Assembly (NCBI GenBank): GCA_026874595.1
Contig: CM049308.1
Location: 19,402,001-19,466,000, forward strand
Direction of reading: 5' to 3'
From: Sipunculus nudus
Taxonomy: Eukaryota > Annelida > Sipuncula > Golfingiida > Sipunculidae
Length of the DNA: 64,000 bases
Below are positions 1 to 64,000 of the stretch, one piece after another; within the stretch, counting starts at the first letter, position 1, and each line of letters opens with the position of its first letter. Position numbers and translations under genes: made by a program. The notes beneath the pieces were generated by a model, which was given only the letters and a program-made list of their open reading frames with translations, had not been told where the DNA came from and searched no databases.

Positions 1-586
1 GAATGTAGAAGCTCAGCTATAAATATGCATAAGTAGTTACAAATAAACATAGCAAGTTACAGTTTTGTGAGTAAATGAATATGTTGCAGTATTTGCACTT
101 ACTATTTAAACAGTCAAGGGGCCAAAAATGGGTAATTACATGTGACTTTATTATAACTGATTGTAGAGACATTATGTTGTTTGTATTCAAAGTTATCAAG
201 CTATTTCTTTGTTCACTAATGTTTTGTTCTGTTCAGTGAAGTAAGAAATAAAAAATAAGTATGAGTAAAAGAAATTGCGGAAAGAAAAACATGAATGGAA
301 ACTAGCTTGAATGTTGTTGACAGATTTAAATTATATATAAATATACATTTATATATATAAAAATATATATATATATATATAATACATCCTATCCTTCATT
401 ACAACCAGTATATATATCACATGAATTATTATCCATTGCTGCTGACTGAAATATGTATTTATAAGTAACATAAAGAAACAATCTGTGAGGAAATTATGTT
501 AATTTGACCTAGCTACCTCTGACTCAGGTCATTTAAATCAATGTGACCTATGGCCCACAAGACATAAACATACATTTGACCATTAC

Positions 587-673
587 CTCACAAATGGCTT
601 GTCCCACTGGCAGTAGCGGGACTTCAGTCTCCTCAACATCACCCTCTGATGTAGAGCTGGACATTAAATATAT
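587..673 (-). CDS. Candidate isolated coding exon (weak)
   Basis: An 87-base open stretch on the minus strand is bounded by an AG acceptor (CTTCCCAG before 673) and a GT donor (GAG then GTAATG after 587). It is phase 0 at both ends and gives 29 codons, with an acidic middle (GDVEETEVPLLPVG). It is richer in GC than its surroundings. No neighbouring exon could be found, and the pyrimidine tract and donor are only fair. It may be part of a gene extending beyond the left edge, or chance. The plus strand is also open here, which lowers confidence. Confidence 0.22.
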
Positions 674-3490
674 CTGGGAAGCTTCAGATGTTATGAAATA
701 TCACTTGTTCCAAAGAAGCAAATCCTCCTCTTTTTTTCTGGGAAAAAAAGAAGACACAGAGTAGTTATTTATGGTGATTTATAGAAGATTTTCTACAGAT
801 TTAATCTAACCATTACTGTAATATCCCCTTTTATAAAGTGAATTCCTTATAAGTTAGATAGTGCTAATTAAGTCATACACCTTAGAAAACTTAAAGATAT
901 TGTTAATTATGACTTCATGATGATTTACTTGTTTTTTCATTTTTTTCACACATGCTCTTCCTGCATAATATCAATATATGGTCATAGAGAAAGTGTGACT
1001 ACATTTTAATGATATTTTTGCATGTTGAAGTTGACACTGCTGTGCTTCAAATGATATGCAATTTAATAGCAGCTGCCAGATTCTGTTGTAAATCAGTAGA
1101 AGTCTACTTACTGAAAATTTAAAATAATCAATTGTTAATGAGTATGGAATTTCTGACCATATATACAGACCTACACATGGTCTCAACAAGTTATGTGCAT
1201 GTTTTAAATCATCACACAATCATTACCAAGTTGAAATGTAATAAATGCACCTGCAGGGTGAAACAATTGTGCTGGCTTAGCAGGACAGGCACCAAACACA
1301 TGGGGTCAATGTAGATTGAGCATCGCATTCGACATGCTATTATAACCATATGCCGTACTCTGATCCAGGTTTTGTTAAAGCATGATGGGTTTTATATATA
1401 ACTTCCGCCCAGCCTGGCTTCTCTTTCTCTCTCCATATTAAACTGTCAAGGACTACACATGGTCTTCGTGTCTGTATGCATTCTGGTGTGTGTGAGAATC
1501 TTAGCGGAAACCTGTACCAATCTACAGTCATAACTATAACAAGTGCTGTGCAGACCGTTGTACATACACTCCGTCCACTAGAAAAATGAAGGCAGACACC
1601 TGTGGCTCTGTATATATACTACACAGCAACAACTGGGACTACCATAGACTGGCCCAGTCCTGTTAAATGTTGCTTCGGACAGAGAAATCAAATGTTCCCG
1701 CGCTGTATTGCACTAACTATCGGTACAGCCATCTTGCGGCAACTCATATAACTAATTTACCACTATCTGACCCTCTTATTTATGGACTGGTAATCTTGGC
1801 TGGTACCCAGACGGTCAGCACCACACATCACCGCCTCGCTGAACTAAGGTCTTTTCCAGTGACGTCAGCAGTGGTCTTTCCCGGAATCTTTTTCAAAACC
1901 AACATGGTTCATTCAGTCATTGCCTATTCCGGGCTTCCCATTCGCTACAAATATTCCCATTTAATTTGTCTTAATATTTTTAGGCTTTTATTGAGTTTGG
2001 TGAGACTTTAAAACACTATAACCCTCAGCCTCAGTGTTAACATTTATTGGACAACCACTCTTGACAGTAGGCCTAACAAACTCTGGCTCAGCCAATCAGC
2101 ATGAGATATTCAGGTGCACACAACAGGAGCGCAGTCAAAATGGACCAGCTGACTGAAAAGATCACGATTCACGAGTCAAAATTTGACAGTTTATACACAG
2201 GTTCAGACAAATGCTGCCACCTGCTCTTGTCATCTCGACAGAGGGAATTTTACTTGACCTGTCAGTACAAAATTGTTGCAATAGTGTCTACTATATGCAC
2301 TTACATTTGGCCCATGGACTGTATTATTCGTTCAGCAGAACTATATCATAGGACATGAAGGTCCATGTGTGGAATACCTGAATACATGATTTCAGTGCGA
2401 ATGTTACCAAGCGGGTCGAGCTGTGGGACTGCTGTTGGTGTTCTCATAGCAACCATGCCACTCACATGAAGCATGATGGCCTGATACGCAAATACGGGGG
2501 AATCGTCAGGTCCTCAAAGTGCCTTGTGCCTTATTATGCAAATATCAGGGAATATTCACCATACAGACTTTATGGCAGGGCTTTAGTGATTAGAGCTGGC
2601 ACTGAGTTAAGTCTATCGATACATGGAATCACGTTTTATTTTAAGCATTTTATTAGTAAATGCAAATACTAAAGCCCAGGCAGGGCTAGGACTACCACTG
2701 ATGGATAAGATGAAAATTTGTCACCCGTATATCAAATAAGCATGCATGTTTAGAGAATGATAGTCATATTACTTTCTGAATTAATTGTACGAGGGATAGA
2801 CTACATGGGAGGGTATTATTTTTGCTGTAAGATAATCGCCACATTCGTACGACTTACATCTGGGGTAACAAAACGTCAACTTTACTGCATTGAAAAAAAA
2901 TAATGCGTTAAATATGGTTTTTAAATAAGACTTTAAAAACCTCTAAAATACACAATTACCGAGACTGTGACCAGTGTTGGAGTGACTCAGTGAGCCTGCA
3001 AAAATGAAAAAAGTGCAAATTCAGACGATTCGCCACACCCGTTCACCTCTGTCCATGAATCAGTCACTCGGGTTTGACCTACCGCTTTGTGAATTTGGGC
3101 GACGGTAGTTTTCCTCCTCTGATAACTTTTTGGCAGTTAAGTGAAGATCAGACAATGGAGTGATGGTTTAAAAATTAAAAAAAAAAAAATCAATCAAGAC
3201 GCCGCCATGTCCTCATTACCGTAAAGTGATGTTAAAATGTTACCGCCAATAACCTAAATGCCAATGATAACGTTCTCCACTAGAGGGCACCTGTCTAGGA
3301 TGGTAGTTTCAACACTGGGCCTACGTAATATAATTAATATCAATCTATCTATCATATAAAGAGAGAAAACACATCTGAGCATATATCTTGCCATCCATGT
3401 CTAATTAAACTCCTAGCTACATCTAGCACTGCTGATATCCCTTGTGGAAATCTTTGATATAGCGCACGTAGTAATTAATGTAAAATTATA
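674..3490. other. Intergenic, no convincing gene
   Basis: No ORF here has both length and splice context. A perfect CRE-like palindrome (TGACGTCA) lies at about 1860 and a CCAATCAG box at about 2092. These are followed by a short ORF with a good start context near 2140 (MDQLTEK...). This could be a plus-strand promoter and first exon, but no second exon was found. The rest is ordinary AT-rich sequence. Confidence 0.4.
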
Positions 3491-3499
3491 AGAAATCTT

Positions 3500-3870
3500 T
3501 AGGCCTAAATCGTCTACCGTCCTCTAGCGGTAGAACACGGGGCTCAAAGCCGGGAGATCTTGAGTTTATATCTCAGCCGGGGTACTTCACGGTCGGTCCC
3601 CAACAGGGTGAGCGCTATATGCAGCCTTAATGGGAAGGCCGTGCCACTTACAAACAAGTATGTTTTTTAGGAATTCCTTGGCGGCATGACTTCATTGTGC
3701 AGAAGTCACCGGGCCTGGCTAAAAGCAGATATAAAAAGAGTTGAAGCGTGTACGTGGTACTGGCCTGTCATATGGACCGAAACCAGAACGGAATTTTGCA
3801 GATGTACATACTTAGTAAAGCTTGCATTAAAAATGGAGGCGGTTACCGACAACAAAACCACATAGAAAAA
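3500..3870 (+). mobile_element. SINE-like dispersed repeat, copy 1
   Basis: A tRNA-like head (about 3515-3590, with degenerate A and B boxes) is followed by a body with the landmarks CACGGTCGG, AATGGGAAGG, CACCGGGCCT and TTTGCAGATGTACATACTTAG, and an end near AATGGAGGCGGTTAC. The same landmarks recur at about 16560-16850 on the minus strand and 55400-55800 on the plus strand. Three copies sharing a tRNA-like 5' part point to a SINE. Confidence 0.6.
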
Positions 3871-4033
3871 AGTTTTCAGACCTATCATGAAAGTTGCGGT
3901 GTGTGAAACGCAACCATATGCAAATCTACAAAGCTGTGGCTCAGTGTAGCTGTACTGAACGTCCGTGTGAAAAGCTATTTAGATTAATTCAATCTCAGTT
4001 GATTGCATTTGTGTCATGTGCTCCAAATTCATC

Positions 4034-4056
4034 TTCTCTCTCTCTCCCTCCCTCCC

Positions 4057-4097
<41 letters not shown>

Positions 4098-4106
4098 GAC
4101 GGACTC
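4034..4106. repeat. (TC)n-(CA)n microsatellite
   Basis: A CT-rich run passes directly into a CA run. It abuts the hAT-like element that starts at 4107. Confidence 0.9.
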
Positions 4107-4307
4107 CAGGGGCGGATCCAGGATTTAGGAAAAGGGGGGTCCAACCCAGGAGGACGAATGAAAATCCCAAAAAAAGGTCATCATGTCTGGAAAAGGGGGG
4201 GGGGGGTCCAGGCCGCAAAATTACGTCTAATACCCTTAAAAAAGGTTGCTTCGGGTGAAAAAGGGGGGGGGGGGGGGGGGTCCGGACCCCCCTTGGATCC
4301 GCTTCTG
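4107..4307 (+). mobile_element. hAT-like MITE of the GGATCC family, copy 1
   Basis: The left end reads CAGGGGCGGATCCAGGAT and the right end is its imperfect inverse, ending GGATCCGCTTCTG. GGACTCC flanks the element on both sides, a 7-8 bp target duplication typical of hAT elements. The interior is G-tract rich. Related copies lie at 18679-18800, 32573-32736 and 58637-58824. ORFs called inside it are low-complexity artefacts. Confidence 0.65.
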
Positions 4308-4315
4308 GACTCCCT

Positions 4316-6504
4316 CTCTCTCTCTCTCAAATTCATCGACAGCCAGAGAAACATTTACAAACTTTGCCGGATTTGTCAAGTTGCATAGAGAGGGGCGGCT
4401 GGTGTGCATGATCACACCCGTATTCCACATCGAAAGGCTGCCGTTCTTTGACAATAATACTGTTCTCATGACATTTGTTCCTCCAGTTATCATCAGATGC
4501 AATGACAGAAATTAATAAATAATTGTTTGACATTTCTTTCTTTTTCTGTGTGGAAATGTAATTGGTGGCAGTAGGTCAACAAGCTGACATTAAAATTTCC
4601 GGTTCATATATGACAAGTCAACCCTACTTGAATGTTTCTTTCCAAATGACCCCAGTTTAACAGAAACTGTATTCTTACCACAATGAACCAGTGTATGTCT
4701 GGTTTGACAAAAAATCGATATTTGAAAACTAATATTTATTCATGGAAGAAGGTAGTTTTGATTAGAAAAGCAGTTTGGCGAAAGACTACATTTTTTTTTA
4801 AAATATGGGTAAATATTATGGTACATGTATTTGGAACTATTTTATATACGAAACATGTCCCGCTTTATTAACCATAGGTTTATTTGATGACACCACACTA
4901 AAAGAACAACAACTGCAATCATCATTAATGTACAGTTTCATAAATCTTGAATAGTGAATATGCAAAATGTTGTCAGCAGTAATGCCTTAAATCGAACAGA
5001 GATTGGTCTATAAATCTCTCTCTCTCTCTCTCTCATTCACACATAAACACACATAAAAAAAGTTCATGGAATGATAGTTTATTCATGTGAAGGATGGCTA
5101 TAGATAAATACATAAATGTTAAACATTCGTAAATGTTAAACATATCACAGAACTATTAAAATCACAGTCCCTACCGACAGAATATAAATATAAAATATTA
5201 TGGTAGACAGACAGGGTGCATTATGTCACTTCGCACATAGCCCTACATGAATGATATGTGAATACATATATAAAGAATAATAAATCGATGCACGTATGTA
5301 TGAAGTTGGACCCCTGATACATGTATATACTAATACTATAATTGTAATATTAATAATTAAAATGATAATACATATATTTCACACGGAAAAAAATCATGTT
5401 TTGTGCACATACTAATTGTCTATCAGATCATGAGACTGTATCACTCGAATTGATCAACAAGGAAAGACTTCCGTTTAAGAATGAATTGCACTAACAAAAT
5501 ATTTGTATGACTAAATCAAATATAGTACATAGTGAATTAAATGAATAAAAATTGATTTAAAAAGGCACTGTGGAAATTAATTTCACTTATATACCCCCCC
5601 CCCCGGATTGAAAAGCCTCTTGATCGTAACGCCACCGTGTGCCAATGTAAGAGACTGCGTCCCATGATATAGACAGTAGCATATAGTTTTCAGTGTGCTC
5701 ACTAGCTGGCGCAATTATCGCTCTCAAAGCACATCATTCGTCATTTCTGCCATGTCTTTTCAGACTTGGATCTGACCCTTTTCGTACTTTATCCAGTGTA
5801 ACACAAAGGTTCTTCCTGAAAACCTTAACGATTCCCTATCACACGGTTAGGTGTTTCCTTATTTGATTTTATATTAACAGCTTTTCATTGCTGTTATACG
5901 TGCATACAACAGATAATCATTTCTTAGAAAGGCACAACACGGATCAAAGTTTTACAAAATATCGGCAGAGTGGTTGCAATTGTTGAACAAACCTATCTGC
6001 AATACATTTGTACCAACATATCTTCTTATATATTTTGGTACCCAACATGTGAGGTTTTATGTAATACAGGCACTTTAAATACTGTATAGGCCTACCACAT
6101 ACATACCAAAATACATATTCTGGTTAACATAAAGAATACCACATACATTCAAAAACACATATTCTGACAATAAAGTTCTGGTATTGTTGCTTGATAAAAG
6201 AATGATGCTTTAAGAAGGACTATTTAGTTCTGAAAAGCTGATGTTGGTATGTGATGTGCACAAAGTAAACATGGCTGCAGTAAATAAATAAATCACAGCA
6301 GGAAATGATTCAGAAATAGTGAAACAGTAAAAAGAAATGATGCCATGTCATACCTTTAACACTGTACCGTATCTTTTAGCGGTAAGACAGGCTAAACAAC
6401 AGAATTTACACATCATCAGCACCAGGAAAGTGACACAGGAATCTAACACTAGCTGACGTCATAGAGCATTATGACGGCATTGTACACCATCAGTCACGTG
6501 ATAA
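4316..6504. other. 3' flank of the LRR gene, no gene seen
   Basis: This AT-rich stretch holds short CT runs (4316-4328, 5012-5034) and no supported exon. The LRR transcript's 3' UTR must lie at the right-hand end. A minus-strand AATAAA occurs only far away at about 5079, so the polyadenylation site is undecided. A CRE-like TGACGTCA near 6455 lies in the presumed 3' UTR and is probably incidental. Confidence 0.5.
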
Positions 6505-8775
6505 TCAAGTTTCGGCGTCTTTGCTTTTCGGTGGTTCTTCTGGTGTAGCGGTACGGGATGTTTTTGCACTGGCCTTTGAAGGTGGTCGAGGGGAAGTGCC
6601 TCCGGATTTCATCCCCTTCTTGCTGCTCCTTTTTCGTGCGGATTTCGGTGAAGCAGACGGTGAACTCTCGGGGCTACTCACGCCACGGTCACGTGGGGGT
6701 CTTGTCTTGTACGCTGACTGCTCATGGTACTCAACCTTGGCTTTCTGTCGCAAAAGCTCAAATGATTTCGGGAACTGCATGATCTTGTTATTTGAAACGT
6801 CTAGCTCTTTCAACACCGGTAGTTTAGCCATTGATTCCGGCAAAGCGCCGATGATGTTGTCTGAAAGATTCAGCTTCACCAGTCCCTTCATTTTAACAAT
6901 ATCTTTGGGAAGCTCAGAAATGTCATTGGACGCTGCGTTTAGATTGCTGATACGATACAGATATGGGAAGTCAAGCGGAAACGCATCGATGTGATTGCTT
7001 GACATATCCAAGAACAAAAGAGACGCCAGTACGTCTATGCGATCATTTGGAAAAGTCAAGAGTTCATTTCCGTTGAGTTTCATTGTGACCAATTTGTTGA
7101 GTTCACCGAAGTTTTCAGGAAGCGAAGACACCTTGTTATCAGACAAGTCCAAGTGCTGCAGGGAGAAAAGTTTAGTCAGTTCATTAGGAAACTCTGTCAG
7201 AGCATTGTTTGAAGCATCTAAATACGTTAAGGCTGTGAGGTTCTCCATCTTACTTGATAATGCAGAAATCCGATTGTGAGAGATATCTAAATGCTCCATC
7301 ATCTTCATTTTACACACGCGCTCCGGCATTTTTGAAAGATTGTTATTGGCGAGTTTCAGAACACGGAGCAGTTTCAGCAACCCTACTGCTGGGGGCAGCT
7401 CTTCCAGTTGCAAATTGGTGAGGTCGAGGCTGGTCAAGTTTCGCCCGTGTTTGTCGCTGCCGATATGCACAAGAATGGATCCCCGGGGGTCATCTTGTGG
7501 AAGATGGATTGGATTCCCTGACAGGTTGAGCGATTTGACAGTCTCCGGTATGGGGAAACCTGTCAGCTGGTTATCTTGAACTTCTAGTACATGAAGACAC
7601 TGCATTGTGTCGAAAGAGCGTGGCAAGGCTGAGAGCTGATTTTTGCCAAGAAGCAAGACTTCAACTTTCCTGAGTTTGCGCATATTGTTCGGCAAAGCCT
7701 CAAGCTGGTTATTGCTGGCATCAATGTGCACTAAAAGCTGCTCATCACCCAAAGATTCCGGAAACACGGCCACGTTATTGTGGGAAAGTTTCAAATTTTT
7801 CAATGTCATTATTTTACCGATACGATCGGGTAAGACTTTAACATCATTATGTGAGACGTCCAGGTTAACCAAAGCCTTCAAGTGGTCGATATCTTCTGGG
7901 ATTTCTGAGATGCTGTTATGAGACACATTGAGTTCTTCGCAGTTCCTAAGTCCAGTAACTTGGTTCATGCTCTCAAGTTTGTTATGAGAAAAGTCGACGA
8001 TCCTCAGGACTTTCATATCCTCGAACTTGGGTGGGAAACACTTCACCTGGTTGTGGGAGACATTCAGAACTTCCAGTTTCTTCAACTTGAAGAACTCTCC
8101 CGGCAGCTCGTCCAGGTTGTTATGGGACAGGTCCAACTCGCGGAGAGCGTACTCCAGTTGGGTCAGTTCATCAGGGATGAATTTGAGATGGTTATGAGAT
8201 ATATTGAAATAGCAGAGATACTTCATGAGTCCAATCTGCGGCGCGAGCTCTTCCATCTCATTATGTGAAATATTCAACCAAGTCAACCGTAGGAGACTCT
8301 CGATACCAGATGGCAACACTTCTATCATATTATGCGAAGCGTCTATGTAATGAATGGATGGATTTTTGATAGACACAGACGGCAACTCCCGTAATCTGTT
8401 ATTGGAAACATTTAGTGTTATAGGCATTTTATAAATGTTCTTTTTAAGTGACTTGATCATGTTGTTCGACACGTCTAGATCAATCAGGTTCGGTGCCGTC
8501 GTCAGTTTTGCTGGTACGGTCTTGAGGCGGTTTCCAGAGGCTTTTAAGAGGGTGATTCCCGTGGCTTTGTGAAGGGTCTTGGGAAGGGATTTCAGAGTGT
8601 TCCCCGATACGTCAAGTTCCCGTAGAGACTTCAACTTGGATATGGAGCCCGGTAATGTGGATATGACGTTGTTTTTTAGATCGATGGATTCTAATTCTGT
8701 CATCGCTGACACGGCCTTTGGAAGCTTCTTGATCCGGTTATTTGGGGCATCAAGTATCCTGGTAAACGTGCACAC
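6505..8775 (-). CDS. LRR gene, terminal coding exon
   Basis: One long exon of 756 codons plus stop carries nearly all the LRRs. The acceptor is a pyrimidine-rich tract ending CATTTTCAG just before 8775. The first codon, GTG (Val), is internal and not a start, because it continues the frame of the upstream exon. The stop is TGA at 6507-6505. Confidence 0.92.
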   Translation of the reverse strand: MCTFTRILDAPNNRIKKLPKAVSAMTELESIDLKNNVISTLPGSISKLKSLRELDVSGNTLKSLPKTLHKATGITLLKASGNRLKTVPAKLTTAPNLIDLDVSNNMIKSLKKNIYKMPITLNVSNNRLRELPSVSIKNPSIHYIDASHNMIEVLPSGIESLLRLTWLNISHNEMEELAPQIGLMKYLCYFNISHNHLKFIPDELTQLEYALRELDLSHNNLDELPGEFFKLKKLEVLNVSHNQVKCFPPKFEDMKVLRIVDFSHNKLESMNQVTGLRNCEELNVSHNSISEIPEDIDHLKALVNLDVSHNDVKVLPDRIGKIMTLKNLKLSHNNVAVFPESLGDEQLLVHIDASNNQLEALPNNMRKLRKVEVLLLGKNQLSALPRSFDTMQCLHVLEVQDNQLTGFPIPETVKSLNLSGNPIHLPQDDPRGSILVHIGSDKHGRNLTSLDLTNLQLEELPPAVGLLKLLRVLKLANNNLSKMPERVCKMKMMEHLDISHNRISALSSKMENLTALTYLDASNNALTEFPNELTKLFSLQHLDLSDNKVSSLPENFGELNKLVTMKLNGNELLTFPNDRIDVLASLLFLDMSSNHIDAFPLDFPYLYRISNLNAASNDISELPKDIVKMKGLVKLNLSDNIIGALPESMAKLPVLKELDVSNNKIMQFPKSFELLRQKAKVEYHEQSAYKTRPPRDRGVSSPESSPSASPKSARKRSSKKGMKSGGTSPRPPSKASAKTSRTATPEEPPKSKDAET

Positions 8776-10010
8776 CTGAAAATGAAAAAAAAAATTAATA
8801 AATAACCATTAAATGTCAGAAGGTGAGTATTAACGAAGTGAAAGTGAACTCTGGTAGAGAAAACGCTACAATGTGATATATGGTGGCCTTGGCAATTTGT
8901 AACTGGCTTAAACTGCACACGTCTGTATTAAGATGTTAATAAATGTTCTCTCAAAGTCACATTCAATTGTGTTGCAGACATAAGTAGCATATTCTGATAA
9001 AATGTTCTAAGCTAAAAATTGGTTCTAACTGTGTATAGCTGGACAAACTACAGTAGAATTTATAGTCATTAGTCAATCAGTTATATGGCCATTAGTCGGT
9101 TATGGCTACATTTCAGGCTCTACTCTCGATTTCATTTTAGCACCAAAATATACAACAACCTTCCACGTAAGTCTTTAGTAAATCAATTAAGGCGCTATTA
9201 GTGTTCACATAGAAATCCTGCGGATTTATAAGTGGCTACACGTGGGATAGAATTGGTCAAGAAAAGCTGGGAACATGTCACACTGAGGGTTTTTAATTAC
9301 AGTAATAAATGTGCATTTCCGAGATGACTGAAACATATCATGAAGAAAAAAAATAATGATAATGAACATCCTGAAATTATTAACAGACAGTAATAGCATT
9401 TTTTCAACCAACCCCTTTGGATTTGCAAATAATACGCATCCTTCCAACACAACAACCTTGGAAGGAAATACAATATACACAGGGACAATATTAAATATTC
9501 GTTTCCCATCTCGCTTGCACCACCTGTCGATAATAAATGCCACTGAGTTTTCGGGTATGATATACTGACAAAAAGATCATATTTTGTTAAAATCCAAATG
9601 ATAAATGTAAAAATGTATCCTTATCTTTTACACTGGGTCACCTGTCTGAACCTCTGGCTTACATTAAAAATTCATTTGACGAAAGTCGCAATATTAATAA
9701 ATACATGTAGTACCCGAACATAGCAGACAATCTTTAAGCATCTCGTGAAAAAGGTCAATAAAGATATGACCTGTAATCAGCCACTCACCTCTTCGTTCTT
9801 GTACAGCTCTTGCGGTAGGTTCTTGATACTTGTGGTGGAGTACCTGAGCTCCACTGCCTTCTGGCCCTCCGTAGCCCTCCGGATGTGACGTTTGATGTTG
9901 TTCGGAAGTGCAACGATCTTACTTCCGGGACCAATGGGCGGGGGTGGTTTCTCATCCTTCTTTTTGCCCCGGGGGCTGGGGCTCCGACGTACAACGGCCG
10001 GGGAACTCAT
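6505..10010 (-). CDS. Leucine-rich repeat protein, two coding exons, 830 aa
   Basis: Two coding exons, 10010-9789 (74 codons) and 8775-6505 (757 codons with stop), join in phase 0 (GAG, then GTGTGC). The start codon at 10010 has A at -3. The protein opens with a basic, proline-rich stretch (PSPRGKKKDEKPPPPIGPG), then carries about 28 typical LRRs of 22-24 residues, many with a DxSHNxL or NxSHNxL core and LP in the variable part, from about residue 65 to 755. The last 70 or so residues are Ser/Pro/Lys/Arg-rich and look disordered. No signal peptide, transmembrane segment, death domain or IQ motif is visible, so a cytosolic or nuclear scaffold role is likely. By length and architecture it resembles LRRD1-, LRRIQ4- and SHOC2-like families, but orthology cannot be fixed from sequence alone. 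There are no frameshifts or internal stops. Confidence 0.9.
8776..9788 (-). other. Intron of the LRR gene
   Basis: A phase-0 intron with GT-AG ends. Nothing else recognisable was seen in it. Confidence 0.85.
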
Positions 10011-10039
10011 CTTTTTATATGTCTAGTTGTTTTCCTAAT
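9789..10039 (-). CDS. LRR gene, first coding exon with short 5' UTR
   Basis: The donor AAGAG then GTGAGT lies after 9789. Upstream of the ATG at 10010 a good acceptor (TGTCTTTGCAG, exon from 10039) indicates a non-coding exon further upstream. Bases 10011-10039 would be 5' UTR. Confidence 0.8.
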
Positions 10040-11560
10040 CTGCAAAGACAATAAGAAGTAAAATGAAACGAGAGACTGTTTTCGGAGCATCAAAAGTAAG
10101 TCATAGGCCGCCATGAGAGCACATTTCATGACATAAAATATGGAATTCTTGATTGATTTTGGTGGTTATTTGGCGATACGTGTAACTGCCTTGTGCAGTA
10201 AGGTTACACTGGTTTACTGATTCCCGGAAAAACTTAACAAAAAAAAATATTTCCTTATATCTTTGTCAAAACTGATCGTATCCTCACAAGCTTCTGAAGC
10301 TGTATTTCATTTTAATACATCTCTCCATTCTTAATGAATCGAACGAAAAAGCTGTTCTTGGTCTGGTTTTTCCTTCTATCCGTCTTCCTCTAATCCGCCA
10401 CTTTTAAAATTTAGCATAGGAAGTTAACATATTATTGGTTTCTGCTTCCACCATTCAGAATATAGGTCATTCAATTGACCGGTCCCACAGCGCCTCCTAT
10501 CTGTCTGTCTGTCTTTCTGTCTGCCCAGCTTTCTTGTCTGTCTGATTTCAACTTCTGGCGAGCGCTCGATCACTGGTCGTCTAGTGTTTCAGGATGAAGA
10601 AACCCAACAGTATATAACTATTGGTCGTAGATTGAAAAAGCGGACCTTGGTGGCTCGGGTGGCTTACGTCCCAGGGTGCAGGCATTTTGTTTTAAGACGT
10701 ACGCCTATCTCTTTTTCAAAAACTTTAATACACTTAATACTAATCCCACAAGTTTCCAGGGACATAGATTTACAAATAATTTTGTATATTATTTTCGCAG
10801 ACTGATTGCAAATCAGTGTCAATAACCTACAACAAACGCATCCTATGCATATATGTTATACACAGACAATATTCATATAGTGCAGTTAAAGCTGAGAACT
10901 GACTTGATTTCTAAACCGCAATATATACGCTTAACAATCATAAACGTACCATGCATTTCACCGAGTGCTGACCCTGACATGCAGTGTATTCAAATAATTT
11001 TTAATAACATTCAGATATAGAGCATTCATGTTTGCATATATGAAAGTCCTTTCAAACTTCCTTCATAAATCTGTACTAACAAATTTATCGTTGGTCGGTA
11101 CTAATCAATACAGGATTAACCTAACGTATACATATCTATACACAAAGGTCTGCGCATTTAAAAGACGGATAAGTTTGAGAGAGGTCTAAGGGGCGTCCTT
11201 GCTGTACTACCGATCAGAACACAACAAACCAAATAAGCTTAAGGTGTGATGGAGCGGCAATCACAAGAGTCTCAACCCCATTACGGTTCACGTGCACACA
11301 AAGAAATAGTAAATAATCACCGGGCCCTTTGTGTACATTATGATTGCCCCAAGTGGATCGTGAAATTTTAATAAAGCAGCGCTCTTTATTTAGTGCCAAC
11401 AGTACTAACAACAACACAAATAAGTTTGCGGTGAACCATGAGGTGATGAAAAATGAGTCCATATTTGATATCCATTGAATGTGTCTACAGAGTATACGTA
11501 TACACGTGATTTATATATAATAGCAAACACTTAATTGCATAATCATTTTCATAATCAATG
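10040..11560. other. Upstream of the LRR coding region, probably intron
   Basis: If the UTR exon near 14.7 kb is real, this is part of a 4.6-kb first intron. A CTGT run lies at 10501-10530. No coding signal was seen. Confidence 0.4.
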
Positions 11561-11566
11561 ATCACA

Positions 11567-11593
11567 TAATTATATATATATATATATATATAT

Positions 11594-11642
<49 letters not shown>

Positions 11643-11655
11643 CATACATACATAA
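11567..11655. repeat. (TA)n/(TACA)n microsatellite
   Basis: TA dinucleotides are interrupted by TACA tetranucleotides. Confidence 0.9.
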
Positions 11656-11661
11656 AAGGTA

Positions 11662-11817
11662 GTGTTACCCTCCGATGTAAAGTGCTCTATGGCCTACAGA
11701 CTAGGCCAGGGCGGTATAACTCTGATTCTAACCACATTCACCTGATGATCGGGTCGCATCCCGTGAAACTGACTGTTGTGAATTAACAGTGTTGTTTTTC
11801 TTCAGAGTTATATTTAT
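11662..11817. repeat. Dispersed repeat with GTCGCATCCCGTGAAAC core
   Basis: About 70 bp ending at TTCTTCAGAGTTATAT recur nearly identically at 12506-12575, including the core GTCGCATCCCGTGAAAC and the stretch TGTGAATTAACAGTGTTG. Both copies run into TA microsatellites, as 3' tails of SINE-like elements often do. The family was not identified. Confidence 0.6.
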
Positions 11818-11822
11818 ACATA

Positions 11823-11827
11823 TATAA

Positions 11828-11902
<75 letters not shown>

Positions 11903-11937
11903 CGGAGAGAGAGAAACAGAGACAGAGAGAGGCAGAG
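11823..11937. repeat. (TA)n-(GA)n microsatellite
   Basis: A TA run changes into a long GAGA tract with a few substitutions. Confidence 0.9.
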
Positions 11938-12196
11938 AGTTACATACTGCTAGCTAACGTAACAGTAGAAACATTCCCTTATAACCTTTGTTCTGCATGT
12001 GTATCATGCACGTATTTATATTGCTGGCCTTCTAGGATTTCCTTCAGTTAGTTGTATAACAAGGTTCGTAACCAAAGTGTAAATTAATTGATGAACCTAT
12101 ACCTAGCGTTAATTATTGAAAATATTATTGAGTCATATCGGCCTATATGTGATACGGTGCATGAAATAAGGCCTGCCGTTTTAATACTTTATCATC

Positions 12197-12572
12197 CAGG
12201 GGCGTCAATATAGGGGGGATGGGGGGGGGGTATATATACCCCCCACTTTGTGGCAAGGGGGAGATAGCCAATGTAATCACCCCCCACACACACACTTTTC
12301 AGAGAATAATATTATAATAATGCGAATGATATATATTAATAAATAGAATTAAAAACTTTGAATCCATTTACTAAAAAATGTTATATCTATGCCTTGCTTA
12401 GAATTCACAAAATAACTTATTTCTATTATAATATTATAATTATTTGAAATATAATTAAGTTTATATATAAATAAGTATAAATATATATATAATAATCGTG
12501 TATATATAATAATCGTGTCGCATCCCGTGAAACAGACTGTTGTGAATTAACAGTGTTGTTTTTCTTCAGAGT

Positions 12573-12603
<31 letters not shown>

Positions 12604-12687
12604 GAATATGTCACTCAGAGACGCTGAAAAAATGATATATTATATGTAGTCATCCCCCCCACCCTTGAAGAAAAATTGACGCCACTG
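12197..12687 (+). mobile_element. hAT-like non-autonomous element with perfect 8-bp TSD
   Basis: The 491-bp element starts CAGGGGCGTCAAT and ends with the inverted form ATTGACGCCACTG. TTATCATC is present immediately on both sides (12189-12196 and 12688-12695). An 8-bp duplication with CAG...CTG termini is the hAT superfamily hallmark. No transposase ORF is present. A 70-bp repeat and a TA run (12506-12600) have inserted inside it. A relative lies at about 51099-51483. Confidence 0.8.
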
Positions 12688-13831
12688 TTATCATCTGCAT
12701 ATATTACATGCCCTATGCTTGTTTGAATCCAAAAACAGGATTATATAACATTTAATGAGGCTATGCGTGACCTATAGCTTAGAATTAGCTTCGATGCATG
12801 GAACGATACACACGGTTCGTGTAACTCTTCCCGATTGTACATAACTGTTCCTTCTACGAAAAAGTTTCTTTTTCCACAAGCAATTTTCATTTTCTTTAAC
12901 AATGTGTATAAAAACGGGCCATTTGGCTTAATCTATTGGGAACAAAGTCAAACTGAATCAATTTTTGTTCATTCAACGGGTTTTCGCTTTAGCCATATTT
13001 TCGACAAGCAGTTAGTTAGCTTTTGTCATACATGCGTATTTAGTTTTGCCCAGTTGGTTATCTACGCTTTCACATTTCACCATGCCATTTTTGATGTGAG
13101 AATACAGTGTAATTGAGAACAGTGTTCGTTGGAAGAATTAAATATTGAATATTGCACTAATTAATTTTTTGGGGTGTAATTAGGGAAGCGACAGCTCTAG
13201 GGTTATGGTAAATATATAAGATCATCTTGTTGTTAACAGATTAGGCAATACTGGAAAATATAATGAATTATTCATCGAAAGGTGTAAAGCTATACCATCA
13301 TATTGCATGCATCTTCTGTGCAAACGTGGTAAATGAATTCAGTTAAACCCGAGTCCCAATGCTTTGTGTTTATGGTCGCTGTTCGCTTGTTTTCAAATCT
13401 GTTTTCACATGATTCCATGGAAAAGGAAACAAATGAACTGTATACCATACTTATAAATTGGCCTATACGTCATCCTTTCATTAACTCCTCTTAAGCTTGT
13501 ACAACAATTACCTCCTAAATGGACGCCTGATTGCTTAATTAGTCCACCTTCCGAGAGCTGGTAAGAATGCCCATAAATTGGGTTTGGTAATTAAACTTTA
13601 GAAACGTGAACACGCGTGCCAGAATGTTTGTTACGGCTGGTCCGCAATAAGTGTACCTTTTGTTAATTTCCTCACGGTAGCATGCCCTTTTGAACTTATG
13701 GTAATTATCAACATAAGTATACTGCACTAACGGGGACTCATGTTACGATGTCTTTATTTCTATGTGAAAAATGATAAAACTATTTCAAAATAAAATTAAA
13801 TATAAATAATCATTTTAAGCTGAATATAATA

Positions 13832-13910
13832 AAAAATGAATATTAGTTCAACTTTAATAAAAAGAATAATATTACATGAATATGATAAAGTTCAACTGAT
13901 ATTCATTTTT
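13832..13910. repeat. AT-rich inverted repeat (foldback)
   Basis: Arms 13832-13858 and 13884-13910 are complementary at about 24 of 27 positions (core TGAATATYAGTTSAACTTTA), with a 25-base spacer. It could form a hairpin. It may be a foldback element, and no gene context suggests a small RNA. Confidence 0.55.
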
Positions 13911-14658
13911 GTTAAAAAAGTATTAAGTATTAAAGAAACAGTTACAGTATTATGGCTATATTTAATATAAATATATATAAATACTATTAAAGTAGTAGTA
14001 CTTATAGAAGAATTAATAATGATAATTATAAGAATTATACTATTAAAAAAATAATAAATGTTATAATGCAAATTCATAACTATACTTCGTCCTAAATTTT
14101 TTCATAAAGATATGATTATCTTTAAAAGCAATTTAAGTATATGCATACCCAAATATTTCAATATATATTTGTCTGTGTGTCTGTCTCTCTCTGTATACTT
14201 TTTACATCTTTTTACACCATTCACAGCCATATGGTTTATATTATGGTAACAGTATACATTTCAGAGTGCGAGAGTTGCAAAGGTACAGGTTATAGTCATA
14301 TCAAGCAGCACATTCAGCCTAATGCTAGGATACAAGTGAAGAGAATGCTTCACCTTGCTCGAGCTGCGACATATCAGATAGTGACACAGCAAAGAAATCG
14401 ATTAATTGTCGCCACACCAAACACCGAGACAGGTGCCCGCTTGTTATTCTTTATGTTATTCTTTAACAATGCTAATAAATCCATGGCATATATGACATGA
14501 GGACTGCAATAGCTGCATATTTTTTAGGTACCCCCTCCCTCTGGAGTTAGAGCGGATGAAATGTGACCCGAAGGCTATTGTATACAAGTAAGATATAGCG
14601 ACAGGAACCGCTTACATACATAAGGTACATGATATATATGGAGTGTTATCAAACTCAC

Positions 14659-14950
14659 CTGTATAATTTAGACAACCGAAAGTTCTCAACTGCTATACCA
14701 CGGTGAACAGTCCATGTACAGTTCTGACCATTACGTGACCATTAAAGCTATGGCAGTGGCTTGGTTATTAAATCTACGTAATTTTGCCGGCGTTGCTTTT
14801 CATTCAGGCTGTCAAACGCTCCGCAGCCTCATATAACGGGCCCATAGCAACGTTCAACACAACGACACTGGGGACACCATTTCCGCCGGGCCCGTTGCTA
14901 GCTCTGTATTAACCAATCAGACTGCTTCGCGTTCCGATATCAAAGTGCAC
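14659..14950 (-). promoter_or_regulatory. Possible promoter and 5' UTR exon of the LRR gene
   Basis: This patch is GC- and CpG-richer than its surroundings. It has a CCAAT box (CCAATCAG near 14917) and paired GGGCCC-centred motifs (near 14838 and 14888). On the minus strand a good donor (TATACAG then GTGAGT) follows 14659, which would splice to the acceptor at 10040. This is inference: no TATA box or initiator was recognised, and the patch could instead serve an unseen plus-strand gene. Confidence 0.28.
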
Positions 14951-14959
14951 CTTAGCGCG

Positions 14960-15400
14960 AAAAGCGTATGTGTATAGTATGTATACGGTTATGTTAACTG
15001 CACAGGAACGTCTTGCGTGGAGTCGGACCGATGCAGCGAGTTCAGCTCGGACCAACATTTGCTTTGGCAACTACATGTATATGCAAAGGCCCGGTGTATA
15101 CCGAAACCAATACGTAGATCAGATCAGCTGTCAGTGTGTATTAAGCGGGAGAGACTCTGAAATGGGAGAGGGTTTGGGGATATGATTAAAAGGGCCGTTT
15201 CCCTCAATCCAATTTTTTTAAGGATTGCGGAATGTCAAATACATTGAGTTTCAGAATGAGACACTGTAGTGTAGACGGGGATGTATTTCCGTAGGAATTT
15301 GATGCCCAAATTGCGAAAAATGACTGATTTAGCATTAACAGGATATGAACTAATGAACAATGTTAGGTAACAAATTTTCATATCCCTCTAACACCGAAAA
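14960..15400. other. No supported gene
   Basis: A 71-residue ORF (14970-15185) has no recognisable domain and no splice context, so I do not call it. Confidence 0.4.
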
Positions 15401-15404
15401 ATCG

Positions 15405-15860
15405 AAGATGGCCGCCTTCACCCTTAGGAATGATTGAGTGTTGGGGATATAGTGTACCTGCACGTGTAACAGGACGACGTTTTCTTTGGAAGTGAATAAT
15501 ATAGCGCTTGCTTTCATTTTATTTGCACTTAAGCTGATCAATGAATGCAGGTTAAATTTATTTTTATGCACCCTGTGACCCCAAGGAATCCAAGATGGCC
15601 ACCATTGCAGTCTTAACATAGAGATAATGCTATTATACTGAAATTGTCTCTAAAAACTTAATGATATTGGATCAATTTTCTTTGAATGTGTTCTGTCGAT
15701 TGCAACTAAAAAGGAGTCTTTATGAGCTCTGTGGCCCCAGGGAATCAAAAAGGGCGGCCAGGGCAATCTGAACATAGAGATAATGATAAAACTTAATGAT
15801 ATTAGATCCTTTGATCGAATTATACTTTTTTAATGTGTTCTGTTAATTGCAACTAACCAG
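15405..15860. repeat. Degenerate tandem repeat, about 157-bp unit
   Basis: The landmarks CATAGAGATAATG (15616 and 15772), CTGTGRCCCCARGGAATC (about 15571 and 15729) and GTGTTCTGTYRATTGCAACTA recur at about 156-158 bp spacing. A third partial unit lies to the left. Confidence 0.65.
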
Positions 15861-16559
15861 GGGTTGTCGGAAGTTACTGAGGGTACGCAAGGTCAAAGTC
15901 AAATGTATGTACTAATATTTTAAAGCATAAAAATATCTTGGGCACTACACTGTCATATGATATGTGATATGGTCACGGTGATCAAAAGGAAATAGACCCG
16001 ATGAAATTGATGCTCATGATCTCTTTTTTATATTGCTGATTCTCTCATGGTAGTACTACATGGTCTAGGTTTCTGCCATAGTAAAACAAAACAAACATTT
16101 AGAATCAATTTGTGTGGTTATATGGAAGATTCCAAGATTGCAAAAGCCTTGTTTGTGGTCTTGATACAGAAATATTCATGTCATATTAAACTATTCCAAG
16201 TACATGTACCTTGTAGAACAGGGGGATCAGTAGAAATCGTTGTCTGGATATTTTATATTTCTATATAGTTTATCTGAATATGAGCTGAAACAGGTCTTGT
16301 TGTTACAAGTTATATATAAGGTACCTCTAAAAGCTAAAAGGAGACAAATAATGCACACAAAAAAAATCAGCCATATTTGATCAACAGGAAAAGAGACACA
16401 TCTGCATATGTAAAATGGTATATGAATACGCAATATTCCTAAAGGGAAGTTTGTAGATTACGGGAATACAAATATCTCTACGGTACACTTGTTGGATAAA
16501 ACGGACCATGTAGATCCGGGCATAAAGGCCAACACCACGGATGGAATCTTTTTTTTATA

Positions 16560-16850
16560 TTTTTTTGATGGAGGTAACCGCCTCCATTTTTAATGCAAAC
16601 TTTACTAAATATAGGTACGTCTGCAGATTTCTATTCCGGTTTTGGACTAGGTGACAGGGCAGTATCACACGCTTCCTCTCATTTCGTCCTTAGCGTTCAC
16701 CAAACCCCAATGACTACTGCACCTGCGGGTCCTTGGTGCGTAGTCATCCCCATTGCTGGGTCATGCCACCGAGGATTCCCCGAAAGGCCTACTGGTTTGG
16801 GAGTTAAGCACGGCCGTTAGGCACGACCTTCCCATTACGCCTGGATAGAA
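16560..16850 (-). mobile_element. SINE-like dispersed repeat, copy 2 (body only)
   Basis: The reverse complement matches the body of the 3500-3870 repeat: the terminal GGAGGCGGTTAC, the TGCAGA motif, and the AATGGGAAGG and ACGGCCGTG block. It also shares a CCAATGACTACG-like block with the 55.4-kb copy. The tRNA-like head is missing or very decayed. Confidence 0.55.
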
Positions 16851-16859
16851 TCACCAAAG

Positions 16860-18670
16860 AATTTATAAAATAGGACTCTAGCAGAAAAATAAGCATTTCC
16901 GATGTTCAATGTTACTGTCATTTAGGCATTGCTGTGCCTTAGGATTTAAATATAATACATAATTTCAACAATGTTCAAGATCATACATGTGTATTATACA
17001 TATTCCACTGCCCATCTCAATATTATCCTAATAAGTTCTAAGCGCATCTTATAACCAGCTGCTGTGGCATTTTGGTTTTCTAAGCACTCGCATCTTCTTG
17101 TCGATGAAGGCCTGATAGTTATTTCTGATATTATCATCTGTGGTTGTGGTATCTAAATCTTGAGGTGCTTGGTCCCGATTATCCGACATTAACCTAGGGG
17201 GTTCTTAAAGATACATGTATTTGAATTCGCCAGATGTCGTTTACATGTAGTCACTTTACATTTTTAGTGACCGAATCAGTATAACCCTGTGCACGTGCAG
17301 ATGTGTTGTCTTCTTTTGTTAAGGCAGCATATTTTTCTGTTATACTATTTCCATCATTTTGTGACAATTACAATAAAAGCTGACCTATTCCCGCCTATAT
17401 TCAGGTAAAGTCAAAAGATATTCAGACAAAGGTTTTAAATGCTTCTCGAAGTGTACCAGGCGTCTGGAATAGTTAACAGGCCATAAGTTGTTCTTGTAAC
17501 AGGATCAACAGGCTGTTTTGACCTTTTTGTACCACCCACACAAATTGATTTCAAAATGTTTGTTTTGTATTAATACTGTTGACGATTATACTAAGCAATA
17601 AATCAGCAGAGAATCAGCAATATGTGAATTATGTAACACGTACATCAATTCCATGTTTTGAAGGGGCCTAATCACCTTTATAACCTAAAGATAAACTTGG
17701 AGATTTTATTCAAAATAGGCCAGAAAACGTTGATATCACGTACACAGGCTGCATGTTTTGTTAATATTAACTTGTTAATAATTTGTGAGGGCCCGTCAAA
17801 ATAAAACAAATTCAACAATGGCATCGAACAGCAAGTCGGGTAGGCGAGAGTTATGCTAATGGCGTTTTGCAACAAATAACCTTTTGTGCCTCCGCAAATA
17901 CGCCACATACCATATTAGATTACATTTTTTCCCCTTTTGTCAACATTGCTATGTTTACAAACATGTTGTTGGTCAATTAGTTCATACATCCTTCACAGAG
18001 GTATTATAAGACCTTTCAAAACTAGAATTACCTTTAGATCATTATTATATATACACAGAGAAGCCAGAAATCACAAGTTCTCCTCCAAAGTGTAGGTGAA
18101 TGGGCACCTTTAAGGTCCATTTGAAAACCATATGACAGTATCTTAGTGTAATGTATTTTAATATCGTCCCTATGATATATTATTCTGCAAAGACAATTAT
18201 AAATACCTTTGACTATTTAAAAACCTTATTACATTATATATTGCAGCGTAGTACCCAAGATGTCTAATGTTATTCTTAAGATCGAAGTTTGGTAAATAAG
18301 TTTGACCTTGACCTTGAATACCCTCTCTAACCTTTGGACAGCTCCTGGAGTAGTTGGTATTACCAGTACACATTCCAAATCTTATAAATCGATCCAATAT
18401 TATTCATTTTGATGCGATAGTTACAATATCAAAGCAATATCTAGCCTTTTTATTATGATGGCTACATCTTGGATTTTTGGGGGGTCGGGGGTTTGATAAA
18501 ATTTGTTACCTAACATTTTCCATCAGCTTACACCTAAATGAAGTGAAAACGAGTGCTATCTCCATTTGGGCATTCAATTCCTACGGGACTGGTATTTTGC
18601 TACAAGAGCGACTACACTACTGGGCGTTACAGACCGATTTTTTTTTCTTTCTTCAAGGTCACAAACGCGC
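16860..18670. other. Intergenic, nothing recognised
   Basis: AT-rich DNA without supported exons or clear repeats. Confidence 0.5.
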
Positions 18671-18678
18671 ACGATACT

Positions 18679-18800
18679 ATGGCGGATCCAGGGGGGGGGG
18701 GGTGTCCCAGGGGTCCTGATCTCCCCCCCCCTTTTTGAGCCAAAACATACTTTTGTTTAGGATTTTAAACCAAATTTTGCGACCTGGATCCCCTCCTTTA
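18679..18800. mobile_element. Truncated GGATCC-family MITE, copy 2
   Basis: It begins GGCGGATCCAGGGG and continues through G and C tracts with TTTAAACCAAATTTTGCGACCTGGATCCCC. The right terminus resembling the other copies is lost. Confidence 0.5.
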
Positions 18801-18914
18801 GACTAGTATACAAATAGCCCACTGTATATATATAAATGCCTATTTTTTAAGGTGTCCACTGTACGAGAGGTTCCATTCTCTGTCTCTATTTTTCTCTCTT
18901 TTATTTTCTTCTAA

Positions 18915-18916
<2 letters not shown>

Positions 18917-18976
<60 letters not shown>
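18917..18976. repeat. (CT)n-(AT)n microsatellite
   Basis: A C tract and CT run lead into an AT run. Confidence 0.9.
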
Positions 18977-18981
<5 letters not shown>

Positions 18982-19647
18982 GACAACTCGGACTAGGCCG
19001 AACTGCCAACTTTATAGAGATGACCTTTAAATGGAGATCATGCAACACAATAAGCAGGTGAAAAAATGGTACTGTGTATATGTATATATATATACGTGTG
19101 TGTGTTTGATTTGATATTACATTCAGTCATTAAGATTCAGTCGTTATATGCTTTATATGACAAGAATATGAGTGTTTACCTGGTTCATAGCTAAGATAAA
19201 AAAAATATTGTTAAAAGTCAGCATGATTTATCAATCATAACCGCCAGTTTAATTTGAAATATTATAGTTTCGGAAATGTTGCGTTGTAAATAAAAAAAAA
19301 GAAGGTTACTGTCAGTTACCACCTGGAAAACGTTTCAGCGCTAATGATGTGCTGATGGAGTTGTCTGAGTAGTTCTCCCGTGCATTAACATGCGTGAGCT
19401 TAAATATCTTCGAGAAACGTTCACGTGTCATTAGATGGTCAATGGTTCTAATTACAACGTCTCGCGGACAAACTCTTCTGTCAATGAACCGTAATTAAAC
19501 ATCGTAACCCTCATTTTACTCAGAGTTAACTTAAAGCCAAACACTCTTAGTTTATAGGAGTAGAGTATAGTCAATAAAATAAGGACATTCACAAAATATA
19601 CCTTAAAATGGGTTAAGAGTTAATTACTTGTAATAGTAACAGTAAGT

Positions 19648-19831
19648 GATCTATCTATCTATCTATCTAATCTATCTATCTAATCTATCTATCTAATCTA
19701 TCTATCTAATCTATCTAATCTAATCTAATCTAATCTAATCTAATCTAATCTAATCTAATCTAATCTAATCTAATCTAATCTAATCTAATCTAATCTAATC
19801 TAATCTATCTATCTAATTATCTAATTATCTA

Positions 19832-19867
<36 letters not shown>

Positions 19868-20186
19868 ATCTATCTAATCTATCTAATCTATCTATCTAAT
19901 CTATCTAATCTATCTAATCTAATCTAATCTAATCTAATCTAATCTAATCTAATCTAATCTAATCTAATCTAATCTAATCTAATCTAATCTAATCTAATCT
20001 AATCTAATCTATCTAATCTAATCTTATCTATCAAATCTTATCTATCTAATCTTATCTATCTATCTAATCTATCTATCTAATCTATCTATCTAATCTATCT
20101 ATCTAATCTATCTATCTAATCTATCTAATCTATCTATCTAATCTATCTAATCTATCTAATCTATCTAATCTATCTATCTATCTATC

Positions 20187-20240
<54 letters not shown>

Positions 20241-20300
20241 ACTATCTAACTAACTAACTAACTAACTAATTAACTAAGTAACTAACTATTTATCTATCTA
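19648..20300. repeat. TCTA/TCTAA microsatellite array, about 650 bp
   Basis: Tetranucleotide TCTA and pentanucleotide TCTAA units alternate in blocks. Two pure pentamer blocks (about 19720-19805 and 19910-20010) sit between mixed blocks. The right end drifts to TAAC units. This is far larger than any other simple repeat in the window. Confidence 0.95.
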
Positions 20301-20919
20301 TCTCTATATATATATCAGTCAATGTGTCAAATAATCGGACAGATTTTTCAGTCAATTTGTAAAATGCCTGAAAATTTCAGTCATTTTATAATGTGCCTGT
20401 GTGATTTAGGCAATTGTGCCTGATTTTACACATTGACTGTAACATATATATATATCTTTCAAAGTAAGCACTAACAGAAAGCAACAGAGTATTTCCTATA
20501 CACCTTTATATATAGTGCAGTAATGAGAAAGTCTTATTCTCACAGGCTATTATTTGTTTGTATTTATCGAGGATGTCTCTCACTAGCAATATTATAATAT
20601 ATAGTAAAGGCTATATAAGATCAGTATAAATATGTTTGGATTCATATTAAGGCTAGGTTACAAGGAAGTACAGTGCAGCCATCTCCCCGGAGACGCATGA
20701 TGCTCGTTGTTGTATGAGAGTAACAACATGATCACCTATTAGCAGACGCGAGTTGTTGCCGGGAACAGAACAACTTAATCTTAGTCTAAGTGCTGTCTAC
20801 TTGTAAGGCTCCTGTTAAACATATATTTGCTTTAAGAGAAACATGTGGTCCTGATTTGATGGGCAATATCTGAGGTAACCTAGCGGGGATTAATTTCAAC
20901 CTCCTGATAATATAAATAA

Positions 20920-20922
20920 GCC

Positions 20923-20998
<76 letters not shown>
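20920..20998. repeat. (AT)n microsatellite
   Basis: About 75 bp of AT units abut the SINE at 21000. Confidence 0.95.
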
Positions 20999-20999
<1 letters not shown>

Positions 21000-21002
<3 letters not shown>

Positions 21003-21165
21003 ACGGGGTGACTTAAAAGCGGACCGAACTGCCAGGCTAGTGAAGCTTGCTTTGCTAGCGAAGCGGTTGGTACGCCGGGCTTTTGCGCCACCGTTATTGG
21101 TTCGAATCCCGGATCGGCCCAGTGTTTTCCCCTTCAAATTTGTCTTCGTAACAAAAATTTAAAAA
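21000..21165 (+). mobile_element. tRNA-derived SINE with intact B box
   Basis: A near-perfect pol III B box (GGTTCGAATCCC at about 21099) follows an A-box-like AGCGGTTGGTACGC. The body ends in an A-rich tail (AACAAAAATTTAAAAA). I could not fold a complete acceptor stem, so a working tRNA gene is not supported. It sits beside a microsatellite, as SINEs often do. Confidence 0.6.
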
Positions 21166-21189
21166 TATATATTCATATTTATATATAAG

Positions 21190-21640
21190 TGATGTGGGAC
21201 TCTTTTTAGGGACTTGGACTTAAACTCGAGGGTCCTGGACTCGGACTTGTACTCCGACTTGGGGGTAAGCACTCTAGGAATCAGGCCGAGACCTTCAATA
21301 GAATAAAAACTGTGTCTTATATTATAAAGATTGATGTACTTGTGGGTACTACTTACAGAACACTACAAAATAATAATACTAAATATATCAAGCTTTGCTC
21401 AGCATTGGGAGCTATAAAAGTAATAATCCATTATTGTAAAAGCATGTGTGAACCATCTAAAAACTGGACATGAAATCTGAAATTTCCATTTTAAAATGCT
21501 TTACTAAGGATATTTGTATTTGCCTCTGACTTGGACTCGGGTTCCAAATGACTCAGACTCGAATGAGGTGGACTTTGACCCAAAGAAACTTAAGGATTCG
21601 GACTTGGACTCGAGTAGCTTCGACTTGGTTGGTGTGGACT
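21190..21640. repeat. GACTTGGACTCG-type repeat in two blocks
   Basis: Blocks 21195-21260 and 21520-21645 consist of variants of the hexameric theme GACTTGGACTCG. They flank unrelated sequence and may be the two ends of one element. Confidence 0.5.
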
Positions 21641-21649
21641 CGACTACAT

Positions 21650-22155
21650 CCCTGTTTTATTTACAAGTACATCATATTATGTATCTTACTATCATTTAGC
21701 CTTATGCCACACTGCCATACACCATACCATATATACCTATCTATATACCCTTTCATACGACAATGTATCATACTCTTTTATAATAGAGGCGAATGAACCC
21801 ACATAAACCGTAATGTGGCATAAAATAAAATGACCATGGCCAAGTTGCAAGACCTAAATTTCTATATATCTAGATGACCTCAGAATTATCATCCTTTCCG
21901 TTTTTGCTCTGTTTTACATAGCTTACTAAAGAAGGGAAACATTGCCCGAGATGTACTTTTGAATAGGCTATCTGCTGCCTTGGCAAAGCTGATGTGAATA
22001 GATAAGGGCTGTTTAAAAAATATCGAGCCCCGTGTAAGTAGACATTTGGAAAGGATAGAAATACCAATTGCTTTCATTGGTGTAAATGCAACATCCAAGG
22101 AAAGCAAAGTGACGTCCAACGCAGTTCTCGGCATACCCGCCCAGAGAGCCCGAGT
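21650..22155. other. Intergenic, nothing recognised
   Basis: No supported exon. Minus-strand ORFs here lack domains. Confidence 0.4.
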
Positions 22156-22159
22156 AGAA

Positions 22160-22577
22160 GAGTTGCGGACCGGACCGCTGTGTTTGCAGGTAGTTTATTA
22201 TTAAAAACTCCTCTTCCACAGTAAATATACTAGAACCACTGGTAGAAATTTTGAACCAGATGTTCTGTCTAGTTAAGACAGTATCAGGGTCCATAAAAGG
22301 GGTTTGAGGTCAGCTGAATGATCTATTCATTATTATCATTTTTGTGTATAAATATATTATATTATATTATTATATTTTTATCTTGTAGACATTTTATTTT
22401 ATATTAAACTTTTTAAATAATTAATATTTTATTACCTTGACATAAATGGACCGGACCTCCTTGACCCGTTCACCGTTAGGACCGGACAATCTATAGCTGG
22501 ACCAGACCAGGACCGGGCGGCTGTGGTGGTTGACCGGGCCACCAAGGGTTGGTCCGGTCCAGTCCGCACCTCTACCG
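22160..22577 (+). mobile_element. Candidate terminal-inverted-repeat element
   Basis: The left end AGTTGCGGACCGGACC matches the inverse of the right end GGTCCGGTCCAGTCCGCACC. Internal GGACCGG motifs are frequent to the right of 22440. The ends resemble hAT termini, but no clear 8-bp duplication was found. Confidence 0.4.
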
Positions 22578-22579
22578 GA

Positions 22580-23470
22580 GAGCTACAGCACCTTCAGTCC
22601 TTCACTCACTCCAGCCTCCATTTCACCAGCATTTCTTCACCAGCGTTTTTCCTTTACAATTACATACACCAACAATATCTAAAAAAATAATAATTTTTTT
22701 TTTCAAAGAAACTGGTTGACATTTTTATTTCAATACCACTTAAAGGCTTTGTAACATATGAATGGCTACTTTGAATGAGTTGTATGCCACTCTAACGTCA
22801 TTACGTTTAGGTTGCGCATAGGCGCAATTTGGTGGGGGACACGCGAGCGGGAAGGGGGGAGGGGGGGGCGGGGTGGGGGGGCATTTCACCCCTACTTTTT
22901 CATCCAGTTGGGACATAAAATATTATATCCCCAACATCTTGGAGATTATAGAATGTAAGTTTGCCATAAAATTATTATCTCAATCCGTTAAATATATAAG
23001 ATCTAAAAAAATATGTGTCATAGTTTTGCAAAGTTCCTCAGTTGTCTTTCAGATATGAAAGACTGTTACCAAAATGACTGATAATAACATATAATTTACC
23101 AATATACACAACATTGTGGAACTTAGCCTTTAATCGCACAAATTTAAAGAATTCATGCAGGATTTAAAGGATTAAAATCAAAATGTAAACAGTATTGCAA
23201 AAAAAAAAGATAGAAGAATCCAAGTGATGCACAAGTAGAAAAGGTTTTCGCTTGTTGAAGGGAGAGTTCTCCATCTTAATTTCCACCTAAATTGATTAAA
23301 AAAATAAATTACCCCCCCCCCCCCCAACACACACACATTGCAAAAGGAAACTGCAGTCCTGGGAATGCGCTCTTGTATTCCAAAAACTACTTAGTATGAT
23401 AGTTCTCACTGGTTGGTTACATTTTTCACATTCGTTACACTGGTTACATTGGTCACCGCTCCGCGAGAGA
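22580..23470. other. Intergenic with homopolymer tracts
   Basis: A G-rich tract lies at about 22850-22880 and a C tract with CA repeats at about 23312-23338. No gene was seen. Confidence 0.5.
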
Positions 23471-23471
23471 T

Positions 23472-23996
23472 CGCTACTAAAGTCCGTTTCACCACCTGCT
23501 GTCCACCTGTTTTTGTAGATAATTTTCTTAAAAAGGTTATATTTTTTAATTATTTCCTAGAAAACTACATAAGGAAGTGACAACCTAATATGGCAGTTTA
23601 TGCTTCACAACAGTTTTTGTCTCTTCACAATAATCTGGTAGATATAATGTGTCCCTGCATGAATAGCCTTCTTTGTTTTAGCTAGTTCTATTTTTTTAGA
23701 GTGTTTACATGATATCAGCCAATAAGAAGCTGTCAACCGAGATTGTTTTTGCATATGACCAATGATCTTCCCGCCAAAAGTGGGTCTGATATGTTGTAAA
23801 ATGTTGACTGATTTCTCATATTTTCAATTACTTTTATGTTACTTAATTCAGGTGAAAGGTAGGATTTTAATTACCTTGTTGAACATTAGGTACTTTAATC
23901 CTTTAATCTACACAATAATTGTTTCCCTTGAAATGTAACTAATAAAAATATCCATAGCATAAAGAGGTGGAGATGAGTGGATGAAACGGACTATAA
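23472..23996. mobile_element. TIR element of about 525 bp, copy 1
   Basis: The left end ACTAAAGTCCGTTTCACC is mirrored by GGATGAAACGGACTATA at the right. The interior matches 57341-57876 in reverse orientation, with shared landmarks such as AGGAAATWATTRAAAATAT, GAGTGTTTACATG and ATGTTGTAAAATGT. No transposase is encoded. Confidence 0.6.
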
Positions 23997-24009
23997 TAAA
24001 AATAACCCA

Positions 24010-24370
24010 GGTATTATGGATCGACCTTCACTACTTGTCTCAGCTGTCAGACTTCAAAATCAAACTTTGTCACAATTAAAAAAAAAGCCTTCCGTTAACA
24101 TTGCAAAATCGCATGTACACTAGAAATGATATATCTGTCAAGTTATTCCGCTAAGTTATTATTGCAAAATGTTCATGTAATGTGCCCTGTAACAATACTG
24201 ATGTGGCATATTTTAATGGGCTGCATTTATTCCTTTAGAAAGATTTATACCTACGACTCAGGTGTATTTAGAAGTCCTATTGCATTCTGGGAAAAGAACA
24301 ACATCCCTACTTAACAGATTCGTTCTCTTGTGAACACGATTTTCGCAAAGTGCGGAATGATTTTTGTTAT
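24010..24370 (+). mobile_element. Dispersed repeat family B, copy 1 (decayed)
   Basis: It shares CTACTTGTCTCARCTGTCA, a TATACCTACG...GGTGTATTTAGAAG-like block and CGTTCTCTTGTGAACRCG with the copies at 39420-39800 (+) and 46320-46735 (-). No coding function is visible. Confidence 0.5.
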
Positions 24371-24379
24371 AACTTCATG

Positions 24380-25360
24380 GTGCAAACGACAAGATGTGCC
24401 TGGAAGAACAACTGAAGCCATCTGTCGAGCTGTTAGGGAACTACATGTACTAGAATGAGCAAAGACCTGAAACTAAAAGGCAGGCCTTATTTCCACTCCC
24501 CAGGAGTGAAAAATGTTATTACAACACTTGTTTCCTGGCTCAGTCTTTATCAGTAGGTAGTTTTCTCCTCATCAGTAGGGCCAGTCTAGAGTCTGTGTCT
24601 CCATATGCTGAGACTGGTGCTTTAAGGTCTTGGCTCAGCGCACAGGTAAAGTCTAGTAAGTTGCACAGTACCAGCACCCACTTCTCTGGTTGATTATTTC
24701 AAGAATTTATCCCACTACTGATTTTATCCAGACCAGTTTGAATGACATGACGTGAAATTTGTCTAAAAGTCAAAGAAAAACCAGTACATGTACTACAAAT
24801 AAACTTAGGTTGCAGGCGAGAGTAATGATAAGACAGTTGTCACCAATTTGGGCATTAAAGGTAAGACAAATAACCATCTTATTCTGTTATATTCACCCAT
24901 GCCATCGTATATAGGCCTAGGAATGATATAAATGACTTTCTAAACTTATAAACATTTACCTTTAATATTATATATCCGGTGTGGAAATAAGCATTCTTTA
25001 TTTTGATTCGGGGGGGGGGGGGGGGTAGAAATAAGCACATCCAAACTAAAAACCTTAATGAAGCATTTTGTCTTATCCTTTTTAAATTTAAACATGAGAC
25101 ACACAAACAATAAATAACACAGACATTTTAATCATAAATACATTTTAATAATAATGCAAAATGCATTCATATTGTATATACATGTGATAAAGAAAAACAA
25201 AAATTAACAAATGATAATGACATTATCCCTGTTGGCCAGTTTCAATGTAAAGTTCTTTGGTTATCACCAGAACAATTCACAGTATTCAGGTCAAGAAGAG
25301 TTAAATTCAACGAATGGCAGTCATAATTGCGATAAAATTGAGTTATTACTAACGTATTTA
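24380..25360. other. Downstream of the homeobox gene, nothing recognised
   Basis: Contains a G tract at 25011-25025. The homeobox 3' UTR probably ends within the right-hand part. Confidence 0.4.
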
Positions 25361-25365
25361 CATTG

Positions 25366-25371
25366 TTTATT
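25366..25371 (-). terminator. Candidate poly(A) signal of the homeobox gene
   Basis: AATAAA on the minus strand, about 107 bases downstream of the stop codon. Inferred from position only. Confidence 0.35.
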
Positions 25372-25477
25372 ATATATATGTTTTATGTAATGCCATTGTA
25401 AATGACCAGTCTTTTTCAATTATATACATTGGATGTGTTTTCCTGCATTAGCACTCAGTCCTGTGTTATGTGATATT

Positions 25478-26641
25478 TTACAAATGTGTGTATGTCTTGG
25501 GTCTGGTAAGCAGGGGATGCTGAAATTGTTCTGTGTTTGAAAAACCTGGAAAGTGTTGGTACGGAGTGACTTGGCTGTATGGGACCATATTTGGTGCTGG
25601 AACACTGTACGTGTGTGATAATGGCTCTTGTGAATTCGTGTATCCACTTGGAATACCGGTCACGGCCGGATGTGACGTCATCATCGGTGTCGTAGATACT
25701 GGACAGTGGTCGACTGCTGTGTTAAGTCCGTTTATGCGAGGGGCCGAGTTGATGCACGGTATTTCAGGCTGTGACACAATAGGGCTTGATGCACAAAATC
25801 GCATAATCCGGTCATCGTGCGCATGCGTGAAAGGTGTGTCTCTGAGATAATGACCGAGGTCATCCAGTCCGACCCCAGCTGGTTTCAGTGGGGGTGGAGG
25901 AGGAAGAGTGTGATACATTGGTTCAGGCAGTTTTGGTTGAGTTGATGGGATGTACACACTCAAGGGCTCAATTGGGCGACGATAAAGCACATCAAAATCA
26001 ATAGGACCGGAAGGTGGCGCCACTTTATTAGGTGGTGCTAAAGAATTTTCCGGGGATGCGGGTTTCTTGACTATATCCTCTGGTGTGCTTACGGCATTAA
26101 AAATAGCAGCCTCAGCGCTGTCATCTTGGAATGGCGATGTAGAAAACGAACTCGTTTCTTCTGGGAAAGATTTGAATGCGGGCTCATCGCGGTTTATAAG
26201 GACAGCTGACAGTAGTTCTGAAGCGGAAGCGGAAGGCGGAGGCGCAACGACGTTAGGCGGTCCTTCCATGTCTAGCTCCGCGGAAGTTGGCACTAAGGCG
26301 ATCTCTGTGGCTCCTACACTACTTGCAGTGGTCGACGCTGGAGATCCTGTAGAATTCTCAAATGTTCCATTAAGTGCGTATTCACCGCTTGAATCTGGTG
26401 AAGTACTACGGTCTGTGCTGGAAGAAGACGGCGGGGTTCCTTTTACGTTTTTCCTAGATCCATTAGATTTTGTGTTCTTTCCTTTCTTAAATTTTCCGTT
26501 CTCTCCAGTGTATCGTAGGAGTTCCTCTATCACACCATCCAGGACATCATTTCCGACGTATTTAGATTCAAACTTCGGTTTCTTTGATTCCGGCAAATCC
26601 TTGGAGACCACGTCTTTTCGTCGACGGTTTTGAAACCAGAT
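25478..26641 (-). CDS. Homeobox gene, exon 4 (helix 3 and C-terminal tail)
   Basis: The acceptor is CTGTTACAG before 26641. It opens with IWFQNRRRK, the recognition helix, and continues 378 further residues of low-complexity Ser/Pro/Thr sequence to TAA at 25480-25478. Confidence 0.9.
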   Translation of the reverse strand: MWFQNRRRKDVVSKDLPESKKPKFESKYVGNDVLDGVIEELLRYTGENGKFKKGKNTKSNGSRKNVKGTPPSSSSTDRSTSPDSSGEYALNGTFENSTGSPASTTASSVGATEIALVPTSAELDMEGPPNVVAPPPSASASELLSAVLINRDEPAFKSFPEETSSFSTSPFQDDSAEAAIFNAVSTPEDIVKKPASPENSLAPPNKVAPPSGPIDFDVLYRRPIEPLSVYIPSTQPKLPEPMYHTLPPPPPLKPAGVGLDDLGHYLRDTPFTHAHDDRIMRFCASSPIVSQPEIPCINSAPRINGLNTAVDHCPVSTTPMMTSHPAVTGIPSGYTNSQEPLSHTYSVPAPNMVPYSQVTPYQHFPGFSNTEQFQHPLLTRPKTYTHL

Positions 26642-27691
26642 CTGTAACAGGGATTGCCAGCATTAATACTGATGTCAATTATTAATAGTTCCAGGCTTAA
26701 TTAGCCATAATTGCAGATAACTACATACTTTCTATTTTATAAAGGAGACACAATATTACATAAATTTATAGTCTTCAAAATAATTATGATAACTGATCTT
26801 AATTCTTTACATATATGTATGTACAGCAAGTAATTATTACAATAATTACTAGGGTTGCCATTACTTATATGAATGCTGTGTTCTGTAAATAGAGCTACCA
26901 CATTGTGTGTATGTTTTAATATAAAAAATAACTGGAGGCACTTCGAATAAAAAATTTATACACGCTGCTTGCCATGATATCAAGCTCGTTAACATTTTTT
27001 TATTTTCAAACATTACACTTATTCCCACAAATTGCTTTCATTTATAAACATGTTTATGCCGATATTTGGATTACGTACACCCGTGTTTACACACCCGTTC
27101 CTCTCTCTATTTGTATTTTTTACCCATGAAAGTTTCACTTGATTTCCCGAAAATTCTGTGGAAAGTGGCCATTGGTCAACTATGGAATACTTGGTTATGG
27201 ATGTTAATCATGTCTGTATTCCTATTTGTGAGGTCCAAAGATTTAAGGGTATTGTATGTTAAGTGTGCAACGGTGGAAGGGATTGGATTTTGCGGTTGTG
27301 GCTCCAGTTTTATCCCCCTCCCAATTCTCTCTCCGACGTATCTCCAAATTCCTGAACATTATGTAGAAGACTAAGCTTAAGAGGCAATTAAACATTGGGC
27401 AAATCAGATAACTTTAGGGGCAGAACTTGATGCCAAGGTGTTGGCGGAGGTATGCTTCTCTGAGTGCTGTTTAGTTAGACTTTGTCCTCACCTTAACCTG
27501 ATCTCTGGTGATGCCGACCCTCTTGGCTATGAGCTGTTTCTGGACACTGTTCGGGTATCTCACTTTGTCAAAGATGCCATTCAGAAGCTCCAGCTGAAAG
27601 CGGGTGTAACTGAAACGTTCCTTCTGTGGTGGGGGACTCACCGGTGGTAGATCTAAAATAAATGAAAGAGCCATAATACTACTAATCACAT

Positions 27692-27761
<70 letters not shown>

Positions 27762-28586
27762 TTGTTTAAATACATGTCTTTTAAAAGTTTATTCTATATT
27801 CAATATCAATCAATCTCACAAATCGGATCCATCTGACCATCTAACCCGAAAGGTGTTTTAGAACATAGAATAGTAAAGAACAGTTGTATTTTGACGCATC
27901 ATTTTGAATATTCGTTTCTTGTCTTTGAACAACGAAGTATAAAGAAAGAGTGAATAACTTTTATCCGAAATCAGTTTTAGTGTGGGACTCTGTATAACCT
28001 TGACATGATTTTACCCTTGGCTTTCGTTGTCTATAGAAAGATTTTTTTTTTTGCGAAACTCACCATTATCATCATCATTTGAGCGTCCTCGTTTCCTACT
28101 TCCGGTAACATGGCCGTTGTGTGTGGGCACAGGAATTGGTGACGTTTGGTGTGGCAAGTTGTTGGGATGAGCATGCGTATTGTCCTGGAACCCGAGGACT
28201 TGTGGCATCACTGGCGTATCACACTGGGCCAGTTGGTACGGGTTATAAAACGGCGCCATGTTTTGGCCCGGCATCCCAGAAGGCATCGGGTGACGTAGTA
28301 TAGGTCCACCTGTCAAATAAAAATGTAATCTTATTAATAAAATAAGTACTTGAGCCAGATTACATATACTTAATCATTGCCTGTCAGCGCCTGTATTTTA
28401 AATCGCGTGTTTATATCGTGCACACGTGTGCAAATCGATTATAAATCATTGATATAGTACGATTTAAAAAATTTAGAAATTACTAATGAAATCCGGAGAG
28501 AGAGAAAGAGAGAGAGTTTGAGGGAGAGAGAGAGACATTGAGTGAGGCCATCTTGTCTCTTACATGTAAAGACAATTTGTGTCAGG

Positions 28587-28644
<58 letters not shown>

Positions 28645-30248
28645 TGTGTGTGTGTGTGTGTTTGCGTTTTATGTGTGTATACAGTAAATATAGTAGAGAG
28701 GCCAAGAGGCGAGGGCCCGAGGGTGGTGGTGTAACCCCTCCAAAGTTCAGTGTAGAACCGTAATGAACATTTTGGCTTAAAGGGCACAGTCTTGTTGTTT
28801 AAAAAGCATTTTGATGTGACACATAATTATTTGTATTTCCCAGAGTACTGAGGCGAAAAGTGATAGGGGCCCCACGCCCCCTCCCAAATTCGCCCCTGAA
28901 GGAATGCATTTTACGAAACTATTACCATGCAGAAAAATAACGTTACTTCATGAACAAATAAAGTACGTTAGAACACAGTAGGAAGTCAGATGCTTTCAAA
29001 GAGGAACAAGGCTTAACTCATTAAATCTCTCTAATTTTATTTCCAGTAGACCGTAAGACATATGAGATATTTTCTATAAACATTATGTGTAAATAATTGT
29101 GTGGTTAAATACACTGAACAGGAGATCCATTCCAAAACTGAATTTGTGAAAAATTGCTCGGGATGAAAGAGGGAATTAATTAGTAAATTAGGGTGAATGT
29201 ATTCATCTTCAAATTCATATTTCATAATTGTGTATTTTATAAAATTAGAAGATTATTAGCATGCACAGAAGAATAATTAAGATACAAGGTTGGCATATGG
29301 AAACCATTGACATGTATAATGCAAATAAATAGAAGCCATTAATTTTCAAGTGTGGACTTTCGGCAGAGGTAACTTGGCGTTTCTGTGTGAATTGTACCAC
29401 TTAGGAACTATATACATAGTGACCAGATATATTACACATATCGACGGAGAGTAAGTATACATATGTACGCTAATCAACGGCACATGGTCACACTGATAAG
29501 AGCTGGACCAGGCAGTTCACACCGATATTAACAACAGTAACGGACACCTCCGGTTGACAAAGAACAACATGTCAAATTGTAGACTGATGGGAATATACGT
29601 TATTATGCCACTGGATGCGTGTTGTATAAATATTTATGTGTGTGTGTTTCTTGTGTCCTTGATTATTTAGGGCAAAAGCTTCTGAAATCTTTCTAACGGT
29701 CGAATCGCCCTCATACTGTATAAACTAACACACTAACACACGTCGTGTACATAAGTACATATGAAATGTTTCCAAATGAGAGACATTACACCATTAGCTC
29801 TAAACAACTATAAGATTATGTACTAGAAATTAAGGCAAAGCTACTTTATCGAGCGAGGTGCAACCTTTAAACAAATCTTGGAGGGAAAATTATAAATAAC
29901 TATACATAAAGGCAACTGAGGTCAAGGTAAACCAAATATTAGACTGCGATTTCAGAAAGTTCGATTGCAATTGCTGCTCGCAGTTGATGTTTAATATACA
30001 TGTAATTAGTACTACCACGGTATACCAAATTGGCCAATCCATAATTACTTAAACCGTTTATAAATAATAACACTGTACTGTAATTTACATGCGTAGTGGC
30101 TTCAAATGCCAATGCAAAGACTGGCAAGTCCATGCGCTGCATGTCTGGGCCGGTTTTTTCCAAACCCAGTTCATCTGAATGTAAAAATTATCGATTTTGA
30201 TAAAATTAAATAAAACTTACCGTTTGTGATATACGCTGGTGCGTGCAT
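25478..30248 (-). CDS. Homeobox transcription factor, four coding exons, 532 aa
   Basis: Exons 30248-30221, 28309-28064, 27652-27492 and 26641-25478 all have GT-AG junctions and compatible phases (1, 1, 0), totalling 533 codons with stop. The homeodomain is about residues 100-159: KERFSYTRFQ opens helix 1 with F20, and helix 3 reads QVKIWFQNRRRK with W48, F49, Q50, N51 and R53 all present. It has the ordinary 60 residues, with no TALE loop insertion. The intron between homeodomain codons 46 and 47 is a position shared by many PRD-class genes, and Q50 fits paired-like factors, but no paired box, OAR tail or octapeptide is visible. A basic SRKRGR stretch before the homeodomain may add to nuclear import. 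The tail of about 370 residues is Ser/Pro/Thr-rich and disordered, like a regulatory domain. I could not assign a family. It could be a lineage-specific PRD-like gene. The start at 30248 is inferred. Confidence 0.88.
26642..27491 (-). other. Homeobox gene intron 3
   Basis: Interrupts the homeodomain between codons 46 and 47. An unremarkable plus-strand ORF (27066-27374) lies inside and is not called. Confidence 0.8.
27492..27652 (-). CDS. Homeobox gene, exon 3 (homeodomain helices 1-2)
   Basis: The acceptor is TTTATTTTAG before 27652. It encodes the homeodomain through K46 and ends GTTAAG then GTGAGG. Confidence 0.9.
27695..27760. repeat. (TA)n microsatellite in homeobox intron 2
   Basis: A TA run of about 65 bp, within 45 bases of the exon 3 acceptor. 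Confidence 0.9.
28064..28309 (-). CDS. Homeobox gene, exon 2
   Basis: Encodes the Pro/Met/Asn-rich N-terminal region and the basic SRKRGR motif followed by an acidic NDDDND. The acceptor is TTTGACAG before 28309. The donor is AATG then GTGAGT. Confidence 0.82.
28498..28660. repeat. (GA)n, (TA)n and (TG)n microsatellites in homeobox intron 1
   Basis: Three adjoining simple repeats. ORFs of the IYIYIY type come from these runs. Confidence 0.9.
28670..30220 (-). other. Homeobox gene intron 1, remainder
   Basis: AT-rich, with no clear repeats or exons, apart from a short GCCCCTGAAGG-type tail near 28890 that resembles the ends of the hAT-like elements. Confidence 0.5.
30221..30248 (-). CDS. Homeobox gene, first coding exon (inferred start)
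   Basis: ATG at 30248 lies in a good context (ACC before ATG). Nine codons (MHAPAYITN) and one base precede a strong donor (G then GTAAGT). The phase matches exon 2, giving N-GGP at the junction. The frame stays open upstream, so an earlier start is possible. Confidence 0.6.
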
Positions 30249-30319
30249 GGTAGTAAAGATCCAAGTAGCAATGTGTAAGAGACAAGTGGTATCCAGTGGT
30301 ATGAGCGAACAAGATAGAT

Positions 30320-30770
30320 GCCGGTACGGTGGGGTTTCCCTCAACTTATACCCTAAAGTTTCTTGACACGAGGCCCTGGTGAGTTTGTATAAACCCCGGG
30401 GCAGCAGAGAGGCCACTAATTTTACTAAAAACAATGCTGGCTACGTAATGGCTTTACAGGCGCGGCCCTCAATGCAACGTAAGCCTATTAGGGGTATATA
30501 TTGTTCTGGTCCGCTGGTCACATGGGGGCGCGCGACAAACACGCGCATTACCCTACGCCAAACCGCGTGCGTTTCTTTAGCTAGCCCCCAAAATGCTATG
30601 CAAGCAGTTCTCATCAAAGAACCCCTGGTCATTAGCTGTATAAACTTACCTGTATGGTCAGAGGGTGCCTCATTTTCAGCTTATTCAAGGGTTTCCCCGA
30701 GGGTTCAGTGATGCGCAAGATCCGCTCTTCTGAGAGCTGGTTATAGATACGTCACTGCATCACTCCGGGA
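30320..30770 (-). promoter_or_regulatory. Candidate promoter and 5' leader of the homeobox gene
   Basis: A CpG- and GC-richer patch (30450-30600) lies just upstream of the inferred start. A strong minus-strand donor (ATACAG then GTAAGT) after 30650 could end a 5' UTR exon that joins the TTTAG acceptor near 30355. A TATA-like GTATAAG near 30350 is an alternative. Which is used cannot be told from sequence. Confidence 0.3.
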
Positions 30771-30779
30771 CCAGATTAA

Positions 30780-32050
30780 GGCACTAGAGTTGACACCGTT
30801 ATTGTATAAATCTTGTCAAATAGGGTTAAGTTGAACCAACATTGTTACAAGTTTAGGCAATATATCCATAATATGATTATTTGTGATATGTGACGCGTTT
30901 GGCTAAACATATCGGTATAACTTGCATATTGCTATTATTTTAAGTGAGATGTGACACGTTAATAATGAAAGATGTTAAGTTCACAACTGGTCTTGTATAA
31001 AAGTTTTGCTGGCAAGAAAAATAAAATCAGATGGTTTATTATATTTTTGTTCAGGTTCATGAATATTTTACGTTTTAATTATTCGTCTCATGTAACTTAT
31101 AATTCAGATGCTGAAAATATTAAACAAATTGCAAAATCTAGAATATTTTCAAGTATACATGTGATCACTCAAATTATATATAATCAACGCTCTCATACTT
31201 AATGACAAGGATAAAAATATAAAAAAAAGATAAGTCAATGAAGTTTTCATATTTTTTTGTAAATATGTTTAACTTTTCTTTGAAATTTTGGAACCCTGTC
31301 AAAATGTCATGTTACTCTAGTTGTAAAACATGTATGTTCTTGAAATATTAAAACTGCAAGACGTGATTTTCTGATACCCTTTGAGGATATTTCACTTCTT
31401 CTTCATGTCGCTGTTCATATCATGGCCATTTAATTATAGAATTATTTATGAACCCGATAAATGATGCTGTAAATCATATTAAATATAATATATACGCCTT
31501 TGTTATGTTTAACCATAATCCACCTTCACCATGGTATCATGGATATTATTATAATGGTTTGAATTTTAGATAAATATGAAATGCCACTAAATTCAATGTG
31601 GTTAAAAAAGGCAGTATAGATTCATAATGTAATCATTTGATTATTCTCCTTGGATAAATAACTCATTAATTAAACATCACATTTAATATGAAAAAAAAAC
31701 TACTTTTTCGTTTATCAACTTCCGTGAGGAAAGCCATATTCCCCCGTCCGCATCTCTCACATATACATGCACACACACAAAAACATATGAATGCCTTATA
31801 CATAGTTACATTAACTTTGACTTTTTCACACTCTTTTTGTTTTTAATTTTCTTTTTCTATATAATAAAACTTCAAATTTGTTTAATAACTAGTCATTTCT
31901 TGTTTTCTTGATATTATTTTATAGCAAATAAAATGAACATTGTTCAGTGCTTACGCAAATATTTTCCACTTTAGGTAACTTCCTCCAAATATTGGACCTT
32001 TTGAAAATACTTCGTATATTTTGATTTTATTATAAGAGCGAGACAAAATA
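30780..32050. other. AT-rich intergenic DNA, nothing recognised
   Basis: No supported genes or repeats. Confidence 0.5.
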
Positions 32051-32067
32051 TAATATATATTTATACA

Positions 32068-32186
32068 TATAATTAATATAATTAATATAATTAATATAAT
32101 TAATATAATTAATATAATTAATATAATTAATATAATTAATATAATTTATATAATTTATATAATTTATATAATTTATATAATTTATT
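32068..32186. repeat. 9-bp tandem repeat (TATAATTAA, then TATAATTTA)
   Basis: About eight TATAATTAA units are followed by about five TATAATTTA units. The sharp switch between variants suggests two expansion events. Confidence 0.9.
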
Positions 32187-32572
32187 ATGTCCATCAATAG
32201 ATTATCAGAAAAGTTCTTCTACAAACATCATAATTGCAAAAACAACCACTTGATCTCCTGATCGGTTTAATCATCCCGGTTAACACCTTTGATCTACCTG
32301 TGGTCATTAATTATGATAACTTGATTATCACAGGACAGCGGATAATTGTGTTACACCTGAGGCAATTAAAAGTACGTTACGTCATGGGTATAGCATCATG
32401 GGTACTATATGGTCAAAACATCATATATTAATATTTTGCTTTGATGCACCTAAAAAGATCAAAGTAGATATAATCTTTGTGTTTCTAATTAAAGAACATT
32501 ACAATGTTAATTATTATTACTAATTACTACTTTGTGTAATGTAAACATATATCCGGTATTTGATTTCTCTTA

Positions 32573-32736
32573 CGAAAGCGGATCCAGGGGTCCGGCCCCC
32601 CCTTTTTTGAAGGGTTTTAGACGAAATATGCGGCCTGGACCCCCCCTTTTCCGGACCTGACGTCCTTTTTATTAAGATTTTCATTAGTCCTCCTGGGTTG
32701 GACGCCCCTTTTCCAAAATCCTGGATACGCCCCTGT
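32573..32736 (-). mobile_element. GGATCC-family hAT-like MITE, copy 3
   Basis: The left end AGCGGATCCAGGGG and right end CCTGGATACGCCCCTG are inverted copies. The body matches copy 1 in reverse (GGACGYCCCTTTT, TCCTCCTGGGTTGGA). Confidence 0.65.
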
Positions 32737-32788
32737 CTTATAGAAGGTAAGTATTGTTTTAAAAGGCAAAACATTGTTAACTCGAAGC

Positions 32789-32889
32789 AAATAATAATAA
32801 TAATTATTGTAATAATAATAATATTAATAATAATAATAAAAATTATAATAATAACAAAAATAAAGACGATTAAAATAATAATAAAGAAG

Positions 32890-32921
<32 letters not shown>

Positions 32922-32945
32922 GACGATGATAATAATGATAAACAG
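32789..32945. repeat. (AAT)n microsatellite, impure
   Basis: ATA/ATT trinucleotides with scattered changes. Confidence 0.85.
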
Positions 32946-32949
32946 TATT

Positions 32950-34120
32950 TATATATGCACATTTTCCCCATAATCAGACTCCACAGTCGCACACATAGGA
33001 CTTTTTCCACTATATTTCAATTAATTGTAATAAGTATTTCATACGCGTGTGCCATCACGCGTGCGAAGAATATTGTCATTGATACTTGAGATGATGTAAA
33101 TAACGTTAAATAATAGAGGAATACACTACTAAATTAAAAGATAATAAGAGACAGTTGTAAACAAGATGAGATGAAAAAAAAAAATTAAAACCAAATATAT
33201 AAAATAAACTTTATGTTATAATTTAAAACAACACTGTTCGAGAATCCGTTTTGGTTGGTTTAAACATATTTATTTCTTTTGGATTGTACAAGTAGCGCTT
33301 AAGCGCTAATATAAGTACTCTCCAAGCATTCGAGCAGGAGACACAATAAACAAATGTCTAACAATTAAAGAGAATTGTGCATATAACATATGTAACATAA
33401 ATCAGTTATAACAATATATAAATGGCTGTCTTAATACATTTGTAATACAAGTGAAAAAGTTCAGTGTTTAAATGTATTGACCCTGGTAGACATTAAATAA
33501 ATATAGATAATTTAGACAATATATCACAGTTACATTACATTTCATGACATTTTTTAACATAAAGGTTTTAAACGTTTCTCATTATACTGAGTACCATGTA
33601 CATGGTAACACAACGATTCACCCTAAGTTCCTGTGCATTTAAAACACGGGGTTACCCAAACCGGAAATAAACGCCTTTATACTCTGTCGGAAGCACAGAC
33701 AATGTATCATGCAGTACATTTTGCTCGCACATATTGTGAGGGGAGGGAAATTTTGAAGTTAGTTTACATCAGGTATTGGCACAATGGGAACAAAGGTCGC
33801 GGGGCTGACTTACTAATTGTTTATGTTTCAGGTGGCAAATATTAACAATAACATGTGAAAGTTCTCCAAGAAAGGTGACAAATATACTAATGATGTGTTG
33901 ACCATCCACTTTGCAGTTTAAGGTGGCGAAAGCTCGGCTAATACCAAAATAGGTGATACAGTGTCAATGCTCGCCATACATGTAATATAAATGGAGGCGA
34001 GACCTGCTTTCGCGAGCGACATGTATGCATAGACAGAATAAGTTAAAAAACTTGTTTCTGACTAATTTCAGGAAAGTTACAGAGCTGTAAACCTGTAAAC
34101 CATTCATAAACATTCATTCA
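32950..34120. other. Intergenic, nothing recognised
   Basis: No supported exons. Confidence 0.5.
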
Positions 34121-34127
34121 TCAAAGG

Positions 34128-34128
34128 G

Positions 34129-34186
<58 letters not shown>

Positions 34187-34308
34187 TATATATATACCAG
34201 TATATAATAGTATATTTATATATATATATATAAATAAATTAAAGCACGGATCATAATAATAATACTATTCACTTTTTGGATATGGCTCTCTTCATAGCCA
34301 CATATTCT

Positions 34309-34359
<51 letters not shown>

Positions 34360-34360
34360 G
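34128..34360. repeat. (TA)n and (TC)n microsatellites
   Basis: A TA run at 34128-34195 and a TC run at 34311-34360. Confidence 0.9.
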
Positions 34361-35179
34361 TCTCTCCATAACACCAGCCATAACTATATTAATATATTAC
34401 ATATACATATTTCTTTTTATATATGTGAACATACACACACAAAGCCAGAGAAATATCAAGATAAGTATATCAAAGATATACATGTATCACTCACGATGAT
34501 AATGGCGGAATATATTATATATATATATTATATATACATACATATATTACGATTTATGTTCGTTATTTACAAGTTAATTGCATAGGCAATATAGGTAAAT
34601 TTAACGCAATTGTGACGTTTCATGAATGTTCAGAATTTTTCATTAACCAATCAGCATTTTCATACTCCTGACTTCATGTATCTGAGCAGTTCTCTTCCGT
34701 GTATTCATCCGTCAGAATATCTATATGTCTAGTGCCGTTGCCGTCACACGTGTCTATTTTTGTAATATAATATATCCAGTATATTCTCTGGATATGCCGT
34801 TTACCTTTTCTTAAGAAAGGAGCTCTGTAAAAATGAAGCCTGCAGATAAAGACGTGTATAAAGAATTGTGTTTAAAAATGACATTTTTTTTTACAACTTT
34901 TATTTAGTTATACACATCTGACAGAGTTTTCACAGCAGTTTAACGCATCTTTATAAAGCCAGTTATAGAAAATTCATTAGGAAATGAATGTGGTGTTAAG
35001 GTCAAGAAATAGACCGAATATGTTTTTCAAAAGACGAACATAAATGTAAATATAACTACAAAAAAAACAAAATCGCGCAAAACAATGTTAACATTAAAAT
35101 TGATATCTGCATTAATAAAAAATATTAAAAAAATGTGTCATTTATTTGTATATATTAATATTTATGAACTTAAATGTAC

Positions 35180-35211
35180 GTGTGTGTGTGAGAGAGAGAG
35201 ATAGACATCGG

Positions 35212-35259
<48 letters not shown>

Positions 35260-35309
35260 TATGTCACTTTTATTTTTTATATATAAATATTTATGAACTT
35301 CAATGTATA

Positions 35310-35340
<31 letters not shown>
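35180..35340. repeat. Paired short repeats with GTGTGTGAGAGAGA
   Basis: Two similar blocks of about 120 bp (35155-35215 and 35283-35350) share TATTTATGAACTTMAATGTA and GTGTGAGAGAGAGA and are separated by a TA run. This is a local tandem duplication. Confidence 0.6.
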
Positions 35341-35499
35341 AACATCGGGTATATATTTGCAACATAAACGTCTCGCTTTATTGTTTCCTGTAGAGCGAAA
35401 TTTCGAAACAGCAAAAGCGATAAACTGTTAACGGGAAACTTTTGGAAACGTTTACATAATACTAAGTCGATTGAAAATAAAGCATTAACATCATTTAAC

Positions 35500-35882
35500 A
35501 AACTTATAAAACCGTAACAATTTTGATGTTTCATCCACAATCGATTAATTCGGTTGCAATTTTGCATAATCGACCACAAACGATTATGTATGCACATCCG
35601 TAGAAACCATGTTGTCCCGATGAAATATTCTAATTCTGTTAGAGATATAAGAATTACGGGCTAACAAAACAGTGAACAGTTTTAACACCTGTGCAGCTAT
35701 AGTGTCAACCACCCGGCCATTACCTTAACATTTCAGCGTGACATGAAAGTTTGACTTAATTTACTTTATTTGAGGTTTAATTTCATGCAGCAGATTTCAC
35801 AGAACTATAAAATAAGCGATTATTTTTTTAATCTTTCAATCATCCAACTGATTTTCAAACCGATTCCTACTACTAATATTTA
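35500..35882 (+). mobile_element. Dispersed repeat family C, copy 1
   Basis: Matches 37600-38010 in the same orientation: repeated TCGATTA-type motifs, GTYAGAGATATAMGAA, an AACAGY block and an end near AACCRATTCCTRCTAC. Non-coding. The ATCGATTA ends resemble hAT-type MITEs. Confidence 0.5.
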
Positions 35883-35883
35883 T

Positions 35884-36387
35884 TAGGGGTGTGCAATATT
35901 ATCGATATAACGGTATATCGCGATACGGTGATTCGCATATTGTGTATTGCGATATGGTTTTAGTAAAATAAGGTTTCTATTACACTGTTCTATGTTGACA
36001 TCTAAATCACCCCCTATCCACGCAAAAACATAGTCCAGAAAGCTCTTATATTGCCAAGTTACTTGCATATGTTATATAAGGCATATTTTTAATGGTAAGG
36101 CATGTTTCAAATGTTTCATAGAGTTCAATCAACAATAAGTGAATACTTCATTGGTAATTTTGCTTTATTCCTTGCCAGAAATATCTCTGAATATAATTTC
36201 ATTATGAAAATATTTTTTAACGTGGTAACGGATTAATGACATATTGATGTGTTGTATATATACAAAAAAATATACTAATTTCCTGTAAAACGATACAATG
36301 AAAAAATTGCGATGTGTGTCGCAATACGCTATGACATGTCGCCATAGATTGCAATATGAAAATTGTTGGCGATGCCCAGCCCTAGTA
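35884..36387 (+). mobile_element. hAT-like MITE with TAGGG termini
   Basis: The left end TAGGGGTGTGCAATAT is mirrored by GCGATGCCCAGCCCTA at the right. The interior carries CGATAT/ATTGCGATAT motifs in both orientations. No clear duplication of the target survives. Confidence 0.5.
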
Positions 36388-36439
36388 TTTTTTGTAATTT
36401 AGTTATATTAAAAGTAAATGAACGCATTATTATGGGATA

Positions 36440-37400
36440 AACTCCTCAATAGTTCAATGGGTTAGGAGATATCTGAGCGACAGGTTTCAGAGAGTTGTAC
36501 TAGCAAACACAGAATCACCGTGGGCGAAGATTGAAGTCGGTGTACCTCAATGTTCAATTCTAGGTCCTTTACTGTCTTTAATCTACTTTAATGATGTCAC
36601 ATATGTGCCATGGAATTAGATCATACATCAACTTATATATCGATGACAATTGTCTTCTAAACGTGAGTGATAATTCAGGCAGCTCGGCGAATACACTCAA
36701 CAAAGACGAGGCCACACTTAATACCTGGTCCCAGAGGTGGCAGGTGCCCTTTAATCCATCGAACACTGTGTCAATGACCTTTGTTACAAACAACACCACC
36801 AGCCGTCAAAACAGGTGTTTCTCGATTCTGTTCCAGTAAAGAAAGTGAATGAGCATTCATACTTAGGTTTAACATGATCTTCTAATATGAGCTGGCCCAA
36901 ACATATACGTACTTTTCACTGAAAGGCATCGATGGGGTTGGGAATGTTATCTCACTTTAATTAAATATGATCTAAACAGACATACGCAAGAACGACTATA
37001 CATGTCACGGTTGACGCCGGTACTCGAGTACGCCAGTATAATTTTTGATAATTGTACAGAGCCGGAGGCACAGTTACTAGAGCCCATACAAAGCAGGGCT
37101 GCTCGAGTCTGTACAGGCGCTATTCCTACAACGAATGCAATGAAGCCTCTTACGGACATTGGGTGGGAGGAACTGAGCGACCGGAGAGAAATTAAAATTT
37201 ATACATAACATTAAAAAGGCCTATGTCCGTCATATATGTAGCGAGTGCTATAAATTTGAGCCTGAAAGATTGTTACGGGGATTACGAAACCAACCGGATT
37301 TTAAACTACCTCATGCATTTTTCCCGTCGGCAATCAGAGTGGTGCAAAATACTATATGTCTAAGGTATGTTATTCCTACAAGTTGTTAATGAGGAACATT
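36440..37400 (+). pseudogene. Broken non-LTR retrotransposon (reverse transcriptase C-terminal part)
   Basis: A frame near 36458 reads WVRRYLSDRFQRVVL and then GVPQCSILGPLL, the reverse-transcriptase motif usually written GVPQGSILGPLL, with G changed to C. After a frame change, YIDDNCLL matches the YADD-type catalytic box. Further fragments give LNTWSQRWQV, the late EYASIIFDNC / QSRAARVCTG region and PHAFFPSAIRV, the usual C-terminal signature of CR1- and Jockey-like elements. At least three frameshifts or stops break it, and the endonuclease part is absent. It is a 5'-truncated dead copy, with a 3' tail that may extend to about 37590. Confidence 0.85.
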
Positions 37401-37599
37401 TTGGACTATTGAGTGATTTCATAATCTTATATTCAGAGCATTGTCTGTCCAGTGTGTCATGTACATATAATATTGTGTGTTTATATACGTATTTTATATA
37501 ATTATATGTCAGCATATATGTATTTATTGAAAAGTACACTCATTAGCACTGCTACTTGTACAATTCAATTGAAATAAATTTGTTTAAAACAAACATTAG

Positions 37600-38010
37600 T
37601 GGTGTGCCAATTAATCGATTAAATCGATTATCCGTCGTTTTCATTCAAAATCAATTAAATCGATCGATTTGTGCATAATAAATTAAAAACGATTAGCATG
37701 CACGTGCAAAGAATCTAATCCTGTCAGAGATATACGAACATTAAGTAACGAACAGCATCAAAACGGAACCCTGCGCAGTCAGCAATCGTCCGACGGCCAG
37801 TCGACCTTGGATGCGAGTGGATTGATGGTTTTATCATGAATACCGATGTAGGCCTACATGCCACACTGTATATACTGGCGTCAATATTGTAGGTACTAGT
37901 TTACATAAGCTTTCGAGTTAATAAAGAAAGTAAATAAAATAATCGACTAATAATCGATCAACGGTGTTTTTATTTATTAATCATCGATAATGATTTTAAA
38001 ACCAATTCCT
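37600..38010 (+). mobile_element. Dispersed repeat family C, copy 2
   Basis: Starts AGTGGTGTGCCAATTAATCG and has the same order of landmarks as 35500-35882. Confidence 0.5.
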
Positions 38011-38627
38011 GCTACAAATAAACATTTCAATAATATATGTGTTTTATCTTACGCTAATAATCCATTTTGACTAAATACGAAATTTCCCAGCAAACGTATC
38101 CCGACCCATGGATTTACTCTCTCCAGTTCACCTATTTATGCGTTAGTATGGTTTTGTGTGTGAGTAAACACAGTCCGCGTGTGTAACAAGACTGCTTGAT
38201 CAGAGGTCTGATATTTCTCATTCACGACAAGTTCCGTACAAGGAGAAAAATCAGGAAAGAGGAAACACAGAATAAACACCGGTTGGAAGCTTGGTAAATC
38301 GTGATTTGCCAAGTTGCGCGGGTTGGCTATGTTTATGACCCTTATACAGCTCGGTTCAAGCTTTTTGCCACTTGTGCACAGGTCTAAGCAAACGGTTTCT
38401 GAATGAAACATTGGTAGATACCGTAATGTTTTAAGGTGAAATTGCTATGTCCATTTAATATGCCTTGTACGTGAATAAGTCCCTTTGAACAAGGAGGGCA
38501 GAGTTGGAAGAACATACCCGCTATACGTCCAAATGTGTACAATATGTACAATATGTTCAATATCTTCAAGAAGCAAATTTTAGTATATTATGTAAAATAA
38601 TTGTACATGTGTATTCGTTAATAATAA

Positions 38628-38646
38628 TTGTATTATTATTATTATT

Positions 38647-38704
<58 letters not shown>

Positions 38705-38735
38705 TTAATAATAATAATAATAATAATTATAATGA
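38628..38735. repeat. (AAT)n microsatellite
   Basis: A long ATT then AAT run. The III and NNN ORFs here are artefacts. Confidence 0.95.
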
Positions 38736-38739
38736 CTGA

Positions 38740-39400
38740 ATGCTCATGGAATGTTACCAATATTATTGCACTTTAAAATAGAAGATTGAAAGTAGAAGTA
38801 CAACCAATCCTGTATATCTTTAAATAGTATATTTACTTACAATAAAAATAAACACAGAAGAAAAAGAAAATAAAATATTAATAAACATCATTGTATAAAA
38901 TATACATTATCGGACAACGTGGCATAGAATCATATATGTCTGTACAGATAAACATGTTAACTCGGATTTACCTTTATTTGTATGTGGACGTTTGATATAT
39001 AGACTATATTTAGACATCAGGTGACCAGAAATATGAAAAAAAATATTTTATTCTCGATGACAAAATTGTACGTAATCCTTCACGTATATGATTGAAAACA
39101 AAATCACAGCACAAACAGAATTATAAGTATTAAACACATGACACACAAGTTGAACTAATTAAAGTAAGGATTTGTACATTTATATATATTATTTGGCAAG
39201 ATACACAGTGACCATACAGTCTGTAATGTCATGTAATATGCAATTTAGTTTTAAAATACAGATAAACCAACCGAATCCATATTGGTAGTTTGGTACACAT
39301 GTTTCATTTGGTGTCAACGCTGTATAAGATATCAATGTTTTCACCTTTTTATAAGGCCCGCCCCCGGCAATAAATGCCCCCCTCCTTCCACGTCATTGGG
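38740..39400. other. Intergenic, nothing recognised
   Basis: No supported features. Confidence 0.4.
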
Positions 39401-39419
39401 CTTGTTTCCCCACCTTTCC

Positions 39420-39800
39420 GCCAGAGGTCGTTTCTACTCGAAACGAATCTCTTCTGATGGAGGACTGTGGGACGGCCAGGACTACTTGTCTCAACTGTCA
39501 AACTTCACAATCAAAATTTCAAGGAAACACCTGTTTACATTTCACATGGTTACATAATATTACTTATTCCGTAAAGTCCTTACCACAAAACACCCATGTT
39601 TATGTAATTTGCCTTGAAACAATTTTTATCCAACACCCTTGAACGAACTACATTGTCCTCTTCACTATATATTCATGCCTACGCCGCTGGTGCATTGTGA
39701 GGGTCAGATTTGACTCCAACAATCCCTAAACAGCAGAGTCGTACTCTTGTGAGTCCGAGTCTGCGCAGTGCGTACTTTTCCTAGACCTCCTCAAGTATAT
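39420..39800 (+). mobile_element. Dispersed repeat family B, copy 2
   Basis: Landmarks GTCGTTTCTACTCGAAACG, GGACGGCCAGGACTAC, TGTCTCAACTGTCAAACTT, CCACAAAACACCCATG and GCCTACGCCGCTGGTGCATT occur in the same order, inverted, at 46320-46735. No long frame survives, so it is probably a non-autonomous element. Confidence 0.7.
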
Positions 39801-39809
39801 CCGATTCTT

Positions 39810-42373
39810 CTTGCTTTAGTTCTTGAGTCCCTTCTACATCTATTTTTTAACCTTTTTACTTATATTTACAATTTACTTTTTTAAATGCATTTGTCCATGG
39901 TGGAGTAACAGTAGAGCCATTTTTAAATTTTCCAACTTTGCATATGGAGGCCATGCACGGTGAACGTTTCGTTGTTATTCACGTATCATTATCGAAGTGT
40001 TAAATGCTTTGAAAATGTACAAGTACCTTTGGTTTTTCATTCAAATTTCGCTTTATTTCTTTAAGACCAATACACGAAGATTATTATACAGCGTATATTT
40101 ATTTACATGTCCGATTACACATATACGCATGCGCGAAAGCACATATTGTAACGTTTATTTTAAACAATATTTCACAAGCACGCGCACACCTTAGCTCACA
40201 TACACTATATATAATATGTAGTAATCTTTAGATAAACGTCTATAGCTAGACAAAAATAATATAAAACCTTTTTAGATGTTTGAAATCGATATAGTCAGGT
40301 GATCAATGAAAAATGTAGATTAATAAAAAGTATTTATAAACCGATAACGCATGTTATCAACAATATTTACAGTGACCCCGGCTTATACGCAATACGACAC
40401 GTCATTCAAGGCATGTTAAAAACATAAATATCCCTGCAGTATCATTAGGGCTGTCTTCAAAATACAAGTGTCACGTGATCTGCTATTAGCGTACCATGTG
40501 CCCATGCTGTCATTTGGCTTCTTGCTCAATTTCCCAAGATCATAGACGATGGTCCTCACGTTCACGTTTATCTGGTATTTTCTAACTTAAAAATCTTGCA
40601 AATTGCAAAAAGCCATAGAAGGCAACACTGAAAAGAATTCTGCTCAGTCTATCGGTTGTGATTTCACTCATTTCCCCCTCTCTCTCTTGCATTTGAATGA
40701 TAAATCACGTAATGGCACAGTGCATGCAGGAAAATAATTATGTGCTTGCAATGGTTTCTCGCGTGTGATTGTTTCGCATACATCAGGATAGATTTCGTCT
40801 TTCCACACTTCCTTAACACACTGTTCAAGTGGCAGATAGGTGAGCGTCAGTTGTAATATTAGTATCTTTGAGGTCTATAAGGTTGGTATTCAAGCAGATC
40901 TACCGGCTGAAAATTATAACATAATATTAAATACAACAAGAAGAGTAACTTAAAAAGTAAATCTTTATAATAAGTTCGACGCACATTAATTACCTGTTGA
41001 TGAAACATTATAACAGGCCCATGACTGCTTAGTGCATTTTGTTTTATAATCCAAGAGAAAAGATACCATTTAGCAGTTTTCTTTTGCATATTCCCTTTGA
41101 GAAATATCATTAGGAACTGAGCGAAATCCTTTGTTTATAATTTGTTTAAACAGCGCAGGGTACAAGTCTATTTTCTCACCACAATAAGGGAGAGTTGTTT
41201 TCGCCTCTTGTTTTCGTCTTTCCATGGGTCGACGATCATGTTAGGTAGATGAGTAGCAAGTCGTCGGTGTGAAGGAAGAGCCGGTCCCCAGTACACAGAG
41301 GGATTAAACGAACTCCTCAGTCTCTGTGTACAACAAAAATAATTTAAAATATCACAACGTTCCAAAATATGTGTAAAAATATTGTTAAAAAATACAAAAT
41401 TGTAAGCGATTAAAAAAAAAAATGTAGGGAACATTTATTTTCCCTTTCACAATTATATAGAGCTGTCCAAGTTTATTCGAGTAATATTCAGAAACGCATA
41501 CAGTATTCACGTATATGTGTGTCACTATTTGATAATGATATCTTTTGATAAAATTTCCACAAAGAAAATAGAGAAAACGTTCTGCTGATACGTGCAATGA
41601 AAACGTATCAGACATTTTCAGTGCATAATCACATTCGATTATAAACACAAGCGAGTCGTGTAATTGATTGTTACATGCACTCTTATGCATCATTCACATA
41701 TTGTTAACTAATATTAATTATGAAATATCGGATAATTCATTGTTATGTGCTGTAACGATCATTTTGATGTGTACGTAAGATAGAACATAAACATAAAATC
41801 ATTGATTTATACATTGTATAAATTGACTGGGAACGGGTGTATGAGTGTAAGAAAGTTCATATATTAATCTTTATACTATCAGGTAACAAGCCACGCTGTC
41901 ACAGACCTTGATTCAGCAAGCCGGTTTGGCTTCTATTTAATGAAGAACGAAGGAGATGATTGAATCATTCAAATGATTCGCGTAAACTATAGCTTCACTC
42001 GACTGCCAGGGCAGGTCCGGTGCTAGTACTAGACCAAAAGTTTAGCATCGTCGAGAGAACATCGATAATTTGACCAATCAAATAAAGCCATAAAAAACTA
42101 TCCCGTTTCTGCTGCACATGTGTGCTTGTTCAGACGGCTTGTGAACAGTATATTGTTTACATTTGTTCGTTAGCTTTGATTGGTAATTTTGATTTCGATC
42201 CGAGCACTTGCTGGACGGTTCATAGTCAATTAAAAATAAACGTAAGAGCGGCTTGCTGAATAAAGGTATGTGAATGTATGGCTGCCAAAGAATTGGTAGT
42301 ATGAAGTTGCCAAAAATCACTTATTCATACAGTCCATTTTTGTTTTTGTAAAGACTTTTGTATTTTGTGTTCT
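39810..42373. other. 3' flank of the SLC6-like gene, no gene seen
   Basis: No exon is supported. The transporter's 3' UTR must lie at the right end. A minus-strand ATTAAA near 41936 is a possible poly(A) signal. Confidence 0.45.
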
Positions 42374-42574
42374 TTATATAATGTAATTGATGAAAGGGAA
42401 ACTCGCCTCGTAGAACGATCCCGAGCTTTTGGATAAGGTATGTATTGCTCCGGCGAGAACAAAAATTACAGTGCTTAAAACAATCAGTAGCCCGATGAGG
42501 TCGGCCCACAGTGGATACTTGTAGGTACCGTTGGTGAGTCCCTCAAATTTCACGACGCCCAACACGGCCATACC
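42374..42574 (-). CDS. SLC6-like exon 13 (TM12 and C-terminus)
   Basis: GMAVLGVVKFEGLTN, YPLWADLIGLLIVL and a short tail ending in TAA at 42376-42374. A GC donor after SFYE could extend the gene, but nothing downstream fits, so the stop here is preferred. Confidence 0.82.
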   Translation of the reverse strand, partial: GMAVLGVVKFEGLTNGTYKYPLWADLIGLLIVLSTVIFVLAGAIHTLSKSSGSFYEASFPFINYII

Positions 42575-42675
42575 CTGCAGGAAAAAGTACAGGACAGTAA
42601 ATAAATACAGTGGAAATCATATGATGATTAATTTTGTTCGTAAAAGAAAGTTGCCCTTAAGTATAGGTTTTACTG

Positions 42676-42740
<65 letters not shown>

Positions 42741-45700
42741 TTACTGTGGTTGATTTCAACTTCGAGAGGATAAAATGTCCCGATTTTCTTTTTTTCATTG
42801 TTTCGCGAGGGTTCCATTTTCAAGATCTTACTATGCAATAATTTGCAAACTGATTATATATATACATTCAATAATATACGCGCCAAATCATAACAATTGG
42901 ATGGAGACCCAAGTGAACACCGATGGATTTAAATAAATATTCATTAATAGTAGATTATTCGACATCATTTATAAGGACAAAAAAATATAGGGTATTGTTC
43001 TCAGGCACCGCCCGCGTCAATTTTAACCCCCCGCATCAAAAATTTTTATTTTGATTTTTATCTTTCAAGAAGAAAAATAATACAATTTATGTAGTGATTT
43101 AACCTGTTTAGCAAAAAAAAATTATTTTCTTGTTTTTTCCCTGATCATATGACAATTTTATCGAAACATTAAAAAAAAAAAATACCGCCCGCCCGCACTG
43201 ATTTCTGAAAAAAAGTGCCTGAGAACCATACCTTATTTTCATTTTGGCCTAATAGCAATACTTTTCCTTTCGACTTGCGGTCGACGATGGGGACTCTTTT
43301 TAAGAAGGTTTTATTTTCGCGATAATTTCCTTTCGTAAAATCGCGAGACAATCGCGAACAAAAAGGCAACCACAGTATACATATATATATATATATATGT
43401 GTGTGTGTGTATTGACGTATATAAGTTACATTTCGTTTAGCAAAGTCCGGCTAAATGGAAGGTATTCAAGATAATCACTCGAAATCGCTTATAAATACTT
43501 TTTATTAACTTTAAAACTAACTTTTTAACATTGTTGAATTTATTTTTCAAATCCATCTAACTAGATATATATATAAATAAGTATATGTTATGTATTGTCT
43601 CAGTTTGTCAATAAAATAAGAATTCACCAACCTCAATATATATTTTACGATAAGTGTTAAGTGTCTTTAAGCAAAATCTTGTGGGACACATACAGCAGTC
43701 ATATAAGGCGCGATACTTACCAAGAGACATGCGGGTATTATAAATCTTAATGCTATAACCCAATACCACTTGCAACCACCTAGCGGGAAACAGCCGCAAC
43801 CGCGATGCCCCACCATAAACTCAAGATCATTCAGCAAACTTGTGGCACCTGTAACGGAATGAACAGAAGCTATATGTGCAAGCTATTGCGAAATCTGGCT
43901 GCAGATATTAGGCAAACCAGAGTTTAACAAATTACAAATGATGGCGTTACTTCTCATGCTTGTACCACTAGTTACACATGACCCTTCATCTTCTGTCCAT
44001 TGTGTGCCAACCTGGTAATATACATGGTTTTCCGTCTGCCAACGTGTGCTCGTGTATTGTGTTTACTAATATTATAATAGCTTGCAGAGGAACAAGCTGA
44101 GAAGGGTTCTAAACAGGAACAACCCGAGTTCATTAATAGGTTTCCAGCATAAGTAAGAAATCCTATCACTCCAGACGTTCTACAAATAATGTTAAGATTC
44201 CTTTTGTACAGATAAGAAATCCTATCCCCTCACACGTTCTACAAATAAAGCTAAGATTCCTTTTGTGCGGCATGAAGAACGCGGCATGCAGGATGCGAAC
44301 AAAATCGGTATTGGCTAATTATATAAGACGATATTCATTATGTATAAGGCATAAGGATTACGTATCCGACAAAAAGGATCGCAACTTTTGATTTTTTTGC
44401 CGGTTCTGCATGACATCCAAAAGCAACACATATAAAACAAGCATGCTGCTGTCGTGGAACATATGTAATCTCTATGCATTCCGTAAGTAAGGAATCTTAG
44501 CTGTATAGCTATATTTTTGGCACCGTACCATATATGTAGGCCACTCCGACAACTTGAAAGAATATCAGAAGTAGTGTATTCCAGACCCCCGTGTAGAAGA
44601 TCAACAGCTGTGTGATGTAGTCTCCGCCCTGTTGAAGATAAACAATCACTATATGGTGTCCACTACCGAAAAATATATAAATCATTCGGAATCTTCATCT
44701 ATCGACGTTTTTACGGTCAAGGTTTGGCGTGTTTATGGTTGCGGTGACGCATTATGGGAAGATATTTTTTTTGTTGGGGAAGCCATCTTGTAGAGTCGTG
44801 AGAACATTCGAATAAAATATTCGTAACGCAAAATAAAGATTTATATAGTACCTGTCCATTTTCCATACCTATTACCCAGGCCATAACTACAATACAATTT
44901 TAACAAAATGGTTTTGTGATGTTTTGCTTATACACGTGCTAATGCAATACTGAAGTGTAAATTCTTTCTATGGGGAGGTGCCCATTGCCACTTCGCGATC
45001 TGTTCATAAAATGATCAGGTCTTAAGGAATCTTGAACAATGGGTAGAATGAATTCCAGAGTGTAAGCTTTTTTTACGTCCAACTGCTACGATTCGTATCT
45101 ATCTGACACCTTTGTTTCTAAAATCACAACTCAAAGAATATGGTCAAAGTGACCTTATATATTTAGGGTTTCTAAAAAGATTATACAGGGCCCTCTCTGG
45201 ATCTTTATTAGATTAGAGGTTTCGTGGTCCTATTGTTTGTGCCCGCCAGACTAATAGGGTGCTTATTCATGCTCTTTCACAAAGCTCGCTGAATATAGGT
45301 CACAGTGACAAGAAACTTTAACGGGAACCTCCCAAGATCTTAACCAAATAAGAAATTTCCAGGTCAACTGTAACAAATCCTGCATCTATGTTGTATAGGG
45401 TGCTAAAATCATGTTCTTTCATATATTTTGCAGAATACAGGGTACAATGAGCTTATTTGGGAGTCCATTTTCCATACCTATTACCCAGGCCATAACTACA
45501 ATACAATTTTAACAAAATGGTTTGTGATGTTTTGCTTATACACGTGCTAATGCAATACTGAAGTGTAAATTCTTTCTATGGGGAGGTGCCCATTGCCACT
45601 CCGCGATCTGTTCATAAAATGATCAGGTCTTAAGGAATCTTGAACAATGGGTAGAATGAAATCCAGAGTGTAAGCTTTTTTTTACGTCCAACTGCTACGA

Positions 45701-48060
45701 TTCGTATATATCTGACACTTTTGTTTCTAAAATCACAACTCAAAGAATATGGTCAAAGTGACCTTATATATATTTAGGGTTTCTAAAAAGATCATACAGG
45801 GCCCTCTCTGGATCTTCATTAGATTAGAGGTTTCGTGGTCCTATTGTTTGTGCCCGCCAGACTAATAGGGTGCTTATTCATGCTCTTTCACAAAGCTCGC
45901 TGAATATAGGTCACAGTGGCAAGAAACTTTTACGGGAACTTCCCAAGAACTTAACCAAATAAGAAATTTCCAGGTCAACTGTAACAAATTCTGCATCTAT
46001 GCTGTATAGGGTGCTAAAATCATGTTCTTTCATATATTTTGCAGAATACAGGGTACAATGAGCTTATTTGGGATGCCCAAAGAGACTTCTTGTAACATGA
46101 AGAAAGACCTTCTAGACCAGTCAGTTAAGATTTGTGCCCTGTCTGACTTTGTGGGTGCTAAACATTAGGTTTTCCGCAAGAAACTCACCGAACAAGGTTC
46201 ATCATAACCAAATCTCAGATGTTGAAGCCAATTTGCCCAATTCCTTGAATTTTAAGTAATAAAATGCCAGGTCCTACAGTATTTATTTGTGTCCAACTGA
46301 CATTTACAATGCTAAAGTTATGTTTATTTCCTCAGAGTGCCCAGAGCTGGACTCGCAAAAGTGCGACTCTGCTGTTTTGGGATTGTGGGTGTCAGATTAT
46401 GACCCCCAAAATGCACTGGGGCTTCTAAAAACACCAGCGGCGTAGGTATAAATGTAGTGAAGAGGAAAATGTAGTCCGTTCATGTGTTGGATAAGAATTG
46501 TTTCAAAGCAAATTACATAAAAATGGGTGTTTCGTGGTAGGGACTCTGCGGAATAAGTAATATATTGTAAGCACACGCGTGTGAAATGTAAACAGAAGGT
46601 GTTTCCTTGAAATGTAATAAATTTTGATCTTGAAGTTGGACAGTTGATACAGGTAGTCCTGGCCGTCCGACAGCGGACAGCAAAAACAGAAGGGATTCGT
46701 TTCAAGTAGAAAGCGAACTCTGGGGGAAGGGTGGTTTTCCCTACAGTTAACAGAATATAGATCATAATTACCTAATTTCAGGATTCAAAAGAGATTTGCC
46801 AAGGAACTCCCTGGATGTCACATCAGAAGGTTCTACGTCAAACAGTAAAGTTTGCGTCCTGTCTCGGTGCTCCAAATCATCCCTGGATGTTACGTTAGAA
46901 GATTCCAGGGATAACGGATATAATTTGTGCAATGTTTAACTTTTCGAGTCCTCATATTTTTGAGAGTCGCTCGAAAAATATAGGTCATAGTGACCTAGTT
47001 TCAGGTTTCCATGGAGATTTTGCCCAAAACATTGATGGTCCGTTAAGGACCACCCAGGATGTCAAGTTAGAAGATTCCAACGGTAACGATTTGTGTCAAC
47101 GAATGGACGGTCGAACGGCGGACGAAGGGTGATCTCTATAGTTCAGATGACTTTCATTCAGCTGAGTAAAAAACAATTTATAAATATGTTAAATGTATAT
47201 CAACATACCCCCATGCAAAGGATGAGCCCAGCCAGGAAGCACAGAGTGCAAAGCACGAGCCTGAAGGGAAATGGGTGGGCCCTGAGATGTGGCATGACGT
47301 CACAGATAGACGACGCCATCTCCTCCATGTATATCACCTGTAAATATACAATAACTATATGTTATTAAACGGCCTGTTCAGTATTGCTTTTGTATTGGTC
47401 AGAGGGTGGCAGCTTAGGCCATACAAAGGCAATATCCAAAAAGCCTCATCATATGTTTTTTAAACGACATATTATCAACACAACCAGCCGTGTACAATCA
47501 AACTATTGTCAGTTTCATTCAAAGGGGCTGGGTTACAGAGCTATGTGACTTCACACGAATCGTGAAGCTTGTCGATTTCATTCTTGGGCGTTGCGTGTAT
47601 ATTTAGGTTCTGGCTGATATGAGCTCACTGTATTAACAAAGTGTATAAGCCTTATCGCCTGTATATCACATTACAGGGCTCTGTATCTTTGTGACATGGG
47701 TGACCGGTTCATAAATAAAAAAAGTTCACCATGTTCATTAAAATATAAGGTTTTACATTCCATGGACGTTTATATATTTTAAACACGTCAAATTAACATT
47801 ACCTTCGTAAAAGATTGTATTAGACTATTAATATGATTCCTGTCTTAAGCAAATGCCCGTATATGTATATACATGTATGTATATTTCAATCAGCAAGTCC
47901 TTTTTTTACACTATTTAAGGCTCAGAATCGTTGATATTTGTGGAATTTCAATGCTAAAGAAATGCCAGGCTGCTTTTACGATCACCTTTGACTAGGGCGT
48001 GATCCTGTGAAAACAATTATGATATTTTATGAATATATATGTATATATGTACGAACATAG

Positions 48061-48117
<57 letters not shown>

Positions 48118-48641
48118 ATTTTATCATTGTATTCACTGAACATGAAAACAATTATAATATTTTATGAATATATATGTATATATGTACGAACATAAGTATA
48201 TATATATGTATATATATATATATTATATTCCAAACATATATTCATAAAAAGAAGTAAAAAAAAACTTTTAAATTACTCACAACAGTATCAAGACCAGCTA
48301 CGAATACAACAACGTAAAATAGAATGAGCCACCAAACAGTAGGCGATACAGTTCTAACTCCCTCCGGAAGAATAACAAATAACAGCTCGCTTACTGTAAA
48401 AGAATTTTCAATATATAATATATACATATAAATATATATATGCATCAAACGTTATATATTATCAGAATATAATAATTAATATTAACTAATTGTAGGAAAT
48501 ATTGAAATTTATGCATATACAACAAACACATTGTTCTAGATATACAATAAGTGATCAGTAAACCGTTTATATGAGAACAGTTGTTATAGATGGTTTGCAG
48601 ACGCACGTGAGACCGAACTTGTGTGTGTGTGTGTGTGTGTG

Positions 48642-48692
<51 letters not shown>

Positions 48693-51352
48693 ATACTGTG
48701 GTTGTCTTCTTATTTGCGGTGGTTTCAAATTCGCGATATTCGCGGTCGCCCTCTGACCGCGAAATTGAAACCGCGCAGTTTTGAATGCATATATATCAGA
48801 CAATGATCATTAATTTCAGAAGCTGCCGATAGTTTGCGACAGTTGAGATTTATCTTCAGCTACGTAGTGATGTCCATCGAGCCTGGTGCATATACGTTAT
48901 GTGATTCAGGGAGAATGACAGGGCCCATTTAAAATAATACCGGTTGGCTTAGATGCAAAAACCGGGACCCTTTGCAGGTGCGTGCTAACGCCGGCGGACC
49001 CACCCGGCAGTTTTTCCTGTCCCCCGGTACATTACTGGAAATTGTCAATGTCCGCTGGGCACTAATATTTAAAAATTACGTGTATGGGTGCCAAGTTAGA
49101 TGACATCCGGTGCCGCTTAAAAATTAATATTGGGTAGAAGGTCCTCTTTCACATTGTGCCGTATATAGTCATGTAAATGAATAAAATTTGCCACTAAAGT
49201 AGTGAACGTAGCCGCTAGGGTTGCGCAACCTTGTAACTATATTAAGGACTAATTCTGTGAAATCATGACGCGCCAAACGATGTATGATTGGTTATAGTGA
49301 TTATGAATATATTTGAAAGGTTCACAGTTCATTATGGCACCAAAATTCCGTAAAACAGTGGGATATTATGTTTTGCTTGAGATTTTAACCGTGAGAAACT
49401 GAATACGGTTCCTTCTTCCACCTATATAGAATTAATTAGCAACATTAACGGCACTCAAATTATTCTGGGCACATCCCTGCCTTTGACACTGAAACAAGGG
49501 GGCAACCTACAGGCGTCCCTTTTTGGTTGAGCAGGTGATTACGTCTCGACTTTTAATTAACAGGAGTAAGATACCCTTATCAAGACAGTTTCCCTAAACA
49601 AACTTAATATACGGTTTTGTAGTTACAGGTTGGTGTCTCGACACACCTTCATAACATTTGAGTTGTTTTAATGAGCCTCGGTTCTGAACTAATTACAGCT
49701 ACGGGGGTCAATGCTTACCGCAGGCGTCGGCTCAGCCGTTTGTGAAGGTTCGAACATGCGATATCCGGACAGAGAAAAAGTAGACCTAGATTATAGTGAA
49801 ATCACCGGTTAATGAAATTATTTTTGATAATAAAATATACTACTAGAACAATGATAGCTAGAGCGCGAATAAGGAACCCCGTGAAACTTTTAAGAATATA
49901 AAAACCGCGAAAATTCAGCCCCGCCAATATAAAGGCAACCACAGTATATAGGCCCCAAATACAATTCCGAGAGGTTGTTATTTGGAAAAAGTATTTATTC
50001 ACATTTTATTCATCACAAATAAATAAATAAATGAATTCTCCGCGAATTAACGGGTCCGTCTCATTATCACACAAAATATTTAGTCATAGTAAATAAAATA
50101 CTCGTATCCCTCACATCCTGCTCCGCAGGAAATATGAACGAAAGTAATAAAAAGAGAGAAAGAATAAAAAGGAAATTAATATGATTGTGTGACACTTTAC
50201 CAGAGGACGGTGTGAAGTAAATCTGTTTTTCCGCCATAGAGGCAAAACAGCTGCAGATTAACATGGCTCCCGTGACGTTGACAATTATGCTGACCACGAC
50301 CACTGTCACCGCGTCCCTGTAATCATCACCCAAGATTATTACAACAAATCGATATTAATGACTACGGAGAAATGCATCACGCTGGTAATGTTTTCATTTA
50401 ATTTAGCCAGCTTTCATTCTGAGGGATTTTCTTAAAGGAGAATAAAATCAATAAGGTAATGTGGATAAAAATAAATATGCTTATTTTCCCGATTGAGAGT
50501 TGCATGGTTCTATCACTAGGTGGCGTGACATTCGTACCTTCGCTTGCTCTCAAAATAATATTATTTAACATAGAGGAATAACTTACGTCAATAAATACCT
50601 TCTGTATGATTGTCTGTCGGTTTTTAAATGTCGAGAAAATTAAGTATAGCTTGCACTACTTGCATTAAAAAAAAACTGCTAATGCCCATATCATTTGATC
50701 TTTCAAATAATAATGTTATTTTTCCTTTTTTGGTTATCATATTCATTTCATTAAGGCAAAGTTTTATGTATGAAAAGAAAGGAAGATAAGAAATGGGTAA
50801 CTTATATCGAAAATGAACAAAAATGTAGAATTCTCAAAAGTATCTTACCGCACTATGTCACAGTGTAATCTATTATGAGAGGCCAGAGCGATGTATATTC
50901 CTTGCCCTACTCCAAGTGAACTGCTGACGACGCCCGCAGCCTCGATCCAGGCACGAGAGTTTGTCAGGACGGACATGTCGTAGTGAAGGAAAAGCCCCAA
51001 AAGAGAATGAATGTCCACGGGACCTCTGAACATGTACACGAGAATGACAACTATCCACGCCACCGGCAGGAGCGCGGTAATATACATCACCTACAACAAG
51101 GGTGCGCCAATATAGGGGGGATGAGGTATATATAGCCCCACAGAGCCGCAGAGATGTAATCACCCCCTCCCCTAAATTCAGAGAATAATATTCATATATT
51201 GGAAATGAAATGTATTCAAAAAAAAGAATAATCTACTTTGGTTCCATTTCAGAGATTACTATGAAATATTATATATCTTAACCTGGTTCAGAATTAACTT
51301 AAACTGGAAATATAAAACCATATTGTATAAACCTTAAAATATTGTCACACAG

Positions 51353-51393
<41 letters not shown>

Positions 51394-52355
51394 GTTTATA
51401 AAAAAAAAATTTCGGAACTACGATTACCCTCCAACGGCTGCGAGTCATACCCCTAACCCTTGAAGATAAATTGAAGCCAATTGCTACAAATGTAAACCAA
51501 AAGTCTGAAGTCGCCTAGCGATGACAAGCGAACCCCCCTTGAGATCAAAAGTAAAAAATGAATAACAGGTGCAAATCTTTGCACTTAGGACATATTTTAC
51601 CTATAAGTCAGCTGCTTAAAAGTCATAACTTAAAGTTCTAGCGCAGCAAGGACAGCAGTGGGCGATAATAGAAAATTGGCTATGGAGTGAACGGCCTTGG
51701 AAATAAGGTCAAGACAAAAACAGATGCGAATCTGTCACTTAGGTATAATAGTCTACTTAAAGGCCAGCTTTTGAAAAATCTACAATATTTTAAATTAAGT
51801 GCAAACAGAAAGGTAGAGGAAAGAAAAATAATTGACCCACATTGTAATTGCCCCAATATGGATTAGAAATAAACTTTTTAACCCCGTAGGGAGGAAGGCT
51901 TAAATATACATAGTGGTTAGATGGTTGTGCTAAATGTCGAATGGGTACTCGAGTACTCAAATCTGAGTAATTTCAGCTGAGTACTCGAGTGTTAAATCTG
52001 GGAAATAAAACTCGTGAAAAACATTTTTTTTTTACAAAAAAAAAAAAGAATAAACATGAGCCTCTTTTACTGCGCCACTTGATTCCATGTATTCTACAGT
52101 TAAAAAAACCCATTAGTATGATGTGTGAAATATTTGGGGGAACAAAATACAATTTCGTATGCTCATTCTTACTTTGCTCGCGGTTTTTAGTCCCCGGCTC
52201 ATGATGAGGACGATGAATACCCAGACGATGAGGTACGACACACAGACCTCCCACTTTAACCCTCCCACAGCCATCAGACCGCCATCCTTCTTCTGATACA
52301 CCGAATAACTACAATAACAAGAAATATGGTCAAATATATATCCATTTATGTATGT

Positions 52356-52406
<51 letters not shown>

Positions 52407-55400
52407 TCCAGTTTCAAATATTTTGTATATGAATATACATTTTTCTTGTAAGTTATATAGTAGTTTTTTCGAAGGCGAATACATATAAAATGTGATATAA
52501 TTCTTTATATATACATATTATTATTATTATTATTATTGAATGTATAATATTTCCTTGAAAAAGTCTGTATTATTAGGTAGGTGTGGTTGAATTAGACTCT
52601 TTTATTACCCAAGATTTTATATTTGTTTAGTCTCTGCCAACAATCCGGAAATATGGTATCTGAATAAATATTTTTATATTTTCAAGACTGCCAAAGGTAT
52701 TTTTTCTAAATTTGAGTATATTGGGGTATAGCTGGTCAAAGTGTGCATATTGTATGACCATTGCCCATTGATAGTAATAATGTACTGTACACATATCATA
52801 ATTTGATGGGAAAAAAATATAAATTCTTTAGGTCATCCATATAATTTACAATCCCATCGTATGACTTCAGAAGGAATATATTCTGTGATTTGAGCCATTT
52901 GACATTAAAAATGTTGTAGTTATAATCTTATACTTTGTTTACTCACTGAAGGTACTCTACGACAGATAAGTTCCACTTAATTCCATGGCTTTCCGCTATC
53001 GTATCATTCCAGATTCCATGCAAACGACCGGAAGTTGTATTATAGCACGTTCCATTTTCGTAACTGACTATTTCTGTCACATTTTTGCATTGGTCAACAG
53101 CGGTTGTATTTGTTATCATTGACGGCGTTTGGCACGTGCCATTTATGTAACTGATTATATCAGTCATATTTTTGCAATAGTCAAATTCGGTTGTTTTTAT
53201 TTTCACAGACGGTGTTTGGCAAGTGCCATTTATGTAACTTATAATATCAGTCACATTTTTGCATAATTCAACACCGGTTGCATTTGTTACCATTGATAGC
53301 GTTTGGCATGTGCCATTTATGTAACTGATTACATCAATCACATTTTTGCAATAATCAACATTGGTTGTATTTGTTACCATTGATGGCGTTTGGCACTTGC
53401 CATTCATGAAACTGATTAAATCAGTCACATTTTTGCAAAATTCAACACTGGTTGCATTTATTATCATTGACGGTGTTTGGCACGTGCCATTTATGTAACT
53501 GATTATATCATTAATATTTTTGCAAGAATCAATATTGGTTGCTTTTGTTATCGTTGACGGCGTTTGGCACGTGCCGTTAATGTAGCTGATTATATGAGTC
53601 ACATTTTTGCAGAAGTCAACACTGGTTGCATTTGTAAACATTGATGTCGTTTGGCACGTGCCATTTATATAACTGATTATATCAGTCACATTTTTGCAAT
53701 AGTCATCCCCGTTTGTATTTGTTTTCATTGACGTCGATTGGCACGTGCCATCTAGGTTACTAATTAACTCAGTCACTTTTTTGCAAAAGTCAACACCCGT
53801 TGTGTTTCGTATCATTGGCTGCGTTTGGCACGTGCCATTTTCTTGACTGATTATATTAGTCACATTTTTGCAAAAGTCAACACCGGTTGAATTTTGTATC
53901 ATTGACGGCGTTCGGCAATCTGAAAATAATCAAAAGTACAAGCATTAATGATTTTTATTTAAGGTCATTTAAGACTTATATTCATCTGCATTCCATGTAG
54001 AAGTGATGCAATTTCTAACTGATTCTTGACACTTACTTATAGGTCATTCCTCATAGTAAAGCTCTATTAGACCCCTGTCACGCAGGCATGAGCTTTTTCG
54101 ATTACAGGCTGTTAGCAAACATGACACACATATTGACAAGCAGAAAAACCATATAACCGGAAGTGGTTGCATGAATGCGCATGAGCGGAAGTTAAAATAT
54201 CACTATAATTTTCTGTTGGTGAGAGCAACGCTATCTTTTGTATTATTTATCACCAGATGCCCTTGTTGGGCGTGTTTTACACTTTGTTTTCCCAGTAACT
54301 ATCTATGATGAGTTTAATTTCTACTTACACGGAGTGTTGTATGGCTGGTCACAGCTATAAAAGGGAAGCGGTGTTTCATTGATGAAGGCCAAAGTACTAG
54401 GTCCAAGAAAGAGGAGAGAAGTAGCCAGTCGAGCGGACGAATACAAACCCGTGAGTAACACAACACTCAGCATAGCATAAGACAGACCTGCAAGGACAAA
54501 AGGATTCTTTTCTTTAAAAAAGACTTTAAATACAGAATGCCCCCATTAAAACGATGGCTTTCTTGTATGACTTGTCACCAACAAAACATTCAGTATGGCA
54601 TCAGATAAACCTGAAAGAATATGAAGATTTATTACTCCCAAACGCACAATACAGTATCCCCACTAACTCGACCGCTTACATGAAAATTTTTCATCAACAC
54701 GACACTCAATATGACATAAGATAGCCCTGCAAACATCAGAATGATATTTTCTTTAAAAACGTATAACACATTAGTCTCCCGAGTGAGTTAGACTTGAAAA
54801 TGTTCAGTCATCATGACGTACGATAAACCTGCAAGTATAAGAAGATTCGTGTCTTAAAAACAAAATAATGCACTATACTCCTGTAACACCACAGCCTTCG
54901 CATAAATCTTGTCACCAACAAAAAATGTTGAATGTTATCAGATATACTTGCAAGCAGAAGAAGATTCATTACTTCAGAGCGTGAAGTACAGTATATTCAT
55001 TCACTCTACCATCTCCAGGACAAAGTACCAACAAATATTTAAAACGCAAAACACAGTACAATCCCGTTTAAACGTCCGAGGCAGACTTGTTATCCAACAA
55101 CAGTGAGAGTGACCTGCAGGAACAGGAAAATTCATTTCTTTAAAACGTAAAATACAGTATGTACAATATACCAAACTAACACCACCGTCTTAGTTACAGA
55201 CTCGTCACCATCACAACAATGGAACTTCAAGAATAAGAAAATTTAGTTTTTAATAACCTAAAATTTGGATTTCTTTACGGACTGATCACCGAATCAAATG
55301 TCAGCAAGGTAAAAACAAACTCCAAGAACATATGATGATTAATTCTTTCAATATGAAAAATAGAGTTAGCCCCTCTTAGACGACTGCTTTGGACAGAGAC

Positions 55401-58192
55401 GATCCTAGTTAGCAAGAAACCGGCTTCCATGGCTAAGAGCAAATGACTCAAAGCCGACAGGTCGTGAATTCAAATCTCATGAGCGTTGAAATTTTCACGG
55501 TCGGCCCCTACTAAGGTAGAACTCTCTGATGGCTTAATGGGAAGGTTGTGTATCACGGCCGAGTATCACTCACAAAAGATTGCGTCTTTGGGATGTTTCG
55601 TTGTTATGACCCAGCAATGGGGATGATTACACAGCCAGATCTGCAGGTACGGTAGACACCGGGCCTTTCAGACACCAGGATATATAATAAAAAAATGACA
55701 GGAAGCGAGTGCTACCACCCTTTCAGGTAGTCCCAAACTGGAATGGAACTCTGCAGATGTAAATACTTAGCTTAAGACTTAATATTAAATAAAAGGGATG
55801 GAGAAAGACAGTTCTGTAAAGAGAAAACGACTCTTACGCACAACAACTATTTCAATACATGGTAATGTATATGCATAAAATTCGCTGAAGGCGATTTGCA
55901 TTATTCCACTGGAATGGACTTGAATGCAACGACGAAACTTTGGCTGATCATATGGGTGTTCCAATTGTTATAAAACAATATCCATTTAAATATCATGAGA
56001 ACAATGTTAATCTCTTTTCCACATCAATAAGGCCATTAAAACCCACATAACATAATAACAAATTATATCACATCATAATATAATATAATATAAAACAATA
56101 TAATATAATATAATAAAATATAATATTGTGTAATATAATATTATAAGTAGTTAAAGCTCGTCGAGCGAGCACGGTGACCTTTACCTATTATTATTATGTG
56201 CAATTATTATATATTATAACTATATTACCTCTGATTATTTTGGCAAATTCCCAGCAAGCCATGAATCCCCGACTAGTGAACTGTCCCAAAGTGAACTCTA
56301 GGATGACGACTGGAGTTCCAAATAATATAATGAACAGCAGATAGGGCACAAGAAACATCACTGCAAAAGAAGCATTAGACATGTATGAGCTATAAAGGCT
56401 GAAGAGTAAAGAAATAGTATATTGAATAGTATGAAAAATACAAGTAGTTACAAGTAAGGTAATCATTTACTATTAACGTGAAAGGCCCTTGTTCACAAAG
56501 GGACCAACCTTGCTATTTTGGGAAAATGTTACAGGTTAAGGTTCTTTTAATGGGAAGGTTGACTTATTCATGTCAACGATGATCAAATGTTTGAATGGAC
56601 AGAAAATATTGTAGAACTTTTCTTGTCGGTGAATACGTATGTTTTCATATTGTGTACAGTATATCTTAAAAAAAACACCGAAAGATTTAAATATCGTTTT
56701 GTGTTCAGGTGATATTTCGAGACAAGGAAGTGCTGCATGTTGGATATAAAAAGTTAATAATCGGTTCTGGCGGAGGTATGGGCTCTCTAAGAGCTCTTTT
56801 AAAAAAGAATCAGGTTATGTGCTGCTAGGCACGTGCTTCCATGCTTATGTTGAAAGATCTACCCGTATCTTTACAAAGACCACCGGGGTAATTTCTTATT
56901 CTCCCGTGTCTTTTTGTTGGTTTGGTTGTTTGCTGCCAGGTACAGCCATAAACACCTAAACAAAGAGCATCGAACCATGTACCGGGGATATTAAAGGCGC
57001 AGATCCAATGGGATATTATTCCTTCGCAGAAGTATGAAATATATACTGTGTGCTAGGCTATAGTAGTTGTCAGTTGCTAGCAAACTCACCTCCATATTTA
57101 ACGTAAGAGATAGCAAAGACGCCGATATTTTCCAGCCCGATGACGTAAGCAAAGCAGACGAACAGGAAGTCGGTCCTGGTCGACCAATGACCGCTCACTC
57201 TCTTCAGGTCAGCATCATCATCATTTGTATTTTTGTGTACTTGTTTCTTTGTCTTCCTCTGTGAATATTACACCGTTCATTTATTTCTTATTATCTTATG
57301 TTGTTTTTAGGTTTATCGGGAGACAAAAATTGAGAGCCTACTAAAGTCCGTTTCTATCCCTCATGTCCACCTGTTTTTGCTATGAAAAATTTTTATTACT
57401 ATATTAGTTATCTTTCAAGGGGGAAATATAGTTTAGGTAGAGTATTTAAGGACCTAATTTTCAACAAGGTAAATAAATACCTACATTATATATTATTTAA
57501 GAAACAGATTTATTAATAAAACATGAGAAATCAGTCTACATTTTACAACATATATGACCCACTTATGGCGTGAAGGTCTTTGGTTACATGCAAATACAGC
57601 CTCAAATGACACTTGCTGATATGATGATGCCATGTAAACACTCCAAAAAATATAACCAGCGAAAACAAAGATGGCTACTGATGTACTGACACATCTGATC
57701 TGCCAGATCATTGTGAGGAGACCAAAAAGTTTTAAAGCGTAAAATAGAGATTTATTGTAAAATTCATTGCCACCTTAGGTTGTCCTTCAACATGTATTTC
57801 TAGGAAATTATTGAAAATATAATCTTATAAGAAAGTTATCTAAAAACAGATTGACACAGGTTGGTGGAATGGAGTTTAATGAGGCAACGGGCTGATAAAG
57901 GATCCTGGTTGAGTAAATTCTTGAACCAACATTGATGTAAATGATTTAACTGAATGATAATGAAGTAAATAGTTAAACTCTTAACAGGTTCAAAAACATG
58001 CATGAATTAAACTAAGTATTTTTCAATATAAACATGGATAATTAAAACTTCACAGAACATAAAAACAGAACGAAAAGCTTAGAGGCACAAGAGAAGTCAT
58101 GGGAAGCTTAGACTGACCTTTTTCTTGACGACTTTTTCCTCTGGTTCTTCTGTCTTTTTGGGAGGTTTCTTGTAACAGTTTCCATAGTCTGA
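42374..58192 (-). CDS. Divergent SLC6-family transporter-like protein with repeat-expanded EL2
   Basis: Thirteen in-phase GT-AG exons encode 890 residues plus stop, without the start codon. The segments follow the SLC6 (neurotransmitter:sodium symporter) fold in order: basic N-tail, TM1 (FVCFAYVIGLENIGVF), TM2 with FLVPYLL and LGQF, TM3 (GLSYAML), a long EL2, TM4 after GGLKWE, TM5, TM6 (SSSLGVGQG), TM7, TM8 ending GLDTV, TM9, TM10 (GGDYITQLL to YIYG), TM11 and TM12. The usual total is about 600-700 residues; the excess is EL2, where ten 29-residue repeats (residues 180-469) follow the second conserved loop cysteine. The TM1 motif NVWRFP is replaced by NIGVFA. The TM1 gate arginine is Val and the TM10 gate acid is Ile, so classical sodium-coupled uptake is doubtful. 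GLD in TM8 and the TM1 Asn remain. Plasma membrane location is expected. Substrate unknown. Confidence 0.88.
42676..42740. repeat. (AT)n microsatellite
   Basis: Lies in the last SLC6-like intron. Confidence 0.95.
42742..43377. mobile_element. Candidate TIR element with ACTGTGGTTG ends, copy 1
   Basis: TACTGTGGTTG at 42742 is inverted as CAACCACAGTA at 43377. Both ends adjoin TA runs and carry TCGCGA-type motifs inside. A second pair of the same ends bounds 48694-49949. Confidence 0.45.
42991..43232. mobile_element. Nested MITE with 18-bp TIRs
   Basis: GGTATTGTTCTCAGGCAC (42991-43008) and its inverse GTGCCTGAGAACCATACC (43215-43232) match at 17 of 18 positions. The 242-bp element lies inside the ACTGTGGTTG element. 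Confidence 0.7.
43721..43848 (-). CDS. SLC6-like exon 12 (TM11)
   Basis: ATSLLNDLEFMVGHRGCG... to WVIALRFIIPACLL, matching the usual NDIxxMxG and WxxxxPxxL pattern. Confidence 0.88.
44529..44628 (-). CDS. SLC6-like exon 11 (TM10)
   Basis: GGDYITQLLIFYTGVW to VVGVAYIYG. The gate acid in the family pattern (LLD or FDY) is Ile. Confidence 0.9.
44854..46074. repeat. 609-bp tandem duplication
   Basis: 44854-45462 and 45463-46074 are almost identical direct copies, with a few substitutions and one- or two-base indels. Both begin GTCCATTTTCCATACC and end GAGCTTATTTGGGA. They lie in the intron between SLC6-like exons 10 and 11. Confidence 0.95.
46320..46735 (-). mobile_element. Dispersed repeat family B, copy 3
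   Basis: The inverse of 39420-39800. It shares CAGCGGCGTAGG, ATGGGTGTTTCGTGG, CAGTTGATACAGGTAGTCC and CGTTTCAAGTAGAAAGCGA. Confidence 0.7.
46850..47165 (+). mobile_element. Decayed repeat with mollusc-type terminus
   Basis: GGACGGTCGAACGGCGGACG is followed by TGATCTCTATAGTTCA and TCAGCTGAGTAAAAA. This resembles the end of a repeat common in bivalve genomes, recalled from general knowledge and not checked. Confidence 0.4.
47209..47337 (-). CDS. SLC6-like exon 10 (TM9)
   Basis: VIYMEEMASSICDVMP, then FPFRLVLCTLCFLAGLIL. It keeps the family order (E...D...P) between TM8 and TM9. Confidence 0.88.
48061..48230. repeat. (TA)n microsatellites with a local duplication
   Basis: TA runs are separated by a duplicated block (AACAATTATRATATTTTATG through TACGAACATA). 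Confidence 0.8.
48281..48393 (-). CDS. SLC6-like exon 9 (TM8)
   Basis: SELLFVILPEGVRTVSP to FVAGLDTV. GLD of the second sodium site is kept and the following Ser is Thr. Confidence 0.88.
48617..48690. repeat. (TG)n-(TA)n microsatellite
   Basis: A GT run leads into a TA run, ending at the TATACTGTGGTTG terminus. Confidence 0.9.
48694..49949. mobile_element. Candidate TIR element with ACTGTGGTTG ends, copy 2
   Basis: TATACTGTGGTTGTCTT at the left is inverted as AAGGCAACCACAGTATA at the right. The two ends may bound one 1.25-kb element or be separate copies. CGCGAAATTGAAACCGCG lies near the left end. Confidence 0.4.
50201..50316 (-). CDS. SLC6-like exon 8 (TM7)
   Basis: DAVTVVVVSIIVNVTGAM... 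to FASMAEKQIYF. The TM7 Asn that binds sodium in LeuT and SERT aligns with Ser here by counting back from MAE; this alignment is by eye. Confidence 0.9.
50849..51090 (-). CDS. SLC6-like exon 7 (TM5, EL3, TM6)
   Basis: VMYITALLPVAWIVVILVY, then RGPVDIHS, WIEAAGVVSSSLGVGQG and ALASHNRLHCDIVR. It keeps the W(I/M)xA and SxNxxHxxxxRD landmarks. The TM6 unwound region is SLGVG, where the family usually has SLGPG or similar. Confidence 0.92.
51099..51483 (+). mobile_element. hAT-like element at the exon 7 splice acceptor
   Basis: The left end AGGGTGCGCCAATATAGGGG and the right end CCCTTGAAGATAAATTGAAG match the element at 12197-12687. CTACAA flanks both sides (51091-51096 and 51484-51489); on the gene's strand this reads TTGTAG, the splice acceptor itself. 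Confidence 0.65.
51355..51392. repeat. (AT)n microsatellite inside the hAT-like element
   Basis: A short AT run. Confidence 0.85.
52173..52308 (-). CDS. SLC6-like exon 6 (TM4)
   Basis: YSVYQKKDGG, GGLKWEVCVSYLIVWVFIV and SRGLKTASK; compare the family patterns GGxxWxL and KGVKxxGK. Phase 0 donor, AAA then GTAAGA. Confidence 0.9.
52358..52403. repeat. (GA)n microsatellite
   Basis: A pure GA run of about 46 bases, about 50 bases from the exon 6 acceptor. On the gene's strand it is a CT tract. Confidence 0.9.
52947..53919 (-). CDS. SLC6-like exon 5 (repeat-expanded EL2)
   Basis: A single 973-base exon, the largest of the gene. It holds ten 29-residue repeats and then a non-repeat segment (CYNTTSGRLHGIWNDT to WNLSVVEYL) that rejoins the normal family pattern before TM4. 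The donor is CTTCA then GTGAGT, phase 2. Confidence 0.92.
53048..53917 (-). repeat. Ten tandem 87-bp coding repeats (29 aa each)
   Basis: The consensus opens CQTPSM(I/V)TNAT and continues VD(F/Y)CKNVTDIISY, then INGT. Cysteines sit at unit positions 1 and 16 in all ten copies, giving 20 in total. N-X-T sequons occur at positions 9, 18 and 27 and number about 22 across the array. No indels or stops break the 87-bp register, which implies selection for length and frame. Confidence 0.93.
54329..54487 (-). CDS. SLC6-like exon 4 (TM3 and start of EL2)
   Basis: GLSYAMLSVVLLTGLYSS... ends at FYSCDQPYNTP, the conserved first EL2 cysteine and NTP. Its 5' end is the nearest unit of the intronic array at 54488-55400. 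Confidence 0.9.
54488..55400 (-). repeat. Intronic tandem array of decayed exon-4 heads
   Basis: About seven units of 93-166 bp, mostly near 117, repeat the head of exon 4, its CAG acceptor and about 80 bp of upstream intron. Acceptor positions fall near 54611, 54728, 54830, 54949, 55115, 55228 and 55321, beside the real one at 54488. The first two units still read LSDAILNVLLVT and LSYVILSVVLM against the real LSYAMLSVVLLT. Farther units are more decayed. Confidence 0.8.
55400..55800 (+). mobile_element. SINE-like dispersed repeat, copy 3
   Basis: The tRNA-like head is clearest here: A-box-like ATGGCTAAGAGC and B-box-like GAATTCAAATCTC. The body has the same landmarks as 3500-3870 (CACGGTCGG, AATGGGAAGG, CACCGGGCCT, TCTGCAGATGTAAATACTTAG). 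Confidence 0.65.
56229..56360 (-). CDS. SLC6-like exon 3 (TM2)
   Basis: MFLVPYLLFIILFGTP, then VVILEFTLGQFTSRG; the family motif LGQF is intact. Phase 1 at both ends. Confidence 0.9.
57090..57258 (-). CDS. SLC6-like exon 2 (end of N-tail and TM1)
   Basis: Basic RKTKKQVHKN, acidic NDDDAD, then GHWSTRTDFLFVCFAYVIG and LENIGVFAISYVKYG. The GxWxxxxDF approach to TM1 is conserved. The donor is GGAG then GTGAGT, phase 1. Confidence 0.88.
57341..57876. mobile_element. TIR element of about 535 bp, copy 2
   Basis: The left end ACTAAAGTCCGTTTC is inverted as GAATGGAGTTTAATG at the right. The interior matches 23472-23996 in the opposite orientation. It lies in the first SLC6-like intron. Confidence 0.6.
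58118..58192 (-). CDS. SLC6-like exon 1 (cytosolic N-tail)
   Basis: 25 codons, SDYGNCYKKPPKK...VVKKK. The acceptor TATTTTAG puts an in-frame stop just upstream, so the start codon must be in an earlier exon. The donor is AAG then GTCAGT. Confidence 0.75.
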
Positions 58193-58493
58193 CTAAAATA
58201 TAAAATATGACAGAATATATAAATTTTATTAAAAGAACATTTATACAGTTATGCATTTGTTGTTTGCCCATAAAACACAGCTCTTTCTCCACTTTACTCC
58301 CTTCTCTGTTAGAGTTTCAGACCTCTCCTCGATTGCCTATTACAGTATCTTTACAATATTTGACAAAACTTTACATTACGCCATCCATAATATAACCTTA
58401 TAAACCATCCACATTATAATCTTATGATATCACTGCGATTCCCGGTTACTTTGGTAGTCATGCGTTAGGGCTTCTTTTCATTTTACCCCTCAC

Positions 58494-58520
58494 CTTTAAC
58501 GACTTTGGGGACAGTTCCAT
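58494..58520 (-). CDS. Candidate start exon of the SLC6-like gene
   Basis: ATG at 58520 gives nine codons (MELSPKSLK) ending at AAG then GTGAGG. This is phase 0, as required by the exon at 58192. The base at -3 is T, +4 is G, and the exon is very short, so this remains a guess. With it the protein would be 899 residues. Confidence 0.3.
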
Positions 58521-58636
58521 TTACCCCTCACTTTTCAGGTCAATAAAGCAAACTTTTTTAACATGGCTTGTATTGATCCTCCTCAGATGGAGCCGGTACA
58601 TGCAGATTGTAGTGATTGCTGCGTAGAAAGCAAAAG

Positions 58637-58824
58637 CTAATCCAGGGAGAGGTTCCAGAGAGTCCGGACCCTCCTTTTTTCGCCGCCGGAACCTTTTTTG
58701 AGGGTATCAGACCAAACTTGCACCCCTCCACCCTTTTCCGGACCTAGGAACTTTTTTTTTAAAGATTTGTCACTAGTCCTCATTGGTTGAACCCCTTCTT
58801 GTCCTATATCCTGGATCCGCCCCT
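58637..58824 (-). mobile_element. GGATCC-family hAT-like MITE, copy 4
   Basis: The right end is ATCCTGGATCCGCCCCTT and the left end AAGCTAATCCAGGG. GAAAGCA lies on both sides, compatible with an 8-bp duplication with one mismatch. It is just upstream of the candidate start exon. Confidence 0.65.
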
Positions 58825-59799
58825 TGAAAGCACGGGAATTTTCACTTAGAATTGTTACTTTTGTTGCTTAATAAATGTGGAACATGTCTTCCAATGAGAA
58901 GTTTCTAACAGAAAATTTTGTTAAAAACAATCATTTTTATTTAGAAAATCAGCGTTCATCCTACGGATGCCAGGTTTTTTATTAACAATGCAGTAATATG
59001 TTGAAGACCAGCTCAGATATGACTCCAGTTCCTATATAAGGTAGCTGAACGGGCAAAAACCTTATAACTAAAATATATCTAAAAAATTTTTTTAAATTCA
59101 TGCAGCCATGGAACATGAATTGCAGTAATTGCAGAATTTAAATGCCCGACATTTTGCATGAAGGTTTATGAAATCGGAGGAGCTTCATGTGTGGGTCTAT
59201 ATCTGACGAATATTAACTGAAGATTAATGAAGATAAAACGTGTGCCAAAAAACGCCGATCCCACTTCACACAAGCGCTTGTATATATCCTCGCTATATAA
59301 TCAACGCATTCAAGAAGAGTACCAGCCGGCAATCAGACGAACCAAAGTTTTACAAAGGGCCTTTTGCAACTACTGACCTTTCAACTTCCATATAGGTGCA
59401 AGCAAACCACCTGTCATTACATAGTTTTTCTGTTTGTCAACATTGGGGCATGTTCCATGTTTACTAACAGCTTCTAGATAACCAAGCTCATACTTCTCAC
59501 CACAGATTCGTTAAAAGAACTTTCCTTCAGTACCTTAGTATGCACGCAGCGTAAGCCAGAATTCAAATAGACTCTTCAGAAAAGGTTGGTGAATAGCTAG
59601 CTTAAATGAAACCACGTGTCACTTGTTCTTTCATAGTAACAGTCCACATTACTGTCCGCTAATCTTTAAAGTGCGATAAACAATAAAAAATCAATTTATG
59701 CATATCCCACCCTAATTATTTACCTTAAACGAAGGGCGCCAAGCTTGTGGTGGATGCTCTCACACACTGTGAATTTCTACGATTTTCAGCGAAAGAATT

Positions 59800-60550
59800 A
59801 TTGCTTTCGCCAGGGGATTTGTGCTCAGTTCCGTTTGTGTGTATGTTTGTGTGTGTTTTATTGCTCAAAGCATAACTCATCCAATCATTAACATAATCAA
59901 TTGAAATTTTCAGAGCATTAGTTGAATGGGCCAGCACCTTATCCCTATTCGATAGAGTCATCAAGGAATATTCACAAATGTACAGTCACTTATGCACGAA
60001 TGAACCTGGGAATATTGATTAAATAAGTGAATGCAAACACGGTCCAACCTCGTGCTACAAGCATGCCAGCACATCTATTCAGATAACAGTCGGAACACCC
60101 AAAAACTTCGGGGTGAATGTGTAGCGGCTCTCTGTCTTAGGGCATGTGCATACCAGCAGTTTCAAAGTATGACCTTAAGCTACGAGATTTCAAAGTTCGC
60201 AAAGCGTTTTTGGTCTTTCCCATGGAAACACAATTAAAATAAAGCTGATCAATAAATAAAAAACAGACATAAAAGCCCCGGTGCTACCAGGATGGTCTGC
60301 TTTCATCCCCGTTCGTCTGTGTGTGTTTGTGTGTATCTTCACTACATATCTCACGCAGTCATGGTCGGAATCTCATGAAATGTTCTGGCCATTTCGCGAA
60401 TTAGCCAATAAAAAATTGAATTATTGTATAAATCCTTCACATGACCCAGATTCAGGAGCCTCATTAAGTTATATTCACAAATGTACAGTCACATACGCAC
60501 CAATGATCCTGAGAATATGGGTCTAAAAGTGAATGCAAACTGGGGTTCGG
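59800..60550 (+). repeat. Two decayed direct repeats of about 240 bp
   Basis: 59815-60050 and 60295-60550 share GTGTGTTTGTGTGT, an ATTGAAWTTT block, TATTCACAAATGTACAGTCA and GAATGCAAAC in the same order. Non-coding. Confidence 0.55.
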
Positions 60551-60559
60551 GAGCATCCC

Positions 60560-63500
60560 ACAATAAGGACTAATGCATATTTATATTTTCTTCATGTAAT
60601 TATAACCTTAGTACACTCTAAGGACATAAATATGGTAGAGATATTGACATTAAAGATAAAAAACAATATAAGCGCAATTAGCCATTTGAGAGAGCATATT
60701 TGAACCGTTAAGCGCTTTTTAACGTCACGGTATCAAACAAAGTCTGTCAAAGCTAGTGTATCTTATTGCCAGTTGCCACAAGTATAATTCCAACGGATAC
60801 AAATGGTGACCTGGAACGGCCAACGGGCACGCTTGACATGTAGGACATAAGGCCATGGTCAGTATAGACCGCGGGTCACTCAGAACATTGGACCACTCCA
60901 GACCATCCTTCAAAGGCTTTCAACAATATTTATGTACTTGTAGTATATAACATAACGGCTAAATCCATAATTAACGGTAATTAATACATACGGAAACAAT
61001 AATTTATTAAAATAACTGATTAAAATATTTTAATATTTAAAAATAAGTACCACATAAGATCTCTCTCTATACACAAACGCACAAAAACACACGTACTAAA
61101 ATGGCAGCAAATTATGTACTCGAATTTTCGAGAGGCATTATCAAACCTCGACTAGGGTTACATAGATATTATTTACTGTTAAAAATAGAGCTCGCCCCCA
61201 AAAATATATCAGGTTTGCAGCTAGTTGCCATGTAACGAATGAAACTAAGTTAAATCCGACATAATTGGCCAAATTTAAATTTAATTTATATTTTTTAAGC
61301 TCTTCGATGAAGAATAAATACAGGAAGCCTGTAAGTTTTCAGTAATGTTCACATATCCGGACTGATTGTTTGATTGATATATGCCATATTTTTTTCATAC
61401 CAATAAAATTGAAGAGTACAATCAATTTTATAAGACAGTATGGAGATGAAAACAGAGAATAAGGATACAGCTAGAAAGAAAGAAATGGCAATAAATAAAT
61501 GTAAATATAATACATTAACATATGCATACAGACATTTCACGTTGTTAAACCACAAGATTGATATAATACATGATATGGACATATTGAATACAAACAGTAT
61601 ACCACCTGACATTACACGACGTAAATAAGTGGTTTAATTGAAAGAAAAAATAATGATGATGGACACACAAGAAGACAAGGAAAACACATTTGCCTGACTA
61701 TACAAGACTTATAAAGTTAAACCTAGCCTAACGACCACCTCGGGTTTGCCACTACCTCAGAATAACGACAACCTATTTCACTGTCCCAATTGTTTTCTTT
61801 TTGGTCTTTTTATCTGACCTCACTTAGACCATTTTATCGAGGTCAATTTGGTGGGCGATATTTGAAAGTTTCATTTTCCATACTAAGTTATAATCTCTAT
61901 TTGTAATCAATAGGCAATGTGCAGGAATATCTCAAATAATAAATGCAACAACAATAATCCTGTCACGTGATGCCAACAGACCAGATCAGGGACAGGAATG
62001 TTAAGAAGGATATTCACTGGAGCGCATGAGTGATAACAAGAAGACAGGTCTAATATGTGAGAGCACATGGTGGTCTTAAATATGATGTATTTTGAGGCTC
62101 TGGTATACATTTTGTGCAAAGAGGAAGGTTTGAAAAAAAGTTTGACACAATAAAATGTTAAGACCAGATGACACTGTCTTAATTGGTTTTACAGACTCAC
62201 GAACAAGAAATATCTTCTGCAATTGTATAAATATGTAAATATGGGTGTACACTTTGAACAAGGTTAATGCGATGTTCCTTGTAAAGTTATTGAAGCGTGT
62301 AACTGTCACGTGTCATAACACGCAGGAACTGTTGGCAAAATGTGTACAGGTAAAAACTGGATAATGTTGTAGGGATAGCATTCCTAGCCTGCCTCCACGG
62401 ATTTGGTTCAAATGCGACTGATTGTACTTTAATGTGAATGCAAATGAAGCAGTTCTTACAGTTTAATCAAATCGAGATATTACTTTAATTATGACTTAAT
62501 CTATAACACGCAAAAACGATTAATAATAACCAAATGGAAATGCAGCTACACTAAAATTTTTTAACTGTATTTCAGGTTATAGATTAAAATTACATTAATA
62601 GTTGATCACGATTTATTCAGTTGTGATTCTGAATTTGTGTATAGTTTTAAAATTTAATGTATTGTTTCCCTCACAGTCTTAAAAAATACTTTTATGCCCA
62701 CGAGTAATTTAATGAATTTCAATCGGTCTCTCATATCCAGGCTTATCAATGTATCTGGCTGTTGATATGATATAAATAGAGTTATATAAATATAAGGACT
62801 TGAGGTGAACTGGTATTGATTCGGCATTAAATTGAGATGGTATCTGTCTCTGATAAGACAGGATGAGATATCTTTTATTGACAGTGAGGAATTTTGATGT
62901 CAAACATGTTGATCAGTATATGATTAACGACTAGAAAATAAACATTAATGTATTACATATGCTAACTGAATAACTGTACTGTGCTGGACATGATAAAAAA
63001 ACAAATATCTAGAGCCATCTAATTGCTCCAGATGTTGACCTATCATCATGATTTACATTACAAATCTTCAAAGTCTGTATAAATAAACGTTCTGTAGTTT
63101 TTCTTGTTATGTCTAATCTGTAAACTCAAATTATTCCACCGGCAAATTACATTGAAGGATATCATTCTTTGTACGCAGATTGGTAAAAAGAAGTTAGCAT
63201 CTGTTGTTTTTAATATGAAAGCAGTTACGTTTTCTAAAGAAATACATCCTTTGACTGCCTTTTTACATAAAGCGTCTGTGTTATGTTAAGTTTGTGGAAT
63301 ATAAGAGTACAAAAATAATTTTTACTTAAACCCAGTATCTAGAGCGTGACCGTCGATGAAAATAGAACCGTAACATGACCTAAGTTTCTTTGCCTTCGAC
63401 ATCTTTACATGGCTGTGCCAAACAGGGAGCAGTTTTTATTGACGGTGAAGGCTTGATTAGACGTTTGTACAAATCTACAATTTCCTTAAAATGTGCCTTG

Positions 63501-64000
63501 CTTTATTTTGCCACCTGAAAGCAAGACATCTCAAATATAAAAAAAAAAAACTAAATACATAATAAAGAGTCTATGGAGCTGAAACAATATATAATTATTA
63601 TATTATTCTCATTTCTCAATAAAGTTATTTTTGTGTTTATCTTTCTGTGACAGCATATTAGAACCTGAAAGTACATACCCTTTTGTATACAATATTCTTT
63701 ATTTTTGACTTCAAATGCTAATGTAAATTCAAATTTATATGAAATTTATTTGCACTTGGACCTAAGTCTTGACCTTAACATGTTTATGCTATTTACTCGT
63801 AATGTAGTTAAATATTCTTCCACCAGCTGGTGTTTTATTCTGACCGCCTTAAATTCATGGCGAAGAAGGAAACAGACAAATTCATAATTAATCTTAAACT
63901 CCTTGCTCGGTTTCCGTATTTTGCATTAAAAATCAATTGATACAATATGCAATTCGAAACGGTTGCCGCGGGCCTAAAACATTACAAATCTGTTCATGCA
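60560..64000. other. Right flank, nothing recognised
   Basis: AT-rich sequence without supported exons, RNA genes or clear repeats. A first exon or promoter of the SLC6-like gene could lie here but is not identifiable. Confidence 0.45.

Follow-up and report, generated by a model that had tools for sequence, protein, structure and literature searches.

A ten-unit cysteine- and sequon-rich repeat array in the second extracellular loop of a predicted SLC6-family protein of Sipunculus nudus with replaced outer-gate residues

The window analyzed here is a stretch of 64,000 nucleotides of the Sipunculus nudus genome (assembly GCA_026874595.1, contig CM049308.1, positions 19,402,001 to 19,466,000 of the forward strand), and all positions given below are those of the window. 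Its minus strand carries a gene of the SLC6 family, for which 12 exons were placed manually, guided by the family alignment and the reading frame, and then joined by script, giving 846 codons without a stop and a GT donor and AG acceptor at all 11 introns. The exons, together with the repeat array encoded by the fourth of them in the second extracellular loop (EL2), are as follows, in the order of translation.

57090..57201, minus strand: SLC6 exon, TM1, with GLENIGVFA replacing the family N-x-W-R-F-P motif; shown from the first codon used
56229..56360, minus strand: SLC6 exon, end of TM1 to TM2
54329..54487, minus strand: SLC6 exon, TM3 followed by the beginning of EL2, including its first cysteine (C127)
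52947..53919, minus strand: array exon, 973 bp, with the second EL2 cysteine (C136), the array and the remaining EL2
53048..53917, minus strand: repeat array, ten 29-residue units, C-x14-C-x13, consensus CQTPSMITNTTGVDFCKNVTDIISYINGT
52173..52308, minus strand: SLC6 exon, end of EL2 and TM4
50849..51090, minus strand: SLC6 exon, TM5 and TM6 (Q replaced by V558, F by S561)
50201..50316, minus strand: SLC6 exon, TM7 (N replaced by S594, S by N598)
48281..48393, minus strand: SLC6 exon, TM8 (D659 and T660 at the Na2 site)
47209..47337, minus strand: SLC6 exon, TM9
44529..44628, minus strand: SLC6 exon, TM10 (D replaced by I714)
43721..43848, minus strand: SLC6 exon, TM11
42377..42574, minus strand: SLC6 exon, TM12, open to the coding end; stop codon TAA at 42374-42376

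The assembled protein matched PF00209 with an E value of 1.7e-77 (261.8 bits, against a curated cut-off of 27) and 104 distinct PDB sequences at E ≤ 0.001, the best being Drosophila DAT (dDAT; 6m47_A, E 6e-61). The alignment with dDAT is co-linear, with TM1 to TM12 in order, and comprises residues 6-137 and 454-835, which flank the array; its gap corresponds to the array and the remainder of EL2. When this protein and six relatives were compared with the window by tblastn, all 16 matches fell inside this gene, and no second SLC6 gene was detected in the window. The 5' boundary of the TM1 exon and the start codon were not located; since an in-frame ATG is absent from the portion of the TM1 exon inspected, the start exon is missing from the model. 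The first-pass annotation had assigned the array to exon 5; it lies in the fourth of the exons placed here, and would lie in the fifth only if one upstream N-terminal exon exists, none having been found.

Several other features were observed in the window. A long leucine-rich-repeat open frame on the minus strand (6508-8808; LRR_8, E 9.1e-70) probably encodes a cytosolic LRR protein, and an 81-amino-acid piece upstream of it (9780-10022, minus strand), which starts with Met, may be its first exon. A homeodomain (E 5.8e-08) is split across two minus-strand exons (27474-27788 and 25481-26662), the second of which opens with the homeodomain end (WFQNRRRK), followed by a long tail of low complexity. 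Within 44840-46100, in the TM9-TM10 intron, frames ~610 bp apart encode nearly identical peptides (for example, at 45266-45385 and 45877-45996), suggesting a direct duplication of ~610 bp, which exceeds the longest period of Tandem Repeats Finder (TRF). Similar G-rich peptides (RIQD..G-KGG..) encoded by frames at 3891-4385, 32523-32948, and 58561-58867 suggest an interspersed repeat element. In addition, a 655-bp ATCT/ATCTA microsatellite occupies 19649-20303, many further simple repeats occur in the window, and scans of the window for tRNA genes and Rfam families gave no match.

The array consists of ten 29-residue units with no stops and no indels, and TRF reported 10.0 copies of an 87-bp period at 53045-53917, with 80% matches and 0% indels. 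The ten frame-intact units claimed from a first reading of the letters were recovered at exactly the same coordinates by minus-strand translation and at nearly the same ones by TRF. Identity between units ranges from 72 to 86% at the nucleotide level and from 41 to 79% at the amino acid level. All ten units have one cysteine at position 1 and another at position 16, the claimed spacing of 15, and hence all 20 unit cysteines are retained; an extra cysteine ends the array, giving 21 cysteines from C136 to C426 in the assembled protein. Besides C1 and C16, residues K17, S24, and G28 are invariant in every unit. The array contains 22 sequons, all of the N-x-T type, with one to three in each unit, a count that agrees with the ~22 proposed beforehand, and adjacent sequons, when both occur, are spaced 9 or 11 residues apart. 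A higher-order repeat was considered in view of the TRF scores (1079 for a 261-bp period versus 976 for 87 bp) and was rejected, as identity is not raised at a lag of three units (mean, 80.0%, versus 80.6 and 81.0% at lags of one and two). Further copies of the unit elsewhere within the 64-kb window gave no match better than E 1.3. An assembly artefact, the alternative named together with the original observation, is judged unlikely because no pair of units exceeds 86% nucleotide identity.

The EL2 of SLC6 proteins is usually regarded as a short glycosylated loop that aids folding and trafficking. Here, the motif C127-D-Q-P-Y-N-T-P-Y-C136 retains the C-x8-C of the family, and the dDAT alignment puts C136 on the second EL2 cysteine; the array begins at this residue, exactly where the first-pass annotation had it start. 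The alignment to dDAT picks up again at residue 454, ahead of TM4, in line with the proposed return to the family pattern before that segment. Measured to where the hydrophobic part of TM4 begins, the distance is 333 residues from C136 and 43 from C426, so that the array extends this portion from 43 to 333 residues. Together, these results support a cysteine- and sequon-rich repeat insertion of ~290 residues in EL2 of an SLC6-family protein, as claimed.

The corresponding C-x8-C pair in EL2 of rGAT1, Cys164-Cys173, forms a disulfide according to the available part of PMC10352132, and the first array cysteine of the present protein is probably a partner in the usual EL2 disulfide, C127-C136. 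If that pair is kept, the other 20 array cysteines would pair without remainder, C16 of each unit with C1 of the next; C1-C16 pairing within every unit, as suggested at first, would leave C127 and C426 unpaired and is, by cysteine parity, the less likely arrangement. As human DAT retains 63.5% of its activity when cysteines of EL2 are changed (available part of PMC2817725), the insertion site can accept change. The array exon begins in phase 1 and ends in phase 2. Its skipping would shift the frame and bring in a stop codon once 145 assembled codons have been read, so that simple skipping could not yield an array-less transporter; transcripts lacking this exon, which had been named as the observation that would speak against the array, are thus predicted to be frame-broken.

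Constraint on the array was assessed with a neutral simulation of 5000 runs that used the observed divergence from the consensus (100 nucleotide differences) and the observed spectrum. Under this simulation, which assumes that the units are independent descendants of the consensus and may depart from their real history in this respect, a mean of 13.7 of the 20 cysteines was retained, with all 20 in a single run (P 0.0002). A stop-free array arose in 2% of the runs and in none of the 5000 together with all 20 cysteines, and five or more invariant columns likewise appeared in 2%. The unit cysteines are retained under constraint. The sequons, in contrast, are no more numerous than expected under neutrality (22 versus a mean of 19.1, P 0.17), and amino acid changes among the units are only marginally low (65 versus 71.9 expected, P 0.051). 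When the paralogous units of this one gene, rather than species, were compared, pN/pS was 0.76 overall (bootstrap, 0.49-1.17), 0.49 for C1 plus residues 16-29 (0.28-0.83), and 1.09 for loop residues 2-15 (0.68-1.97), the last being not significantly greater than 1. Given the lower value in the core than in the loop, each unit appears to combine a constrained core bounded by cysteines with a loop free to change; departures from the consensus affect 43 of the 140 residues in the loops and 22 of the 150 in the cores.

These loop values bear on the possibility that the protein is a ligand- or pathogen-facing receptor or decoy, in which residues 2-15 would be free or diversifying on a constant disulfide frame. 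Both the higher loop pN/pS and the larger share of loop departures would be expected from such a protein, and an SLC6 member with a role in immune signaling, SNF-12 of Caenorhabditis elegans, exists (available part of PMC3309975). However, the loop value does not significantly exceed 1 and derives from units of one gene, and SNF-12 is vesicular in the same source, with the parallel drawn from role and not from sequence; considering both sides, we regard a receptor or decoy as quite unlikely.

With respect to composition, GC3 is 0.38 in the array exon and 0.56 in the other exons of the gene, while intron GC is 0.35; the TM8 exon is lower still (0.29), and most other exons lie between 0.44 and 0.74. 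The low value in the array exon is compatible with a segment that is younger or under weaker constraint. Such closeness to intron composition would also suit a relic, that is, an SLC6 copy in decay, with a neutral minisatellite expanded inside an exon and gate residues (described below) lost without selection for transport, and the same can be said of the overall pN/pS, whose bootstrap range reaches 1.17, and of the richness of the window in microsatellites. Nevertheless, 846 codons free of stops and frameshifts, GT-AG boundaries at every intron, cysteine retention beyond the neutral expectation, and the core pN/pS of 0.49 all speak against decay, and we consider a relic very unlikely.

When searched alone, the array gave no Pfam match spanning the whole unit and no PDB sequence match. 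Retrotran_gag_3 (E 1.5e-07) and DUF1737 (E 5.2e-07) scored above their cut-offs with the array exon alone and were rejected as repeat artefacts, because their best stretches cover only 12-18 residues each and because both fall below the cut-off in the assembled protein (22.6 versus 24.1 and 21.7 versus 24, respectively). AlphaFold2 (AF2), run on the single sequence of the array exon alone, predicted strands throughout with a pLDDT of 67.7 and a pTM of 0.67 (worst of five, 29.7), and a second model, based on a three-unit alignment, placed one helix per unit within the segment from C16 to the next C1 at a pLDDT of 34. The AF2 array model had no structure match in the PDB at E ≤ 0.001, and the best of 206 matches at E ≤ 10 had an E value of 2.9e-02 and a TM-score of 0.16. 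A beta-solenoid fold was not adopted in view of the middling pLDDT, this lack of PDB matches at E ≤ 0.001, the helical second model, and the tendency of AF2 to predict unrealistic beta-solenoids for repeats (available part of PMC11795689). Neither model of the array is reliable.

For the transporter core, 16 functional positions were tabulated on a single basis, the PDB alignment with dDAT, using a dDAT numbering and an equivalence of dDAT and rGAT1 sites that are in part our assumption. The rGAT1 residues were taken from the available part of PMC10352132. All tabulated sites lie within single exons and are therefore independent of splice choices. Five of the 16 positions are as in dDAT or rGAT1, and 11 differ, one of them conservatively (Ser to Thr). 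The outer gate is replaced at all three positions (Arg of TM1 by V28, Gln of TM6 by V558, and Asp of TM10 by I714) and the substrate roof at both (Tyr of TM3 by S98 and Phe of TM6 by S561). One of three Na1 side chains is changed (Asn to S594, with Asn25 and Ser562 kept), and the Na1 backbone position has V20 in place of Ala. Two of the four chloride ligands, Tyr44 and Ser562, are kept, the others being changed from Gln to V558 and from Ser to N598. At the Na2 site (TM8), Asp659 is kept, Ser is conservatively replaced by T660, and the backbone positions are A18, I21, and A656.

In GAT1, the conservative changes Arg69Lys, Gln291Asn, and Asp451Glu impair transport, with Na+-dependent transient currents persisting, and a change of Gln291 combined with Ser331Glu still allows transport, without chloride (both in the available part of PMC10352132); the second position of that pair is Asn here, not Glu. 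Because the gate, the roof, and half of the chloride ligands are replaced and GAT1 mutants at the gate positions are impaired, the gene is filed as SLC6 by descent and is predicted not to encode a classical Na+/Cl−-coupled transporter. The phrase "on a transporter fold" used in the first-pass annotation implies a working transporter, which is doubtful with the outer-gate and roof residues replaced.

A still-working, unusual transporter would combine an altered-coupling core, using Na2 only and independent of chloride, with an array that serves as a glycosylated cap protecting the protein or tuning access. The frame that stays open through TM12 and the presence of D659, T660, N25, and S562 agree with such a protein, as does the tolerance of DAT EL2 to changes (PMC2817725, in the part available). 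In the opposite direction, the whole outer gate and the whole roof are replaced, and in GAT1 even conservative changes at outer-gate sites are impairing (PMC10352132, likewise in part), making continued transport rather unlikely.

We tentatively favor, at somewhat less than an even chance, the reading that this SLC6 fold has become chiefly an anchor for a heavily glycosylated ectodomain and lacks the usual Na+/Cl−-coupled cycle. Its basis is the sequence, namely, the 12-exon SLC6 frame, the ten EL2 units with their cysteines and 22 N-x-T sequons, and the replaced gate and roof. It also draws on the impaired transport of GAT1 gate mutants, the constraint on the unit cysteines and cores, and the tolerance of human DAT EL2 to cysteine changes. 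In the proposed arrangement, the EL2 disulfide C127-C136 would be retained, and the other 20 cysteines of the array, paired between C16 and the next C1, would close ten glycan-bearing modules by disulfides, with variable loops between them, the array projecting from the outer face of TM3-TM4. The core, lacking the Arg-Asp gate, the Gln, and the Tyr/Phe roof, would not perform classical Na+/Cl−-coupled alternating access, and the protein, rather than a pump, would be a surface glycoprotein serving as a shield, a matrix contact, or a receptor. Counting against this anchoring role are the retained Na2 acidic residue, N25, Y44, and S562, which fit a transporter with altered coupling, as well as the tolerance of a Gln291 change together with Ser331Glu in GAT1 (PMC10352132, available part), sequons at the neutral level, the discordant structure models, the missing start exon, and the reading of the gate losses from a single alignment. 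A more specific form, with a transport-silent core and an EL2-built surface receptor or shield in which ten disulfide-closed glycan modules sit on a 12-TM anchor with their loops facing ligands or pathogens, seems unlikely.

If the SLC6 fold indeed serves mainly as an anchor here, the protein, with a dismantled gate and an EL2 that outweighs most of the extracellular surface, would illustrate the reuse of a transporter fold as a scaffold and provide a natural test of the importance of outer-gate residues. Moreover, should the copy number or loop sequence of the array vary among individuals or species, the array would be a marker of ligand or pathogen contact.

Relatives bearing the array were sought in a protein collection that seems to be poor in animals. 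No such relative was found with the whole protein (at least four proteins among 7994 scored candidates) or with residues 427-846 (at least two among 7998), and the array-exon protein gave 5612 candidates with none at E ≤ 1; since the collection is apparently animal-poor, missing array-bearing relatives are weak evidence. Two of the six related proteins, P0001 and P0005, were inspected and lack the array, P0005 also being without TM1-TM3. Viral contigs yielded one stretch fitting a pattern and none confirmed, and the open-licence PMC papers searched described no SLC6 protein with an EL2 repeat array.

Like secreted or surface cysteine-rich tandem-repeat glycoproteins, the array has short units, fixed cysteines, and many N-glycosylation sequons, but it is located in a loop of a 12-TM protein, and no family was matched. 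SNF-12, an SLC6 protein with a signaling role in epidermal immunity of C. elegans and possibly a signaling platform, is likened to the present protein by role and not by sequence; this signaling role means that reuse of the SLC6 fold has a precedent, whereas SNF-12 is reported in endosome-like vesicles, and the available parts of the sources mention no EL2 array for it (PMC3309975 and PMC11925461). With SLC6/NSS transporters such as Drosophila DAT, GlyT2, and GAT1, the protein has in common the TM1-TM12 homology, the EL2 C-x8-C pair, and a continuous exon frame, while it differs from them by ~290 additional residues in EL2 and by the replacement of the outer gate, the roof, and half of the chloride ligands.
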